Shown piece by piece: positions 1 through 64,000 of a stretch of 64,000 nucleotides of DNA (the first letter of the stretch is position 1; every line of letters begins with the position of its first letter). Source of the DNA: Siphonodentalium dalli (Eukaryota > Mollusca > Scaphopoda > Gadilida > Siphonodentaliidae); assembly GCA_032622095.1 (NCBI GenBank), contig CP136069.1, positions 5,256,976 through 5,320,975 of the forward strand, given 5' to 3'. The notes under the pieces were generated by a model. The model did no database searches. It saw only the letters and a list, made by a program, of their open reading frames with translations, and was not told where the DNA came from. A program made the translations under genes and the position numbers.

Positions 1-59
1 CCCGCTGATCCACTGAGGTCGTTGTTATTCTCAGTCATTATCATTGCCGAAAAGATTTT

Positions 60-1253
60 TGTGACAGGCCGCCTTGTAAGCCAGAGCATTCTCTTATATA
101 TGCGAGGCTCACTATGGGAGACTCGCATATACAAGAGAATGCACTGGCACAGGATATTTAATGCTGTACCAGCGCAGCTCCCATCATGAAAGTGGCTCCC
201 TATGGGAGACTCGCATATACAAGAGAATGCACTGGCACAGGATATTTAATGCTGCACCAGCGCAGCTCCCGTCATGAAAGTGGCTCCCTATGGGAGACTC
301 GCATATACAAGAGAATGCAATGGCACAGGATATTTAATGCTGCACCAGCGCAGCTCCCGTCATGAAAGTGGCTCCCTATGGGAGACTCGCATATACAAGA
401 GAATGCACTGGCACAGGATCTTTAATGCTGCACCAGCGCAGCTTCCGTCATGAAAGTGGCTCCCTATGGGAGACTCGCAGATATAAGAGAATGCACTGGC
501 ACAGGATCTTTAATGCTGTACCAGCGCAGCTCCCGTCATGAAAGTGGCTCCCTATGGGAGACTTGCATATACAAGAGAATGCACTGGCACAGGATCTTTA
601 ATGCTGCACCAGCGCAGCTTCCGTCATGAAAGTGGCTCCCTATGGGAGACTCGCAGATATAAGAGAATGCACTGGCACATGATCTTTAATGCTGCACCAG
701 CGCAGCTCCCGTCATGAAAGTGGCTCCCTATGGGAGACTCGCATATACAAGAGAATGCACTGGCACAGGATATTTAATGCTGCACCAGCGCAGCTCCCGT
801 CATGAAAGTGGCTTCCTATGGACGACTCGCAGATATAAGAGAATGCACTGGCACAGGATCTTTAATGCTGCACCAGCGCAGCTCCCGTCATGAAAGTGGC
901 TCCCTATGGAAGACTCGCAGATACAAGAGAATGCACTGGCACAGGATATTTAATGCTGCACCAGCGCAGCTCCCGTCATGAAAGTGGCTCCCTATGGGAG
1001 ACTCGCATATACAAGAGAATGCACTGGCACAGGATCTTTAATGCTGCACCAGCGCAGCTCCCGTCATGAAAGTGGCTTCCTATGGGAGACTCGCATATAC
1101 AAGAGAATGCACTGGCACAGGATATTTAATGCTGCACCAGCGCAGCTCCCGTCATGAAAGTGGCTCCCTATGGAAGACTCGCAGATATAAGAGAATGCAC
1201 TGGCACAGGATCTTTAATGCTGCACCAGCGAAGCTCCCGTCATGAAAGGGTTA
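60..1253. repeat. 88-bp tandem array (about 13 units) built from a TTAA-4 element
   Basis: From about 104 an 88-bp unit recurs with very few changes. It starts GGCTCCCTATGGGAGACTCG, continues with the right arm of a hairpin (CATATACAAGAGAATGCACT) and ends CAGCTCCCGTCATGAAAGT. Unit starts at 194 and 282 fix the period. The left hairpin arm (CCAGAGCATTCTCTTATATA) occurs only once, at about 80-106. Only the last unit ends in the transposon terminus CATGAAAGGGTTAA (1240-1253). The array therefore looks like one TTAA-4 MITE whose right half was amplified in place. Point variants (CATATACAAG versus AGATATAAG) alternate between units. Confidence 0.9.
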
Positions 1254-1281
1254 AGTGATTGTTTTTGGTTTCTCCCGAGTA

Positions 1282-1694
1282 CAGTAATGCCCTAAATAAA
1301 CGACTCCTTATCCACAGCAGAATTATGGGTAATTTTTCAGGATTTAGTCGGGAATATGGCTTGTTGTCCTTCATCGGCAAGCCATATTTCCGACTAAATC
1401 CTGAAAAATTACCCATAATTTTGCTGTGGTTAACCCTTTGAGTGCCAGGTCCGATTTTTGTATCAACCCATATACCCTGTGCCAATGCATTCTCTTATAT
1501 ATGCGAGTCGACCATAGGTCGCCTCGCATATATAAGAGAATGCATTGGCTTAGCAATTTTTTTTTTTACAATTTTTTACAATTTTAATATATTTTATTAT
1601 ATTCTTTAACAGACTTATTGTGTAGGTTTAGGGCCGATAATATCGGCCCCTGGCACTCAACAGGTTAAGGAGTCGATTATTTAGAGCATTACTG
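1282..1694. mobile_element. TA-1 palindromic MITE (pogo/Tigger-like), interrupted
   Basis: The left end is TA|CAGTAATGCCCTAAATAA and the right end is GAGCATTACTG|TA. The two arms are inverse complements that meet near 1372. The right arm is split after TGCTGTGG by a TTAA-1 element (1430-1668). The arms also contain the family's ATGGCTTGTTG and TTTAGTCG words. CAGT-type ends with a TA duplication fit the pogo/Tigger branch of Tc1/mariner. No transposase is present. Confidence 0.88.
1430..1668. mobile_element. TTAA-1 MITE nested in TA-1
   Basis: TTAA|CCCTTTGAGTGCCAGG stands at the left and CCTGGCACTCAACAGG|TTAA at the right. Removing it with one TTAA restores the uninterrupted TA-1 arm (GCTGTGG-TTAA-GGAGTCG), so the TTAA duplication is demonstrated here. 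Inside lie the 67-bp palindromic core at 1482-1548, a T-rich stretch, and a small GGGCCGATAATATCGGCCC palindrome near the right end. Ends and target fit piggyBac-type elements. Confidence 0.9.
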
Positions 1695-1716
1695 TACATC
1701 ATGTCGACATTGTAAG

Positions 1717-1820
1717 AAATCTCCCAGGCTCACCTATGGGAGACTCGAATATACAAGAGAATGCACTGGAACAGGATCTTTAATCCTGCACCAGTGTAGC
1801 TCATGTGATGAAAGGGTTAA
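1717..1820. mobile_element. TTAA-4 fragment (right part)
   Basis: Reads AGGCTCACCTATGGGAGACT, then AAGAGAATGCACTGGAACAG, and ends GATGAAAGGGTTAA. This is a diverged single copy of the unit that forms the array at 60-1253. Its final TTAA is shared with the following TTAA-5 array. Confidence 0.7.
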
Positions 1821-2288
1821 TAACTGAGGTGATATATAAAGTTTAATGTTAAACCCCACAGGGAGCCTCACACAGATGGAAGCATGCATTGCAGAGTGTC
1901 GTCTGATGCAGTCTATGTGGGGCTCTCTAAAGGGTTAATAACCGAGGTGATATATAAAGTTTAATGTATAACCCACAGGGAGCCTCACACAGGTGGAATT
2001 ATGCACTACATGGTGTCGTCTGCTGCAGTCTATGTGGGGCTCTATAAAGGGTTAATAACCGAGGCGATATATAAAGTTTATTGTTTAACCCACAGGGAGC
2101 CTCACACAGATGGAAGCATGCACTGCAGAGTGTCGTCTGCTGCAGTCTATGTGGGGCTCTCTAAAGGGTTAATAACAGAGGTGACATATAGGGTTTAATG
2201 TATAACCCACAGTGAGCCTCACACAGATGGAAGCATGCATTGCAGAGTGTCGTCTGCTGCAGTCTATGTGGGGCTCTCTAAAGGGTTA
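1817..2288. repeat. TTAA-5 elements in head-to-tail tandem, four units
   Basis: TTAA boundaries fall at 1817, 1934, 2052, 2169 and 2285, giving units of 116-118 bp. Each unit runs TTAATAACYGAGGTGATATA, then CACAGGGAGCCTCACACAGA, TGTCGTCTGCTGCAGTCTAT and GGGGCTCTCTAAAGGG. Neighbours share a single TTAA. The short ORFs here are translations of the repeat. Confidence 0.85.
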
Positions 2289-2457
2289 AGTTATTGTTAT
2301 TGGTTTCTCCCGAGTATCTCATGTAAGACATCTCCCAGGCTACCTGGCTAATAATCAAATACATTGTTCTTATTGAATCGAGAACATCATATTCATTTAT
2401 TATACTTCAAAACATGTATACAAATGTACATCAGCCACAACAAAGTTCACAATTAGC

Positions 2458-2594
2458 ACCGGTGTGGTGTGACACCCTCCCCACACCAGTGTGGTGTGAC
2501 ACCCTCCCCACACCAGTGTGGTGTGACACCCTCCCCACACCAGTGTGGTGTGACACCCTCCCCACACCGGTGTGGTGTGACACCCTCCCCACAC
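2458..2594. repeat. 27-bp minisatellite, five units
   Basis: The unit is GTGTGGTGTGACACCCTCCC plus CACACCA, repeated five times with A/G changes at one base. Each unit contains the imperfect palindrome GGTGTGACACC. Being 27 bp, it stays in frame on both strands and creates short ORFs (WGGCHTTLV / VWCDTLPTP) that are not credible genes. Confidence 0.9.
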
Positions 2595-2599
2595 ATCTC

Positions 2600-3233
2600 C
2601 AGGGCTTGAAATGTAGAATTATTTTTAACTCAGTCAGTTGCTTGTGTATACTAATATCTTCTTGTCAATTAGGAACAATGAATTTTCAGTGACATGAGGA
2701 CAGGTGTACATTTCAAACCCTGCACATGTTACATTTACACATACTGTATGTCTTAATATTCTGCGATTCAATAAAGGCATGACTACCAATGAGATATTTA
2801 CAAATGAATTTTGAAGCCGAGTAATGTAGAACCATGAAGCCGACAATATGTCATGACAGCACCATCTCAAGTTATTCTTCTTTCTAGTATAAAGAGAATG
2901 TCAATTTCTACATTTCGCCCTTCTAATATCTGACTTCCAGTATATAGGGTGCATGAAATTGTCCTTTGCGTACATGTTGATAAATTCTGTGTTAAAGTGT
3001 GTTAAAAAGAGAATTTTTAACCAATTATTCTGGTTCCCCTCAATTCTTTCACTTCCAAGCATGGATTTAAAATTTTAGGGACAGTCTGACACATGTCAGG
3101 TACTAACAGGAAGCTGTCTGACATTCAAAAGAGTGTCTGACTTTGGTAACTGCGAATAAAATTTCAATTTCTATGGACGGAATATGACCAAAAAAAACTG
3201 ATTATGTCTCTTATTTGATGTTCTTTTTTGTAG
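2600..3233. other. no gene recognised
   Basis: AT-rich, apparently low-copy sequence. The only ORFs are under 80 codons with no recognisable motif. No repeat or RNA gene was seen. Confidence 0.6.
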
Positions 3234-3328
3234 TACCCCGCTGGACAAAACAAGTGTCAATTGCCACCGCGGTGTATTTGTCGTTCAGCCGCAGTCTTAG
3301 AGTTTGTAACTGCAGTTGAGCACCACGA

Positions 3329-3436
3329 CCGAACGGCAAGAACACCGCGGCCGAACGGCAAGTACACTGCGGCCGAATGGCAAGCACACCATGGCCGAAC
3401 GGCAACTATGCCGCGGCCGGACGGCATGTACACCAT
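3329..3436. repeat. 22-bp tandem repeat inside TA-3
   Basis: About five units of CCGAACGGCAAGTACACTGC plus GG follow one another with scattered changes. The repeat is unusually GC-rich for this window. Related units reappear in the other half of the element at about 3905-3935 (GGGCGAACGGCAAGTACACG). It yields the Arg/Pro/His-rich pseudo-ORFs seen on both strands. Confidence 0.75.
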
Positions 3437-3471
3437 GGTTAGATTTCTGGTTTGTATCATCTTTTTTCAGT

Positions 3472-3870
3472 TTAACCCTTTACCCAACAGAAGGGCCCTG
3501 TGCCAATGCATTCTCTTATATATGCGAGTCGACCATAGGTCGCCTCGCATATATAAGAGAATGCATTGGCTTAACACATTAAAAATTATAAAATTGTTAA
3601 AGAATGTAAGAAAAAATGGTAAAAAGTGTTAAAAAATATTTTTTTTAGGCCAATGCATTCTCTTATATATGCGAGGCGACCTATGGTCGACTCGCATATA
3701 TAAGAGAATGCATTGGCACAGGTCATAACTGTAACTATCACAATGTGGTCAAGGAGCCGGTTCCAATGATATCCATATTTGTATGGTTCTATTGAGACAG
3801 ACCGAAGATATTTTAGACTGTTGAAGCTTTATTTGGCCGGTTTTGGCCGGTTTGTTGGGTAAAGGGTTAA
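3472..3870. mobile_element. TTAA-3 MITE with two hairpin cores
   Basis: TTAACCCTTTACCCAACAGA stands at the left and TTGTTGGGTAAAGGGTTAA at the right. Two copies of the CCAATGCATTCTC palindromic core (about 3508-3575 and 3650-3718) flank an AT-rich centre. The right portion holds TATGGTTCTATTGAGACAGA and TTGAAGCTTTATTTGGCCGG, which are diagnostic of this family. Confidence 0.85.
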
Positions 3871-4038
3871 TGAACGTACAGTACACAGCGGCAAATACAT
3901 CATGGGCGAACGGCAAGTACACGGCGGCCCAACTGTAGTTAGCCGGTGGAGCCACGGTGTAGTTGCATTTCAGCCGCGGTGGCAATGCTAACCACACCAC
4001 GGTTAAGTGGACACTTGTTTTGTCCAGCAGGGTACGTG

Positions 4039-4500
4039 TAAGTTTGAGTTTAGTGTGCCTGTTATTTGCAGAAAGAGGTCCCCAGAGAGCGAATTTAGGG
4101 ACGCTATCCTGCATAGCGGGCTAGCATCAATAAATTCACCCTCTGGGGACCTCATCTTCTCAGGAAAGTTTCTTTATTATCAAATTTCAAAAGAAACTTC
4201 TTCACATAAATTCTATTTTTTTTTAGTTTAGTTTCTCTATATCCCAAATTGGCAGACGATACATTGCATAATCGAGGTTCCCAATGGGTGTACATCACAA
4301 TATTCACAATTTGGAAACTTCAATCTGAGTCTAATTCTCCCATAGAAGTTGGGGCCTAAGCAGAATGAGGTTCCCAGAGGGTGAATTTAGTGATGCTAGG
4401 CAAGTAGCCCACTATGCAGGATAGCATTACTAAATTCCCCCTCTGGGGACCTCATTCTGCAACGGACAGGCACACTATTAGTGTTTAAAACTCAGGCTTA
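4039..4500. mobile_element. H8-1 element, long form with two hairpins
   Basis: Two GAGGTCCCCAGAG / CTCTGGGGACCTC hairpins (about 4070-4155 and 4369-4455) are joined by a middle containing TTTCTCTATATCCCAAATTG and CGAGGTTCCCAATGGGTGTA. The outer sequences TAAGTTTGAGTTTAGTGTG and CTCAGGCTTA are inverse complements with some decay. The ends are diverged from the CAAGCCTTG consensus. Confidence 0.75.
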
Positions 4501-4597
4501 GTGTACCATATCTCTAGATCAGCATTTTATTTCCTCCACAGTTCCAGCATTTATACTGAATCGTGTTCCATTTATAACATGAGAATATCAAATTATT

Positions 4598-4828
4598 TTA
4601 ACCCTTTGAGTGCCAGGGGCCGATCTCATCGGCCCTAAACCTACAAAATAAGTCTGTTAAAGAAAATAAGAATAAATTATTAAAATTGTAAAAAAAAATA
4701 ATTTGTTAGGCCAATGCATTCTCTTATATATGCGAGGCGACCTATGGTCGACTCGCATATATAAAAGAATGCATTGGCACAGGGTATATGGGTTGATACA
4801 AAAATCGACCTGGCACTCAAAGGGTTAA
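4598..4828. mobile_element. TTAA-1 MITE
   Basis: Complete copy bounded by TTAACCCTTTGAGTGCCAGG and CTGGCACTCAAAGGGTTAA. It contains the palindromic core (about 4710-4778) and GGGCCGATCTCATCGGCCC near the left end. It is inverted relative to the copy at 1430-1668. Confidence 0.9.
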
Positions 4829-5064
4829 CACATCTCGTATCTTGTTCTTGACCAAAATTGCATTAGTTTTTGTTTATTATCCAATTTCATAGCCTGTGCT
4901 AAGTATACAAACCAAAGTAGTGAGATATTACTGACAAATATAAGAAATGTGGCTATGTTCACAAAATTACTGTCAAACATAATGTCAGGCTCAAATACAA
5001 CCGACCAGACATTTGGCTATTTTGCATCTGACAATGTCCGATGTTAGGTGGTTAATTGTTGGTA

Positions 5065-5832
5065 CAGTAATGCCCTAAATAAGCGACCCCTTAACCACAG
5101 CAGAATTATGGGAAATTTTTCAGGATTTAGTCAGAAATATGGCTTGCTGCCATTCATCGGAAAGCTCTCACTGAGAGCTTTCCGATGAATGGCAACAAGC
5201 CATATTTCCAACTAAATCAGGGGGGGGGGGTCGGAAAAAAAATTCAGGCACGTATGGCATTTTTTCCCTTTCGATAATTTTTTGTACCCACCCACCCCCA
5301 TCGCCATATTTTTTTCCGTTTTCGGCAGTTTTTTCCGACCATTTTTTGACACCCACCCCCCTTTTAACACTAAAACAGAGATTTGCGGGGGGAATTCACT
5401 GTAAACAGCTGTATATGAATTTCTGTGCATACTATTTATCATGGATGTTAACATGGACATGTACTAGTAAATAGGAATGAGTCATTTTGAGGTCATTCGG
5501 CCAAAAAAACATGGCTGCCAGTGGCCATCTTGGATTTCAATATTTGCAACAAAATACAACACGATAACTGCCTGCAGTCAGTTTACCAGTTAGAATTACA
5601 TTATTTCTCTCATTCAAAGTGGTTTTGAAGCCCAACTCATTGCCAAAACACTGAAAAACAAGCAGGAAATTTTTTTTTAGTTGCGGAAAAAATTGCTTGT
5701 TGGTGGCTTTGACCACCCACCTACCCCGGCATATGTGCCGGAATTTTTTTTCTTCACCCCCCCTGACTAAATCCTGAAAAATTACCCATAATTTTGCTGT
5801 GGTTAAGGAGTCGATTATTTAAGGCACTACTG
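5065..5832. mobile_element. TA-1 palindromic MITE, interrupted by the G-run element
   Basis: The left arm begins CAGTAATGCCCTAAATAAGC after TA. The right arm ends TTTAAGGCACTACTG before TA. The arms meet at AGCTCTCACTGAGAGCTTTC (about 5161-5180). The second arm is split at ACTAAAT by the 548-bp insertion at 5218-5765. Confidence 0.88.
5218..5765 (+). mobile_element. G-run element copy 1 (CAGGGG...CCCCTG), 548 bp
   Basis: Begins CAGGGGGGGGGGTCGG and ends TTCACCCCCCCTG. Flanking ACTAAAT is duplicated at 5211-5217 and 5766-5772, and excision with one copy restores the TA-1 arm. The base after the target is also C, so a 7- or 8-base duplication cannot be told apart. It is non-coding. The interior includes GGCCATCTTGGATTTCAATA (about 5522-5541), a word shared with the G170 units. 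A second, inverted copy lies at 14293-14839. CAGGG-type ends are common in hAT elements, but the superfamily is uncertain. Confidence 0.88.
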
Positions 5833-6020
5833 TATGTTCATTTCCTTGGAATATCTGGCTAAATTGGCTTCCAGTTTAAACGTCAATTCAATTAACATGT
5901 ATTCATCCTCCTTACGCATGTTAATATTCTACAAATCAATGTCCTGATTAATTCATACAAATTTTGGATTTATGCAGCCAATTTTGGAACCAATTTGTCC
6001 AACATATTTCAGGTTCCACC

Positions 6021-7529
6021 TCAATATTTCCGCTTCCTCAGAATATCTGGCTTCCAGTTTAGAGGGTGCGTCTCTTCGGTGGCCGTTTCGTCCTCTTTGT
6101 ATATTTTTATTGTCTTATCCGCCTCGCATGTAATTAACCTACTACTGCTATGATCGAAAGTCATTGCGAATATTCCCGCTTCTGAATCAATCGATCCGGG
6201 TTGAGCTGCTGCCTGCGTTCTCTGAAAATTATAACCAGTTCTCCAGTCCCAAAAATGCATGCTGCCATTATCTCCGCCCGACACCAAGACGTTATCGGAA
6301 TTCATCGCAAGTGCATTTAGGATTGAGTTGTGGCCGGGGAGATTTTGGATGAAGTTACCGTCAGGAAATTTCCACTGCTTGATGTTATCTGGCGAAGCTG
6401 ATGCGAATGTGTACTGTGTCGGATGAAGCGCTAGAGCACGGACGCTCTTCTTATGATTTGTTAAGGTGACGAGAGACCGTCCCGCAGCGAGATCCCATAA
6501 TCTTATCGTACAATCATGACTTCCTGTTATGATTTGTGGATCGGCTGCTTGACATCTGATGGACGCGACGGTATTCTGGTGCCCTGCTAATGTGTGGACG
6601 CATGCTTTCGTTCTCATATCCCAAACTCTCGCCGTTGAATCTCTTCCACATGTCACCAATACATCGATTGTCGGATGAACGTCGAGAGCGTAACACGCAC
6701 TCAAATGTCCGTGATAGTGACGAATTACTTTGTTGTATTCGAGGTCCCAGCATTTGACTTGTTTATCTTCACCGCACGAGAATAAATATGGATTTCGTGG
6801 GCTTACGGCGAGACCGCGAACCGAGCTGACGTGACCAGTCAGAGATAATTTGAGCGTGCCCGTTGCTAGGTCCCATATCTTAATCATGCGATCGGCCGAT
6901 CCAGTGCAGAACCATTCATTACCCGGCTCCACCGCCAAACATCTCACCCACCCAGAATGGCCACTGATAACGCGATATAACTTCCACGGAGGATGCCAAT
7001 TCGGTTTAGGCATTGTGGGAGCTTTACGTGGGACGATAGCCTGCTGTTGACCGATCGTAACGACAATACTTTTCGACGTTGGATCCATTCTCTCTGGATG
7101 CCCAGCTTTTCTTCGGATATCAGCGACGCTGGCACCGGTTGGGATTTCAGGAACGCGGTTTCTATCATACAGCATCAGCTGACCTTCCTCGCTTGGAGCC
7201 GTCTGCTGTGAGCTTCCGTCGTTAAGTCTCATCCCCGGCCCCGACGGATACGGATGCGTTCCTTTTATCTCCACTTTCTCGCCGGCTTTCCAATTCTCGT
7301 CTCCATAGTGTCCAATGACATCATTCTCCGACTTCTGTTCGCTGTTTTCTTTCGGCATGTCTTTAATGTGACGGTAATCTGATTTGACCTTGACATTCTT
7401 TTTCAGTTGTTCGGCCTTCGAGTCACGCTCCAGTGGGTTCTCCCGGTCCGATATGAACATGTCGTGCGTTCTTTTAAGTGATCTGAACACCAGCGTGTGA
7501 ACAGAGTGTTTCTGTACCTCCTCCGTCAT
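6021..7529 (-). CDS. PLRG1: PLRG1: WD40 spliceosome (Prp19/NTC) subunit, intronless
   Basis: The ORF is 502 codons with an AUG at 7529-7527 (A at -3) and a TGA at 6023-6021. The protein begins [20 protein letters not shown], the characteristic PLRG1 N-terminus. It carries the conserved linker [19 protein letters not shown] (169-187), then seven WD40 blades at roughly 184-222, 227-262, 269-304, 311-346, 353-387, 394-428 and 445-478. The WD dipeptides at the blade ends are clear: IWD 218, CWD 260, VWD 302, LWD 344, FWD 426. It closes with [13 protein letters not shown] and a basic tail RKRKY. Human PLRG1 is about 514 residues, so this copy is full length. The family acts in the nucleus in the CDC5L/PRP19 complex and is needed for pre-mRNA splicing; that is family knowledge. 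The odd point is that no intron interrupts the frame, although vertebrate PLRG1 has many. No poly(A) tract is visible just past the stop, so a recent retrocopy is not evident. No frameshift or stop was seen; it is more GC-rich than its surroundings. Confidence 0.97.
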
Positions 7530-7606
7530 CGTTATTATTCTTCTGATTTATCGTCAGTGAACCTGATGAAAAGAATCAAAGAGTTAGTCAAGGACAAGAG
7601 AGATCC

Positions 7607-7857
7607 ATAACCCTTTGAGTGCCAGGGGCCGATATTATCGGCCCTAAACCTACACAATAAGTCTGTTAAAGAATATAATACAATATATTAAAATTGTAAA
7701 AAATTGTAAAAAAACAAAAACAAAACAAAATTGTTAAGCCAATGCATTCTCTTATATATGCGAGGCGACCTATGGTCGACTCGCATATATAAGAGAATGC
7801 ATTGGCACAGGGTATATGGGTTGATACAAAAATCGGACCTGGCACTCAAAGGGTTAA
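7607..7857. mobile_element. TTAA-1 MITE just upstream of PLRG1
   Basis: The left end reads ATAACCCTTTGAGTGCCAGG (one target base decayed) and the right end CCTGGCACTCAAAGGGTTAA. The palindromic core is at about 7739-7806. It lies about 80 bp upstream of the PLRG1 start codon, so it is placed to affect that gene's promoter or 5' UTR. That effect is inference only. Confidence 0.88.
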
Positions 7858-8030
7858 TAGATTGAACAGAGCGAAGGGATGTGTAACTCTAAAATCAGAC
7901 CATGTGACAATACCCTCCTTTATAAGAGTGCGGGTTTATGTATACTTGTAGACATGGGGTGTAATTCTATTTTAAATAACATAATGCTAACTATGCGATT
8001 GTGTATTATGTTGACAAAAGGCTCTTATAA

Positions 8031-8249
8031 TTAACCCTTTAGAGAGCCCCACATAGACTGCAGCAGACGACACTCTGTAGTGCATGCTTCCATCTGTGTG
8101 AGGCTCCCTGTGGGTTAAACATTAAACTTTAATATCACCTCGGTTATTAACCCTTTAGAGAGCCCCACATAGACTGCAGCAGACGACACTCTGTAGTGCA
8201 TGCTTCCATCTGTGTGAGGCTCCCTGTGGGTTAAACATTAAACTTTATA
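8031..8249. repeat. TTAA-5 tandem pair, second unit cut by TA-1
   Basis: TTAACCCTTTAGAGAGCCCC starts at 8031 and again at 8147, opposite in orientation to the array at 1817-2288. The second unit runs to AAACTTTATA, where the element at 8250-8451 is inserted. Its remainder (TATTGCCTCAGTTATAG) resumes after that insertion. Confidence 0.82.
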
Positions 8250-8451
8250 CAGTAATGCCCTAAGTAATCGACTCTTTAACTACAGCAGAATTATGGGTAA
8301 CTTTTCAGAATTTAGTCAGAAATATGGCTTGTTGCCATTCATCGGGGAGAGCTTTCCGATTAATGGCAACAAGCCATATTTCCGACTAAATCCTGAAAAG
8401 TTACCCATAATTCTGCTGTAGTTAAAGAGTCGATTACTTAGGGCATTACTG
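8250..8451. mobile_element. TA-1 palindromic MITE, intact, in a TTAA-5 unit
   Basis: A near-perfect palindrome from TA|CAGTAATGCCCTAAGTAA to TTACTTAGGGCATTACTG|TA. The host unit would read ACTTTATATTGCCTCAG without it, so the TA duplication is directly supported. The centre is at CATCGGGGAGAGCTTTCCG. Confidence 0.92.
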
Positions 8452-8464
8452 TATATTGCCTCAG

Positions 8465-8606
8465 TTATAGGAAGTCTAGCATATATAAGAGAATGCTCTG
8501 GTTTACAAGGTCAAGGAAATATTGTTAGGCCAATGTATTCTCTTATATAAGAGAATGCATTGGCACAGGGTTTTCGCAAAATTTCAGAAAGCTCCAACCG
8601 AAGGCT
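8465..8606. mobile_element. TTAA-4 related fragment
   Basis: Contains TATATAAGAGAATGCTCTGG, GGTCAAGGAAATATTGTTAG, a shortened palindromic core (about 8530-8566), and CACAGGGTTTTCGCAAAATT with AGAAAGCTCC. These last words are the interior of TTAA-4 (compare 40540-40580). The CCCTTT termini are missing. Confidence 0.6.
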
Positions 8607-8670
8607 CTTTAAATAACAGCGTTTCGAGATATGAGCATGTTTATGTCCAAAATGAGGGTGTCTTGGACTA

Positions 8671-8883
8671 CAGTAATGCCCTAAGTAATCGATTCCCTAA
8701 CCACAGCAGAATTATGGGCAACTTTTCTGGATTTAGTCGGAAATATGGCTTGTTGCCATTCATCAGAAAGCTCTCGAGGAGAGCTTTCCGATGAATGGCA
8801 ACAAGCCATATTTCCAACTAAATCCTGCAAAATCACCCATAATTCTGCTGTGGTTAGGAAGTCGATTACTTAGGGCTTTACTG
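8671..8883. mobile_element. TA-1 palindromic MITE
   Basis: CAGTAATGCCCTAAGTAATC follows TA, and the copy ends GGGCTTTACTG|TA. Full-length arms fold around AAGCTCTCGAGGAGAGCTTT. A few substitutions between the arms indicate moderate age. Confidence 0.92.
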
Positions 8884-8995
8884 TAACTGACAAAAGTTTG
8901 TGATGTAGCAGTAGCAACATGTAGAACACCCCATTAGGGTTAAATATAATCATAAAACGTGCAAAATTTTATTAAATTAATGTCGCATCTTCTTA

Positions 8996-9198
8996 CAGTA
9001 ATGCCCTAAATAATTGACTCCTTAACCACAGCAGAATTATGGGTAACTTTTCAGGATTTAGTCGGAAATATGGCTTGTTGCCATTCATCAGAAAGCTCTC
9101 ACTGAGAGCTTTCCGATGAATGGTAACAAGCCATATTTCCGACTAAATTACCCATAATTCTGCTGTGGTTAAGGAGTTGATTATCTAGGGCATTACTG
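8996..9198. mobile_element. TA-1 palindromic MITE
   Basis: TA|CAGTAATGCCCTAAATAATT to GGGCATTACTG|TA, centred on GAAAGCTCTCACTGAGAGCT. The right arm has lost the TCCTGAAAAG segment. Confidence 0.92.
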
Positions 9199-9552
9199 TA
9201 TAATCAACAGTCGTGGAGGCATACAAAATGGCTTTCAGTCAATAATTCAACATTTGATTGCTTTCATCCAACTTTGCCGTTCACATGTATTAATACACAT
9301 AACATTATCATCATCTAGCCCCAAACACATGATACACTGGAATATCTTACCGATTACCAAGGATACACACGTAGAAACCCTACACAGTACAGTCGCTAGA
9401 GGCCGAATCTATCCAGTAATAACACTATTTAGCATCATAAATTTATTCAAAGTTTTATTCATGGTTACAACATTATTACTGTCACTCGGAATGATGAAAA
9501 ATAAATGGTTAGAGAATTCAAACAAAACTGTGTTTTAAGCATCATTTCTCAG
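9199..9552. other. no gene recognised
   Basis: A 94-codon ORF (9254-9538) contains a hydrophobic run (IINLFKVLFMVTTLLLSLGM). It has no recognised motif, splice context or polyadenylation signal, and I treat it as chance. No repeat was seen. Confidence 0.5.
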
Positions 9553-9949
9553 CAGGGTTCGCGCTGCCACTTGCCAAATTTGCCAATGGCAAAAATAATT
9601 CACATTTGGCAAAAAATATTTTCAGTTGGCAAAAGTTTTGGCAAGTCACTTACTAATTCCTGAAGAAAGTTGAAAAATATTGGTCAATCAATACCATTCA
9701 TTTCAGGAAACTCTTATTGTTGTATGATAAACCACAATCGAGATGCGAGTATAACTAATTATTAACTAACTGTTTTTCTATCGATATCAAAAGTCGTCCA
9801 AACCGCGAGTGTCAAAACATAAGACTTCAGGTTGTCGAAAATGATACTATCAGGATAGCATTTGGCAAATGCTAAATTAATTTGGCAAAAAAATGTTTCA
9901 TTTGGCAAATTATATGGCAAAAGTAAATTTCGGTCCAGCGCGGACCCTG
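9553..9949. mobile_element. hAT-like MITE, 397 bp, rich in TTTGGCAAA
   Basis: The ends CAGGGTTCGCGCTG and CAGCGCGGACCCTG are inverse complements with one mismatch. Flanks TTTCTCAG (9545-9552) and CTTCTCAG (9950-9957) form an eight-base duplication with one difference. They fit the hAT preference for T at position 2 and A at position 7. The interior repeats TTTGGCAAA-type words at both ends in a loosely inverted layout. It is non-coding. Confidence 0.85.
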
Positions 9950-9957
9950 CTTCTCAG

Positions 9958-10884
9958 TCCATAAAAGTTAAATTTTATATTATATTATTTTATATTAGAT
10001 TTAAATATAAATTTAAAGTTTTTGAATGCAGCATCCAAGTTATTCTATTTTTTTATTTTTTGGCCCTGGAGATTTGTGGTATAAAATCTTGAGTTATATT
10101 TCTACGATCATTATAACTTTTAACTAGGGTGTGAATTATCAGGATTTTGTTGATCTTTTTTGGTATGGCTAGATTCACCACTTACATGTAGCATTGTTGC
10201 TCTGAAAAGACCAACAACTGAGATTCGAATATATTTTGGTATAGGGGTCGTATAGGGGTCGTATAGGTGTCGATTAATACGAGAGAAATAATACCTATAT
10301 CCAGTGAGTTTCACAAGAGTTGCGGGCCTTTTTGAACTCGGAAAGAGCCAAATTGTTCTTCATAGAAACATTCAGAATGTCCCGCTCTCTAAACAGATTG
10401 TTGGGGGTTATCAAAGGTTATGTTCCGCTCTCTAAACAGATTGTTGGGGGGGGGCATAAAATGTTACCAGTACCGCAGTACGTCCCGGACACTCTCTAAA
10501 CAGATTGTTGGGGGCCTTCAAAGGTTACACAAATTGACCTTGCAAGGCTTTGGCTATGTTGACAACAGTGTAATTCAAAATGTTCATTCATCTGCTTGCA
10601 TGCCACTATTTATGCAAACAATACCTATTCCTGTAGTCCTCATACATTGCATACACACCATTATTTATGTAAACACAAACTCTTCCTGTAGTCCACTTAT
10701 TTTTGATCAATTCAAGGATAATTTAAAAACATTTCTAAAGTAAATGAAACATATCCAAACTAGCATATCTCATTCATTCAATGAGATACTATGGACAAGG
10801 TAGATTTGTGTAATTTTGAGAACACAGGTCGATTTCTAAGATCATAGAATGTCGCCAAATTCCATTCTGTGTACGAAGAGCCCA
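9958..10884. other. no gene; short tandem repeat at 10388-10512
   Basis: Mostly AT-rich sequence without coding signs. Within it CTCTAAACAGATTGTTGGGG occurs three times (about 10387, 10431, 10494) with divergent spacers. Just before, GTCGTATAGG recurs three times (about 10247-10270). A 107-codon ORF at 10420-10743 starts inside this repeat and has no recognised features. Confidence 0.55.
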
Positions 10885-13490
10885 TTGACCCTTTCTCCAC
10901 TAAATACTCATTGACGAGTAGTTACCTTATTAACACTTTCTCTACTAAATACTCATTGACAATTAGTTACCTTATTAACCCTTTCTATCTAAATATTAAT
11001 TGACGAGTAGTTAACCTTATTAACCCTTTCTATCTAAATACTCATTGACGAGTTGTTACCTTATTAACCCTTTCTCTACTAAATACTTATTAATGAGTAA
11101 TTACCTTATTAACCCTTTCTATCTAAATACTAATTGATGAGTAGTTACCATATTAAACTTTCTATCTAAATACTCATTGACGAGTGGTTACCTTATTAAC
11201 CCTTTCTCTACTAAATACTCATTGATGAGTAGTTCCCTTATTAACCCTTTCTCTACTAAATACTCATTAACAAGTAGTTACCTGATTAACCCTTTCTATA
11301 CTAAATACTAATTGATGAGTAGTTCCCTTATTAACCATTTATACACTAAATACTAATTATATATATATATACCTTTATTTCCTCTGTAATACAGAGAGCT
11401 TACATATAATGAACAGGAACACAATACAATGATAATTAGTATTTACAGACATTTAACACGAAGAAAATCAAACGTATATACATGTACACCACGCATAAAT
11501 AGCACACATGCACACACCCTAACACACTACAACCGCTCTCAAATACTCACACACACGCACCCTTGTAGACACAACCATACATACACACATACATACACAT
11601 ATACATACACACGTGTACATTTCCCTTATTAACCCTTTATATACTAAATACTAACTGATGAGCAGTTCCCTTATTAACCATCTCTATACTAAATACTAAT
11701 TTATGATGAGTTCCCTTATTAACCCTTTATATACTAAATACTAACTGATGAATAGTTCCATAATTAACACTATCTATACTAAATACTAATTGATGAGTAG
11801 TTCCCTTAACCCTTTCTATACTAAATACTAATAGATGAATACTTCCATAATTAACACTATCTATACTAAATACTAATTGACAATTAGTTACCTTATTAAC
11901 CCTTTCTATCTAAATATTAATTGACGAGTAGTTACCTTATTAACCCTTTCTATCTAAATAATCATTGACGAGTAGTTACCTTATTAACACTTTCTATCTA
12001 AATACTCATTGATGAGTAGTTACCTTATTAACCCTTTCTCTACTAAATACTCATTGATGAGTAGTTCCCTTATTAACCGTCTATATACTAAATACTAATT
12101 GATAAGTAGTTCCCTTATTAACCCTTTCTATATTAAATAATCATTGATGAGTAGTTACCTTATTAACCCTTTCTATACTAAATACTAATTGATGAGTAGT
12201 TCCCTTATTAACCCTTTCTATCTAAATATTAATTGACGAGTAGTTACCTTATTAACCCTTTCTATCTAAATACTCATTGACGAGTTGTTACCTTATTAAC
12301 CCTTTCTCTACTAAATACTTATTAATGAGTAATTACCTTATTAACCCTTTCTATCTAAATACTAATTGATGAGTAGTTACCTTATTAAACTTTCTATCTA
12401 AATACTCATTGACGAGTAGTTACCTTATTAACCCTTTCTCTACTAAATACTCATTGATGAGTAGTTCCCTTATTAACCCTTTCTCTACTAAATACTCATT
12501 AACAAGTAGTTACCTGATTAACCCTTTCTATACTAAATACTCAATGATGAGTAGTTCTCTTATTAACCTTTTCTATACATACACACGTGTACATTTCCCT
12601 TATTAACCCTTTATATACTAAATACTAACTGATGAGCAGTTCCCTTATTAAACATCTCTATACTAAATACTAATTTATGATGAGTTCCCTTATTAACCCT
12701 TTATATACTAAATACTAACTGATGAATAGTTCCATAATTAACACTATCTATACTAAATACTAATTGATGAGTAGTTCCCTTAACCCTTTCTATACTAAAT
12801 ACTAATATATGAATACTTCCATAATTAACACTATCTATACTAAATACTAATTGACAATTAGTTACCTTATTAACCCTTTCTATCTAAATAATCATTGACG
12901 AGTAGTTACCTTATTAACCCTTTCTCTACTAAATACTTATTAATGAGTAGTTACCTTATTACCACTTTCTATCTAAATACTCATTGATGAGTAGTTACCT
13001 TATTAACCCTTTCTCTACTAAATACTCATTGATGAGTAGTTCCCTTATTAACCGTCTCTATACTAAATACTAATTGATAAGTAGTTCCCTTATTAACCCT
13101 TTCTATATTAAATACTCATTGATGAGTAGTTACGTTATTAACCCTTTCTATACTAAATACTAATTGATGAGTAGTTCCCTTATTAACCCTTTCTACACAA
13201 AATACTAATTGATGAGTAGTTCCCTTATTAACCATTTCTACACTAAATACTTATTGATGAGTAGTTCCCTTATTAACCATCTCTATACTAAATACTAATT
13301 GAAGAGTAGTTCCCTTATTAACCATTTCTATACTAAATACTTATTGATGAGTAGTTCCCTTATTAACCCTTTCTATACTAAATACTTATTGATGAGTAGT
13401 TCCCTTATTAACCGTCTCTATACTAAATACTTATTGATGAGTAGTTCCCTTATTAACCTTTTCTATTCCAAGACGAGTAGTTCCCTTAGG
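10885..13490. repeat. 45-bp minisatellite, over 50 units, with higher-order duplication
   Basis: The unit is TTAACCCTTTCTATACTAAA, then TACTAATTGATGAGTAGTTC, then CCTTA. Shorter 42-44-bp variants contain CTATCTAAAT. The start of each unit matches the TTAACCCTTT terminus of the TTAA elements. Sequence from about 10979 reappears near 12211 (offset 1233), and sequence from 11611 reappears at 12585 (offset 974). This shows a 1.23-kb internal duplication followed by loss of about 259 bp. Fifteen-codon pseudo-ORFs (MSSSLINPFYTKYLL) are by-products. Confidence 0.9.
11345..11610. repeat. non-repeat segment with CA/TA microsatellite inside the 45-bp array
   Basis: The array is broken by (TA)n, then TTTCCTCTGTAATACAGAGA (containing the small palindrome CTCTGTAATACAGAG), then about 100 bp of ACACATACATAC-type repeat. 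It ends at TACACACGTGTACAT. Only this final word survives in the second copy of the duplication (about 12575-12594). The segment was therefore probably present before the duplication. Confidence 0.75.
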
Positions 13491-13499
13491 AAATGTTCA

Positions 13500-13964
13500 G
13501 ATAATAAGATCAACAAACGACCTATGCTTATCTGAACATTTCCTTTCCAATAAATAGGACTCCTTCTGTACTACTATTATCTGCCGTCTGCCTATTTAAC
13601 CTGAACACCCCTCCAGATGAATAATAGACCATTCCTATGTATACATTTATAACTGAGTGGGAGAATCCTTTAGTATAGAAAGGCAGGGTTTCCGTTGGAG
13701 GTCCGGGAATGGGGCCGGTAGCTGCTAAGGAGAAAATCAAGTAAATAATTTCAATGTAGGAACACCAATTTATCTACATGTACTTTCACAATATACATGT
13801 AAGTCTATAATCTAGAAGTGTAAGATATTGTAATTGTCAGATCGTTTTACCTGCAATATATTTTCTACCAAAGTTGTCAAGCTATCAAAGCCTCTACCTT
13901 CAAAGCAATAGAAATGTATTGTGATCATAAAAAAATACAATGGAGTCTATAAATAAATAATCCA
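13500..13964. other. no gene recognised
   Basis: Apparently low-copy sequence between two minisatellites. GAAATGTTCAGATAATAAG near 13492 and TATCTGAACATTTC near 13530 form a small inverted pair. The minus-strand ORF here (70 codons) has no recognised motif. Confidence 0.5.
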
Positions 13965-14950
13965 CAGACGCTAACTGTATATGTACCCATTCAGACGCTA
14001 ACTGTATATGTACCCATTCAGACGCTAACGGTATATGTACCCATTCAGACGCTAACGGTATATGTACCCATTCAGACGCTAACGGTATATGTACCCAGTC
14101 AGACGCTAACGGTATATGTACCCATTCAGACGCTAACGGTATATGTACCCATTCAGACGCTAACTGTATATGTACCCATTCAGACGCTAACGGTATATGT
14201 ACCCATTCAGACGCTAACGGTATATGTACCCATTCAGACGCTAACGGTATATGTACCCATTCAGACGCTGACGGTATATGTACCCATTCAGACAGGGGGG
14301 GGGTGAAGAAAAAAAATTCCGGCACATATGCCGGGGTAGGTGGGTGGTCAAAGCCACCAACAAGCAATTTTTTCCGCAACTAAAATAAAAAATTCCTGCT
14401 TGTTTTTCAGTGTTTTGGCAATGAGTTGGGCTTCAAAACCACTTTGAATGAGAGAAATAATGTAATTCTAACTGGTAAACTGACTGCAGGCAGTTATCGT
14501 GTTGTATTTTGTTGCAAATATTGAAATCCAAGATGGCCACTGGCAGCCATGTTTTTTTGGCTGAATGACCTCAAAATGACTCATTCCTATTTACATGTCC
14601 ATGTTAACATCCATGATAAATAGTATGCACAGAAATTCATATACAGCTGTTTACAGTGAATTCCCCCCGCAAATCTCTGTTTTAGTGTTAAAAGGGGGGT
14701 GCATGGGTGTCAAAAAATGGTCGGAAAAAACTGCCGAAAACGGAAAAAAATATGGCGGTGGGGGTGGGTGGGTACAAAAAATTATCGAAAGGGAAAAAAT
14801 GCCATACGTGCCTGAAATTTTTTTCCGACCCCCCCCCTGATTCAGACGCTAATGGTACATGTACACGCTAATGGTATATGTACACGCTAACGGTATATGT
14901 ACACGCTAATAGTATATGTACACGCTAACGGTATATGTATATGCTAACAT
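13965..14950. repeat. 27-bp minisatellite (12 units) grading to a 19-bp form, split by the G-run element
   Basis: Left of the insertion the unit is ACGCTAACGGTATATGTACC plus CATTCAG, 27 bp, about 12 copies. Right of the insertion (14840-14950) the unit shortens to ACGCTAATGGTATATGTAC, 19 bp, about five copies lacking CCATTCAG. The 27-bp form is in frame on the minus strand and yields a nine-residue repeat (SEWVHIPLA) inside a 159-codon ORF. That ORF extends into the inserted element and has no signal peptide, so I do not call it a gene. Confidence 0.9.
14293..14839 (-). mobile_element. G-run element copy 2, inverted, 547 bp
   Basis: Near-identical reverse complement of 5218-5765. The host array is duplicated as ATTCAGA on both sides (14286-14292 and 14840-14846). 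It carries CCGGCACATATGCCGG near the left end and GGAAAAAACTGCCGAAAACG internally. The 81-codon ORF here (14595-14840) is the mirror of one at 5212-5460 and is read through the element's terminal repeats. Confidence 0.88.
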
Positions 14951-15015
14951 ATTTATGGATGTGTAACAACCAGAAATTTTGGAATATACAGTCGCAAAGA
15001 AAAGTAAATAATGCC

Positions 15016-15449
15016 TTAACCGTTTCAGTGCCAGGGGCCGATCTAATCGGCCCTAATTTACAGTCTGTAAAATCGGCCCTATAAAAATTTGATTTTTTGG
15101 GATTGAATTTTTTTTGGGTATGCTAAATTAAGCATGCTATAGCGAATTTAAACTGGATAAAACCTTAGGGGCATGCTATAACTCAAAACTATCACCAAGT
15201 ATTCATAGTAATAATTTTGATGCCCATGAAAAACGTAAGATTCCCTGGCACTAAACCTACAAAATAAGTCTGTCAAAGAATATAAGAAAAAATTATTAAA
15301 ATTGAAAAAATTGTAAAAAATAATAACAAATGATGAAAAATTGTTAGGCCAATGCATTCTCTTATGGCCGACTTGCATACATAAGAGAATGCATTGGCAC
15401 AGGGTATATGGGTTGATACAAAAATCGGACCTGGCACTGAAAGGGTTAA
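15016..15449. mobile_element. TTAA-1/TTAA-2 mosaic MITE, long form
   Basis: Left end TTAACCGTTTCAGTGCCAGG, right end CTGGCACTGAAAGGGTTAA. The right part is a normal TTAA-1 interior with a damaged palindromic core (CATTCTCTTATGGCCGACTTG, about 15350-15398). The left part has an extra 200 bp (TTTGATTTTTTGGGATTGAA, GCATGCTATAGCGAATTTAA) not seen in the other copies. Confidence 0.75.
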
Positions 15450-16190
15450 TTTTAACACACCGAGATATGAAATTAAACCTAAATTATTGTAGAACCTGTG
15501 CAAAAATATGAATTGTATTTCGCGACATAAAACATAGAGACAATCGCCAAGTACAATTAAACTGTGGACGCTTTTTTGTAACCTAGCTGCAACGTACATG
15601 TAACTAGCTCAACTCCAAACAGATGTATTCTAGTGATTTTGGTCCTGGTATGCACTTTCGTTCAGCGTCTGTATTCTTTATATCAAATAAGTTGTCCTCT
15701 AAAATTCCATATTGATATCCCAACAAGATGGAGAGAAGTTTTACACATCTCTATAATGCACAATATGTGTGTCCTGAGGTATGGTAGCAGGGGAAATCTG
15801 GGCTGGGGAATGGGACCCAAAAAATTTAAATCAACTGGTGGTTCAACATGGGAAAAATTGGCTAGGGGAACAGGGCCGTTGAGGGGATCCCATGCCGGTA
15901 GAAACAATGAGAAAGGGTTAACCTAAGTATGATGGTAGCAAATGAATCAGACATCAAACTTCTATTTTCTGCAGATTAGAAATAAGATATCGAATCAGGA
16001 TACTGATGACAATATTGAATCGATTCTCGAATCAAATTGGCTAGCTGCTGGTACATATGATATGCATGATCACACCCCCCCACAAAACATACTGTGTATA
16101 TGTGACATATGAAATGTGTGTCATTTGATGCCCCCCACCCCCGCCCATATATACTGTGTGTACATGTATGTAACATGAAATGTTTATCAT
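15450..16190. other. no gene recognised
   Basis: A 97-codon plus-strand ORF (15633-15926) and a 74-codon antisense ORF have no recognised domain. Both end in a GGGTTAACC context that may be a decayed TTAA-element end. A CCCCCC/TATATGTG-rich stretch lies at 16070-16180. Confidence 0.5.
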
Positions 16191-16193
16191 ATG

Positions 16194-16621
16194 AATAGTG
16201 TGTCTGTCATTTTCAGAATGAGGTCCCCAGAGGGTGAATTTAGTGATCATATCCAACACTGTGGGGTAGCATCGCCGAAGGCACCCTCTGGGAACCACAT
16301 TCTGCTTAGGCCTCATAATCTGGGAAGTATCTATAGTCTCAAACTAACATTGTTATTAGTAAAATACATTTCCCTTATTGAAAGTTTCTATATCCCCTAA
16401 TTTGCAGAAGATAAAAAGCATAATCGAGGTGCTCAATGGGTGAACATCACCAACTTCAACTGGGGAACTTCAATCTGATCCTAGGACTCCCCTAGCAGTT
16501 GAGGCCTAAGCAAAATGAGGTTCCCAGAGGATAAATTTGGTGATGCTAGGCCACTTTGCGGGATAGCGTCACTAAATTCACCCTCTGTGGACCTCATTCT
16601 GCAAATGACAGACACACTATT
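16194..16621. mobile_element. H8-1 element, long form
   Basis: Starts GAATAGTGTGTCTGTCATTT and ends AAATGACAGACACACTATT. Two GAGGTCCCCAGAGGGTGAAT-type hairpins (about 16219-16308 and 16518-16600) flank the family middle segment (TTTCTATATCCCCTAATTTG; GTGCTCAATGGGTGAACATC). The outermost CAAGCCTTGA words are lost. Confidence 0.8.
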
Positions 16622-16635
16622 TGCAGGTTTGATGG

Positions 16636-16688
16636 AGTTACCCATAATTCTGCTGTGGTTAAAAAGTCGATTATTTAGGGCATTACTG
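16636..16688. mobile_element. TA-1 fragment (right end only)
   Basis: Reads GTTACCCATAATTCTGCTGT, then AAAAGTCGATTATTTAGGGC and ATTACTG|TA. It abuts the end of the preceding H8-1 element. Confidence 0.8.
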
Positions 16689-16754
16689 TAATTACATTAG
16701 GGCGGAAGTGAATGTTGAGTATAGGAATTTTGTCACCGAAAAATGTGACGTCAC

Positions 16755-17007
16755 CAAGCCTTGAAATAGGGTGTCTGTCATTGCAGAATGAGGTCCCCAG
16801 AGGGTGAATTTAGTTATGCTACCCCGCATAGCGGGCTAGCATCACCAAATTCACCCTCTGGGAACCTCATTCTGCTGAGGTGTAAGCAGAATGAGGTCCC
16901 CAGAGGGTGAATTTGTAGATGCTAGCCCGCTATGTGGGGTAGCATCACTAAATTCACCCTCTGGGGACCTCATTCTGTAAATGACAGACACACTATTTCA
17001 AGGCTTG
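16755..17007. mobile_element. H8-1 element with perfect 8-base duplication
   Basis: CAAGCCTTGAAATAG and CTATTTCAAGGCTTG form the ends. GACGTCAC is duplicated exactly at 16747-16754 and 17008-17015. The 253-bp body is two back-to-back copies of the GAGGTCCCCAGAGGG hairpin separated by GAGGTGTAAGCAG. Confidence 0.92.
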
Positions 17008-17268
17008 GACGTCACAGCAACATCACTATACAGTTCTCAATTTTTACTAGTATTTTGACTCCAATGGCATTTTCATGTTGATATTTGTCACCGATATGTA
17101 ATTAAAAGTAATAATCTCACCCTCTAGGGCCCTCATGTTGATATTTGTCACGGATATGTGACTAAAAGTAATAATCTCGATGTCCTAATCTAATATATAT
17201 TATACAGTTTAAAAGCATTGTGCCAAAATGTCTTAGCGATTTATAAGTTTGTGAATCGGCATGATTCT

Positions 17269-17436
17269 GATAACCCTTTCAGTGCCAAGTCCGATTTTTG
17301 TATCAACCCATATTTCCTTGATCATTTTTCAAATTTATTGATTATAATAATGTGATACATTGATGGAAAGAGCTCTTGAAAAATGAGAGCTCTTTCCATC
17401 AATGTATCACATTACTATAATCAATAAATTTTAAAC
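17269..17436. mobile_element. TTAA-2 MITE, right end truncated
   Basis: Begins ATAACCCTTTCAGTGCCAAG. The palindrome pivots on AAAGAGCTCTTGAAAAATGA and continues to TCAATAAATT, after which the right terminus is missing. The family has no CCAATGCATTCTC core. Confidence 0.82.
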
Positions 17437-17676
17437 TTCGGGGTTCATGCAGTTTGCTGATTTTTTCTCGCGGCCATGACCACATTGAAACCGCCGTTCA
17501 TTTGTTATATAAATATGTTTGTACAGTCATGATTGATACAGTTTATCGAGTGATGCCAAAAAATTAAGTATCTTAATAGTCCTTAAACTTTATAATTAAA
17601 TTGATTATCTATAGTCCTTAAAACTTTGTAATTACATTAGGAAACTGAGATTAGTAATTAAGGATGGACTATCTCT

Positions 17677-17900
17677 TTAACCCTTTGAGTGCCAGGTCCG
17701 ATTTTTGTATCAACCCATATACCCTGTGCCAATGCATTCTCTTATATATGCGAGTCGACCATAGGTCGCCTCGCATATATAAGAGAATGCATTGGCCTAA
17801 CAATTTTTCATCATTTTTTTTTTTTTTTTTTTTTTAGGGTCGATTTTACAGACCATAAATTAGGGCCGATGAGATAGGCCCCTGGCACTGAAAGGGTTAA
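17677..17900. mobile_element. TTAA-1 MITE joined to TTAA-3
   Basis: TTAACCCTTTGAGTGCCAGG to CCTGGCACTGAAAGGGTTAA, with the palindromic core at about 17728-17795 and a long T run (17811-17835). Its last TTAA (17897-17900) is also the first TTAA of the next element. The two therefore sit back to back on one shared target. Confidence 0.88.
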
Positions 17901-18292
17901 CCCTTTACCCAACAAACCGGCCAAATAAAGCTTCAACAGCCAAAAATATCTTCGGTCTGTCTCAATAGAACCATACAAATATGGATATCATTGGAACCGG
18001 CTCCTTGACCACATTGTGATAGTTACAGTTATGCCCTGTGCCAATGCATTCTCTTATATATGCGAGTCGACCATAGGTCGCCTCGCATAATTTTATATAA
18101 GAGAATGCATTGGCCTAAAAAAAAACTTTTTTTAACACTTTTTACCATTTTTTCTTACATTCTTTAACAATTTTATAATTTTTAATGTGTTAAGCCAATG
18201 CATTCTCTTATATATGCGAGGCGACCTATGGTCGACTCGCATATATAAGAGAATGCATTGGCACAGGGCCGTTCTGTTGGGTAAAGGGTTAA
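17897..18292. mobile_element. TTAA-3 MITE with two hairpin cores
   Basis: TTAACCCTTTACCCAACAAA to GTTGGGTAAAGGGTTAA. Palindromic cores lie at about 18038-18115 (the first loop enlarged with AATTTTA) and 18193-18260. The composite 17677-18292 is flanked by near-identical TTAAGGATGGAYTATCTCTT words on both sides. Confidence 0.87.
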
Positions 18293-19849
18293 GGATGGAT
18301 TATCTCTTTAAATAATTTTTTTTAGATACTTTCCTGGGTATGAAATAATATGAATGAGATGGAAATCCCTGCCTGGAAATGATTCTATCAATTAATATTG
18401 ATTTATTTCATTATAATGTTCTAAATATAGTATCAATGTAACACTTCTTTGTTCTGTATATAATATAGTACTTTTATATAGAGTCCTTCAGAGTCATGGA
18501 CCGAACGAATGCAAGCCACAAACTGTATCCAATTGATTGTATTTATTGTAATATTGAGTGCGAATCAAGTACAGTAATGCTCTAAATAATCGACTCCTTA
18601 ACCACAGCAGAATTATGGGTAACTTTTCATGATTTTGTCGGAAATATGGCTTGTTGCCTTTGGACAGCATAATACATGTATATGCATTATTAGTTTTTGG
18701 CCCAAGCCCTAGAGTGTAGTATATGCTTAGTTTCCATACATAAAATAACCAATAAATGCAAATATAAAAGACGGTCCTGAATATCACGGATCATTATTGC
18801 ACGGCTTTAAGTGTTATTTTATTCAAAATAAAATTTGAAATAAAATCAATATTAATTGCTAGACACGTTTCCGGACAGGGGTATTCAATTCATAAGTATT
18901 ATTTCATACCCAGTAAACTATGTAGATCATGTTGCGGAAGAGATAATACACCTTTAATTTATTTTGGGCAAGTATTTACTGTCACCAGTGAAGACTTACC
19001 ATTCCTGCTTCAGAAGCCGGGTCAAGTGTCAAAAATTGTTCCATTCTTCAAATAGGTATATCCTCCATGTCACATTCTACGTTCTCCAGATCAAAAGCCG
19101 GTCGATGTAATCACCAGAGAATTCTGGACATGACAAAAAATAGTCCCGATTGAATTAATAGTGCAATCATTGTGCAAAACTCAATTATGCAGCTTATGTA
19201 TTTATCGAAATTTGGAATCCACATGTTGGATTACATACTAGATATATTAGATAGTCATAGTTTTTATGGAAAACATTTAATGTTTTTATTAATTTTTTAA
19301 AGCTGTATTAAGATTTCAGACTTAAATGTGTAACATGAACAACCCCATGCTGCAAAACATGCTAATTAGCTTGGCATTCCATGCTAATTAGCTTGGCATT
19401 CCTATCTAAGAAGAAATCGTGTTAATGGTCTTCCATCATAAAGATCACCATAAATTCCCAGGAATACTAAATGTATTACTATAAAAGATCATTTATAGTT
19501 TAAATTTTTAAAGAGGTATATGACTGTGTCAAGTTCATAAAATTGTTAAGATTTATAGTAAACAGACATGTATCTTGCTGCATGGTATATGGTACAGGCA
19601 TATGCACTCAAGCTGACATCTCAGTTTTCATAGGGAATGTACTGGTAGTTAAACATAAATTTGGTAATTAATGTCAGAGTAATCTATATAATAGCAGGTG
19701 TGTCCTATACATCTTTAATTATCAGTGAAATGTGTTTGGATAAATTGTAACTGATAAGCAGAAACAGCAAAGGTCAGTGGTGAAAATAATAAAAACAAAT
19801 ATAATTGATAATTATCTCCTTGTTGGGCCATGTATAATTTAGTCGCTTT
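18293..19849. other. mostly low-copy sequence; TA-1 half at 18572-18663
   Basis: AT-rich. The left half of a TA-1 element starts TA|CAGTAATGCTCTAAATAAT at 18572 and stops at about 18660 near GCTTGTTGCC. Its partner arm is absent. A 22-bp direct repeat (ATGCTAATTAGCTTGGCATTCC) occurs twice in tandem at about 19357-19401. No coding exon was recognised. Confidence 0.55.
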
Positions 19850-20068
19850 TTAACCCTTTCAGTGAGTGCCAAGTCCGATTTTTGTATTAACCCATATTTC
19901 CTTGATCATTTTTCAAATTTATTGATTATAATAATGTGATACATTGATGGAAAGAGATCTAAGAGCTCTTTCCATCAATATATCACATTATTATAATCAA
20001 TAAATTTGAAAAATGATCAAGGAAATATGGGTTGATACAAAAATCGGACTCGGCACTGAAAGGGTTAA
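19850..20068. mobile_element. TTAA-2 MITE, complete palindrome
   Basis: TTAACCCTTTCAGTGAGTGC to GGCACTGAAAGGGTTAA, with long arms folding at AAGAGATCTAAGAGCTCTTT. A 4-base GTGA/AGTG stutter near the left end separates it from the copy at 24971. Confidence 0.9.
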
Positions 20069-21171
20069 GGACATGCCTCTGTGGATCATGTCATAAATGG
20101 AGTTTAATCGTGGGAACGGGAATATCCCGGTTCCTGGTTCCCATACTCATTCCCGTTTTTCAGGAATATGATTTGTTGGACCGGGAACGGAGTGCATTGT
20201 TGATATTTGGTATATCATACATCAGTGGACACCAATGACACATAATTTTGTTTACTTCATCCACAGCAAGATGTATGTTATATATCTGCAAATGATACAT
20301 GAAGTGTGAATAGAATTGACCATGCTATCATCTGATAGTTAAGGACTTAAGGTTTGGTTTGGTGACCCATGGACAGCCGTGACATCACAACACAGGTCAC
20401 AACATAGTGACATGCACCTTTCGTGGGAAACAAGACTTACAACATATATAAAATTATCAATCGCGGTGATGTCGCATCAGCAATATCAGGCTATTCTAGT
20501 GACAAATGCACGGACTGTGCATGCGGTACTCTTATGCAGTTGCTTGAATATATAGATAGAACCGCATGAGTGTCTGGATTTTGACGAAATTATTGCACGA
20601 GATTTGTTGGCGGAGCGATACCTGGAGTGCGGGACGCAGTCCCGCACGAGAGGTATCGCGTTCCGCCAACAAATCGAGTGCGATAATTCGTCAAAATCCA
20701 GACACTCATGCGGTTCTATTTTTATTACATATCTCCGTATCATAGTAAGTTGACTCATAGTCGTTCATCTCCAGTACAAAAAATGTGAATTTAATTAAGT
20801 TTTAACACTGAATGAAATAGTTCAGTCGACAGATTGCACTAGTGCGATTCTGAGAATTATCACACGCCTGGAAACTCGTGCGATCATCCGAATTACGTTG
20901 ATAGATATGTAATAAATAGGCCGAGTGTGTATTGTGAATAGACCATGATGCACATGCATTTTCTGCTGATATCGCATTCTAATTGTGACAGTGCTATTTT
21001 ATATACCAAAACAGTATATGCCTTTATTGTTGTAGCATGTATACTAACTCAGTTATAAAACCTAACTAACTAATATACATCTTATAGCTGCATCATAATC
21101 ATTTCATTTCGTGTGCTTGGCTCTGTGTTCTATCTTGCGCGATCCTGCCTATCTCAAATCCCGTAATACCT
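20069..21171. other. low-copy sequence around a long palindrome
   Basis: No gene recognised. Contains the palindrome listed at 20558-20720. GGGAACGGGAATATCCCGG at about 20108 is a short separate inverted repeat. Confidence 0.5.
20558..20720. repeat. about 160-bp near-perfect palindrome, single copy here
   Basis: The left arm AGAACCGCATGAGTGTCTGG...CGATACCTGGAGTGCGGGAC is answered by GTCCCGCACGAGAGGTATCG...CCAGACACTCATGCGGTTCT. The loop is about 4-8 bases (GCA). It is GC-richer than its surroundings and shares no ends with the TTAA, TA-1 or H8-1 families. It is probably a foldback MITE; a target duplication was not resolved. Confidence 0.85.
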
Positions 21172-21427
21172 TTAACCCTTTGAGTGCCAGGGGCCGATCT
21201 CATCGGCCCTAAACCTACAAAATAAGTCTGTTAAAGAATATAAGAACAAATTATTAAAATTGTAAAAAAAATTAAAAAAAAATTAAAAAAAAATTGTTTA
21301 GGCCAATTTTTAATGCATTCTCTTATATATGCGAGGTGACCTATGGTCGACTCACATATATAAGAGAATGCATTGGCACAGGGTATATGAGTTGATACAA
21401 AAATCGACCTGGCACTCAAAGGGTTAA
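21172..21427. mobile_element. TTAA-1 MITE
   Basis: TTAACCCTTTGAGTGCCAGG to CCTGGCACTCAAAGGGTTAA. The core at about 21303-21376 has an extra TTTTTAA after GGCCAA in the left arm, so the hairpin is imperfect. Confidence 0.9.
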
Positions 21428-21689
21428 TAACTATCCTAAATTGCCGCCCACTCATTTCTTACTTCGCCCAAGATCTTATCCGCTCACTCATTCTTCTGTC
21501 TATGTTAACACCCAATCTGAGACCTAACTGTCGGAGACTAAAGTGTGTTAGCCAATCGGAGGTAATGTTATTTTGCCCGTTTTCTCATTCCGTATTTCGT
21601 CACCAAGGTGTACACATCGCTATATCGTATTACACTCTCAGTGTTATCCTAATTTCTTCATGCTCGAAGAATGTAATAAGTTTAAGAAG

Positions 21690-22043
21690 CGGGGACCAGC
21701 CTAGGGTCAAAATATAGGGAGAAGTGACTTCTCCCTCTTGGAAAAATAAGGAGAAGTGGGGGCTTACCAGGGAGAAGTGGAGTGTTAGTGCGACTATTTG
21801 TCGCTAGTAACTATTTATTAGAACTGATTGTTTTAGCTGTTATTATTGTCCACAATAGATTTTCTACATGGGTGAGGATAAACTGGAAGTGTTAAGCTGA
21901 GCAGTAGATCATCCAGTCACCAATTCTTCAGGGAGATTACAAATTTAACTAAAAAAATGTTTTTTTTAGTTGTTTTTTTTAGGGAGACTTGCGGCCACAC
22001 AGGGCGACTATTTCGCCCACGTCGCCCCCTAGGTTGGTCCCTG
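21690..22043. mobile_element. hAT-like MITE, 354 bp, perfect TTAAGAAG duplication
   Basis: Ends CGGGGACCAGCCTAGGG and CCCTAGGTTGGTCCCTG are inverse complements with few mismatches. TTAAGAAG is repeated exactly at 21682-21689 and 22044-22051, matching the hAT nTnnnnAn target pattern. Inside, GGGAGAAGTGACTTCTCCCT is a perfect small palindrome, followed by more AGGGAGAAGTGG words. Confidence 0.9.
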
Positions 22044-23008
22044 TTAAGAAGTAATACTACGAAATGACATCATGACCTATGCTTCCCCAGGATGGGTCAT
22101 CGCGTCATCTGGTCATCTCTTCATAAGTTCATCTCTGATGTTTGATGTTGTGATGTGATGTTTTGATGTTGGAAGTCAAGCTACATGTACCTGTATAGAT
22201 GTGTGTGATGTCGTCCATGTGTCTTGTGATGTGATGTTGGATTGTGTTCCGTTTGCTATTGCATGAATATTCAAAATAAATGTATAGAAGACTAAAGGTA
22301 GGCTTAGTGTTCCATAGGCCCTGCCTAATCAGACTCGGAGCCTTTACAAATACTTTGTGTTAGCAATGGATGGCTTTCCTTAAGACCCACCCCCGTGCTC
22401 TACAACATAATTTCCGCGAGAGCAAATTATTTAATGCAAGTTGTGAACTTGTAAGCATTGTGCATGTCAGTGTAGAGTCCAGTTCGGAAATAATGTCAGT
22501 GTAGAGTCCAGTTAGGAAATATGGCTTGTTGACATTCACTGGAAAGCTCTTACTGAGAGTTTTCCAATGAATGGTAACAGGCCATATTTCTGAAATTTTT
22601 TCCATAATTCTGCTTTGGTTAAGGAGTCGATTATTTAGGGCATTTACTGTATGTGAGTTTGCTGAGCGATTTGGCTTTGTGTCACTTACAATCATGGAAT
22701 TTCTCCCGGGTATTCAATATATTCAATGTTTATTGCGATATTGCCTTCCAAAATTCTCTAAAAATTATGCAATATCAAGCTGGGACCACCCCCCTACTGT
22801 GAAATTCATTGTTAAGAAACTAACAATGAAATATATTCCCTGCGTTGTTTGTTGAATGTTATAAAGTTCTCATCAGAACAGGTCCGAATATTATCAAAAA
22901 GTTCGCGAGTTTTGAATGGGTGTAATATGATCTCTATGGGCATGAGCAACCAGATTACTAGACATTTGTAGAAGTAAAGTTATGATAGGGTGTATGGGAA
23001 CGAATTAC
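22044..23008. other. no gene; decayed TA-1 at 22510-22649
   Basis: A TA-1 copy lacking its left terminus runs from TTAGGAAATATGGCTTGTTG (22512) to TTTAGGGCATTTACTG|TA (22649). At 22130-22260 there is a loose GATGTGATGTTTGATGTTG repeat. The remainder shows nothing recognisable. Confidence 0.6.
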
Positions 23009-23408
23009 TTAACCCTTTACCCAACAAACCGGCCAAAACCGGCCAAGTAAAGCTTCAACAGCCTAAAATATCTTCGGTCTGTCTCAATAAAACCATACAA
23101 ATATGGATATCATTGGAACCGGCTCATTGACCACATTGTGATGGTTACAGTTATGCCCTTTGCCAATGCATTCTCTTATATATGCGAGTCGACCATAGGT
23201 CACCTCGCATATATAAGAGAATGCATTGGCTTAAAAAAAATCTTTTTTTAACACTTTTTACCATTTTTTCTTACATTCTTTAACAATTTTATAATTTTTA
23301 ATGTGTTAAGCCAATGCATTATCTTATATATGCGAGGCGACCTATGGTCGACTCGCATATATAAGAGAATGCATTGGCACAGGGCCCTTCTGTTGGGTAA
23401 AGGGTTAA
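23009..23408. mobile_element. TTAA-3 MITE with two hairpin cores
   Basis: TTAACCCTTTACCCAACAAA to CTGTTGGGTAAAGGGTTAA. Cores lie at about 23162-23229 and 23310-23377. Same orientation as 17897-18292 and opposite to 3472-3870. Confidence 0.92.
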
Positions 23409-23734
23409 CTTCAGTGATCATTATAGCAAGGTTATCAATATAAAGATTCTGGCAAGTATGAAGTATAGAATGATCAAATTGTTGAATTTCGCTGCAAACA
23501 GGACCCAGTTATTCAGCTAGAATCCGGCATATGAAAAAGGAGGGTGGTAGCCTTAATGACGTTTTTTTTAAATGGGCGTATAAAATATATATTTTCTTTT
23601 GAGAAAGCTTCGAATCTTTGTATATAGAATCGTTCCTACTTGGTGATAACTAAGATACTTATGAACTCATCTTTTCATTTTAGTAAAAATTGTGAGCTCC
23701 CATTTTCAGTAACTTAAATTCCGCTCCAGCTCTA

Positions 23735-24150
23735 TGAGAGACCCGCATATATAAGATAATGCACTGGCACAGGATCTTTAATGCGGCATCAGCACAGCTC
23801 CCGTCATGAAATGGTTAAAAGTAAATTGAAGGCTGTTTAACCCTTTCATGATGAGCGCTGCGCTGATTGGTGCAGTATTAAAAGATCATGTGCCAGTACA
23901 TTCTCTTATATATGCGAGTCACCAAGAGTCTCCCATATATAGAGAATGCACTGGCTTACAAGATCAAGGTAAATATTGCTAGGCCACTGTATTATCTTAT
24001 ATACAGTAATACCCTAAATAATCGACTCCTTAACCTTAACCAATTATGGGTAACGTTTCAGTCGGAAATATGGCTTGTTGCCATTCATCGGAAAGCTCTC
24101 ACATCGACACAGGATTTTCGCAAAATTTCAGGAAGCTCCAGTCGTGGAAG
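23735..24150. mobile_element. TTAA-4 pieces around a TA-1 half
   Basis: A right-hand TTAA-4 piece (CGCATATATAAGATAATGCA ... CATGAAATGGTTAA) ends at 23817. A left-hand one starts TTAACCCTTTCATGATGAG at 23838. It is broken at 24004 by TA|CAGTAATACCCTAAATAAT, a TA-1 left half that ends near 24100. TTAA-4 interior (ACACAGGATTTTCGCAAAAT, AGGAAGCTCC) resumes to about 24150. Confidence 0.72.
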
Positions 24151-24272
24151 GAGATAATATAGTGTCACTCATATAATTTTTGTTCAATTTAATGCCACGC
24201 TAACAACGGATTTTATATCACAAGTGTAAAATAACTACCGGCATTAATGCCAGGCTAAAAATGGATTTTATA

Positions 24273-24424
24273 CAATCCTTGAAATAGGGTGTCTGTCATT
24301 TGTAGAATGAGGTCCCCCAGAGGGTGAATTTAGTGATGCTACCCCGCATAGTGGGCTAGCATCACTAAATTCACCCTCTGGGGACCTCATTCTGCAAATG
24401 ACAGACACCCTATTTCAAGGATTA
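24273..24424. mobile_element. H8-1 minimal element, 152 bp, perfect duplication
   Basis: Ends CAATCCTTGAAATAG and CTATTTCAAGGATTA. ATTTTATA is repeated exactly at 24265-24272 and 24425-24432. It contains one GAGGTCCCCCAGAGGG hairpin with the loop CCCCGCATAGTGGG, making this the simplest complete copy of the family here. Confidence 0.92.
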
Positions 24425-24452
24425 ATTTTATATCAGGAGAGTATAATAACTG

Positions 24453-24644
24453 TTAACCCTTTGAGTGCCAGGGGCCGATATTATCGGCCCTAAACCTACA
24501 CAATAAGTCTGTTAAAGAATATAATAAAATATATTAAAATTGTAAAAAATTAAAATTGTTAAGCCAATGCATTCTATTATATAATGCATTGGCACAGGGT
24601 ATATGGGTTGATACAAAAATCGGACCTGGCACTCAAAGGGTTAC
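24453..24644. mobile_element. TTAA-1 MITE with collapsed core
   Basis: TTAACCCTTTGAGTGCCAGG to CCTGGCACTCAAAGGGTTA. The palindromic core is reduced to CCAATGCATTCTATTATATA followed by ATGCATTGG. The central GCGAGGCGACC loop is gone, as expected from slippage at a hairpin. Confidence 0.88.
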
Positions 24645-24654
24645 TAAATAACAT

Positions 24655-25800
24655 GTCCTGGAGTGGGATTAGAACATCAAAACAATCGAAAGTGAATTGA
24701 TATGGCGACAAAAAGTATGCATAAGTTACTGACTGTGAAATTATTGTGATAAAATATGGAAATAATGTCCGCCTCCAGCATAATGCAAGTCAAATCGTAA
24801 ACAATTAACACATCCGCGTAACAACATACCAACCACGAGGTCATGACCTTCAACTGAAATACTTTAAATTATTCTCCTCAGACCCACCCCCCCCCCCCCC
24901 CCCCCGACAACAAAAAAATAGCACATTAGTGAAAAGTGTGAACCCCCCCCCCCCCCCCATTTTCAGTAACTTAACCCTTTCAGTGCCAAGTCCGATTTTT
25001 GTATCAACCCATATTTCCTTGATCATTTTTCAAATTTATTGATTATAATAATGTGATACATTGATGGAAAGAGCTTTTACAGCTCTAAAAGCTCTTTCCA
25101 TCAATGTATCACATTATTATAATCAATAAATTTGAAAAATGATCAAGGAAATATGGGTTGATACAAAAATCGGACTTGGCACTGAAAGGGTTAAATGCTA
25201 CTGCATGTGTTTTGTAGTGTCAGATAGAAATTTTTATTCAAATTAATGCCAGATAACAATGAATTTTATATCATGAGTCAAAAATAACTAACAATAAATA
25301 AGCTGGGATCAGAACAATCGAAAGTTAATTGATATGGCGACAAAAAGTATGCACGAGTTACTTAGTGAAATTATTGTGATCAAATATGGAAATAATGTCC
25401 ACCTCCAGCATAATGCAAGTCAAATTGTAAACAATTAAAAGTCATTCATTGCGAATAACACATCCGCGTAACAACATACCAACCACGAGGTCATGACCTT
25501 CAACCGAAATACTTTAAATTATTCTCCTCAGCCCCCCCTCCAGCATAATGCAAGTCAAATCGTAAACAATTAAAAGTCATTCATTGTGAATAACACATCC
25601 GCGTAACAAGATACCAACCACGAGGTCATGACCTTCAACCGAAATACTTTAAATTATTCTCCTCAGCCCCCCCCCCCAGCATAATGCAAGTCAAATCGTA
25701 AACAATTAAAAGTCATTCATTGCGAATAACACATCCGCGTAACAAGATACCAACCACAAGGTCATGACCTTCAACCGATATATTTGAAATTATTCGCCTC
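24655..25800. repeat. about 135-bp tandem repeat (plus one separated copy), interrupted by TTAA-2
   Basis: The unit starts CCAGCATAATGCAAGTCAAA and contains CACATCCGCGTAACAACATA and GAGGTCATGACCTTCAAC. Unit starts at 25405, 25540 and 25676 give a period of 135-136. An earlier copy with its own flank (TATGGCGACAAAAAGTATGC) lies at 24655-24890. Units end in C runs, including about 20 C at 24887-24905. GGTCATGACC is a perfect 10-base palindrome in each. Confidence 0.85.
24971..25194. mobile_element. TTAA-2 MITE, complete palindrome
   Basis: TTAACCCTTTCAGTGCCAAG to CTTGGCACTGAAAGGGTTAA. The arms are almost identical, with the pivot at AGCTTTTACAGCTCTAAAAGCT. This is the best-preserved TTAA-2 copy in the window. 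Confidence 0.93.
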
Positions 25801-25821
25801 AGACTCAGATCAGTACTGATA

Positions 25822-26028
25822 CAGTAAATAATCGACCTCCTTAACCACAGCAGAATTATGGGTAACTTTTTTGGATTTAGTCGGAAATACAGCTTGTTGC
25901 CATTCATCGGAAAGCTCTCACTAATAGCTTACCGATGAAGGGCAACCAGCCATATTTCTGATTAAATCCTGAAAAGTTATCCATAATTCTGCTGTGGTTA
26001 AGGAGTCGATTATTTAGGGCATTACTGT
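25822..26028. mobile_element. TA-1 palindromic MITE
   Basis: TA|CAGTAAATAATCGACCTCC (the left end lacks TGCCCTA) to TTTAGGGCATTACTG|TA. Centre at AAAGCTCTCACTAATAGCTT. Confidence 0.9.
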
Positions 26029-26044
26029 ACATACTGGTATATGA

Positions 26045-26141
26045 TAGAGAAGTCACTTCTCCCTATAAAGACTAAATTAAGGAGAAATGGAACAATTTAG
26101 GGAGAACATGTCGCCCATGTCACCCTCCAGGCTGGTCCCTG
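26045..26141. mobile_element. fragment related to the hAT MITE at 21690
   Basis: Contains GAGAAGTCACTTCTCCCT, AAGGAGAAATGG, CGCCCATGTCACCCTCCAGG and the end CTGGTCCCTG. These are the internal palindrome and right terminus of the 21690-22043 element. Another remnant (GGAGAAGTCACTTCTTCCCT) lies at about 37013-37080. Confidence 0.65.
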
Positions 26142-26206
26142 TATACAAACAAATCTGTATGTTCCCAGCCAGCTGGTTTAAAAATTAAATTCCATGCAAT
26201 GAACTA

Positions 26207-26394
26207 CAGTAATGCCCTAAATAATCGACTCCTTAACCACCGCAGAATTATGGGTAACTTTTCAGGATTTAGTCGGAAATATGGCTTGTTGCATTCATCG
26301 GAAAGCTCTCGATGAATGGCAACAAGCCGTATTTCCGACTAAATCCTGAAAAGTTACCCACAAATCACCTTGAGTGATTATTTAGAGCATTACT
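26207..26394. mobile_element. TA-1 palindromic MITE, shortened loop
   Basis: TA|CAGTAATGCCCTAAATAATC to TTATTTAGAGCATTACTG|TA. The hairpin centre is reduced to GGAAAGCTCTCGATGAATGG, and part of the right arm has been replaced. Confidence 0.9.
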
Positions 26395-26472
26395 GTAATT
26401 CACAGAATCAGCACTTCCAAGAGAAACATGAGTTACACACACAGAAGAAAATCTTGTGAGTCCATGCATGCA

Positions 26473-26917
26473 CAAGCCTGCAAATAGCGGGTCTGTCATT
26501 TGCAGAATGAGGTCCCCAGAGGGTGAATTTAGTCATGCTATCCCGCACAGCGTGCTAGCATCACCAAATTCACCCTCTGGAGACCTCATTCTGCTTAGGC
26601 CTCATCTTCTGGGAAGTATCTATAGTATCAAATTATATTGTTTTTAGTTACATTTCCCCTTCTAGGAAGTTTCTATATCCCCTAATTTGCAGAAGATAAA
26701 ATTCATAATTGAGGTGCCCAATGGGTGAACATCACCAACTTCAACTGGGGAACTTCAATCTGATCCTAGGTCTACCATATCAGTTGACGGCCTAAGCAGA
26801 ATGAGGTCCCCAGAGGGTGAATTTGGTGATGCTAGCCCACTATGCGGGATAGCGTCACTAAATTCACCCTCTGGGGACCTCATTCTGCAAATGACAGACC
26901 CTGACCATGCAGTCTTG
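26473..26917. mobile_element. H8-1 element, long form
   Basis: CAAGCCTGCAAATAGCGG at the left. Hairpins at about 26505-26595 and 26795-26890 flank TTTCTATATCCCCTAATTTG and GGTGCCCAATGGGTGAACAT. The right end decays after CAAATGACAGACCCTGA. Confidence 0.8.
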
Positions 26918-27093
26918 AGTTCAGGGAGTCCTATGAACACTAGGATTAGATGCAAGATGTCAGAATGTCAGTAAACTACCAATCCATCAAATGTAGGATA
27001 GACACATGGGACATATCACTGATTAACAGTGGTCTATTGTCTATGTGATGTGAAGCTTGTAGGCGAAACTATCTGGGGACATGACCTGATAAA

Positions 27094-27440
27094 GCCTGAA
27101 TTTAGTGTGTCTGACATTTGCAGAATGAGGTACCCAGATGGTGAATTTAGTGATGCTATCCTATCACCCTCTGGGACCTCATCTGCTGGGAACTATCTAT
27201 AGTAACAAATTAACATTGTTTTTAGTTACTTTTCCCCTTCTGTTCAGTTTCTTTGTCCCCTAATTTGCACCAGAGTTACAGCCCTTGTTGGGCTTAAAAT
27301 ACTAGTATGTGTGAACATCCTGTCTATACAACTCTATACAGACATGATACATTGAATTTGGTAATGCAGGCTAGCAACACCCGAATTCACCCGTTGGGGG
27401 ACCTCATTCTGCTTTAGGTCTCAAGTGCCATGGGAGATCT
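27094..27440. mobile_element. H8-1 element, diverged
   Basis: AAGCCTGAATTTAGTGTGTC and GCAGAATGAGGTACCCAGAT at the left. The middle has TTTCTTTGTCCCCTAATTTG. The right hairpin arm is AATTCACCCGTTGGGGGACC. The right terminus is lost. Confidence 0.65.
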
Positions 27441-28370
27441 AGGTTCAGGTTGAAGTAAATTAAAATCCAAGATGACCGTAGGCAGCTATATTTTTCAACA
27501 ATTTGACAACAAAATTTGATAGCTCCCATCAAGAGGTGATCCTAAATATGCCTGTAGATTTTCAAAAGAATTCTCCAATAAATGCAAGCTACAGGGTGTG
27601 CCAGAGGATTTAAAATTGAAATCCAAGATGGCTGCTGTCTGCCACATTTTTAAACAAATTTCAGAAAAAAAAAATGCCTACCATATAGAGGTCACCCCGA
27701 AGATCCATATCAGGTTTGGTGAGGTAGCCTGTAGGGTGTGCCATGTTTGGTGATGATCGGATGAGGGAGGTAGCCTGTAGGGTGTGCCAGGTTTGGTGAT
27801 GATCGGAAGAGGGAGGTATAGCCTGTAGGGTGTGCCAAAGGATTCAGTCAAACAAAGAGTAATTCCCAAAATGGATGATGGTAGCCACGTTTTTATTGAA
27901 AATTGTTAAAATTTGATAGCTCCCATCTAGAGGCGATCCTAAACATGCTTGTAAATTTTCAAATCATTTCTCCTTGTTTTTTTTTTTTTTAATATTTAGA
28001 GAACTGAAGATTCATATGATGTTTGGCGATGATCGGATCATCCCATGATGGATGTGGTCTGTTTGGTGTATCAAAGGATTTAGTCATATAATATGCAGAT
28101 AAATTACTATATTAGCCATGAATACTATAGGTAACCTTTATTTAGCCTATTGCATGTGTATATCATGTTATTAAATCAGTAACTCATAATGTATATCAGA
28201 TCTGTGCATAATGTGTGCTGTATCTTGTTACATGTGTGCTGTATTTTGTTACAACATATTAACAGGGTCAAGGCTTCCATTCTGTATGAAGACTGTATAA
28301 ATAAATTAACCCTTTCTATACTAAATGGATTCTCCCACTAAGTTATAAAATGAAAGTGTCAATGACACTG
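27441..28370. repeat. degenerate G170-like repeats
   Basis: AAATCCAAGATGRCYG words recur at about 27465 and 27620 with TTTGATAGCTCCCATCWAGA at about 27516 and 27913. AGCCTGTAGGGTGTGCCA recurs at about 27729, 27773 and 27821, giving a short array of about 45-50 bp. No credible gene. The stretch 28110-28300 is low-complexity AT with TGTGTGCTGTAT repeats. Confidence 0.6.
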
Positions 28371-28652
28371 TAACTCAACTTAGGTAGGGGAATAATTTAA
28401 TGGTTGACAGTAAATGGAGAAATAGGAAAGGTGCTAATTGAAATGTCTAAGTAAGACTAGATGTACATGTCAATATCAACATTCATGACAGGTTTCATAA
28501 TGATCGGATCAGGGATGTGGTGATTATAGTGTGCCAAAGGATTTATTGATGCAAAGAGTAAATTCTAAAATGGCCACCGGCAGCAATGTTTTTTCCCGAA
28601 TTACCCCAAAATGACCTGTTCCCATCTACAGCCTTTAGGCCACGGCTTTTTT
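28371..28652. mobile_element. G170 element, left end and first unit
   Basis: TAACTCAACTTAGGTAGGGG is the left inverted end, and GACAGTAAATGGAGAAATAG follows as in the copy at 42817. One unit (TAAATTCTAAAATGGCCACC ... CCTGTTCCCATCTACA) is present. The copy is then cut by a different element at about 28630-28653. Confidence 0.75.
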
Positions 28653-29906
28653 ATTTTGTGGTTTACGGATTTTTTCTCCCATAATCAACTTGGGTAGGAC
28701 GAAAAAAAATAAAAAATAAAAAACTGAAAAATGTGTTTTTTTTGTTTTTGTTTTTGGTTTGTAAACTCAATTTAGTATTAAAGAAGAATCAACAGAGAAA
28801 CAAAGAACAGCGCGATTTTATTGTATATTTATGTTAAATTAATGTTTTGTGTATATTCTTGTGTAATTGTTAATAAACTGCCTTTAATAATTTCACTAAT
28901 TAAATCAGTCATAAATCCCCAAGCCGGTAGATATATCTCAGGTTTGAAGTGAGTTATATAAAAGGAACAAAGTGACTCGGGGACAAAGTGACCTGTTCCC
29001 ATATTAATCCAAGTATTTTGTTTGCATTAGGCCTAAATTTCTGCAGTAATATATAAAGAAAAGAAATGAGGTGCCCCATTTGCAGAAATACTTTTACAAA
29101 CACATTTTTTAGCTTTAATTTCTCCCCACCTAGTCGAAAATCTACGGGATACTAAAGATACATTCAATGTATAGTCAAATTTGGACTACTCCCCACCATG
29201 AAAACACATCCACTGAAAAAGTGTGAAAAATAATTGATTGTTTTTGGGGACAAAAGTAACAAAACACATGTCACAAGTTCGTTTTAATACAATGAAGGGA
29301 TACATACACGTTTGTATGTCGGGTTTATCAATGGGACATTTAATTTCTACCCTTGATTTATTTTACAAACAAGCTGCCGCTTGTATAAATGTTAACGACG
29401 AACGATTTTGGATTTACAGAAATATACTTCCGGGTTTGGAAGGGAGATAACTCACTATTAAATAAACGGGTATATAAAAACATGCACCGGAACATTTCCA
29501 CCGGATTGTTTTCATTCGACAAATTGGAAGGATGGGAGGCTGTCACCGGGGGAGGGGTTGTACAAATATAATTTTGACAATCAATATGCGATTTATTCGT
29601 TCAATATTCGAGCCACTTTTTGGCGTACCTTTGGGATGAAAGGTTGGTGTGCGCTAAATAGTACGTAGCGCCACCGCTCGAGTGAAAATATTCCGTTTAA
29701 AAATAGATATATGGGAAAACCGGTTTACCAAAATAGAATTGGATGTCGTAAAAATGAGTTTCTATCGTCAATCTTTCAATAAAAATATGTACGTTTGGAC
29801 CCAAATATGTGGGTCGGCGGAAAATATAAAATAATTTTTTTTTTTACAATTTTTTTTTAGGTCGGGGGGTTTTCCACTCGGTCGGCGGATCCGTAAACCA
29901 CAAAAT
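28653..29906. mobile_element. element L1-type: 18-base inverted ends, about 1.25 kb, unclassified
   Basis: ATTTTGTGGTTTACGGAT at 28653-28670 is matched exactly by its complement at 29889-29906. Beside the right end lies AGGTCGGGGGGTTTTCCACT, seen again at about 34354-34373 in another copy. ORFs of 60-70 codons inside have no recognised domain. The true outer boundaries and target duplication are unclear. Confidence 0.65.
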
Positions 29907-30049
29907 CAAACAAGACAGTCAATGACTGTGGGGTCGCTCACCAGACTGCAAAGACTGATAAGACTGGGACTCTGGAGACCACAACAGTCAGAACTTTTCA
30001 TAATCACTTTAAAAGAAGTAGATATCTAAAGAGTTAAATCTAAAACAAA

Positions 30050-31110
30050 AAAATTGGAGTTATGTCCCTGGCCCCGCCCACATTTGACCCAGTGACCTGA
30101 TTTGAACAAATCTGAACCCCAGTCACCCAAGGATCCTTCATACCAAATATGAACCCATATAGCCTGATGGTATTTGAGAAGAAGTCACTTTAAGAATACT
30201 ATGGAGGGAAAGAGTTATGGCCCTGGCTTCGCAACTATTTCAAGTAAACTCATTTGAACAAATCTGAATGTGAGTCACCTAGGGAACATCCACACCAAAT
30301 ATGAAACCATTCGGTCTTATTGTTCTGAAGATGTTTAAAAGAATTACTATGGTGGGAAAGAGTTATGGCCCTGGCTTCGCAACTATTTGACCCAGTGACC
30401 GCATTTGAACAAATCTGAATGAGAATCACCTAGGGAACATCCACACCAAATATGAACCCATTTGGTCTTATGGTTCCAGAGGAGAAGATGTTCAAATAAT
30501 TGTTGTCGGACGGATGGACGGACAGACGATGGACGGACGAGGAGTGATGACTATAGCTCCGCCGGAGCACAGGTAGGGTGGCTGGTTGATAATTAAATCT
30601 CTTATCTCCGCCCCTATTTGAACAAACGTGAATCCCCATCTATGAGATCCATTCATTTGGTAATTTCAGACATTAGATTTTAAGAGTTGAACTGAACTGA
30701 TTTTCCTAAAATGACCCCAAATCTGAAAAAATCTAAACCCCAGTCACCGAAGGACCATCCATACCAAACATAATCTAAATAGTCCAGATGGTTCTTGAGA
30801 AGAAATTGTTTTAAGAATTACTATGGAAGGAAAGAGTTATGGCCCTGACTTCTCACATATTTGACCTGATGAACTCATTTGAACAAATCTGAATGTGAGT
30901 CACCTGGCTTCGCAACTATTTGACCCAGTGACCGCATTTGAACAAATCTGAATGAGAATCACCTAGGGAACATCCACACCAAATATGAACCCATTTGGTC
31001 TTATGGTTCCAGAGGAGAAGATGTTCAAATAATTGTTGTCGGACAGATGGACGGACAGACGATGGACGGACGAGGAGTGATGACTATAGCTCCACCTAAA
31101 TATATAAACC
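30050..31110. repeat. 'TTTGAACAAATCTGAA' dispersed repeat, several tandem-like units
   Basis: Repeated words are GGCCCTGGCTTCGCAACTAT, CCAGTGACCGCATTTGAAC, GGAACATCCACACCAAATAT and AAGAGTTATGGCCCTG. Two near-identical tails (GGACGGACAGACGATGGACG then GAGGAGTGATGACTATAGCT) at about 30510-30560 and 31040-31090 show a duplication with an offset of about 540 bp. The minus-strand ORFs at 30430 and 30963 are translations of this tail. Confidence 0.75.
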
Positions 31111-31313
31111 CATTTGGTCTTTAATATGTATCTGGAGAAGAAAACAATTGATGGACGGATAGAGACATAATGACAGATGGATGGATGGGAGAACAGTCTG
31201 ACATAGAGACTGACAAATTCAATCCAATATACCCCCCAAGTTTTCTTTGCAAAATCAGGGTATAATGAGTTCAACTGGATACTGGTGGTTAAGAACATAA
31301 TATTCGAACAGAC

Positions 31314-31735
31314 AAGCCTGAACATAGTGTCTGACATTTTCAGAATGAGGTCCCCAAAGGGTGAATTTAATGACACAATCCTGCAATGCGGGCTAGCATC
31401 ACCAAATTCACCCTCTGTGGACCTCATTCTGTGTAGGCCTCAACTGCTATGGGAGACATAGCATTAGATTGAAGTTCTCCAGTTAAAGTTGATGATGTGC
31501 ACCCATTGGGCACCTCAATTATGCATTTTATATTCACAAATTAGGGGATATAGAAACTAAACAGAAGGGCTAAAGTAAGTAAAAATGTCAATTTAAGTGC
31601 CTATATACTTCCCAGAAGATGAGGCCTAAGCAGAATGAGGACCCTGGCTAGTGTATTTGGTGATGCTAGACTGCTGTGCAGGGTAGCATAACTAAATTCA
31701 CCCTCTGGGGACCTCATTCTGCAAATGCCAGATAG
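31314..31735. mobile_element. H8-1 element, long form, diverged
   Basis: AGCCTGAACATAGTGTCTGA at the left, then hairpins at about 31344-31430 and 31630-31720 with the middle GATGTGCACCCATTGGGCAC. The right end stops at CAAATGCCAGATAG next to a 19-base C run (about 31761-31779). Confidence 0.72.
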
Positions 31736-31850
31736 AAGACAAATTTAATCCAATATATACCCCCCCCCCCCCCCCCCCAATTTTCTTTGAATATTAGTCG
31801 TATGATTTCATCTGGATAAGTGGTGATTAAAACAATAATATGAAATGGCC

Positions 31851-32285
31851 AAACCTGAATTTAGTATGTCTGACATTTGCAGAATTAGGTCCCAAAAATG
31901 TGGATTTAATGACAATATTCTGTAAGGCAGGCTAGCATCACCAAATTCATCCTCAATCTGATTAGGCCTCAATGGCCAATAAAACCAAGGAACAGATTGA
32001 AGTCCTACAGTTGAAGTTGGTGATACACACCCATTGAGCACCTCAATTATGCATTTTATCTTCTGCAAATTAGGGGGACATTGAAACTGAACAGGTGGAA
32101 AAAGTGACTAAATCAAACTGTCAATTTGATACTTAGGTTACTTCCAAGAAGATGAGGACTAAGCAGAATTAGGTCCCTGGCAGGTGTATTTGGTGATGCT
32201 AGCATGCTGTATGGAATAGCAACACTAAATTCACCATCTGGGGACCTCACTATGTAAATGTCAGACACACTATTTCCAGACTTGA
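31851..32285. mobile_element. H8-1 element, long form, diverged
   Basis: AAACCTGAATTTAGTATGTC at the left and GACACACTATTTCCAGACTT at the right. Both hairpins are decayed. The middle is TGATACACACCCATTGAGCA. Same orientation as its neighbour at 31314; the two share about the same flank (TTCATCTGGATAAGTGGTGA versus TTCAACTGGATACTGGTGGT), suggesting an older duplication. Confidence 0.72.
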
Positions 32286-32624
32286 AGAAATCAAAGCCAT
32301 TCACAGTATCATTGAATGTCAGTCATTAAATTGCTACAGATATGTTTAGATTAGAATAATACATGTCATCTGGCCAGTTTATATAATTAATGACCTGTAC
32401 CTTTACAGATATATATGCCTCTGTGGTGAGAAGACATATTAAATTGAGAGGTGATATGGCTTGGAAGGGATCTTGGTTGATGGCAGGGTTGGGCCTGGGC
32501 CATATGGGAGGGGGTGGGTGGGGGAGGGTGGAATGTTTCCATAATTTCATTAAAGAGTAAAGTTTCATAACTCTGCAGATGTTATATATAATGGTGTCAC
32601 TTTTTTTCAAATTTTAAAACATGT

Positions 32625-32763
32625 CCCAGAAGATGAGGCCTAAGCAGAATAAGGTAATTGAGGTGTATTTGGTGATGCTAGCCTGTTGTATGGGGTAGCA
32701 ACACTAAATTCACCATCTGGGGACTACATTCTGCAAATGTCAGACACACTATGTCCAGGCTTG
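32625..32763. mobile_element. H8-1 right half
   Basis: GAAGATGAGGCCTAAGCAGA followed by the right hairpin and GACACACTATGTCCAGGCTT. The left half is absent. Confidence 0.7.
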
Positions 32764-32939
32764 GAGAAATGAACTATTCCTTGTAGACTCTGGTAGTTGT
32801 TTAGCTAATGTCATGTCTTGTAATGACAGATGGTAAACTGGTCTGAAGCAAGCAGTAATCAGCAAGAGGATCAGGTGACCACACTATGATAAATTGGCTT
32901 TTTCAATAATACAGGCTAGAGTGTCCTCTTAAAAATTAA

Positions 32940-33830
32940 TAGTGCATAGCAAAGGGGTGTGAATTATAAAGGGCCATAACTCTGTTAAAATATATCGGAT
33001 AAAACCCATATTTTAACTTGATCTGTATATAAGTGTCAAAAATTCATATACCAAATTTGGTGTTGATCAGATGAAAAATGTTTGAGTAATCCTGTCTTGG
33101 ATGAATTCTATATTAAAACAAGAGTGGAAGGGGTTAAATAAACAATACCAAAATCCATACAGATGAAGAACATGCTAAGAAAAATCTAGGTAAGAAATAT
33201 GAGGCTGTGATGTGTCCTAAACAAAAATTAAAGGTCAAAATGCAAAAATTAAATTTTTTGTTTTTAAAGTTATGTCCCTGGCTCTGTCACTATTTGACCC
33301 AGTGACCCCATTTGAACAAATATGAACCCCAGTCACCCAAGGTATCTCTGTACCAAATATAAGCTAAATCGGCCAAATATTTTTTTAGAAGAAGTCATTG
33401 TAAGAATCACTATGAGTTATGGCCCTGGTTTCTTAACTAATTGACCGGGTGACCTCATTTGAACAAATCTGAACACCAGTCACCCAAGGACTCTCCATAC
33501 CAAATATTAGCTAAATTGGCCCAATGGTTATGGACAAGAAGTTGTTGTAAGAATTACTATGGAGGAATAGAGTTATGGCCCTTGTTTCGCAACTATTTGA
33601 CCCAGTGACCTCATTTGAACAAATCTGAATGAGAGTCACCTAGGGAACATACACACCAAATATGAACCAATTCGGTATGATGGTTTAAGAGGAGAAGATG
33701 TTTTTAAAAAAGTTGACGGACAGACGGACAGACGGACAGACGGACGGACGGACGGACGGACGACGGACGAGGAGTGATGACTATAGCTCCACCGGAGACT
33801 TTGTCTCAGGTGAGCTAAAAACCATCGCCT
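32940..33830. repeat. dispersed repeat with 'gggccataactc' and 'acggacgg' tail
   Basis: The left portion has AAAGGGCCATAACTCTGTTA and CATATACCAAATTTGG. From 33270 the 'TTTGAACAAATCTGAA' family appears in about three units. The end is a GACGGACA simple repeat (33715-33770), then GATGACTATAGCTCCACCGG and AGGTGAGCTAAAA. This is a composite of two families that I regard as common in molluscs. Confidence 0.7.
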
Positions 33831-34403
33831 AACTTATTATAAAGACATGGGAGTGTGTTATATATGTAATATATGTTATCATTTATGTCTACTCCACAGA
33901 TAGCTGGGGTCTTATATATAATTATAAAAGGTCGCAGACCACATGTCCCCCGACTGGAGTGGTAAACTTCATGATTGGATTTGTTAGAAGGATACTATTT
34001 GCAACAATGTTATACAATATATAGATGTTGCAAACCACCGCAAAATTTCTTGGACAAAACAACCCGATGAACAAACGCATGCAAACGCGAAAAAAATGAT
34101 ATTTTTTGTACCAACATGTTAGTAACAATATCCCAGAGTTTCAAATCTCTACATTTAAAACTGTAGTAGGAGTTGATTACACCATGAAGGTACCCAATCT
34201 CATCCAAAAGGCAAAAATGTTTCAAATTTTCTAAGTCGAAAACCCCCCCAAAAATATGGAAAAAATTATATTTTTGATTAGCTATATAGATGTTGCAAAT
34301 CACCAACATGTTAGTAACAATATCCCAGAGTTTTTACAATTTTTGTTTTAGGTCGGGGGGTTTTCCACTCGGTCGGCGGATCCGTAAACCACAAAATCAA
34401 AAA
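33831..34403. repeat. partial copy of the element at 28653
   Basis: The right end AGGTCGGGGGGTTTTCCACT ... ATCCGTAAACCACAAAATC (about 34352-34399) is the same as at 29870-29907. The opposite inverted end is not found. TAGATGTTGCAAAYCACC and ACATGTTAGTAACAATATCC each occur twice (about 34021/34286 and 34113/34305). AAACCATCGCCT stands on both sides (33820 and 34403). A 99-codon minus ORF here has no recognised domain. Confidence 0.55.
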
Positions 34404-35348
34404 ACCATCGCCTTACAAATCTCATAATGATCTGATCAAAGGTACGACCTGTAGCCTGTACCAATGGATTTAGTCATGCAAAGAGTAAAATCCAAGATGG
34501 CTGCTGGCGGCCATGTTTTTCGGCTGAACGACCCCAAAATGACTCGTTTCCCCATCTACATGTCATTGTTAACATCCATGACAAATTTCATGAAGTTCCG
34601 ACCAAAGCTACGACCTGTAGCCCGCACCAAAGGATTTAGTCATGCAAAGAGTAAAATCCAATATGGCTGCTGGCGGACATGTTTTTTTAGCCAAACGACC
34701 CCAAAATCACTTGTTCCCATCTACATGTTAATATTAACATCCATGATAAATATCATGATGATCAGACGAACAGTACGACCTGTAGCCCGTGCCAATGGAT
34801 TGAATTTTGAAATCCAAGATGGCCGCCAGTGGCCATGTTTTTTGGCCGTATGACCCCAAAATGACTCGTTCCCATCTACATGTCATTGTTAACATCCATG
34901 ACAAATTTCATGAAGTTCCAACCAAAACTACGACCTGTAGCCCGCACCAAAGGATTTAGTCATGCAAAGAGTAAAATCCAAGATGGCTGCTGACGGCCAT
35001 GTTTTTTTGGCCGAACGACCCCAAAATGACTCGTTCCCATCTACATGTCAATATTAACATCCATGACAAATTTCATGATGATCAGACGAACAGCACGACC
35101 TGTAGCCCGCGCCAATGGATTGAATTTTGAAATCCAAGATGGCCACCAACGGCCATGTTTTTTGGCCGAATGACCCCAAAATGACTCGTTCCCATCTACA
35201 TGTCAATGTCAACATTCATGACAAGTTTCATAAAGATCAGACCAAAGGTACGACCTGTAGCCTGCGCCAAAGGAAATTGTTGACGGACACACGGACGACG
35301 GACACCAAACCACGGCAATAGCTCAAACTTACAAAGTAAGTTGAGCTA
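34404..35348 (+). mobile_element. G170 element, right portion, about five units
   Basis: Units of about 170 bp begin near CGACCTGTAGCCYGYRCCAA, pass through AAATCCAAGATGGCTGCTGG, CCCCAAAATGACTCGTTCCC and ATCCATGACAAATTTCATGA. The right end is ACGGACGACGGACACC, then TAGCTCAAACTTACAAAGTA and AGTTGAGCTA. The left inverted end is missing because the copy starts inside a unit next to the 33831 repeat. Confidence 0.82.
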
Positions 35349-35550
35349 AAAATACATTGGAACGGTCTATTATTCATTTGGAGGGGTGTCCAGGAAAAAT
35401 GAGCAGATGACAGATCTTGGGAAAGATAATACAAGTGCAGAAGAATTCATATTCTTTGATGGGACAAACATATGTTCTGATAATAAGTTCATGGATCGCA
35501 GAAATGTGTGATGATAGGGAGTAAAGTGAGCCTTTAAGAGACAGAACCTA

Positions 35551-36012
35551 TATGTGACCCGCCATATCAAATCCAGTCGTAAGTCGGCATTTTTTTACCC
35601 TGTGCCAATGCATTCTCTTATATATGCGAGTCAACCATAGGTCGCCTCGCATATATAAGAGAATGCATTGGCCTAAATTGTTTTTACAATTTTAATAATT
35701 TTTTCTTGTATTCTTTAACAATTTTATAATTTCACCCATACAGAGCCCCAGACAAACATGAGCAGACGACACTCTTCTATATGCTTCTATATATGTGTGG
35801 GGCTCCCTGCAGGGTAATGGATGTTTTTTATTTTATGTCCTAAAAATTGTAAGAAACATTTATTTTAAAAAAATGATAAAAAATTGTTAGGCCAATGCAT
35901 TCTCTTATATATGCGAGGTGACCTATGGTCGACTCGCATATATAAGAGAATGCATTGGCACAGGGTAAAAAAAATCCCGACTTACGACTGGATTTGATAT
36001 GGCGGGTCACAT
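35551..36012. mobile_element. TA-2 MITE, complete
   Basis: TATGTGACCCGCCATATCAA and its inverse TTGATATGGCGGGTCACATA are the ends; the inverted match continues for over 35 bases (AATCCAGTCGTAAGTCGG). Inside are two palindromic cores (about 35605-35673 and 35892-35959). Between them lies a TTAA-5-like module (AGAGCCCCAGACAAACATGA ... GTGTGGGGCTCCCTGCAGGG). TA duplication is probable. Confidence 0.85.
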
Positions 36013-36015
36013 ATA

Positions 36016-36345
36016 TTAATACTGAAGAACTGAACCAGGATATTCGTATTATATATAAAGTGACTGCTTTATTTTACAACCCCAACAGAACCTATATATT
36101 ATTAATGAAGAGGCATACCCCAACAGAACCTATATATTATTAATGAAGAGGCATACCCCAACAGAACCTATATATTATTAATGAAGAAACTGAACCAGGA
36201 TATTCGTATTATATATAAAGTGACTGCTTTATTTTACAACCCCAACAGAACCTATATATTATTAATGAAGAAACTGAACCAGGATATTCGTATTACATGT
36301 GTATATATAAAGCAACTGCTTATTTTACATCCTACTATAAAACTT
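36016..36345. repeat. 84-bp tandem repeat with 38-bp partial units
   Basis: The unit starts CTGAACCAGGATATTCGTAT, passes GTGACTGCTTTATTTTACAA and ends AACCTATATATTATTAATGA. Full units start at about 36030, 36190 and 36274. Between the first and second are two short units made only of GGCATACCCCAACAGAACCT plus the end. It begins directly at the right end of the TA-2 element. Confidence 0.82.
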
Positions 36346-37232
36346 GTTTTTCTTCTTTAAAATAACGGTATCAGGATCCGGATATGTGTGAACATTATTG
36401 ATTGTTTCCATAAAGATATGACCATGAGATCTATTTGTTTAGTAAGGGTTTATCAAAAAGTTAGTGGCTGCATGGGCAATATCATGACCAAACAGGATCC
36501 AGTTACTTTATTTATAAATCTTACATAAAGATACATAATCCGAATTACATGTTATACTCCCAAATTACTATTTCTATATGGCTTCGGGGGTAAGCAATAT
36601 TTGATAAGAGTCAAGGAACCCACCCATCAAAGTTCAGAGTGATCAGATATCAATTCGTGAAATATATTTTTCACTGCTGGTACTTTTTAGTGGACCTGGT
36701 AAAAAGTCAGATAAATTGACAAACGGCCAAATTTCGTTGAAAAAAATGTTGACAAATAACAGGTTTTGGGCAAATTTATACTATAAATGACTCTGATTGA
36801 CATTATTTTTGGGTAATTAATTGATTCTGATAACTGAAGCGGCAATTAAAAAATAGTTGTTGTTGGAATCTGATGATATGGGGACCATCGAATCGGATTG
36901 AGTACCTTTTAAAGTCGGGACTAAAATAAAACTAGGAGTGTTTACCCAAACATGATAAATGTTTCATTAGTGAGTGGGTAGGTCCAGTGACCAGACCAGA
37001 AGCTTCAGATTAGGAGAAGTCACTTCTTCCCTGTTTGGTTATTAGGGAGAAGTGGACTGTTATCAGGGAGAAGTAAGAATGGCTCAAGTACAAGTTACAC
37101 CTCAACATCACCATTCTATGTTCCAATAAGTATTATGCAATACACGCATAAACATGTACATGTACATGAGCCCATTTAAAATTAACTAAGTCCACAAGGA
37201 CAATACTGGTAACTGCGATAAAATGGGCAGAC
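36346..37232. other. no gene recognised
   Basis: AT-rich. The only named content is the hAT-MITE remnant at about 37013-37080 (GGAGAAGTCACTTCTTCCCT). No credible exon was seen. Confidence 0.5.
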
Positions 37233-37555
37233 ATATGTGACCCGCCATATCAAATCCAGTCGTAAGTCAGCGTAAGTCGGGATTTTTTTACCCTGTGCCA
37301 ATGCATTCTCTTATATATGCGAGGCGACCTATTGAGTCGACCATAGGTCGCCTCGCATATATAAGAGAATGCATTGGCCTAACAATTTTTTATTGTATTC
37401 TTTAACAATTTTATAAATTCACCCATACAGAGCCCCAGACAAACATGAGCAGACGACACTCTTCTATATGCTTCTATATATGTGTGGGGGCTCCCTGCAG
37501 GGTAATGGATGTTTTATATTTTATGTCCTAAAAATTGTAAGAAACATTTATTTAA
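37233..37555. mobile_element. TA-2 MITE, left end only
   Basis: TATGTGACCCGCCATATCAA at the left, with a local duplication in the end (GTAAGTCAGCGTAAGTCGG). One palindromic core has its loop duplicated (GCGACCTATTGAGTCGACC, about 37308-37377), followed by the AGAGCCCCAGACAAACATGA module. The right half is missing. Confidence 0.78.
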
Positions 37556-39540
37556 AGGATTTATTCGGTCTAGAAACTACAAAACGCAATCGGAAAGCCC
37601 TCCCTGTTGTGATTAAAATGATCCAAGTCCCATTCCGATCGCATAATAAATAACCCGTAAAATAAATAAATAATACCACCACCGGTATTCAGAGATTTCC
37701 GTGACTAAACTACGAGTGACGTACTTGTGGGGAGCAAATTAAAAACACAGATTCGGAGCTGGAGTTTATTATGCAGACTACGATGACGTAATCGTAAGTC
37801 AACCGATACTAAAATGCAGAGTCGTATGCGAGCGTGTGGTGTATAGATTACGTTACGCTTTGGCCGTTTATCTGGAATAGAAGACAATAATTATGTGAAT
37901 AAAGTAATTAATAGCGCCTAGAATGGTTGTTTTTGTAGCCATTAATAACATGCCGGCACCTGTCTGTTTCGGTAAATAGATGGCAGTAATTAGTGCTTTG
38001 ATTGTCTCTCGTATTCACTCGGTGATTTGTAATCACTCAGTGACTATTCATCAGTGTCAGTCGCGAACTTGTTTGCACTCTAAAATGCCACAAAGTGAAT
38101 AGAAAGAACATTATCTCTCTGGTCATACATATATAAGAAGCGCCCAAATTTATATAAACACTGGGCTGAATAATGTTAACTCTATTTAGGCGCTTTTGTT
38201 TTGTGTCTGTTTGTTGTTTTACTTTCGATATAAATATCCCGAGTATCTGTCATGATGTCATCTCCACATATTCCAAGATGCCTAGTAGATGTAGTGTGTT
38301 CAGTTGTGGGCGGGCTAGCGATCCATTATTTAGTACCTCCAAAAAGACAACACAGTGCGTAATTTAGAACGCTCTTTATTGTCTATCGCTTTTGGGAGAC
38401 GGAAGCATGGACGCTCTTTATATTTAATTGTCACAATACCACATACAAAATCACCCATGACTTATCGAAATAGAGGACATTCATAATTGAGAATGCCCTT
38501 TGTTGTCTACACCGCGACGAAAACATGGACGCTCTTTATTAGAGGCAATCATTGGAGTTTTTCTAGGCTAACAATTCAAAAAAATCCTCTCTAGAACGTC
38601 AATCAAAACGTAAAATAAAACGAACAACAAACACAAACTGAAAAACAATGCCAGGCTAGCCTTCAATTAAAAAAATGTCGTTATGCCAAACTGCAGCCTA
38701 ACTAATAATTATTGTAGTTTCAACAGTCTGTTGTGTATTCGAGTGAATTATTTTGTTTACTCACTTATCGATCTTGACTGGAAGGATTTTAGCAAGCTGT
38801 TCACAGTCGTGCACTTCTCCACACAAAATGTTTCGTGTGAAGAAACAGACAGGAACATTATAATGACGAATATAAGCCATCATGATACATGTACTGGTAC
38901 AATAACCACCACCTTTTTAATCACACCCCATTTGTATTTAATTGTACGCATATAGCGCACAACGGGATGACACTAGTGTGTAAACTATCTTCCGAAATTG
39001 GTACCATACAACGAAGAATGAAGTACCAGTATATGGCCTAACTTGTATTCTTTCAGAAACAGTTAAATTAATTTCGCACGAAATTCCGCTCGCGCATTGC
39101 ATTTCTGCATAAATTAATCTTATTTCAAACAACTTTTATCGCCTCAAAGTGCATTTTAGCCATCATTATTCGTTATATAATCCAACATTCTAGCAAAGCC
39201 AGTTCATAATTCAGCACATTCAAACAGTTTTATTCCGTAATCGCTATTTATCGTAAAGGCTTAGGTAATTAACCAGCGTAATTTATCAACTCGTTACGCG
39301 ATTGGCGGAATTTATTTCAAGCTCCACCCACCGCTGTCATCGGTAAGGGTCGATGCAGATGATCGGTCATGTGACCGCGTTGTGGTCATGTGATCGCACT
39401 CACGTGACTTACTTCGGATATTTCCGCGATTTTTTTAATATAATAATAATAAAAATACTATCTGCTCAATTTTGAATTTTCTTGGCGAAATGGGTCTGTT
39501 AGACATATATTATTAGTATTATGACGATAAAAAAAATATT
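37556..39540. other. low-repeat region; possible gene neighbourhood
   Basis: One of the few 2-kb stretches without MITEs. Features seen: TATATAAGAAGC (about 38129) and TTATATAAAC (about 38149) as TATA-like words upstream of a short THAP-like ORF; GACGCTCTTTAT-type words three times (about 38370, 38411, 38529), forming a loose array; and CATGTGACCGCGTTGTGGTC near 39368. No intact gene was recognised. Confidence 0.45.
38278..38367 (+). CDS. possible THAP-like N-terminus (fragment or chance)
   Basis: From the ATG at 38278 the frame reads MPSRCSVFSCGRASD and stops at 38367 after 30 codons. THAP zinc-finger proteins typically start M-P-x-x-C-x(3-4)-x-C, which this matches. The second half of the finger (conserved W and the C-x2-H pair) is absent, and I found no convincing splice donor. 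TATA-like sequences lie 130-150 bp upstream. It could be a first exon, a decayed transposase N-terminus (P elements carry THAP domains), or coincidence. Confidence 0.2.
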   Translation: MPSRCSVFSCGRASDPLFSTSKKTTQCVI

Positions 39541-39544
39541 TTTT

Positions 39545-39710
39545 TGACAGACTAATTCCTTTAAATAAAAAAAATAAAAAATGTTAGGCCAATGCATTCT
39601 CTTATATATGCGAGGCGACCTATGGTCGACTCGCATATATAAGAGACTGCATTGGCACAGGGTAAAAAAAATCCCAATGTACGACTGGATTTGGTATGGC
39701 GGGTCACATA
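39545..39710. mobile_element. TA-2 MITE, right end only
   Basis: A palindromic core (about 39588-39655) is followed by CACAGGGTAAAAAAAATCCC and the terminus TATGGCGGGTCACATA. The left half is missing, and there is no AGAGCCCC module. Confidence 0.78.
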
Positions 39711-39850
39711 TTCAAACTTGACCAATAAGATTACATACCAAATATTGTCTAATTTCATAAATTATTACTGAAGATATCATCTGGAAACCATCTGGGACGG
39801 ACACACGGACACCGACATCAATTTTCAGGGGACAAATACAAGTGCATGCA

Positions 39851-40461
39851 GAGTAATGCCCTAAATTCATCAGAAAGCTCTCAGTGAGAAAAATTTGCCG
39901 GACCATTTTTTAAAAATCCACTTTTTGTCATTTTTTTCACCGATACAAGAAATTTGAGTTTTGCTATGTCTTCAGTGGCCACTTAAGAACATAATAGGTA
40001 TAAGTTATTGGTTTTATTTGCTTTGAAACTCATTATTTCTGTTTTCATTTTAGTGGGCGTGGCACCTAAAAATGGAAAATATTTGCAAAAATAAATTCCA
40101 ATTTGTTTTTTTGTGTAGTCCAAGGGTAACTATAAGGCCATTTTCAGCGTGATATCTTTTTACTTTTGACCGACCCCCCCCCCTGATTGCACAGGTAAAA
40201 ATGCTACATGTAGCTGGTCTATGCAGTTGCGAATTTTAACAATCTCACATAAAACTATTATAGATTGTTCTTCAAATAAACAAATAATTTAAAATGCTAC
40301 AAATTGTGCACACAATGTTGTGGTTATGTAAACAAATTTCAGTGAGAGCTTTCCAATGAATGGCAACAAGCCATATTTCCGACTAAATCCTGAAAAATTA
40401 CCCATAATTCTGTTGTGGTTAAGGAGTCGATTATTTAGGGCATTAAAGGGCAACATTACTG
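39851..40461. mobile_element. TA-1 copy split at its hairpin centre
   Basis: The left arm is short (AGTAATGCCCTAAATTCATC, AGAAAGCTCTCAGTGAG). The right arm is nearly full (GAGAGCTTTCCAATGAATGG ... GATTATTTAGGGCATT), with AAAGGGCAACATT inserted before ACTG|TA. The arms are separated by a 450-bp insertion at 39889-40338. Confidence 0.75.
39889..40338. mobile_element. 450-bp insertion with 8-base direct repeats
   Basis: TCAGTGAG stands at 39881-39888 and 40339-40346. The insert begins AAAAATTTGCCGGACC and ends GTTATGTAAACAAATT, so the inverted ends are weak. It contains a C run followed by CTGATTGCAC (about 40173-40190), resembling the end of the G-run element. Because TCAGTGAG lies in the TA-1 palindrome's own loop, the duplication is suggestive rather than proven. 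Confidence 0.5.
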
Positions 40462-40524
40462 TAGCTAGACATAAGACAAATGTTTAAATTTAAATTTATA
40501 TTTCCTTCACAAGACTAGTGATAC

Positions 40525-40793
40525 TTAACCCTTCCATGACTAGAGCTTCCTGAAATTTTGTGAAAACCCTGTGCAAATGCATTCTCTAGTATATGCCAGT
40601 CCCCTGTATGGAGCCTCGCAATCTCGCATATATAAGAGAATACATTGGCCTAACAATATTTACCTTGACCTTGTAAGCCAGTGCATTCTCGTATATATTC
40701 GAGGCTCCCTATGGGAGATGCACATATATAAATGAATGCATGGCTCGGGATCTTATTTCTGCACCAGCGCAGCTCCCGTCATGAAAGGGTTAA
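40525..40793. mobile_element. TTAA-4 MITE, complete
   Basis: TTAACCCTTCCATGACTAGA to CCCGTCATGAAAGGGTTAA. Two hairpins occur: a core variant at about 40577-40650, and AGTGCATTCTCGTATATATT with its partner at about 40680-40735. The segment CACCAGCGCAGCTCCCGTCA is the same as in the 88-bp array at 60-1253, identifying this as the parent form of that array. Confidence 0.85.
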
Positions 40794-41052
40794 ATAATAA
40801 CCAAGGCATTATATAAAGTTTAATGTTTAACCCACAGGGAGCCTCACAGCGATGGAACCATGTACTACAAAGTGTGGTCTGCTGCAGTCTATTTGGGACT
40901 CTCTATGGGTCATGAAAGGAATAATAACTGAAGTGATATATTAATGTTTAAACTTTAACCCACAGGGAGCCTCACACAGATGGAACCATGTACTACAGAG
41001 TGTGGTCTGCTGCAGTCTATTTGGGGCTCTCTATGGGTCATGAAAGGGTTAA
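40790..41052. repeat. TTAA-5 tandem pair
   Basis: Two units (to about 40919 and 41052), each with CCCACAGGGAGCCTCACA and GTGTGGTCTGCTGCAGTCTA. Each ends with the longer GGTCATGAAAGG tail, as if fused to a TTAA-4 terminus. The first TTAA (40790-40793) is shared with the preceding TTAA-4. Confidence 0.82.
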
Positions 41053-41880
41053 TACCTGATGTATATAACAAGTCGGACATCAAGTACCCCGTAATACAGA
41101 ATGACACTTTAGAAGTTAGGCCACCACTGTGTTAATCAATGACTGAGAATCATATAAAAAACAACAAGCAGTCGCAGCTAGATCCCCCGCCAAACTGCGC
41201 TGTTGGGGAAGTGCATTCTCAATAATGTTTCCATTCTCAGTATGTGCTAAACAATTAAGAGGTGGGATTTTGTCAAAAAGCCTGGCTTGTGAACTCATTT
41301 TAGGTACTGGTCATGGGAACGAATATACCAAAAATCTTTTAAATCCGTTGACATTTGTGGAAATTAGTCCTGTGACGTCATCCATTTGCACCAAAAATAA
41401 TAAACAAAGTCCAATAACTCTGCTGAAAATATCCGGCCGGACCTGGTTTGCGAACTCGTTCTAGATACTGGTCATGTGAACTCATATACCAAAAATCTTT
41501 GAAATCCGTTGACATTTGTGGAAATTAGCCCTGTGACATCGTCCATTTGCACCAAAAATAATAAACAAAGTCCAATAACTCCGGTAAAAGTATCCGGCCA
41601 GACCTGGCTTGCGAATTCATTCTATGTAATGGTCAGGTGAACTCATATACCCAATATCTTTGAAATCCGTAGAGATTTGTGGAAATGAGACCTGTGACGT
41701 TGTCTATTTGCTCTTTGGTAAATTCAACAAAAATAATAAACAAAGTCCAATAACTCCGGTAAAAATATCTGGCCAGAACTGGCTTGCGAACTCATTCTAG
41801 GTAATGGTCAGGTGAACTCATATACCACAAATCTTTGAAATCCGTTTACATTTGTTCAAGTTATGACTCAAGTTATTACA
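41053..41880. repeat. about 175-bp tandem repeat, four units
   Basis: Units contain ATATCCGGCCRGACCTGGYT, TGCGAACTCATTCTAGGTA, TCATATACCAAAAATCTTTG, AAATCCGTTGACATTTGTGG and ATAATAAACAAAGTCCAATA. The copies decline in similarity towards 41880. The ORF at 41225-41464 is a translation of the repeat. Confidence 0.8.
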
Positions 41881-42654
41881 AGTTATTACAAATTCGGGAC
41901 GTCCGGACGGACCCACATTTTGATACTTGTGTGTCTAGTACTGTCTATACAACTAAGTGGCTAGAGACCTATGTGACTACTTGTATTTACGTGGCTTCAA
42001 AAAGGGTTCTCACGAAATGCTACTTGCGAGGCTGCAAATCAAGTGTCAATGTATTCTGTGACTTAAGGTTGGCGCATGTGAAGTAGTCAGCAGATTGTAT
42101 TTTTTCAACGCTTCATTCACAATTTAGAGAGTTCATTAAGAAATAAATCGTGATTAAGAAAAATATTGTATATTTGTAAATAAGGTTGCTAATGTGGCTA
42201 GCCACTTAAGCCGTCCGTCCGTGTCCATAGAACACTGGTTGGACATCCATATTGATGGACAAATTGTTTCCATTTATTAAAGGACAACTTTTTCAAGTGA
42301 CTTTCTCAGGCCACTTAGATCACATTTCAGCTGTCAAATGAGATTGCTTATGTGACTAGCCACATAAGCAACTGTTTGAGTCCAAATGGTATTTGAGTGG
42401 CTTCAAAGACACATAAGTGGCATTTTGTGGGAACGGATGGACGGCACGACGGACGGACAGACGGATGGACAGAACACATTACTATATCCCCCGCAAATTT
42501 GGCGGGGGATAAAAAGGCCTGTGTCAACCTGCCAGTGCATTACTCTGACTTGGTTTCTGTCATTCTAGTGCGTTGGTTTGGTGTTGCTTACCCTGGAACT
42601 CATGTTACCTGGTCAGACACCCACTTACCTGTATTGGTAACACATAAAAACACT
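41881..42654. repeat. 'ggacggac' tailed dispersed repeat, no gene
   Basis: Contains CGTCCGTCCGTGTCCATAG (about 42213) and GGACGGCACGACGGACGGAC (about 42430), then the hairpin ATCCCCCGCAAATTTGGCGG with GGGAT (about 42487-42511). GTGGCTTCAAA- and TGTGGCTAGCCAC-type words recur. The 83-86-codon ORFs are not credible. Confidence 0.55.
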
Positions 42655-42790
42655 TAACCCTTTCATGACTGGAGCTTCCTGATTTTCTGCGAAAACCCTG
42701 TGCCAATGCATTCTCGCATATATAAGAGAATGCATTGGTCGAACAAATTTTATATTATTTTTTATAATTGTTAAAAAATTTAAGCAAAAA
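42655..42790. mobile_element. TTAA-4 MITE, left part
   Basis: TTAACCCTTTCATGACTGGA, then CTGATTTTCTGCGAAAACCC and a reduced core (CCAATGCATTCTCGCATATA then AGAGAATGCATTGG) lacking the central loop. Truncated in AT-rich sequence before the G170 element. Confidence 0.78.
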
Positions 42791-42816
42791 TGAAAATGAA
42801 AGTGTCAATGACACTG

Positions 42817-45053
42817 TAGCTCAACTTAGGTAGGGGAATAATTTGATGGTTGACAGTAAATGGAGGAATAGGAAAGGTGCTAATTGAAATGTCTAATTAA
42901 GACAAGATGTACATGTCCATATCAACATTCATGACAAGTTTTATAATCATCGGATCAGGGATGAGGTGATTATGGTGTGCCAAAGGATTTAGTGATGCAA
43001 AGAGTAAATTCTAAAATGGCCACCGGCAGCCATGTTTTTTTCCGAATTACCTCAAAATGACTCATTCCCATCTATGTACATGTCAATGTCAACAGTCTTT
43101 ACAAATCTCATAATGATCTGACCAAAGGTAAAACCTGTAGCCTGTGCCAAAGGATTTAGTCATGCAAAGAGTAAAATCCAAGATGGCTGCTGGCGGCCAT
43201 GTTTTTAGGCCGAATGACCCCAAAAGGACTCGTTCCCATCTGCATGTCATTGTTAACATCCATAACACATTTCATGATCAGACGAACAGTACGACCTGTA
43301 GCCCGCGCCAATGGATTAAATTTTTAAATCCAAGATGGCTGCCAGCGGTCATGTTTTTTGGCCAAATGACCCCAAAATGACTCGTTCCCATCTACATGTC
43401 AATGTCAATATTCATGACAAATTTCATAAAGATTAGACCAAAGGTACGACCTGTAGCCCGTGCCAAAGGATTTAGTCATGCAAAGAGTAAAATCAAAGAT
43501 GGCTGCTGGCGGCCATGTTTTTCGGCCAAACGACCCCAAAATGACTCGTTCCCATCTACATGTCATTTCTAATATCCATGACAAATTTCATGAAGTTCCG
43601 ATCAAAGCTACGACCTGTAGCCCGCGCCAAAGGATTTAGTCATGCAAAGAGTAAAATACATGATGGCTGCTGGCGGCCATGTTTTTTAGCCGAACGACCC
43701 CAAAATGACTCGTTCCCATCTACATATCAATATTAACATCCATGACAAATTTCATGATGATCAGACAAACAGTACGACCTGTAGCCAGCGACAATGGATT
43801 GAATTTTAAAATTTCATAAAGATTAGACTGTAGCCTGCGCCAAAGGATTTAGTCATGCAAAGAGTAAAATCCAAGATGGCTGCTGGCGGCCATGTTTTTC
43901 GGCCAAACGACCCCAAAATGACTCGTTCCCATCTACATGTTATTTTTAATATCCATGACACGTTTCATGAAGTTCCGATCAAAGCTACGACCTGTAGCCC
44001 GCGCCAAAGGATTTAGTAATGCAAAGAGTAAAATCCAAGATGGCTGCTGGCGGCCATGTTTTTCGGCCGAACGACCCCAAAATCACTCGTTCCCATCTAC
44101 ATGTCATTGTTAACATCCATGACAAATTTCATGATATTCCGATCGAAGCTACGACCTGTAGCCCGCGCCAAAGGATTTAGTCATGCAAAGAGTAAAATCC
44201 AAGATGGCTGCTGGCGGGCATGTTTATTGGCCGAAAAACCCCAAAATGACTCGTTCCCATCTACATGTCAATATTAACATCCGTGACAAATTTCATGATG
44301 ATCAGACGAACAGTACGACCTGTATCCCGCGCCAATGGATTGAATTTTGAAATCTAAGATGGCCGCCAGCGGCCATGTTTTTTGGCCGAATGACCCCACA
44401 ATGATACGTTCCCATCTACATGTCAATGTCAACATTCATGACAAATTTCATAAAGATTAGACCAAAGGTACGACCTGTAGCCCGCGCCAAACGATTTAGT
44501 CATGCAAAGAGTAAAATCCAAGATGGCTGCTGGCGGCCATGTTTTTTTGGCCAAACAACTCCAAAATCACTCGTTCCCATCTACATGACAGTGTTAACAT
44601 CCATGACAAATTTCATAAACTTCCGACCAAAACAACGACCTGTAGCCCGCGCCAAAGGATTTAGTCATGCAAAGAGTAAAATCCAAGATGGCTGCTGGCA
44701 GCCATGTTTTTTGGCCGAACGACCCCAAAATCACTCGTTCCCATCTACATGTCATTATTAACATCAATGACAAATTTCATGATGATCAGATGAACAGTAC
44801 GACCTGTAGGTTGCGCCAATGGATTGAATCTTGAAATCCAAGATGGCTGCCAGCGGCCATGTTTTTTGGCCGAATGACCCCAAATTGACTCGTTCCCATC
44901 TACATGTCAATGTCAACATTCATGAAAAATTTTATGAAGATCAGACCAAAGGTACAACCTGTAGCCCGCGCCAAAGGAAATTGTTGATGGACCCACGGAC
45001 GACGGACGCCAAACCATGGCAATAGCTCAAACTTACAAAAGTAAGTTGAGCTA
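42817..45053 (+). mobile_element. G170 element, largest copy: about 12 internal units
   Basis: The left end TAGCTCAACTTAGGTAGGGG and right end GTAAGTTGAGCTA are inverse over about a dozen bases. Between them about 12 units of 150-185 bp follow in tandem. Each carries CGACCTGTAGCCCGCGCCAA, GAGTAAAATCCAAGATGGCT, a GGCCATGTTTTTYGGCC palindrome, GACTCGTTCCCATCTACATG and ATCCATGACAAATTTCATGA. The right tail is GTTGATGGACCCACGGACGA, then TAGCTCAAACTTAC. Small ORFs (60-113 codons) are unit translations. Confidence 0.88.
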
Positions 45054-45190
45054 ATAATCGACTCCTTAACCACAGCAGAATCATCGAGAGCTTTCCGATG
45101 AATGGCAACAAGCCATATTTCCGACTAAATCCTGAAAAGTTACCCATAATTATGCTGTGGTTAAGGAGTCGATTATTTAGGGCATTACTG
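45054..45190. mobile_element. TA-1 MITE, left terminus lost at the G170 border
   Basis: AATAATCGACTCCTTAACCA directly follows GAGCTA. CAGTAATGCCCTA is missing and the left arm jumps from CAGCAGAATC to ATCGAGAGCTTTCC. The right arm is complete to GGGCATTACTG|TA. Confidence 0.85.
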
Positions 45191-46090
45191 TATATGGATT
45201 AATCAACAGCTTGCATATATACACACATCTTCTCTTTTGTTTTTAACTAAAGCTTTGATTGTTTAAACAATTGGAAATGTCAGTCATGAACCAGGATATA
45301 CAACATGCAGCAACATATTTCTTTGCATAAGCAAGCAGCCTGAACACATGTGAATCATCATCTCCCAGTGAAATGTTTGTTTTGGTATACTGGGTTTATT
45401 AATTGGCTTATGAAAATCAAGGTAAAAGATCTCTTGATGGAGGAGGGGAAAAAACCAAGGCAGGTGATGATATACTGACTAGCAATGTTCAACATGATCA
45501 CCGGTGAATGCAAATCTCCTAAATAATGATAAATTCACTTGAAATCATATTTAGCATATAAAATTGAATAAAACCAACATATTAAAATCTCAATTATTTT
45601 ACTATGGGGTTAACAGGGATAACTTTTTATGAGGAAAAGATTTTCACACGGCCTAAGCCAGGCAAACAATGTTCCATAATTCTTAACAATTTTGACATTT
45701 TATTTTACTGTTTTTAACAAAATTAGACCCGACACAATGAGAGCTACCGGTACAGTAATGCCCTAAATAATCGACTCCTTAACCACAGCAGAATATTTAT
45801 GGGTAATTTTTCAGGATTTAGTCGAAAATATGGCTTGTTGCCATTCATTGGAAAGCCATATTTCCGACTAAATCCTGAAAAAATTATCCATAATTATGCT
45901 GTGTTTAAAGAGTTGATTATTGACATTACTGTACATGTACCGGTATAAAAGGATTTCAGATTTTCTGGCAGTTTCAATCTGTCAATGACATTTCAGTTAT
46001 ATTAAGGCTTGTTGAAACTTTTAGTTGAATTTTATAACATTTTTAGATTTACCACCATTTTAATTGGGGCCTTCAAGCAAAAACATGCTC
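45191..46090. other. low-copy sequence with a TA-1 at 45753-45931
   Basis: The TA-1 runs TA|CAGTAATGCCCTAAATAATC to TTGACATTACTG|TA, has a shortened centre (CATTCATTGGAAAGCC) and is complete at both ends. The rest shows no exon or repeat that I recognise. Confidence 0.7.
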
Positions 46091-46530
46091 CCAAATGTTG
46101 AAATAGTGTGTCTGTCTTTTACAGAACGAGGTCCCCATAATGTAAATTTATGGACGATATCCCACACGGTGGGCTGTTATCACCAAATACACCCTATCGG
46201 GACCTCATTCTGTTTAGACCTCAACTGCTATGGTAGACATAGGATTAGATTGAAATTCCCCAATGGCCCAATAGAAGTTTTTGTGTTAGTAAACCCACAT
46301 ACCAAATTTCATTCGATTCAGTTCAAACATACTAAAGTTATCCGGAAACGAAAAAAGTGAATGGACAGATTTACAGATGGACAGACAAACCAAAAAAAAT
46401 AATACGTCTGTTTTTTTCTTCAGAACGGGCGCATAAAAAGTAATTAAAAATAAGTTATTAAACTTTAGATATACCTCCCAGAAGAGGAGACCTAACATAA
46501 TGAGGTCCCCAGTGACTAAATTCACACACA
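46091..46530. mobile_element. H8-1 element, strongly diverged
   Basis: GTTGAAATAGTGTGTCTGTC and ACAGAACGAGGTCCCCATAA at the left, with the hairpin partner GGGACCTCATTCTGTTTAG. A later piece, CCCAGAAGAGGAGACCTAAC, belongs to the family middle. Between them is a GGACAGATTTACAGATGGAC simple stretch. A 98-codon ORF (46064-46360) is a repeat translation. Confidence 0.55.
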
Positions 46531-46548
46531 AAGCCGGTTTGTTCACAA

Positions 46549-46699
46549 CAAGCCTTGAAATAGTGTGTCTGTCATTTGCAGAATGAGGTCCCCAGAGGGT
46601 GAATTTAGTGATGCTACCCCGCATAGTGGGCTAGCATCACCAATTTCAGCCTCTGGGGACCTCATTCTGCAAATGACAGACACACTATTTCAAGGCTTG
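46549..46699. mobile_element. H8-1 minimal element, 151 bp
   Basis: CAAGCCTTGAAATAGTGTGT to CACTATTTCAAGGCTTG with one GAGGTCCCCAGAGGG hairpin. TTTGTTCACA on the left and CTGTTCACAC shortly after the right end are similar, but an exact adjacent 8-base duplication is not seen. Confidence 0.88.
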
Positions 46700-46712
46700 C
46701 CTCTGTTCACAC

Positions 46713-47350
46713 TGTAGCTCAACTTCGAAAGGGAATAATTTCATGTGTTACAGTCAATGGAGTGATTAGGAATGTGGAAAGTTGAAAGGCCTACATGTAG
46801 TTATGCAAAGAGTAAAATCCAAGATGGCTTTTTGGCCGAATGACCCCAAAAGGACTCGTTCCCATCTACATGTCATTGTTAACATTCATGACAAATTTCA
46901 TGAAGATCCGACCAAAGCTACGACCTGCAGCCCGCGCCAAAGATTTAGTCATGCTAAGAGTAAAATCCAAGATGGCTGCTGGCGGCTATGTTTTTTGGCC
47001 GAACGACCCCAAAATGACTCGTTCCCATCTACATGTCAATATTAACATCCAAGACAAATTTCATGATGATCAGACGTATGACCTGTAGACCGCGCCAATG
47101 GATTTATTTTGAAATCCAAGATGGCCACCAGCGGCCATGTTTTTTGGCCGAATGACCCCAAAATAACTCGTTCCCATCTACATGTCAATGTCAACATTCA
47201 TTACAAATTTCATAAAGATCAGACCAAAGGTACAACCTGTAGCCCACGCCAAAGGAAACTGTTGACGGACACACGCACACACATACAGACACACGGTTGA
47301 CGGACGCCAACCCATGGAAATAGCTCAAACTTACAGAGTAAGTTGAACTA
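46713..47350 (+). mobile_element. G170 element, short copy: about three units
   Basis: TGTAGCTCAACTTCGAAAGG at the left, GTAAGTTGAACTA at the right. Three units contain AAATCCAAGATGGCY and GACTCGTTCCCATCTACATG. The tail carries GTTGACGGACACACGCACAC. Its internal copy number is about a quarter of that at 42817-45053. Confidence 0.82.
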
Positions 47351-48120
47351 ACAACACAACTAATCAAGTGGGGAATATTCCATTCAGCAATAAACTGCTA
47401 ACATAAATGTGTTTACTGTCAATACATCTAACATATGGTTCACTATATTTCCCAGTCATAAAGCGCAGATGATGATATATTCTTGGATTACATTGAATAT
47501 AATCAACTCCCACAATCTAACTAAAAATACAGGGTAGTAATGACTTGCATCAACAATGGGACAGATAAAGTACTAGTATATGACAATCATAATAAAGCAC
47601 GTTCAGTTTTAACACTGTTTTCACTAAATAATCATGGATAAGTGGTCAGATACATTTTTTTTATGAAGTTCATTGTGCTGTTCTAATATAATCAACGAGA
47701 GGCCGATCACGATCGGCAGATGTTAACCCATCCCTTGGCGATAGTAAATTACTCTGATCGTAATTATAAATGAGAGTTTTGATGTTGAATTATAGAGTAT
47801 ACTGTTAGGTACTATTATAGACAATGCACATAACACAAATTACTGGAATTTATGAGTCACTCACATTTATATAAGAGAATACACTGGAACAGGATCTGTA
47901 ATGCTGAACCACCACAGCCTTGGGTTAAATGTGAAAAGGTGACCTGGACATGCAATACTTGATCAAGAGATTCCAATATAATGATAATGTATCAAATTCT
48001 ACCCACAACAGCAATCAAGATAAACACCTCACTGCTGACCGATTAATATCTGTTATACAGCAGAGCTGTCAATAAATCATATGCTTATGTTAAATAGGGC
48101 ATGGAATTCAAACTAAATTT
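47351..48120. repeat. dispersed repeat P, first copy (about 47694-48010)
   Basis: GCCGATCACGATCGGCAGAT (with the palindrome CCGATCACGATCGG), TTAACCCATCCCTTGG, GAGTTTTGATGTTGAATTAT, ATAGAGTATACTGTTA and AAGAGAATACACTGGAACAG appear in the same order at 54943-55290. The portion with AAGAGAATACACTGG relates to TTAA-4. The stretch 47351-47690 shows nothing recognisable. Confidence 0.75.
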
Positions 48121-49440
48121 ATTTTTTTAAGAGTGAATATTTTTTTTTTTCGAAAAAGAGCCATCAGTTAAAAATTGTCTGATCAAACACATATTCGAAC
48201 TCGATCTGTCTTTTGTGCTGAGAAATTCATATACAAAATTTAGTTCCAATCAGATAAAAAATGTTTGAGTTATCGCACCATGCGTAAAGTGTCTACAGAC
48301 AAACAGATGGATGGACTAATGACAGTTGGTCAATCTGTATGTTGACACTTCCATACTATGATATGGGTAAACATAAAAATTAGTCTTTTGTGGGTATTAA
48401 AGTATCAATTTTCCCATCTCCACCAGCATGGGCATGCATTTGATTTTTTTGTCTGTGAAACACTGGACAAACATGACAAAATATGTGATAAAACACAATT
48501 TATTCCCATCTTTCCTGGCATAGAGACCTTCTCAGAAACCCAGAGTAAGAGTGCAAATTAATTAGATAGAGCTACAGCCTGTAAGCCAGAATCCTGTCCC
48601 TCAAAAACATATATCTGGTTACACCTCACACTAATGTCTAATTATCAATAACTTAGATTTACTGTTTGTCTCTACCAGAGCTAAAGTGATACTGCTGGTA
48701 ATCAATTAGTTGTTGACTGCTATGGTTATCTGTTCAATTCTTAGTTGAAAAAGGGCCATAACTCTGGTATAAAATGTTGGATCTAACCCATATTCAATCT
48801 TGATTTGTATTTTGAGTTGAGAAACTCACATACCAAATTTGGTTCTTATCAGTTGAAAATGGTTGATTTATCAAAATATGCAGAAATTCTATGTCAAAGG
48901 GCCATAACTCCATTAAAAAATATCGGATCAAACCCATATTCGAATTCGATATGTATTTTGGGCTGAGCAACTCACATACCAAATTTGGTTATGGTCAGAT
49001 AATTTTTTTTTGAGTTATGGCAGCATGCATAAATTCTAAGTTGAAAAAGGGCCATAACTCCGTAAAAAAAACTCGGATCAAACCCATATTCGAACTCGAT
49101 CTGTATTTGGTGCTGAGAAAATCATATAAAAAATTTGGTTCCGATCAGATAGAAAATATTTCAGTTATCGCACCATGCGTAAAGTGTCTACAGACAGACG
49201 GACGGACTAACAACGAGTGGTCAATCCGGGCAACGACACTATGTTTACCATACTATGGTATGGGTAAACATAAAAATGGTACTAGTAGATCCGGTCTGTG
49301 TCAATAATAAAACACATGTTGAGCCTGATACACTTCCCACCTCTCGGTATATAATCATTAATGACAGATCCGGTCTGTGTCAATATTCAAACACATGTTC
49401 AGCCTGATATGCTTCCCAACTCTAGGTGAAAGGGCTTCAT
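48121..49440. repeat. 'aagggccataactc' dispersed repeat, about four degenerate units
   Basis: AAAAGGGCCATAACTCYG, TCGGATCAAACCCATATTCG, AACTCGATCTGTATTT and TCACATACCAAATTTGGTT recur at about 48170, 48750, 48895 and 49045. Two tails read GTGTCTACAGACARACRGA with CCATACTATGRTATGGGTAA (48285-48370, 49185-49270). The 96-codon ORF at 49017-49307 lies wholly within one unit. GATCCGGTCTGTGTCAATA is duplicated at 49289 and 49367. Confidence 0.75.
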
Positions 49441-49446
49441 ATTAAG

Positions 49447-49620
49447 GATGTCCCCGTAGCCGAGGTGGTTTGGTCGTGGATACATGTACGATTATCGCAG
49501 TCTGGATTGGACGAGGTTGGTACAAGTTTGAACTCTGACATGGGCGAAAATTGGTTCTCAGAACCGATTTTCAAGCTTGATTTGAGTTAAGGTACATCTC
49601 AATGTGCTATTCCGATCGAT
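49447..49620 (+). repeat. possible tRNA-derived SINE
   Basis: TCCCCGTAGCCGAGGTGGTT resembles a tRNA 5' half with an A-box (TAGCCGAGGTGG). AAGTTTGAACTCTGAC about 70 bases later resembles a B-box. The acceptor stem does not pair well (TCCCCGT versus ATGGGCG), and sequence continues without a Pol III T-run. A degenerate SINE head is therefore likelier than a tRNA gene. Confidence 0.5.
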
Positions 49621-50310
49621 ATATGGCCATTTTGATAAGAAATGACAATTTGTTCACGCTCACTGAAATTGCTGAATTAAGCGCATATCAAGCAATGAAC
49701 ACTCCAACTGAGTCCGTGCCTCCATAACTCTTAATATAAATACAGGGTAATAAAACTACCTAGTTAAGCCTGTTCAGTTTTAACACTTTCTTCAGTAGAT
49801 AATCATTGAAAAACAGCCATTGTTTAACTTATTGTTGACCAATTTCCCAGGGATCAGTCATGAGGGAGAGATGGCAGGCCTTTAAGATTCAACGAGAATC
49901 ACCGTATTGATTCTCGTAATGATTCTCGCGAAACTTTTCAATTTTCAGTGCTTTATGACTAACTTGATCCAGCATTTTATTCTCACAAAATTAAATGTAT
50001 TTTGAGCCCTGGGATGGGAGACGCGGAACAGACATGAGGGAGACAGGGGAGACAGGGAACAGACATGAGGGAGACATTGTCTCCCTGAAATCAGTCACTT
50101 CTACATCATTTTGCAGCATGTACTAGTATATCTCCAGTTCTTATTAAAACCGGACTCAAACGGCTCCGTGTTACTGAGTCTGAAAAATTTAGATGAGTTG
50201 CCCATTACCACCAGCAAAAATAATGTCAGTCCATTGCAACATCCGAGCATCAGTAAAGTGAGGCACAAAATCAGGTGATTGTCACGATTACTATCGTACC
50301 ACAATATATC
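49621..50310. other. no gene recognised
   Basis: GAGAATCACCGTATTGATTCTC (about 49891) is a short inverted repeat. GGAACAGACATGAGGGAGAC occurs twice (about 50027 and 50056). No exon was seen. Confidence 0.5.
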
Positions 50311-50312
50311 AC

Positions 50313-50480
50313 CCACCCTAGGTATCTATCCCCCCATCCTAGGTATCTATCCCCCCATCCTAGGTATCTATCCCCCCCATCCTAGGTATCTATCCCCCCC
50401 ATCCTAGGTATCTATCCCCCCATCCTAGGTATCTATCCCCCCATCCTAGGTATCTATCCCCCCATCCTAGGTATCTATCG
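50313..50480. repeat. 22-23-bp minisatellite, eight units
   Basis: The unit is CATCCTAGGTATCTATCCCC plus two or three C. Length varies only in the C run. CCTAGG is a palindromic restriction-type site in each unit. The minus-strand GDRYLGWG repeat ORF is a by-product. Confidence 0.92.
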
Positions 50481-50596
50481 CCAGGGATGTGGCTAGAGGA
50501 TTTCCGTTGGGGGGATTTCCAACTGCAGCCCCCCTCCCATTGAATCAGATCAAATACAAATAGCCTATACATGTATATTCATAAACCATGGTTCTA

Positions 50597-50808
50597 CAGT
50601 AATGCCCTAAGTAATCGATCTCTTAACCAAAGCAGAATTATGGGTAACTTTTCAGGATTTAGTCGGAAATATGGCTATTGCCATTCATCGGAAAGATCTC
50701 GGCGAGAGCTTTCCGATGAATGGCAACAAGCCATATTTCCGACTTAATCCTGAAAAGTTACCCATAATTCTGATGTCGTTAGGGAGTCGATTAATTAGGG
50801 CATTACTG
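50597..50808. mobile_element. TA-1 palindromic MITE
   Basis: TA|CAGTAATGCCCTAAGTAATC to TTAATTAGGGCATTACTG (the final TA is changed to AA). Full arms, centre GAAAGATCTCGGCGAGAGCTTTC. Confidence 0.92.
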
Positions 50809-50910
50809 AATATTTGACAAAGAAGGAAGTTGACTCAAACTGACATGTGTTTGCATAATAGAATAGCAGGATGCAGCTTTGATTATTCATGTTTATTGCT
50901 TGACTTGATC

Positions 50911-51364
50911 CAAGCCTGCAAATAGCATGTCTGTCATTTGCAGAATGAGGTCCTCAGAGGGTGAATTTAGAGACACTGCATAGCATCACTAAATTCACCC
51001 TCTGGAAACCTCATTCTGCAAGGCCTCATCTGCTATAGGAGACATACATGTAGCCTCAGATTGAAGTTCCCAAATGGTGAATATAGTGATGTACACCCGT
51101 TGGGAACCTTGATTATGCAATGTGTCGTCTGCCAATTTGGGGATATAGAGAAACTAAACTAAACAAGAAATAGAATCTATGTGAAGAAGTTTCTATAGAA
51201 ATTTGATAATAAAGAAACTTTCCAGAGAAGATGAGCCCTGAGCAGAATTAGGTCGCCAGAGGGTCAATTTAGTGATGCTAGCCCACTATGTGTGATAGCG
51301 TCACTAAATTCACCCTCTGTGGATCTCATTCTGCAAATGACAGGCACACTATACTCAAGACTTG
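50911..51364. mobile_element. H8-1 element, long form
   Basis: CAAGCCTGCAAATAGCATGT to CACTATACTCAAGACTTG. The left hairpin has lost its loop (AGACACTGCATAGCATC). The middle has GATGTACACCCGTTGGGAAC and AATTTGGGGATATAGAGAAA. The right hairpin is at about 51240-51335. Confidence 0.8.
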
Positions 51365-51439
51365 AATGTACTGGTACTCACGGGTACTCAACAATATTAA
51401 ACGAATCGTAATGCATTGAAATTTCAATGAATCGTTACC

Positions 51440-51724
51440 AAGCCTGAATTCAGTGTGCCTGTCATTTGCAGAATGAGGTCCCCAGAGGGTGAATTTAGTG
51501 ACGCTATCCTGCATAACCAAATTTCCAACTGCATGCTCCCACCTTTAACCAGACTCAAAGTCCAGGATATTCTATTTTCAACCTTCCTCAACCCCACCCC
51601 TACCGCCACACAATTACATTTAGAAATATTAAATTAGCCGTTGGTTTATTATTATTATTTAATAATACAATAATTATTTGTTTGTGATTTTCATGGAAAT
51701 TTCAACAGATTTTGAATGGGTATT
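51440..51724. mobile_element. H8-1 left end (51440-51515), then low-copy sequence
   Basis: CAAGCCTGAATTCAGTGTGC with the left arm up to GACGCTATCCTGCATAACC, then unrelated sequence containing a (TTA)n run near 51645. No partner arm. Confidence 0.7.
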
Positions 51725-51984
51725 CAAGCCTTGAAATACCGGTAGGGTGTCTGTCATTTGCAGAATGAGGTCCCCAGAGGGTGAATTTAGTGATGCTACC
51801 CCGCATAGCGGGCTAGCATCACCAAATTCACCCTCTGGCAACCTCATTCTGCTGAGGTGTAAGCAGAATGAGGTCTCCAGAGGGTGAATTTAGTGATGCT
51901 AGCCCGCTATGCGGGGTAGCATCACTAAATTCACCCTCTGGGGACCTCATTCTGCAAATGACAGGCTCACTATTTCAAGGCTTG
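51725..51984. mobile_element. H8-1 element, double hairpin, near-perfect duplication
   Basis: CAAGCCTTGAAATACCGG to CACTATTTCAAGGCTTG. Flanks TGGGTATT (51717-51724) and CGGGTATT (51985-51992) match in seven of eight bases. The interior has the same two-hairpin plan, joined by GAGGTGTAAGCAG, as 16755-17007. Confidence 0.9.
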
Positions 51985-51992
51985 CGGGTATT

Positions 51993-52254
51993 CTGCCTGG
52001 TTATCCTGGGTATTTTGTGAATTTGTTTGGGGCCCTTACACATAAGAAAAATCACCGCCATGATGGGTTGAATTTATTAGAACACCTGCTCATTCATAAT
52101 GACCTTTTGGTCTTAAGTAATAAGTTACTCTCAGTTGAAAACAAATTTAACTACTGGTATGGAACCTGTAATAAATTCAGCCATGTTATATATACATGTA
52201 TCATAAGGCTGAGTTGGTCATTGTCGCATTATTTTGTATAAAAGTCATTCAGGA
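51993..52254. other. low-copy segment, possible exon but unrecognised
   Basis: The plus frame reads on from within the H8-1 element to a stop at 52241 for about 80 residues (including LNLLEHLLIHNDLLVLSN). It is leucine-rich and repeat-free, unlike most ORFs here. No domain, splice site or start could be assigned. Confidence 0.25.
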
Positions 52255-54455
52255 TCTCCCAAATATGCAAAAAAACAACCAAAGATCTCCCAAACATGCA
52301 AAAAAACCTACCAAAGATCTCCCAAATATGCAACCTACCAAAGATCTCCCAAATATGCAAACAACCTACCAAAGATCTCCCAAATATGCAAAAAACCTGT
52401 CTCCCAAATATGCAAAAAACCTGTCTCCCAAATATGCAAAAAACCTACCAAAGATCTCCCAAATAAGCAAAAAACAACCAAAGATCTCCCAAATATGCAA
52501 AAAAACCTACCAAAGATCTCCCAAATATGCAAACAACCTACCAAAGATCTCCCAAACATGCAAAAAACCTGTCTCCCAAATATGCAAAAAACCTACCAAA
52601 GATCTCCCAAATATGCAAAAAACCTACCAAAGATCTCCCAAACATGCAAAAAACCTACCAAAGATCTCCCAAACATGCAAAAAACCTGTCTCCCAAATAT
52701 GCAAAAAACCTGTCTCCCAAATATGCAAAAAACCTACCAAAGATCTCTCAAATATGCAAAAAAACAACCAAAGATCTCCCAAACATGCAAAAAACCTACC
52801 AAAGATCTCCCAAACATGCAAAAAACCTGTCTCCCAAATATGCAAAAAACCTACCAAAGATCTCCCAAATATGCAAAAAACCTACCAAAGATCTCCCAAA
52901 CATGCAAAAAACCTACCAAAGATCTCCCAAACATGCAAAAAACCTGTCTCCCAAATATGCAAAAAACCTACCAAAGATCTCCCAAATATGCAAAAAAACA
53001 ACCAAAGATCTCCCAAACATGCAAAAAACCTACCAAAGATCTCCCAAACATGCAAAAAAACTGTCTCCCAAACATGCAAAAACCCTGTCTCCCAAACATG
53101 CAAAAAACCTACCAAAGATCTCCCAAACATGCAAAAAACCTGTCTCCCAAACATGCAAAAAACCTGTCTCCCAAACATGCAAAAAACCTACCAAAGATCT
53201 CCCAAATATGCAAAAAAACAACCAAAGATCTCCCAAATATGCAAAAAACCTACCAAAGATCTCCCAAACATGCAAAAAACCTACCAAAGATCTCCCAAAC
53301 ATGCAAAAAACCTACCAAAGATCTCCCAAATATGCAAAAAACCTACCAAAGATCTCCCAAATATGCAAAAAACCTACCAAAGATCTCCCAAACATGCAAA
53401 AAACCTGTCTCCCAAATATGCAAAAAACCTACCAAAGATCTCCCAAATATGCAAAAAAACAACCAAAGATCTCCCAAATATGCAAAAAACCTACCAAAGA
53501 TCTCCCAAACATGCAAAAAACCTACCAAAGATCTCCCAAACATGCAAAAAACCTGTCTCCCAAACATGCAAAAAACCTGTCTCCCAAACATGCAAAAAAC
53601 CTACCAAAGATCTCCCAAACATGCAAAAAACCTGTCTCCCAAACATGCAAACAACCTACCAAAGATCTCCCAAACATGCAAAAAACCTGTCTCCCAAATA
53701 TGCAAAAAACCTACCAAAGATCTCCCAAATAAGCAAAAAACCTACCAAAGATCTCCCAAACATGCAAAAAACCTGTCTCCCAAATATGCAAAAAACCTAC
53801 CAAAGATCTCCCAAATAAGCAAAAAACCTGTCTCCCAAATATGCAAAAAACCTACCAAAGATCTCCCAAATAAGCAAAAAACCTACCAAAGATCTCCCAA
53901 ACATGCAAAAAACCTGTCTCCCAAATATGCAAACAACCTACCAAAGATCTCCCAAATAAGCAAAAAACCTGTCTCCCAAATATGCAAACAACCTACCAAA
54001 GATCTCCCAAATAAGCAAAAAACCTACCAAAGATCTCCCAAACATGCAAAAAACCTGTCTCCCAAATATGCAAAAAACCTACCAAAGATCTCCCAAATAA
54101 GCAAAAAACCTGTCTCCCAAATATGCAAAAAACCTACCAAAGATCTCCCAAATAAGCAAAAAACCTACCAAAGATCTCCCAAACATGCAAAAAACCTGTC
54201 TCCCAAATATGCAAACAACCTACCAAAGATCTCCCAAATAAGCAAAAAACCTGTCTCCCAAATATGCAAACAACCTACCAAAGATCTCCCAAACATGCAA
54301 AAAACCTACCAAAGATCTCCCAAACATGCAAAAAACCTGTCTCCCAAATATGCAAAAAACCTACCAAAGATCTCCCAAATATGCAAAAAACCTACCAAAG
54401 ATCTCCCAAATAAGCAAAAAACCTACCAAAGATCTCCCAAATGTGCAAAAAGCCA
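52255..54455 (+). repeat. 2.2-kb minisatellite, 31-bp and 24-bp units, all three forward frames open
   Basis: The 31-bp unit is ACCAAAGATCTCCCAAATAT plus GCAAAAAACCT. A 24-bp variant lacks ACCAAAGATC-type sequence and reads GTCTCCCAAATATGCAAAAA plus ACCT. There are about 75 units in all. Because 31 is 1 modulo 3, each full unit shifts frame, yet no frame has a stop. ORFs of 767, 540 and 401 codons therefore overlap, all made of KISQICKKPTKDLPNMQKTY-like residues. From 53731 a five-unit higher-order repeat of exactly 141 bp recurs (53731, 53872, 54013, 54154). No start context, signal or domain supports a protein. Confidence 0.93.
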
Positions 54456-54465
54456 CCCAAAATCT

Positions 54466-54942
54466 AAAAACTTTGTTCATCTGCGACAGACAAACTCAAT
54501 GCCCTATACATTGTATATTAATACTGGTATTTATTGAATGACTGATATTTTGTATTTGTTGAATGACTGGTATTTATTGATTGACTGGTATTTATTGATT
54601 GACTGGTATTTATTGATTGACTATTTATTGAGTGACTGGTATTTATTGAGTGACTGGTATTTATTGATTGCCTGACTAGTATTTATTTTGTTTAGTTGTG
54701 CAGAGACAGATTTCCACTGGATCTATTTTACTAACCTGTATTTTTCTTGCTATCTTGTCTTTTAAGCTTCACTTCTCCACACTCTTAGCTGCCCATCTTT
54801 CTGAAATGTACAAAATTAATTATAAAATATATGTTTTATTATATGCTTCCCCATTAAATAGTGGGAAATTGCTGGAAAGTAAATATCTTATTTAGTGTCT
54901 GGCCCGATAATAAAGGTATTACTTTGTTATTCAATGAAAGGC
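54466..54942. repeat. 18-20-bp repeat (54536-54672), then low-copy sequence
   Basis: About seven units of GACTGGTATTTATTGATT with G/T changes. From 54690 a 65-codon ORF (RQISTGSILLTCIFLAILSF...) is hydrophobic but unrecognised. AATAAAGGTATTACTTTG at about 54911 is a possible polyadenylation context. No gene is called. Confidence 0.65.
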
Positions 54943-55299
54943 CCATCACGATCGGCAGATGTTTAACCCATCCCTTGGGGATAGTAAATTATTATGATCG
55001 GAATCATAAATCAGAGTTTTGATGTTGAATTATAGAGTATACTGTTATGTACTATTATAAACAAATGTACATACTGTAATAACACAAATTATTGGAATTA
55101 ATGGGTCAAATGGGGAGACTCGCATATATAAGAGAATGCACTGGTACAAGATCTGTAATGCTGCACCAGTGCAGCCTTGGATTAAATGTGAAAGGCGACC
55201 CGAACATGGAATACTTGCGTTAATAGAGTCCAATTTAAGTTTACAATGATAACAACACAGCCATCAAGATAAGCCACCTCACTTCTGACCCATTGTTAT
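54943..55299. repeat. dispersed repeat P, second copy
   Basis: GCCCATCACGATCGGCAGAT, TTAACCCATCCCTTGG, GAGTTTTGATGTTGAATTAT, ATATAAGAGAATGCACTGGT, GTGCAGCCTTGGATTAAATG. Same order as 47694-48010. It continues after the hAT-like insertion at 55300 with ATTGTGATATACTCAG, aligning to the ATTAATATCTGTTATACAG region of the first copy. Confidence 0.78.
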
Positions 55300-56588
55300 T
55301 AGTGCTGGGACGATTGGGGTTTTTTCCTAACTGGTAAACCACGGGCATTAACCTAACCATAACCGGTTAACCGCGACCAGCATCACACTAAGTACGAGAT
55401 TCAATACACTGGTCACTATATCGGCAAAACAAGTGTTTATTAAGCATCCCGGAAACGTTGCTATACATGCGATCACAAACGATGTCTTGGTCGTACAATG
55501 CGTTCCCGTTACGGCGATCAAATAGTTGTAAATGTGTATAAATTAATTCAGTTTTGAGCCCAAACAAACTAAAATATAATATATATTAGTGGTGCGCTAG
55601 TATATCGGTGTTTACGGGAGTTCCGCACCGCATAAACAACGCTTGCTTGCAAAACCTTCAGCGACGAAATATAGTTCCTCCCTTGTGTATATCCCGGGCA
55701 CGATTAACCCAAACAAGGTACTGCAGGTAGGTATACTGTTGTTTAATAATATTTACTAGTGTTTGGGTATAGGCAGGTATGTATTAATCACAGTGGCTAC
55801 ACGATGTTACTTCAATTATTTAATAAACAAATTCAAACAAAATTAAATCGTCGTGATTCATTACGCAAGCCCCAGCCAGTGTTTAGGAAATAAAGTTATC
55901 GAACACATCACTAGATATACTCTGATATCCCACTCCCAGTAGGCCTGGGTTTTTTCTGGATGTGCGACTTCATATTGGATGTTGATCCAGAATAAACGAA
56001 TCGTGTTCGGCAGGCCTTGCATACCGCCCATTTCTTTTTTCGTCATCTTCAATTTAGGACTAAATGTCCCCAAACATTCGATTTCCGTTTTTGTAGGTCT
56101 TCTGTCATTGCTTTGAGACGAACTAATGGTAATGACAAAGGGGGGCAGTTTCAAGAAAACAGACATACTATTGATGACGTAGTAAAAGTCTCGACTTGAT
56201 TGCTTTGATGTATGCCGCGGTGCGCGTGCAGCCGGAACATCATGTAATGCATCCAAAGGAAATTGGCATTGAATGTGTAGCAAGTGATTCACAGACTGAC
56301 ACAGATAAGAGTGTAGTTGTTGGTTTCATGTCTAGAAAAGCCACCGGTGATCAAACAGGCATGTGTTGTGGGGTATATGAATACACAATCAACTGTCCAA
56401 ATCGCTTCTAAGCGGCTTACTCTCGTTAATTAAACTTCTGTAAATGATTTCGGCAACATTTACACGGAGTACTACGATGATAGTACGATCGTTATCAATA
56501 TTACGGTTATCCGGTTGTGGCCTCCTCCAACCGGTTGACACGCGTAACCGAACCATAACCGGTTATCCGGACAACCGTCCCAGCACTA
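55300..56588. mobile_element. hAT-like element, 1289 bp, no intact transposase
   Basis: TAGTGCTGGGACGATTGG at the left and ACCGTCCCAGCACTA at the right are inverse complements. Flanks ATTGTTAT (55292-55299) and ATTGTGAT (56589-56596) match in seven of eight bases and fit the nTnnnnAn hAT pattern. Sub-terminal AACCGGTTAACCG / ACCGGTTATCCGG words occur at both ends (about 55361 and 56554), as hAT binding repeats often do. ORFs of 143 codons (minus, 55861-56292) and 71 codons (plus, 56196-56411) are not recognisable as transposase. Confidence 0.85.
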
Positions 56589-56596
56589 ATTGTGAT

Positions 56597-56935
56597 ATAC
56601 TCAGATTTTGTAGTATACTGTTAATAGCATGCCATGTGTATTGTTGAACATTTTTTTAAATTTAGATACAATAGCTTTCTTTATCTGCACATTGTTGAGA
56701 TTTTCCCATTGAATGTGACATTTATATTTTAGGTAACTCCATTGCAAACATTTGAGAGCATGTTATAATTATGTTCTCACTAAAATGTAAACCGCAGCTA
56801 TGAATGAACTTCACTATGCATAATTCCGATAGTAACTCCCCTCATTTTGGAACGCCGGCCATTGTAAGACACACACGTTTATTTCAGATTACGATATTAA
56901 TGCTTTAAGCCCACCGATCTACTTTAGATTACGAC
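56597..56935. other. no gene recognised
   Basis: Continuation of repeat P, then low-copy AT-rich sequence. TTTAGATTACGACATTAACA duplicates TTCAGATTACGATATTAATG (about 56884 and 56930), each followed by CTTTAAGCCCACCGA. Confidence 0.5.
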
Positions 56936-57497
56936 ATTAACACTTTAAGCCCACCGAATGACCCAAAAATGACTCGTTTCCCATCGACATGTCATTGTTA
57001 ACATCCATGACAAATTTTATGATGATCTGACCAAAGGTACGACCTGTAGCCCGTGTCAAAAGATTTAGTCATGCAAAGAGTAAAATCTAAGATGGCTGCC
57101 GGCAGCCATGTTTTTTGGCCGAATGACCCCAAAATTACTCGTTCCCATCTACATGTCAATATTAACATCCATGACAAATTTCATGACAATAAGACGAACA
57201 GTACGACCTGTAGCCCGTGCTAATGGATTGAATTTTGAAATCCAAGATGGCCCCATCTACATGTCAACAGCCATGACAAATTTCATAATGATCCGACCAA
57301 AGTAGTCCCTTGCGAACCGTTCGAGGTTCGGTTCGATTCTAAACCCCCGTGATGATTCGGTCCAGTTCGAAACCTTAGACGGGATTAGTTTATATCGAAC
57401 CTTTTCTTTAGTCCCGCAAATTGGGCAAATTTTGCGTACTGGGAATTGTTTATTGATTATATACCGTATATTAATTGGTTTAGGCCTGACCAATTTA

Positions 57498-59300
57498 ATT
57501 AGTTGGTTTACGAACATGGGACCCAAAAAAATGTAGATGGAGGAGGGGGGGGGGGGGGGGGGGGGAAATAAAAAATAAAATAAAACTCCCTTCGGGCTTG
57601 TTCTATCCGGTATGAATTTCACACGACATCACCACTGGAATTTTGTAACTTAAAATGGACATGTTATTTACCCTGAACACTTTATTCAACTTAAACTTTC
57701 AAATATATTAATATTTAATATGTTAAATAATAATATAAAACTACCTTCCAATCTATCTAGAATTACCTGTCAACTCCCCTTTCGGGTATTACAGACAGGG
57801 TCCAGGTCTCGACTGTGGTCGGTGCTTTGGTGGGCTACTCTAACCTACATGTACAGCCGGGTTCTTTAACGTGCACATAGTCACCCATGTACACGGGTCA
57901 GCCATTTATGTCGGCTCCCGATCCGACAGCGTACATCACTCATGACAACATACCTGGACATGATGTCGCCGTGAAGGGAAGTCAGTTTTGTATTCGGATA
58001 CATGTATATATTGTGTGATCACGAATGAGACTTTTCAGTCGTACAACGTGGTAATCTGACCAAGTTGGGATTTTTGTCAGAATACCCGACCGGGAATCAA
58101 TCGCCGGACCTTTAGCACGAGAGACCAGTACGCTATCCACTCGGCCACTGACTTCCTTTATTGACCAATGTCAAGCAACATAAAAATAATAGTTTTAAAA
58201 CAAAAATATTTATAAAGATGGTCTATCTGCAAGTCGAAAATATGGGTATTTATAAAATAAACCACTATAGCTTGTTAATCAACAGGAACAATAAAAAATA
58301 AGATGACACCTGTACACGTAAAATTACTTCTTTTCTTTGTTTTTCAATAGTTAGTTTTCTGTGTTTATTTTATAAATATATAGACCTAAATAAAATGGTA
58401 ATGAATGTCCTGTTGGTTGTTGTAATAGAAGCAGAAACGTCGTTTAAAATAAGTAAAAAACGAACCCGATTTACAAAGGTTACAACCGGACATGAATGGG
58501 TGAAAACGAAAGTACAAAATGACTGTCTTGCAATTTTACCCGAAACGTACACGTTCCGTTCACAATGCGTACCCTCTAATCCGTTACTAAGAATAGTTAC
58601 TGTTCATCAATGAGGGCCAACAATAGGCCTACAGCTGCACACTTCTCAGACCAGCAACATTTAGAAAGACACTTCGTTTAAAGGCATATTATGTACTTGT
58701 TCGGGTGCGTGAAACTGATAAGTTAATACTCGGGCGCTATGCCAACTGGAGAAATGTAACATTCTGTTAACATCGCCAAAAACTTGAAGCAAATCGACCT
58801 TACAACTCCATAGAAAACAGCGTGAACAACGCTCAATTGTAAATATTTACTACTCGATTCGGGACGCAAATAGTGGTGAAAAACTAACGAAACCGATTTC
58901 GCCATCGAGAATCACTGTATTTACATCACATCACTTTAAAATACGTAAAAATACGTAGAATTCCACTAGATACGGCCGGATATTCACGAAACCGAAAGTA
59001 TAAAATGGACTCGTTTATACAGTTTTTCCCGCAATCGAAATGGACACATCCGTTCGCATGGTTTGTGACTTACATCATTTACATGTAGTAGTTATTTAAG
59101 TGGCATTATTAAATCTATTGTTTATACTTTTACGACAGCAACTACCGAGGGTGTGAACATTAATTAGTCCGGAATCGGAACCGGAATGAAACTTAGACAT
59201 AAAACGGGTAAAGTACAAACGTGTTTCCATTGAAATTTTTTTTCTTTTTTTTTTCGCATTTCGGGAAAAAAGTTGTCGGCGGGTTCGTAAACCAACTAAT
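57498..59300. mobile_element. nested element with 18-base inverted ends, about 1.8 kb
   Basis: ATTAGTTGGTTTACGAAC at 57498-57515 is exactly complemented at 59283-59300. The end resembles that of the element at 28653 (ATTTTGTGGTTTACGGAT): both share GGTTTACG at the same position, and both have GTCGGCGG beside the right end. It holds a long G run (about 57543-57565). No transposase recognised. Confidence 0.65.
57770..58158 (-). repeat. tRNA-derived SINE (tRNA-like head at the right end)
   Basis: On the minus strand the sequence from 58158 reads GGAAGTCAGTGGCCGAGTGG, with a perfect A-box TGGCCGAGTGG. It continues ATAGCGTACTGGTCTCTCG and, about 35 bases on, GGCGATTGATTCCCGG as a B-box relative. 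This resembles a Leu/Ser-type tRNA. The body (GGTTCTTTAACGTGCACATA at about 57861 plus strand) matches a word I associate with widespread invertebrate SINE-like repeats. Confidence 0.65.
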
Positions 59301-60480
59301 AAAATTGCTAACGCCTTACATACAACTGTGTGATACTATGATTTTATGTTTACATTTGACATAATTAATTTGATCATTACTCGGGCGGGGTAACTGGGTG
59401 ATATTTCATTTGAACGGGTCTTTTGGCATAACTTTATTCCGTTCCCGCTAAACGGTCCGGTCGGACATGTCAAATTCATGATAATTAATTAGTAAAACTA
59501 TAACATTTCTATCTCAGTCAAAGTTCTACCTCGTCAAAGTTTGTTTTATTCTCCGTATAACTTTACTAATAGCCATAATTATACCTAACAAACGAGACAA
59601 TAAGTTATGATTATTGATGAATACAGATCGAACAAGCTTTTTTGAATTCCGCCGGTAAACTGGCGGAAACTGAATAGGTATTCCGAGCAGCACTTCTGTG
59701 TCAACAATTGGCTTCAACCAATCACAGTGAGGAGAAGGTGTGGTCATTGTTTATCAGCATAAATGATTGACATGATTATGTAGCCTGGTATGCTTTGTCT
59801 TGTGACACTCAATTGCTACAACACGACATCAGCACGCTTTAATCTTTGTCGTCGCAGTTATATATTGACGAGTCTGTTAATAGTTACAGAGTGTCGACAT
59901 TACAATAATAATACACCGACGTAACACCGTACAGGTACTTAATTTATTCACAAGATAAAATCCCCACCTGCTCAGTGCTGATTTTGGGACCCTACGTACA
60001 TGTATGTTACTTTACCGATAAAAAATCGTATTCGCTTGCAAAAACAGAAAATATCAGAACATAAAATGCGTAGATTTGAAACCAAAGTCGCGGACGAATA
60101 AACTGACTACCCATCTCCAATATAAAATAATTCTTTGTTGTGTAGTTATCTTATAGCTGTGTAGATGGGCATTAATTAAATAACCGTTGATTTTACTATA
60201 ATAATGTCCACTGACATTTCTGATTGTCCACTCTATCCTGAGTCTACGACAACAAGGTCGGTGTTTGGATTCGAGGTTCGGTTCGATTCGAAACCGAGAC
60301 GATGATTCGGTTTCAATGTTCGGTTCGACCTAAAATTTAAGGTTCGCAGGGCCCTAGACCAAAGGTACGACCTGTAGCCCATGCTAAAGTAAATTGTTGA
60401 CGAGTCACGCACACACACACACAGACGATGGATACCAAGCCATGGCAATAGCTCAAACTTTACAAAGTAAAGTTGAGCTA

Positions 60481-62068
60481 ATAATATTTAATATAAATAT
60501 TAAATCAATATACTATATTATGTTATTATACTATATAAAGACCAGTTGGGCAAGTAAAAATATTGTGATCTGGATTTTCATTGGCAGATGATTTGAACGA
60601 AATTACAGAGTACAAAATTTTATGCCACACACACATTCACCCATTCTGAGTTTATATCATCATATGCCGTATTTTTTCTTGAAATGCTAGCGTATTCAGA
60701 TTGTTTCTATCTTTCCCCACTTACTAGAAAATAGCTGTTAGTTACTCGACTATTCTTTCAGGTAAACGTTCTGGAATTCTTCATCATTTTGGAGAAAAAC
60801 ACCCAATGTATAAATATTTCGTTCACCAATAGCCAACCGGTAACTGTTAAAACACACGACACAAAACAAGTACTCTGAGTACGAATTTGACATGTATTGA
60901 TTTATACCGGATTATTGGCTACAATGTCCAATTCTCATTTGGATAATCCAAATAGTACAGGTTATGCTGCGAGTAAACGTACATCGGATAGGCAGAAACT
61001 GGCTCTACTAACTTCACGTGTTCACTCAGTCACTTAATTTTAAAACCGACGTGGCTCATTCACGCATGCATATATCTAGGTTATTTGTTGATATGGGCTT
61101 ATGTCATTGATATATCTAATAAAATAACTTGGCTTCCCCCCCCCTGCATTCCATCCGCACAACGGTTTATCCTTCTCTTGATTGAGAGCTTTAATGACAG
61201 TCCATATAAGGTGTCTACGTGTGGAATATTGCTCAACTTAAATTTACCCGTGATCATGGTCGTTGAATTAAAATCACATGCGTAAAGTACGTCGACCCTA
61301 TACATCTCATTTGCCATTGTTCGCTGCCCATGCGCTGCACTGTTCGTTATTTTTTAAGTTACAAATTCTACATGGCCAGACCTGGAACCCTGTCTGCAAA
61401 GGATCTCATAGATTCGCTTTACGTTTCGCTATGGTAAATATAGTCTATATGGTAGTGCTTTACATATACCATACCCAACATTAAAAGGTCTTTATACCAT
61501 AATAGTTATTATGTTACCGGTATGTGTATAGCACATATTTCGTAAATTTCATCTTGACGCCCTACTGTGGTTATAAATTTATTCTGTGGGCGAACATTTT
61601 CAAACGTTATTTCATGGGTTATTGTTTACGTTTATGCCCATTATAGTATAGCTACATCGCAGTTAGGAGAATATCGTTCTTCTGTTACATATAGTTAAAA
61701 TTGGAAGTTGCTATGCTATCAATTAAATATGAGGACAAGTGTCTGCATTTCAATCAAACATAGCGTGTAGTGTTATATGAACTAGGAAACATACCGGTAT
61801 GAATGGCAATATCAAGTGACTGCATGATGGCTTAGAAACAGGCTGACGTCTGACCTTTTCATGAAATTTATGTTAGGAAGAATAATATAAATAAAAACAA
61901 TCAAACTCGCCCTTCCGCCCCATTTAAAAAACAAAAGTTGGATGTAAATCTAGCAATTTATTGATATTGGCCTAACAAGATCTCTGTATCTGTATTCGTT
62001 ACGTGCTAGTAACCAAAGCTGGCTTTTACAGGACATGGCTAAAAAGAACATCGTCATGGCCGAATAAA
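60481..62068. other. low-copy sequence, no gene recognised
   Basis: AT-rich with scattered TACCGGTATG words. CCCCCCCCTGCATTCC at about 61137 is the only notable run. Overlapping 60-72-codon ORFs at 61085-61317 on both strands have no motif. MITEs of the main families are absent. Confidence 0.5.
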
Positions 62069-62287
62069 CTAATTTATTTGTTTCGAATTGAATGAAAAAG
62101 GGGTACCCAGCAGTCCCAGCATACAAAATATGAAAATAAAATGCATATTAAAGGTACGGTTGGCCTTGGCGGTGGGTATCCTGTGAAAATATTTCCACCC
62201 GTCAAAAACCGCCACAAACAGAAAGAACATCAAAATGTAGACAGACATTGTCCGTATACAAATAAGAAATATCACATAAACAGTATG

Positions 62288-62376
62288 TTATTGCAGGGTT
62301 TCCGCCAGGCCGGCTGCGGGTCCGCCGCCCGGACCCATTCCCCCTGGGCCCTGCCGACCTTTGCCATGAAATCCCG
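62288..62376 (-). CDS. candidate last exon, Gly/Pro-rich tail (hypothetical)
   Basis: Against an AT-rich background this stretch is strongly GC-rich. On the minus strand, after an AG at 62378-62377, one frame reads GFHGKGRQ, then GPGGMGPGGGPAAG and LAETLQ, and stops with TAA at 62290-62288. Gly/Pro/Met-rich C-termini of this type occur in RNA-binding proteins, but I do not recognise the protein. A minus-strand AATAAA lies at about 62071-62076, some 215 bases past the stop, as a 3' UTR would have. No upstream exon was identified before the window ends. Another frame through the same block is also open; CAGGGTTTCCGCC could instead be a hAT-type terminus. Confidence 0.3.
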
Positions 62377-63843
62377 CTCATACACAAATAAATGACGTTA
62401 TTAAAAACTTATTCAGTCTTGTCTGTCTCGGCAGGCTATATATGATATCTAATCCTATTTTCATTAATAATGACAAAATGGAATCGACACAGTCCATCTT
62501 CAGAAAAAGAAATAACAGCATGAACAAACCATAAATAGTGACACCCCACAAATAGTTCCACGGGATTCCCCCACGTGATTGGTGGGGAATTCCCTTGGTT
62601 CAATTTACTTCCGAGTATGGGAACGTTGTTACGTGGATCATAAAAACTGCCTCATTTATTATCTTGACGTGAATATTGACGAGGCGTTTGGACTAATTTA
62701 TTCATTATTCCAACTTGTATAAAACATGTGTATAATTAGAGGCATGAGGAAACAAACAAATATCGTATCATTTATAGTAATATAAAATTGCGACTTGGCT
62801 TACTGTTGTTTTAGGGCAATGGATCGTTAATTTAGTGGTTACCTCATTGTCGCGAACTGAAGCATGAAAACGTTTGGGCTAATGGCGATCATCATAAAAG
62901 AATCTTTGTTCAACATACACAAGTTCGCGGCTTCGCGTCAATGCCCCATTCAGAGTAAGAGTTTGTCTAATGCTCGTTCCCGGGCTGGCTTAGATAATCA
63001 TTCCGATGTGACGTCATCTAGTAGAAGTTTGCAGACACGTGCAGTTAACTGTGTCACAATAATAGAGATAATCAAAGCTATTATACCGCAGTCATTGAAT
63101 ATCATGCACATGTCCACGATTATTAGTCAGGTCAAGGACACCCAATGTTTTGTTGCTCTTTTGCAGTTGAATTATCAGAAACTAATACATATAATTTGAT
63201 ACAAATGTGTGAGACAGGGAATAAAATAAAGACACACAGACACAGTGAGAATGGATTTGTTTATTTCTTTTTTTTTAATATAGGATTTATCATCTTTTTA
63301 GATTTAGTTTGAGCCGGCATTTTGTCTTGTTGCTTACATGTGATCGCCGTTTGTATCTCAAAATCCTGATGAAAAATGCCCCTCATGACATACCGATCCA
63401 TAAGTCACAGGAAGTTTTTAATAAGGGAAATTGGGTTAGAAAGTTGCGACTTATACATCGGCCGGTACGGTAAATGGCAAAATTAGAGATAAATCGGTCT
63501 TCATATATTTAATTATTTAGTAGATATAGTAGATCTTAATGATAACATGGTGTTTACGCGATGGTCATGGTATCTATGAACGAAACTGTATGCGTTTTAT
63601 AGTTTTTCTCTTTACGGTGTTTGGAACAAATATGAATATTTTTGACAATTAAGGCCTCCCGTGCCTTTAAAGCCACATAATTCAGGAAAATATCATTGGT
63701 TATGTTGTGATAACGATATTCTAATTTTAATTATCAACCTGAAATCACCATTTCAACATGAGATGTCCGGGACACGGTTCGTATTTTAGTCAATTGTTCG
63801 GGTACGCTGGAATAGCTTGGAAGAAAGATATTGCGAATTTGCA
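62377..63843. other. low-copy sequence; unassigned ORF at 62864-63199
   Basis: A 111-codon plus-strand ORF begins MKTFGLMAIIIKESLFNIHK. It is followed 20-30 bases after its stop by AATAAAATAAAG (about 63219), a plausible polyadenylation signal. It includes a Ser/Arg-rich middle (SLSNARSRAG) but no recognised domain. It could be a terminal exon, a 3' UTR or chance. ACCACGTGATTGGTGGGG near 62572 looks promoter-like (E-box CACGTG plus an inverted CCAAT box). Confidence 0.25.
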
Positions 63844-63949
63844 TTAACCCATTCAGTGCCAAGTCCGATTTTTGTATCAACCCATATTTCCTTGATCATT
63901 AGGAAATATGGGTTGATACAAAAATCGGACTTGGCACTGAATGGGTTAA
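63844..63949. mobile_element. TTAA-2 MITE, minimal 106-bp palindrome
   Basis: TTAACCCATTCAGTGCCAAG to CTTGGCACTGAATGGGTTAA. Each arm is about 50 bases and they meet at TGATCATTAGGAAATATGG. The long central AT segment of other TTAA-2 copies is deleted at the hairpin base. CCCATT replaces CCCTTT in both arms, so the change is shared by the two ends. Confidence 0.92.
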
Positions 63950-64000
63950 GGAATGCCTAATAGGGAACTGAACTTCCTGCTTGAGAAGAAATACGTCACT

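Follow-up and report, generated by a model that had tools for sequence, protein, structure and literature searches.

Palindromic MITEs of the MADE1 type are short, near-perfect palindromes that give a hairpin if transcribed, and MADE1 itself transposes with a TA duplication. The hairpin described here differs from MADE1 in that it is not itself the transposing unit. The CMITEs of Acropora are several families of TTAA MITEs with different piggyBac-type TIRs and one interior (PMC2872659). Compared between families, this interior of ~75 bp is better conserved than the ends; tandem arrays are also known, and a new element arose by nested insertion. According to the authors all CMITE families keep the piggyBac terminal motif, and they leave the origin of the interior unexplained (PMC2872659). 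MER6 is a mariner MITE carrying a SINE V domain (PMC6887750), and for piggyBac the minimal ends are LE35/RE63, with a palindrome of 19 bp close to the tips (PMC11707139).

These systems were compared with the MITEs of a 64-kb window, that is, the whole stretch of DNA that was analyzed, in which the families TTAA-1, TTAA-3, TA-2 and C carry hairpins of one type, termed H1. The elements work like CMITEs and are not members by sequence. As in the CMITEs, different TTAA ends are joined to one conserved interior, and tandem arrays are found (PMC2872659). TTAA-1 and TTAA-3 are TTAA MITEs that combine one interior with several TIR families, and the same holds more weakly for family C. In contrast, the interior here is a near-perfect hairpin with a fixed mismatch that also occurs in a TA-flanked element, whereas the CMITE passages considered mention no hairpin (PMC2872659). 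A sister hairpin with compensatory changes, H2, is a further feature of the elements studied here. Regarding homology to the CMITE interior, the 82-bp hairpin module and a 60-bp query had 6 bp at most in common, and a 22-base part of the query had no match in the window. Both MER6 and the present elements took up a conserved interior domain between ends of a different kind of mobile element; the donor of MER6 was a SINE, whereas in the present case MITEs are both donor and recipients, and what they share is a hairpin (PMC6887750). Compared with the piggyBac ends, the outer pieces are of similar length (24-46 bp, one of 147), whereas the hairpin, unlike the palindrome near the piggyBac tips, is 67 bp long, is located on the inner side of the border and also occurs in a TA element (PMC11707139). 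Besides the coral CMITEs we noticed no published MITE families in which unrelated ends go with one shared hairpin, in a search that lay mostly outside subscription journals. What seems to be new is that the shared part is a hairpin, that its mismatch is fixed and that a TA element has it as well, the last based on one window and four TA-2 ends.

Hairpin H1 and its copies

The first-pass annotation had described a 67-bp palindromic core, which both the fold and the arm matches bear out:

1482..1548, plus strand: H1 core, identified by palindrome, arm matches, copy list and fold

One further pair extends the pairing to 1481-1549. Folded as RNA or DNA, the stem of H1 runs for 27 bp, is interrupted by one T.C mismatch and continues for 5 bp to a 3-nt loop. 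The folding z values were -13.6 and -13.9, and in each case none of 200 shuffles folded as well. The arm CCAATGCATTCTCTTATATA (20 bases, up to 3 mismatches) matched 61 times in the window, the 88-bp array and the sister hairpins included, versus a mean of 0.01 in 100 shuffles.

Twenty hairpins of H1 type were listed in the window, seven in TTAA-1, six in TTAA-3 (three elements with two each), four in TA-2 and three in family C. The annotation had counted about 15-18; only the 13 hairpins with exactly 67 bp are of full length. The other seven have hairpin-internal length changes (two of seven in TTAA-1, one of six in TTAA-3, one of four in TA-2 and all three in family C). Intact H1 is present in TTAA-1, TTAA-3 and TA-2, as annotated. 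For the fourth family named there, TTAA-4, the claim must be narrowed, as family C, which probably corresponds to it, has altered copies only: the tip is missing from two hairpins, and that of the third (40574) comes closer to H2.

The mismatch has its T on the CCCTGTG arm and its C opposite in the 14 copies with the tip in place. This common orientation points to one shared ancestor and counts against repeated free insertion. Furthermore, the CCCTGTG side points to the nearer end of the host element in 20 of 20 copies (at 8530 this end is only partial). A search of the window for known structured RNA families (Rfam 15, gathering score) gave no match. The exact 21-base arm and an arm-gap-arm pattern gave no match in viral contigs, and the arm-gap-arm pattern none in genome contigs; these collections are viral and prokaryote and may omit the source genome, so that the zeros weigh little.

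The shared module, its border and the host elements

The hairpins lie in the following elements:

1430..1668, plus strand: TTAA-1 element with end TTAACCCTTTGAGTGCCAGG, holding the H1 core
4598-4828, 7607-7857, ~15230-15449 (truncated), 17677-17900, 21172-21427 and 24453-24643: other TTAA-1 copies
3472..3870, plus strand: TTAA-3 element with end TTAACCCTTTACCCAACA and opposed hairpins at 3503-3569 and 3650-3716
17897-18292 and 23009-23408: other TTAA-3 copies
35553..36011, plus strand: TA-2 element with end TGTGACCCGCCATATCAAATCCAGTCG, TA-flanked, with opposed hairpins at 35605-35671 and 35892-35958
37236..37556, plus strand: left part of a TA-2 element (right limit approximate); the tip of its hairpin, 37298-37377, has a templated insertion of 13 bp
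39563..39708, minus strand: end part of a TA-2 element (left limit approximate), hairpin 39589-39655
40525..40793, plus strand: family C element TTAACCCTTCCATGAC...GTCATGAAAGGGTTAA; H2 lies at 40678-40744, and another hairpin, 40574-40648, occupies the H1 position
42654 (hairpin 42703-42738) and ~8443-8574 (hairpin 8530-8563): partial copies of family C with the tips lost

TTAA-1 carries one hairpin; TTAA-3, complete TA-2 and family C carry two that face opposite ways. All three TTAA families start with TTAACCCTTT or a near match, family C beginning with TTAACCCTTTCATGAC, and TTAA at both ends together with the CC[C/T]T motif, as in piggyBac-type elements, was found in TTAA-1, TTAA-3 and C. 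Complete copies have TTAACCCTTT or a near match at both ends, with departures at 7607 (ATAA), at 24644 (GTAA), at the right end of the copy at 1430 (AACAGGTTAA) and at 40525 (TTAACCCTTC). In TA-2, TA adjoins TGTGACCC at four of four ends, and one element has both ends, where a TATA duplication is possible. TA-2 is a probable TA-target element, possibly of Tc1/mariner type, judged from four ends and one complete copy.

At 17677-18292 a TTAA-1 and a TTAA-3 element stand back to back with one TTAA in common (17897-17900), and a 23-bp direct repeat TTAAGGATGGAYTATCTCTTTAA flanks the pair. The TTAA-1 copy at 7607-7857 lies just upstream of an uninterrupted minus-strand WD40 ORF (6021-7529, 502 aa), which presumably resembles PLRG1. 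Together with the repeats, this uninterrupted gene would suit an animal genome.

The unit common to the families exceeds the 67 bp of the hairpin:

1475..1611, plus strand: shared module, CCCTGTG - hairpin - CTTAG (CYTAA elsewhere) - AT-rich spacer to TTCTTTAACA

CCCTGTG - hairpin - CYTAA was found in TTAA-1, TTAA-3 and TA-2, with single-base departures at 1482, 3650 and 23163 and a rearranged right flank at 21310. Often an AT-rich spacer ending in TTCTTTAACA follows: most TTAA-1 copies have it, as do two of the four TA-2 copies and TTAA-3 in its right modules; the copies at 17729, 35892 and 39589 are without the TTCTTTAACA end. Up to TTCTTTAACA the module measures 90-155 bp (11 copies). BLAST matches to TTAA-3 and TA-2 copies extend into the spacer or slightly beyond it. 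On the CCCTGTG side homology ends sharply at the left edge of the module, and the graded homology outside the core that was to be expected from simple common descent of the families is absent.

We then compared six outer sequences (TTAA-1, TTAA-3 on both sides, TA-2, and family C on both sides), with one representative each and thus 15 pairs. All meet the module at one point, the right outer sequence of family C adjoining TCCTGTG and the sister hairpin H2. Averaged over the pairs, identity drops from 0.93 in the 32 bp inside the border to 0.26 in the 40 bp outside; the last four outer columns reach 0.40-0.47, and the first base of CCCTGTG 0.67. Immediately beyond the border the six sequences have the tetranucleotides TATA, AGGG, TATG, TTTA, AAAA and AATA. 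Unrelated termini, as annotated, are thus what the sequence outside the border has, with the exception of the start common to the three TTAA families. This common start would fit a single ancestral MITE whose ends diverged while the hairpin was constrained, and so would the two-hairpin layout that recurs in TTAA-3, C and TA-2 and the further bases ATTTTATAA that TTAA-3 and TA-2 share past TTTAACA. However, an identity at random level with no long gradient, the other kind of end in TA-2 and the presence of the TTAA-1 end on a quite different interior make such a descent very improbable.

The last point is seen in relatives of TTAA-1 (four loci, seven ends), in which the outer 44 bp are alike except for a few changes, one end with a short insertion, and the interior is different past the border:

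24971..25194, plus strand: TTAA-1 relative without the module, near-identical outer 44 bp and then another interior
19850-20068, 63844-63949 and 17270 (left part): further relatives without the module, sharing the outer 44 bp

Some TTAA-1 ends therefore adjoin the module and others do not, and the module in turn is joined to different ends. No module-free TTAA-3, TA-2 or family C element was identified in the 64-kb window. The outer sequence is 45 bp long in TTAA-1, 42 bp (left) and 45 bp (right) in family C, 45 and 46 bp (left and right, its TA excluded) in TA-2, and 24 and 147 bp in TTAA-3. A second stretch is shared as well:

35731..35817, plus strand: second piece common to families (TA-2 interior versus the 117-bp TTAA unit at 8030-8160)

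Here the TA-2 interior between the hairpins resembles the 117-bp TTAA unit with 73% identity over 90 columns (E 3e-10). Thus, the mosaic build extends beyond the hairpin. One sharp border with six outer sequences and a TTAA-1 end with another interior argue for mosaicism rather than graded descent, and they uphold the annotated view that a module is common to several MITE families.

The annotation had also considered the core as a small mobile hairpin that inserted repeatedly. The copies do not support this, since 20 of 20 adjoin an end sequence of the four host families (a partial family C end at 8530), the CCCTGTG and CYTAA flanks accompany nearly all of them, and no consistent direct repeat surrounds the hairpin. 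Core copies outside MITEs with a target duplication of their own were 0 of 20 in the window. A larger mobile unit is the main rival to chimeric MITEs: a former stand-alone element CCCTGTGCC...GGCACAGGG, with a hairpin at each end, would have inserted into several MITE families and spread with them afterwards. In TTAA-3 and TA-2 the CCCTGTG border is indeed found on both sides, and the TA-2 borders read TTTA and TAAA, so that a TA duplication is possible there. CCCT agrees with a piggyBac-type terminus (motif CC[C/T]T), and CMITE-IN, a new element formed by MITE insertion, is a precedent (PMC2872659). As no solo copy was present among the 20 in the window, no duplication at the border is common to the families, and TTAA-1 bears a single hairpin, we consider nested insertion unlikely.

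How the module relates to its hosts was addressed with trees of the window copies. In a tree of 14 of the 20 copies, which omits the three left hairpins of TTAA-3 and the three family C copies, the TTAA-3 modules form one group (100/98). This alignment rejects monophyly of TTAA-1 and of TA-2 (AU p 0.009 and 0.010). Two other alignments with two column filters each, on 11 of 20 copies (17729, 35892 and 39589, where the spacer end is absent, further omitted), do not reject monophyly (p 0.23-0.31). For TTAA-1 and TA-2 the outcome thus varies with the alignment, and the trees do not firmly distinguish modules that cross between host families from modules that follow them. Given its diverged spacer and its own group, the sharing with TTAA-3 may be old.

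Constancy of the hairpin and the sister hairpin H2

We counted substitutions against the consensus within families. In TTAA-1 (seven copies) the left end has 2 substitutions in 312 cells and CCCTGTG has 0 in 49; the hairpin has 7 in 413, three of these seven being CpG transitions. The spacer has 42 in 396, and the right tail 28 in 393. The hairpin differs from the spacer with p 6e-8, a contrast that is overstated owing to two subtypes of TTAA-1 and to the rearranged copy 17677, and it is no more constant than the left end (p 0.31). In TTAA-3 (three copies) the hairpins have 2 substitutions in 402 cells, versus 10 in 745 for left end, spacer and right part (p 0.23). The annotated statement that the hairpin is more conserved than the rest of each element is thus correct with respect to the spacer, but not for the TTAA-1 end, and in TTAA-3 the difference is not significant. 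Between families, the hairpin stands out as the constant part. By inspection its consensus is identical in TTAA-1, TTAA-3 and TA-2. Between TTAA-3 and the TA-2 copy at 35605 the anchored spacer differs at 9-10 of 46 positions and the hairpin consensus at 0 of 67 (p 2e-4 with 9 of 46), and between the same TA-2 copy and the nearest TTAA-1 copy the spacer differs at 4 of 46 (p 0.025); these comparisons are ungapped and AT-rich, and the figures are rough.

The sister hairpin H2 occurs in family C and in an 88-bp tandem array:

81..147, minus strand: H2 (CCAGTGC on one arm; CTCAC tip variant) at the start of the 88-bp array
106..1248, plus strand: tandem array, 88 bp x 13

Its outer sequence is that of H1 and the tip differs (CTCCC/GGGAG for CGACC/GGTCG); H2 also has CCAGTGC/GCACTGG for CCAATGC/GCATTGG. 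In the array, 12 of 13 units start at the hairpin tip and run to ATGAAAGT, that is, half a hairpin and the right end of family C; at these 12 starts ATGAAAGT is joined to the tip stem, which reads GGCTCCC or, as a variant, GGCTTCC, and the first unit continues out of a full stem. Another repeat, present in two copies that are 82% alike (47691-47960 and 54931-55216), combines just the 3' half of H2 with the inner portion of the right end of family C; its outer end differs.

H1 and H2 were aligned (16 sequences, 14 of them distinct; 13 H1 and 3 H2, the seven length-changed H1 omitted). In this alignment 94.8% of cells are paired and 3 of 32 pairs are changed on both sides. The covariation score is 0.072, compared with 0.035 in shuffles (0 of 500 as high) and a slid maximum of 0.031, and it comes from one H1/H2 split with two to three H2 sequences. 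The count of both-side-changed pairs was reached in 49 of 500 shuffles and that of further pair types in 203 of 500. The mismatch keeps its position in H1 and in two of three H2. Selection on pairing or arm-to-arm copying would each explain the covariation; copying should have erased the mismatch.

A function of the hairpin, as DNA cruciform or RNA hairpin, could by selection account for most of its constancy. It would possibly be a host-factor site or a source of small RNA, and such a role would be compatible with chimeric MITEs. The three stem pairs changed on both sides relative to H2 with pairing still kept, the mismatch that stays in place and the constancy of the hairpin between TTAA-3 and TA-2 agree with such a function. 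The single split behind the covariation, the two of five measures that are ordinary compared with shuffles, the similar pattern expected from arm-to-arm copying and a TTAA-1 hairpin no more constant than its end count against it, and the unrelated ends are left unexplained by hairpin function alone. We therefore regard selection as the main cause of the constancy as a tentative and somewhat doubtful reading.

The length changes are of a kind that hairpins produce. The centre is deleted in 4 of 20 hairpins (8530, 15349, 24564 and 42703) and 3 of 20 contain insertions (18041, 40574 and 37298). At 37298 the inserted 13 bp match the opposite arm, which is the trace expected of a template switch in a hairpin. 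From these mutation types we infer that the hairpin may form in the cell.

A probable mosaic origin and other repeats of the window

We favor, as a fairly probable explanation, that the elements are chimeric non-autonomous MITEs made of interchangeable pieces, which would have arisen by template switching during repair and then amplified. The common sharp border, the TTAA-1 end that is seen both on elements with the module and on elements lacking it, and the constant outward orientation of the hairpins are the main observations behind this reading. The second shared piece in TA-2 and the hairpin-type mutations in the copies are in line with it. All come from one 64-kb window, in which no autonomous partner or transitional element was seen.

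The repair route, the acting transposases and any active role of the hairpin we infer as follows. The end pieces, which measure 42-46 bp in TTAA-1, family C and TA-2, would each suit one transposase, and the common interior cassette would start at CCCTGTG and bear the hairpin, as an inverted pair in three of the four families. Breaks, including excision gaps, would be repaired by copying from another MITE, which would give new combinations of end and interior, and the hairpins might promote stalling and template switching during this repair. Combinations with competent ends would then be multiplied by a piggyBac-type (TTAA) or, for TA-2, a TA-target transposase. By analogy with the conserved central domains of SINEs, a selected hairpin cassette might even be a portable part that raises the success of the DNA-transposon ends joined to it, across superfamilies; we consider this extension speculative and rather improbable. 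An oriented hairpin with a sharp border gives a handle on how MITE families originate and why some interiors are retained. The marked border would allow swaps of end and interior to be counted, and it could be asked whether the interior helps transposition. If TTAA and TA elements do share the module, the swap would not depend on a single transposase.

Several other repeats were observed in the window. Tandem units of ~117 bp bounded by TTAACCCTTT(AGAGAGCC) lie at 1811-2289, 8030-8247 and 40784-41067; these are MITE arrays, and their diverged interior is also found inside TA-2. A 45-bp tandem array (10884-11358 and 11621-13466) has TTAACCCTTT in most units, and in four units CATTGACGAGTA agrees exactly, over 12 bp, with the interior of the coral CMITEs (E 0.15 on its own). 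This array is possibly a distant CMITE-like array. An abundant fold-back repeat, GTAATGCCCTAAATAATCGACTCCTTAACC..., is present at 1280-1382, 5063-5171, 8237-8356, 8669-8775, 26205-26310, 40342-40445, 45086-45231, 50595-50700 and other places, and one copy sits inside a family C element near 24003. A near-perfect, hairpin-like palindrome, GCAGAATGAGGTCCCCAGAGGGTGAATTTAGTGATGCTA..., was found at 16783-16977, ~24300-24395 and 51760-51955. Finally, a 31-bp tandem array of ~76 copies at 52253-54465 lies in an open frame of 774 codons from stop to stop and has a strong GC skew.
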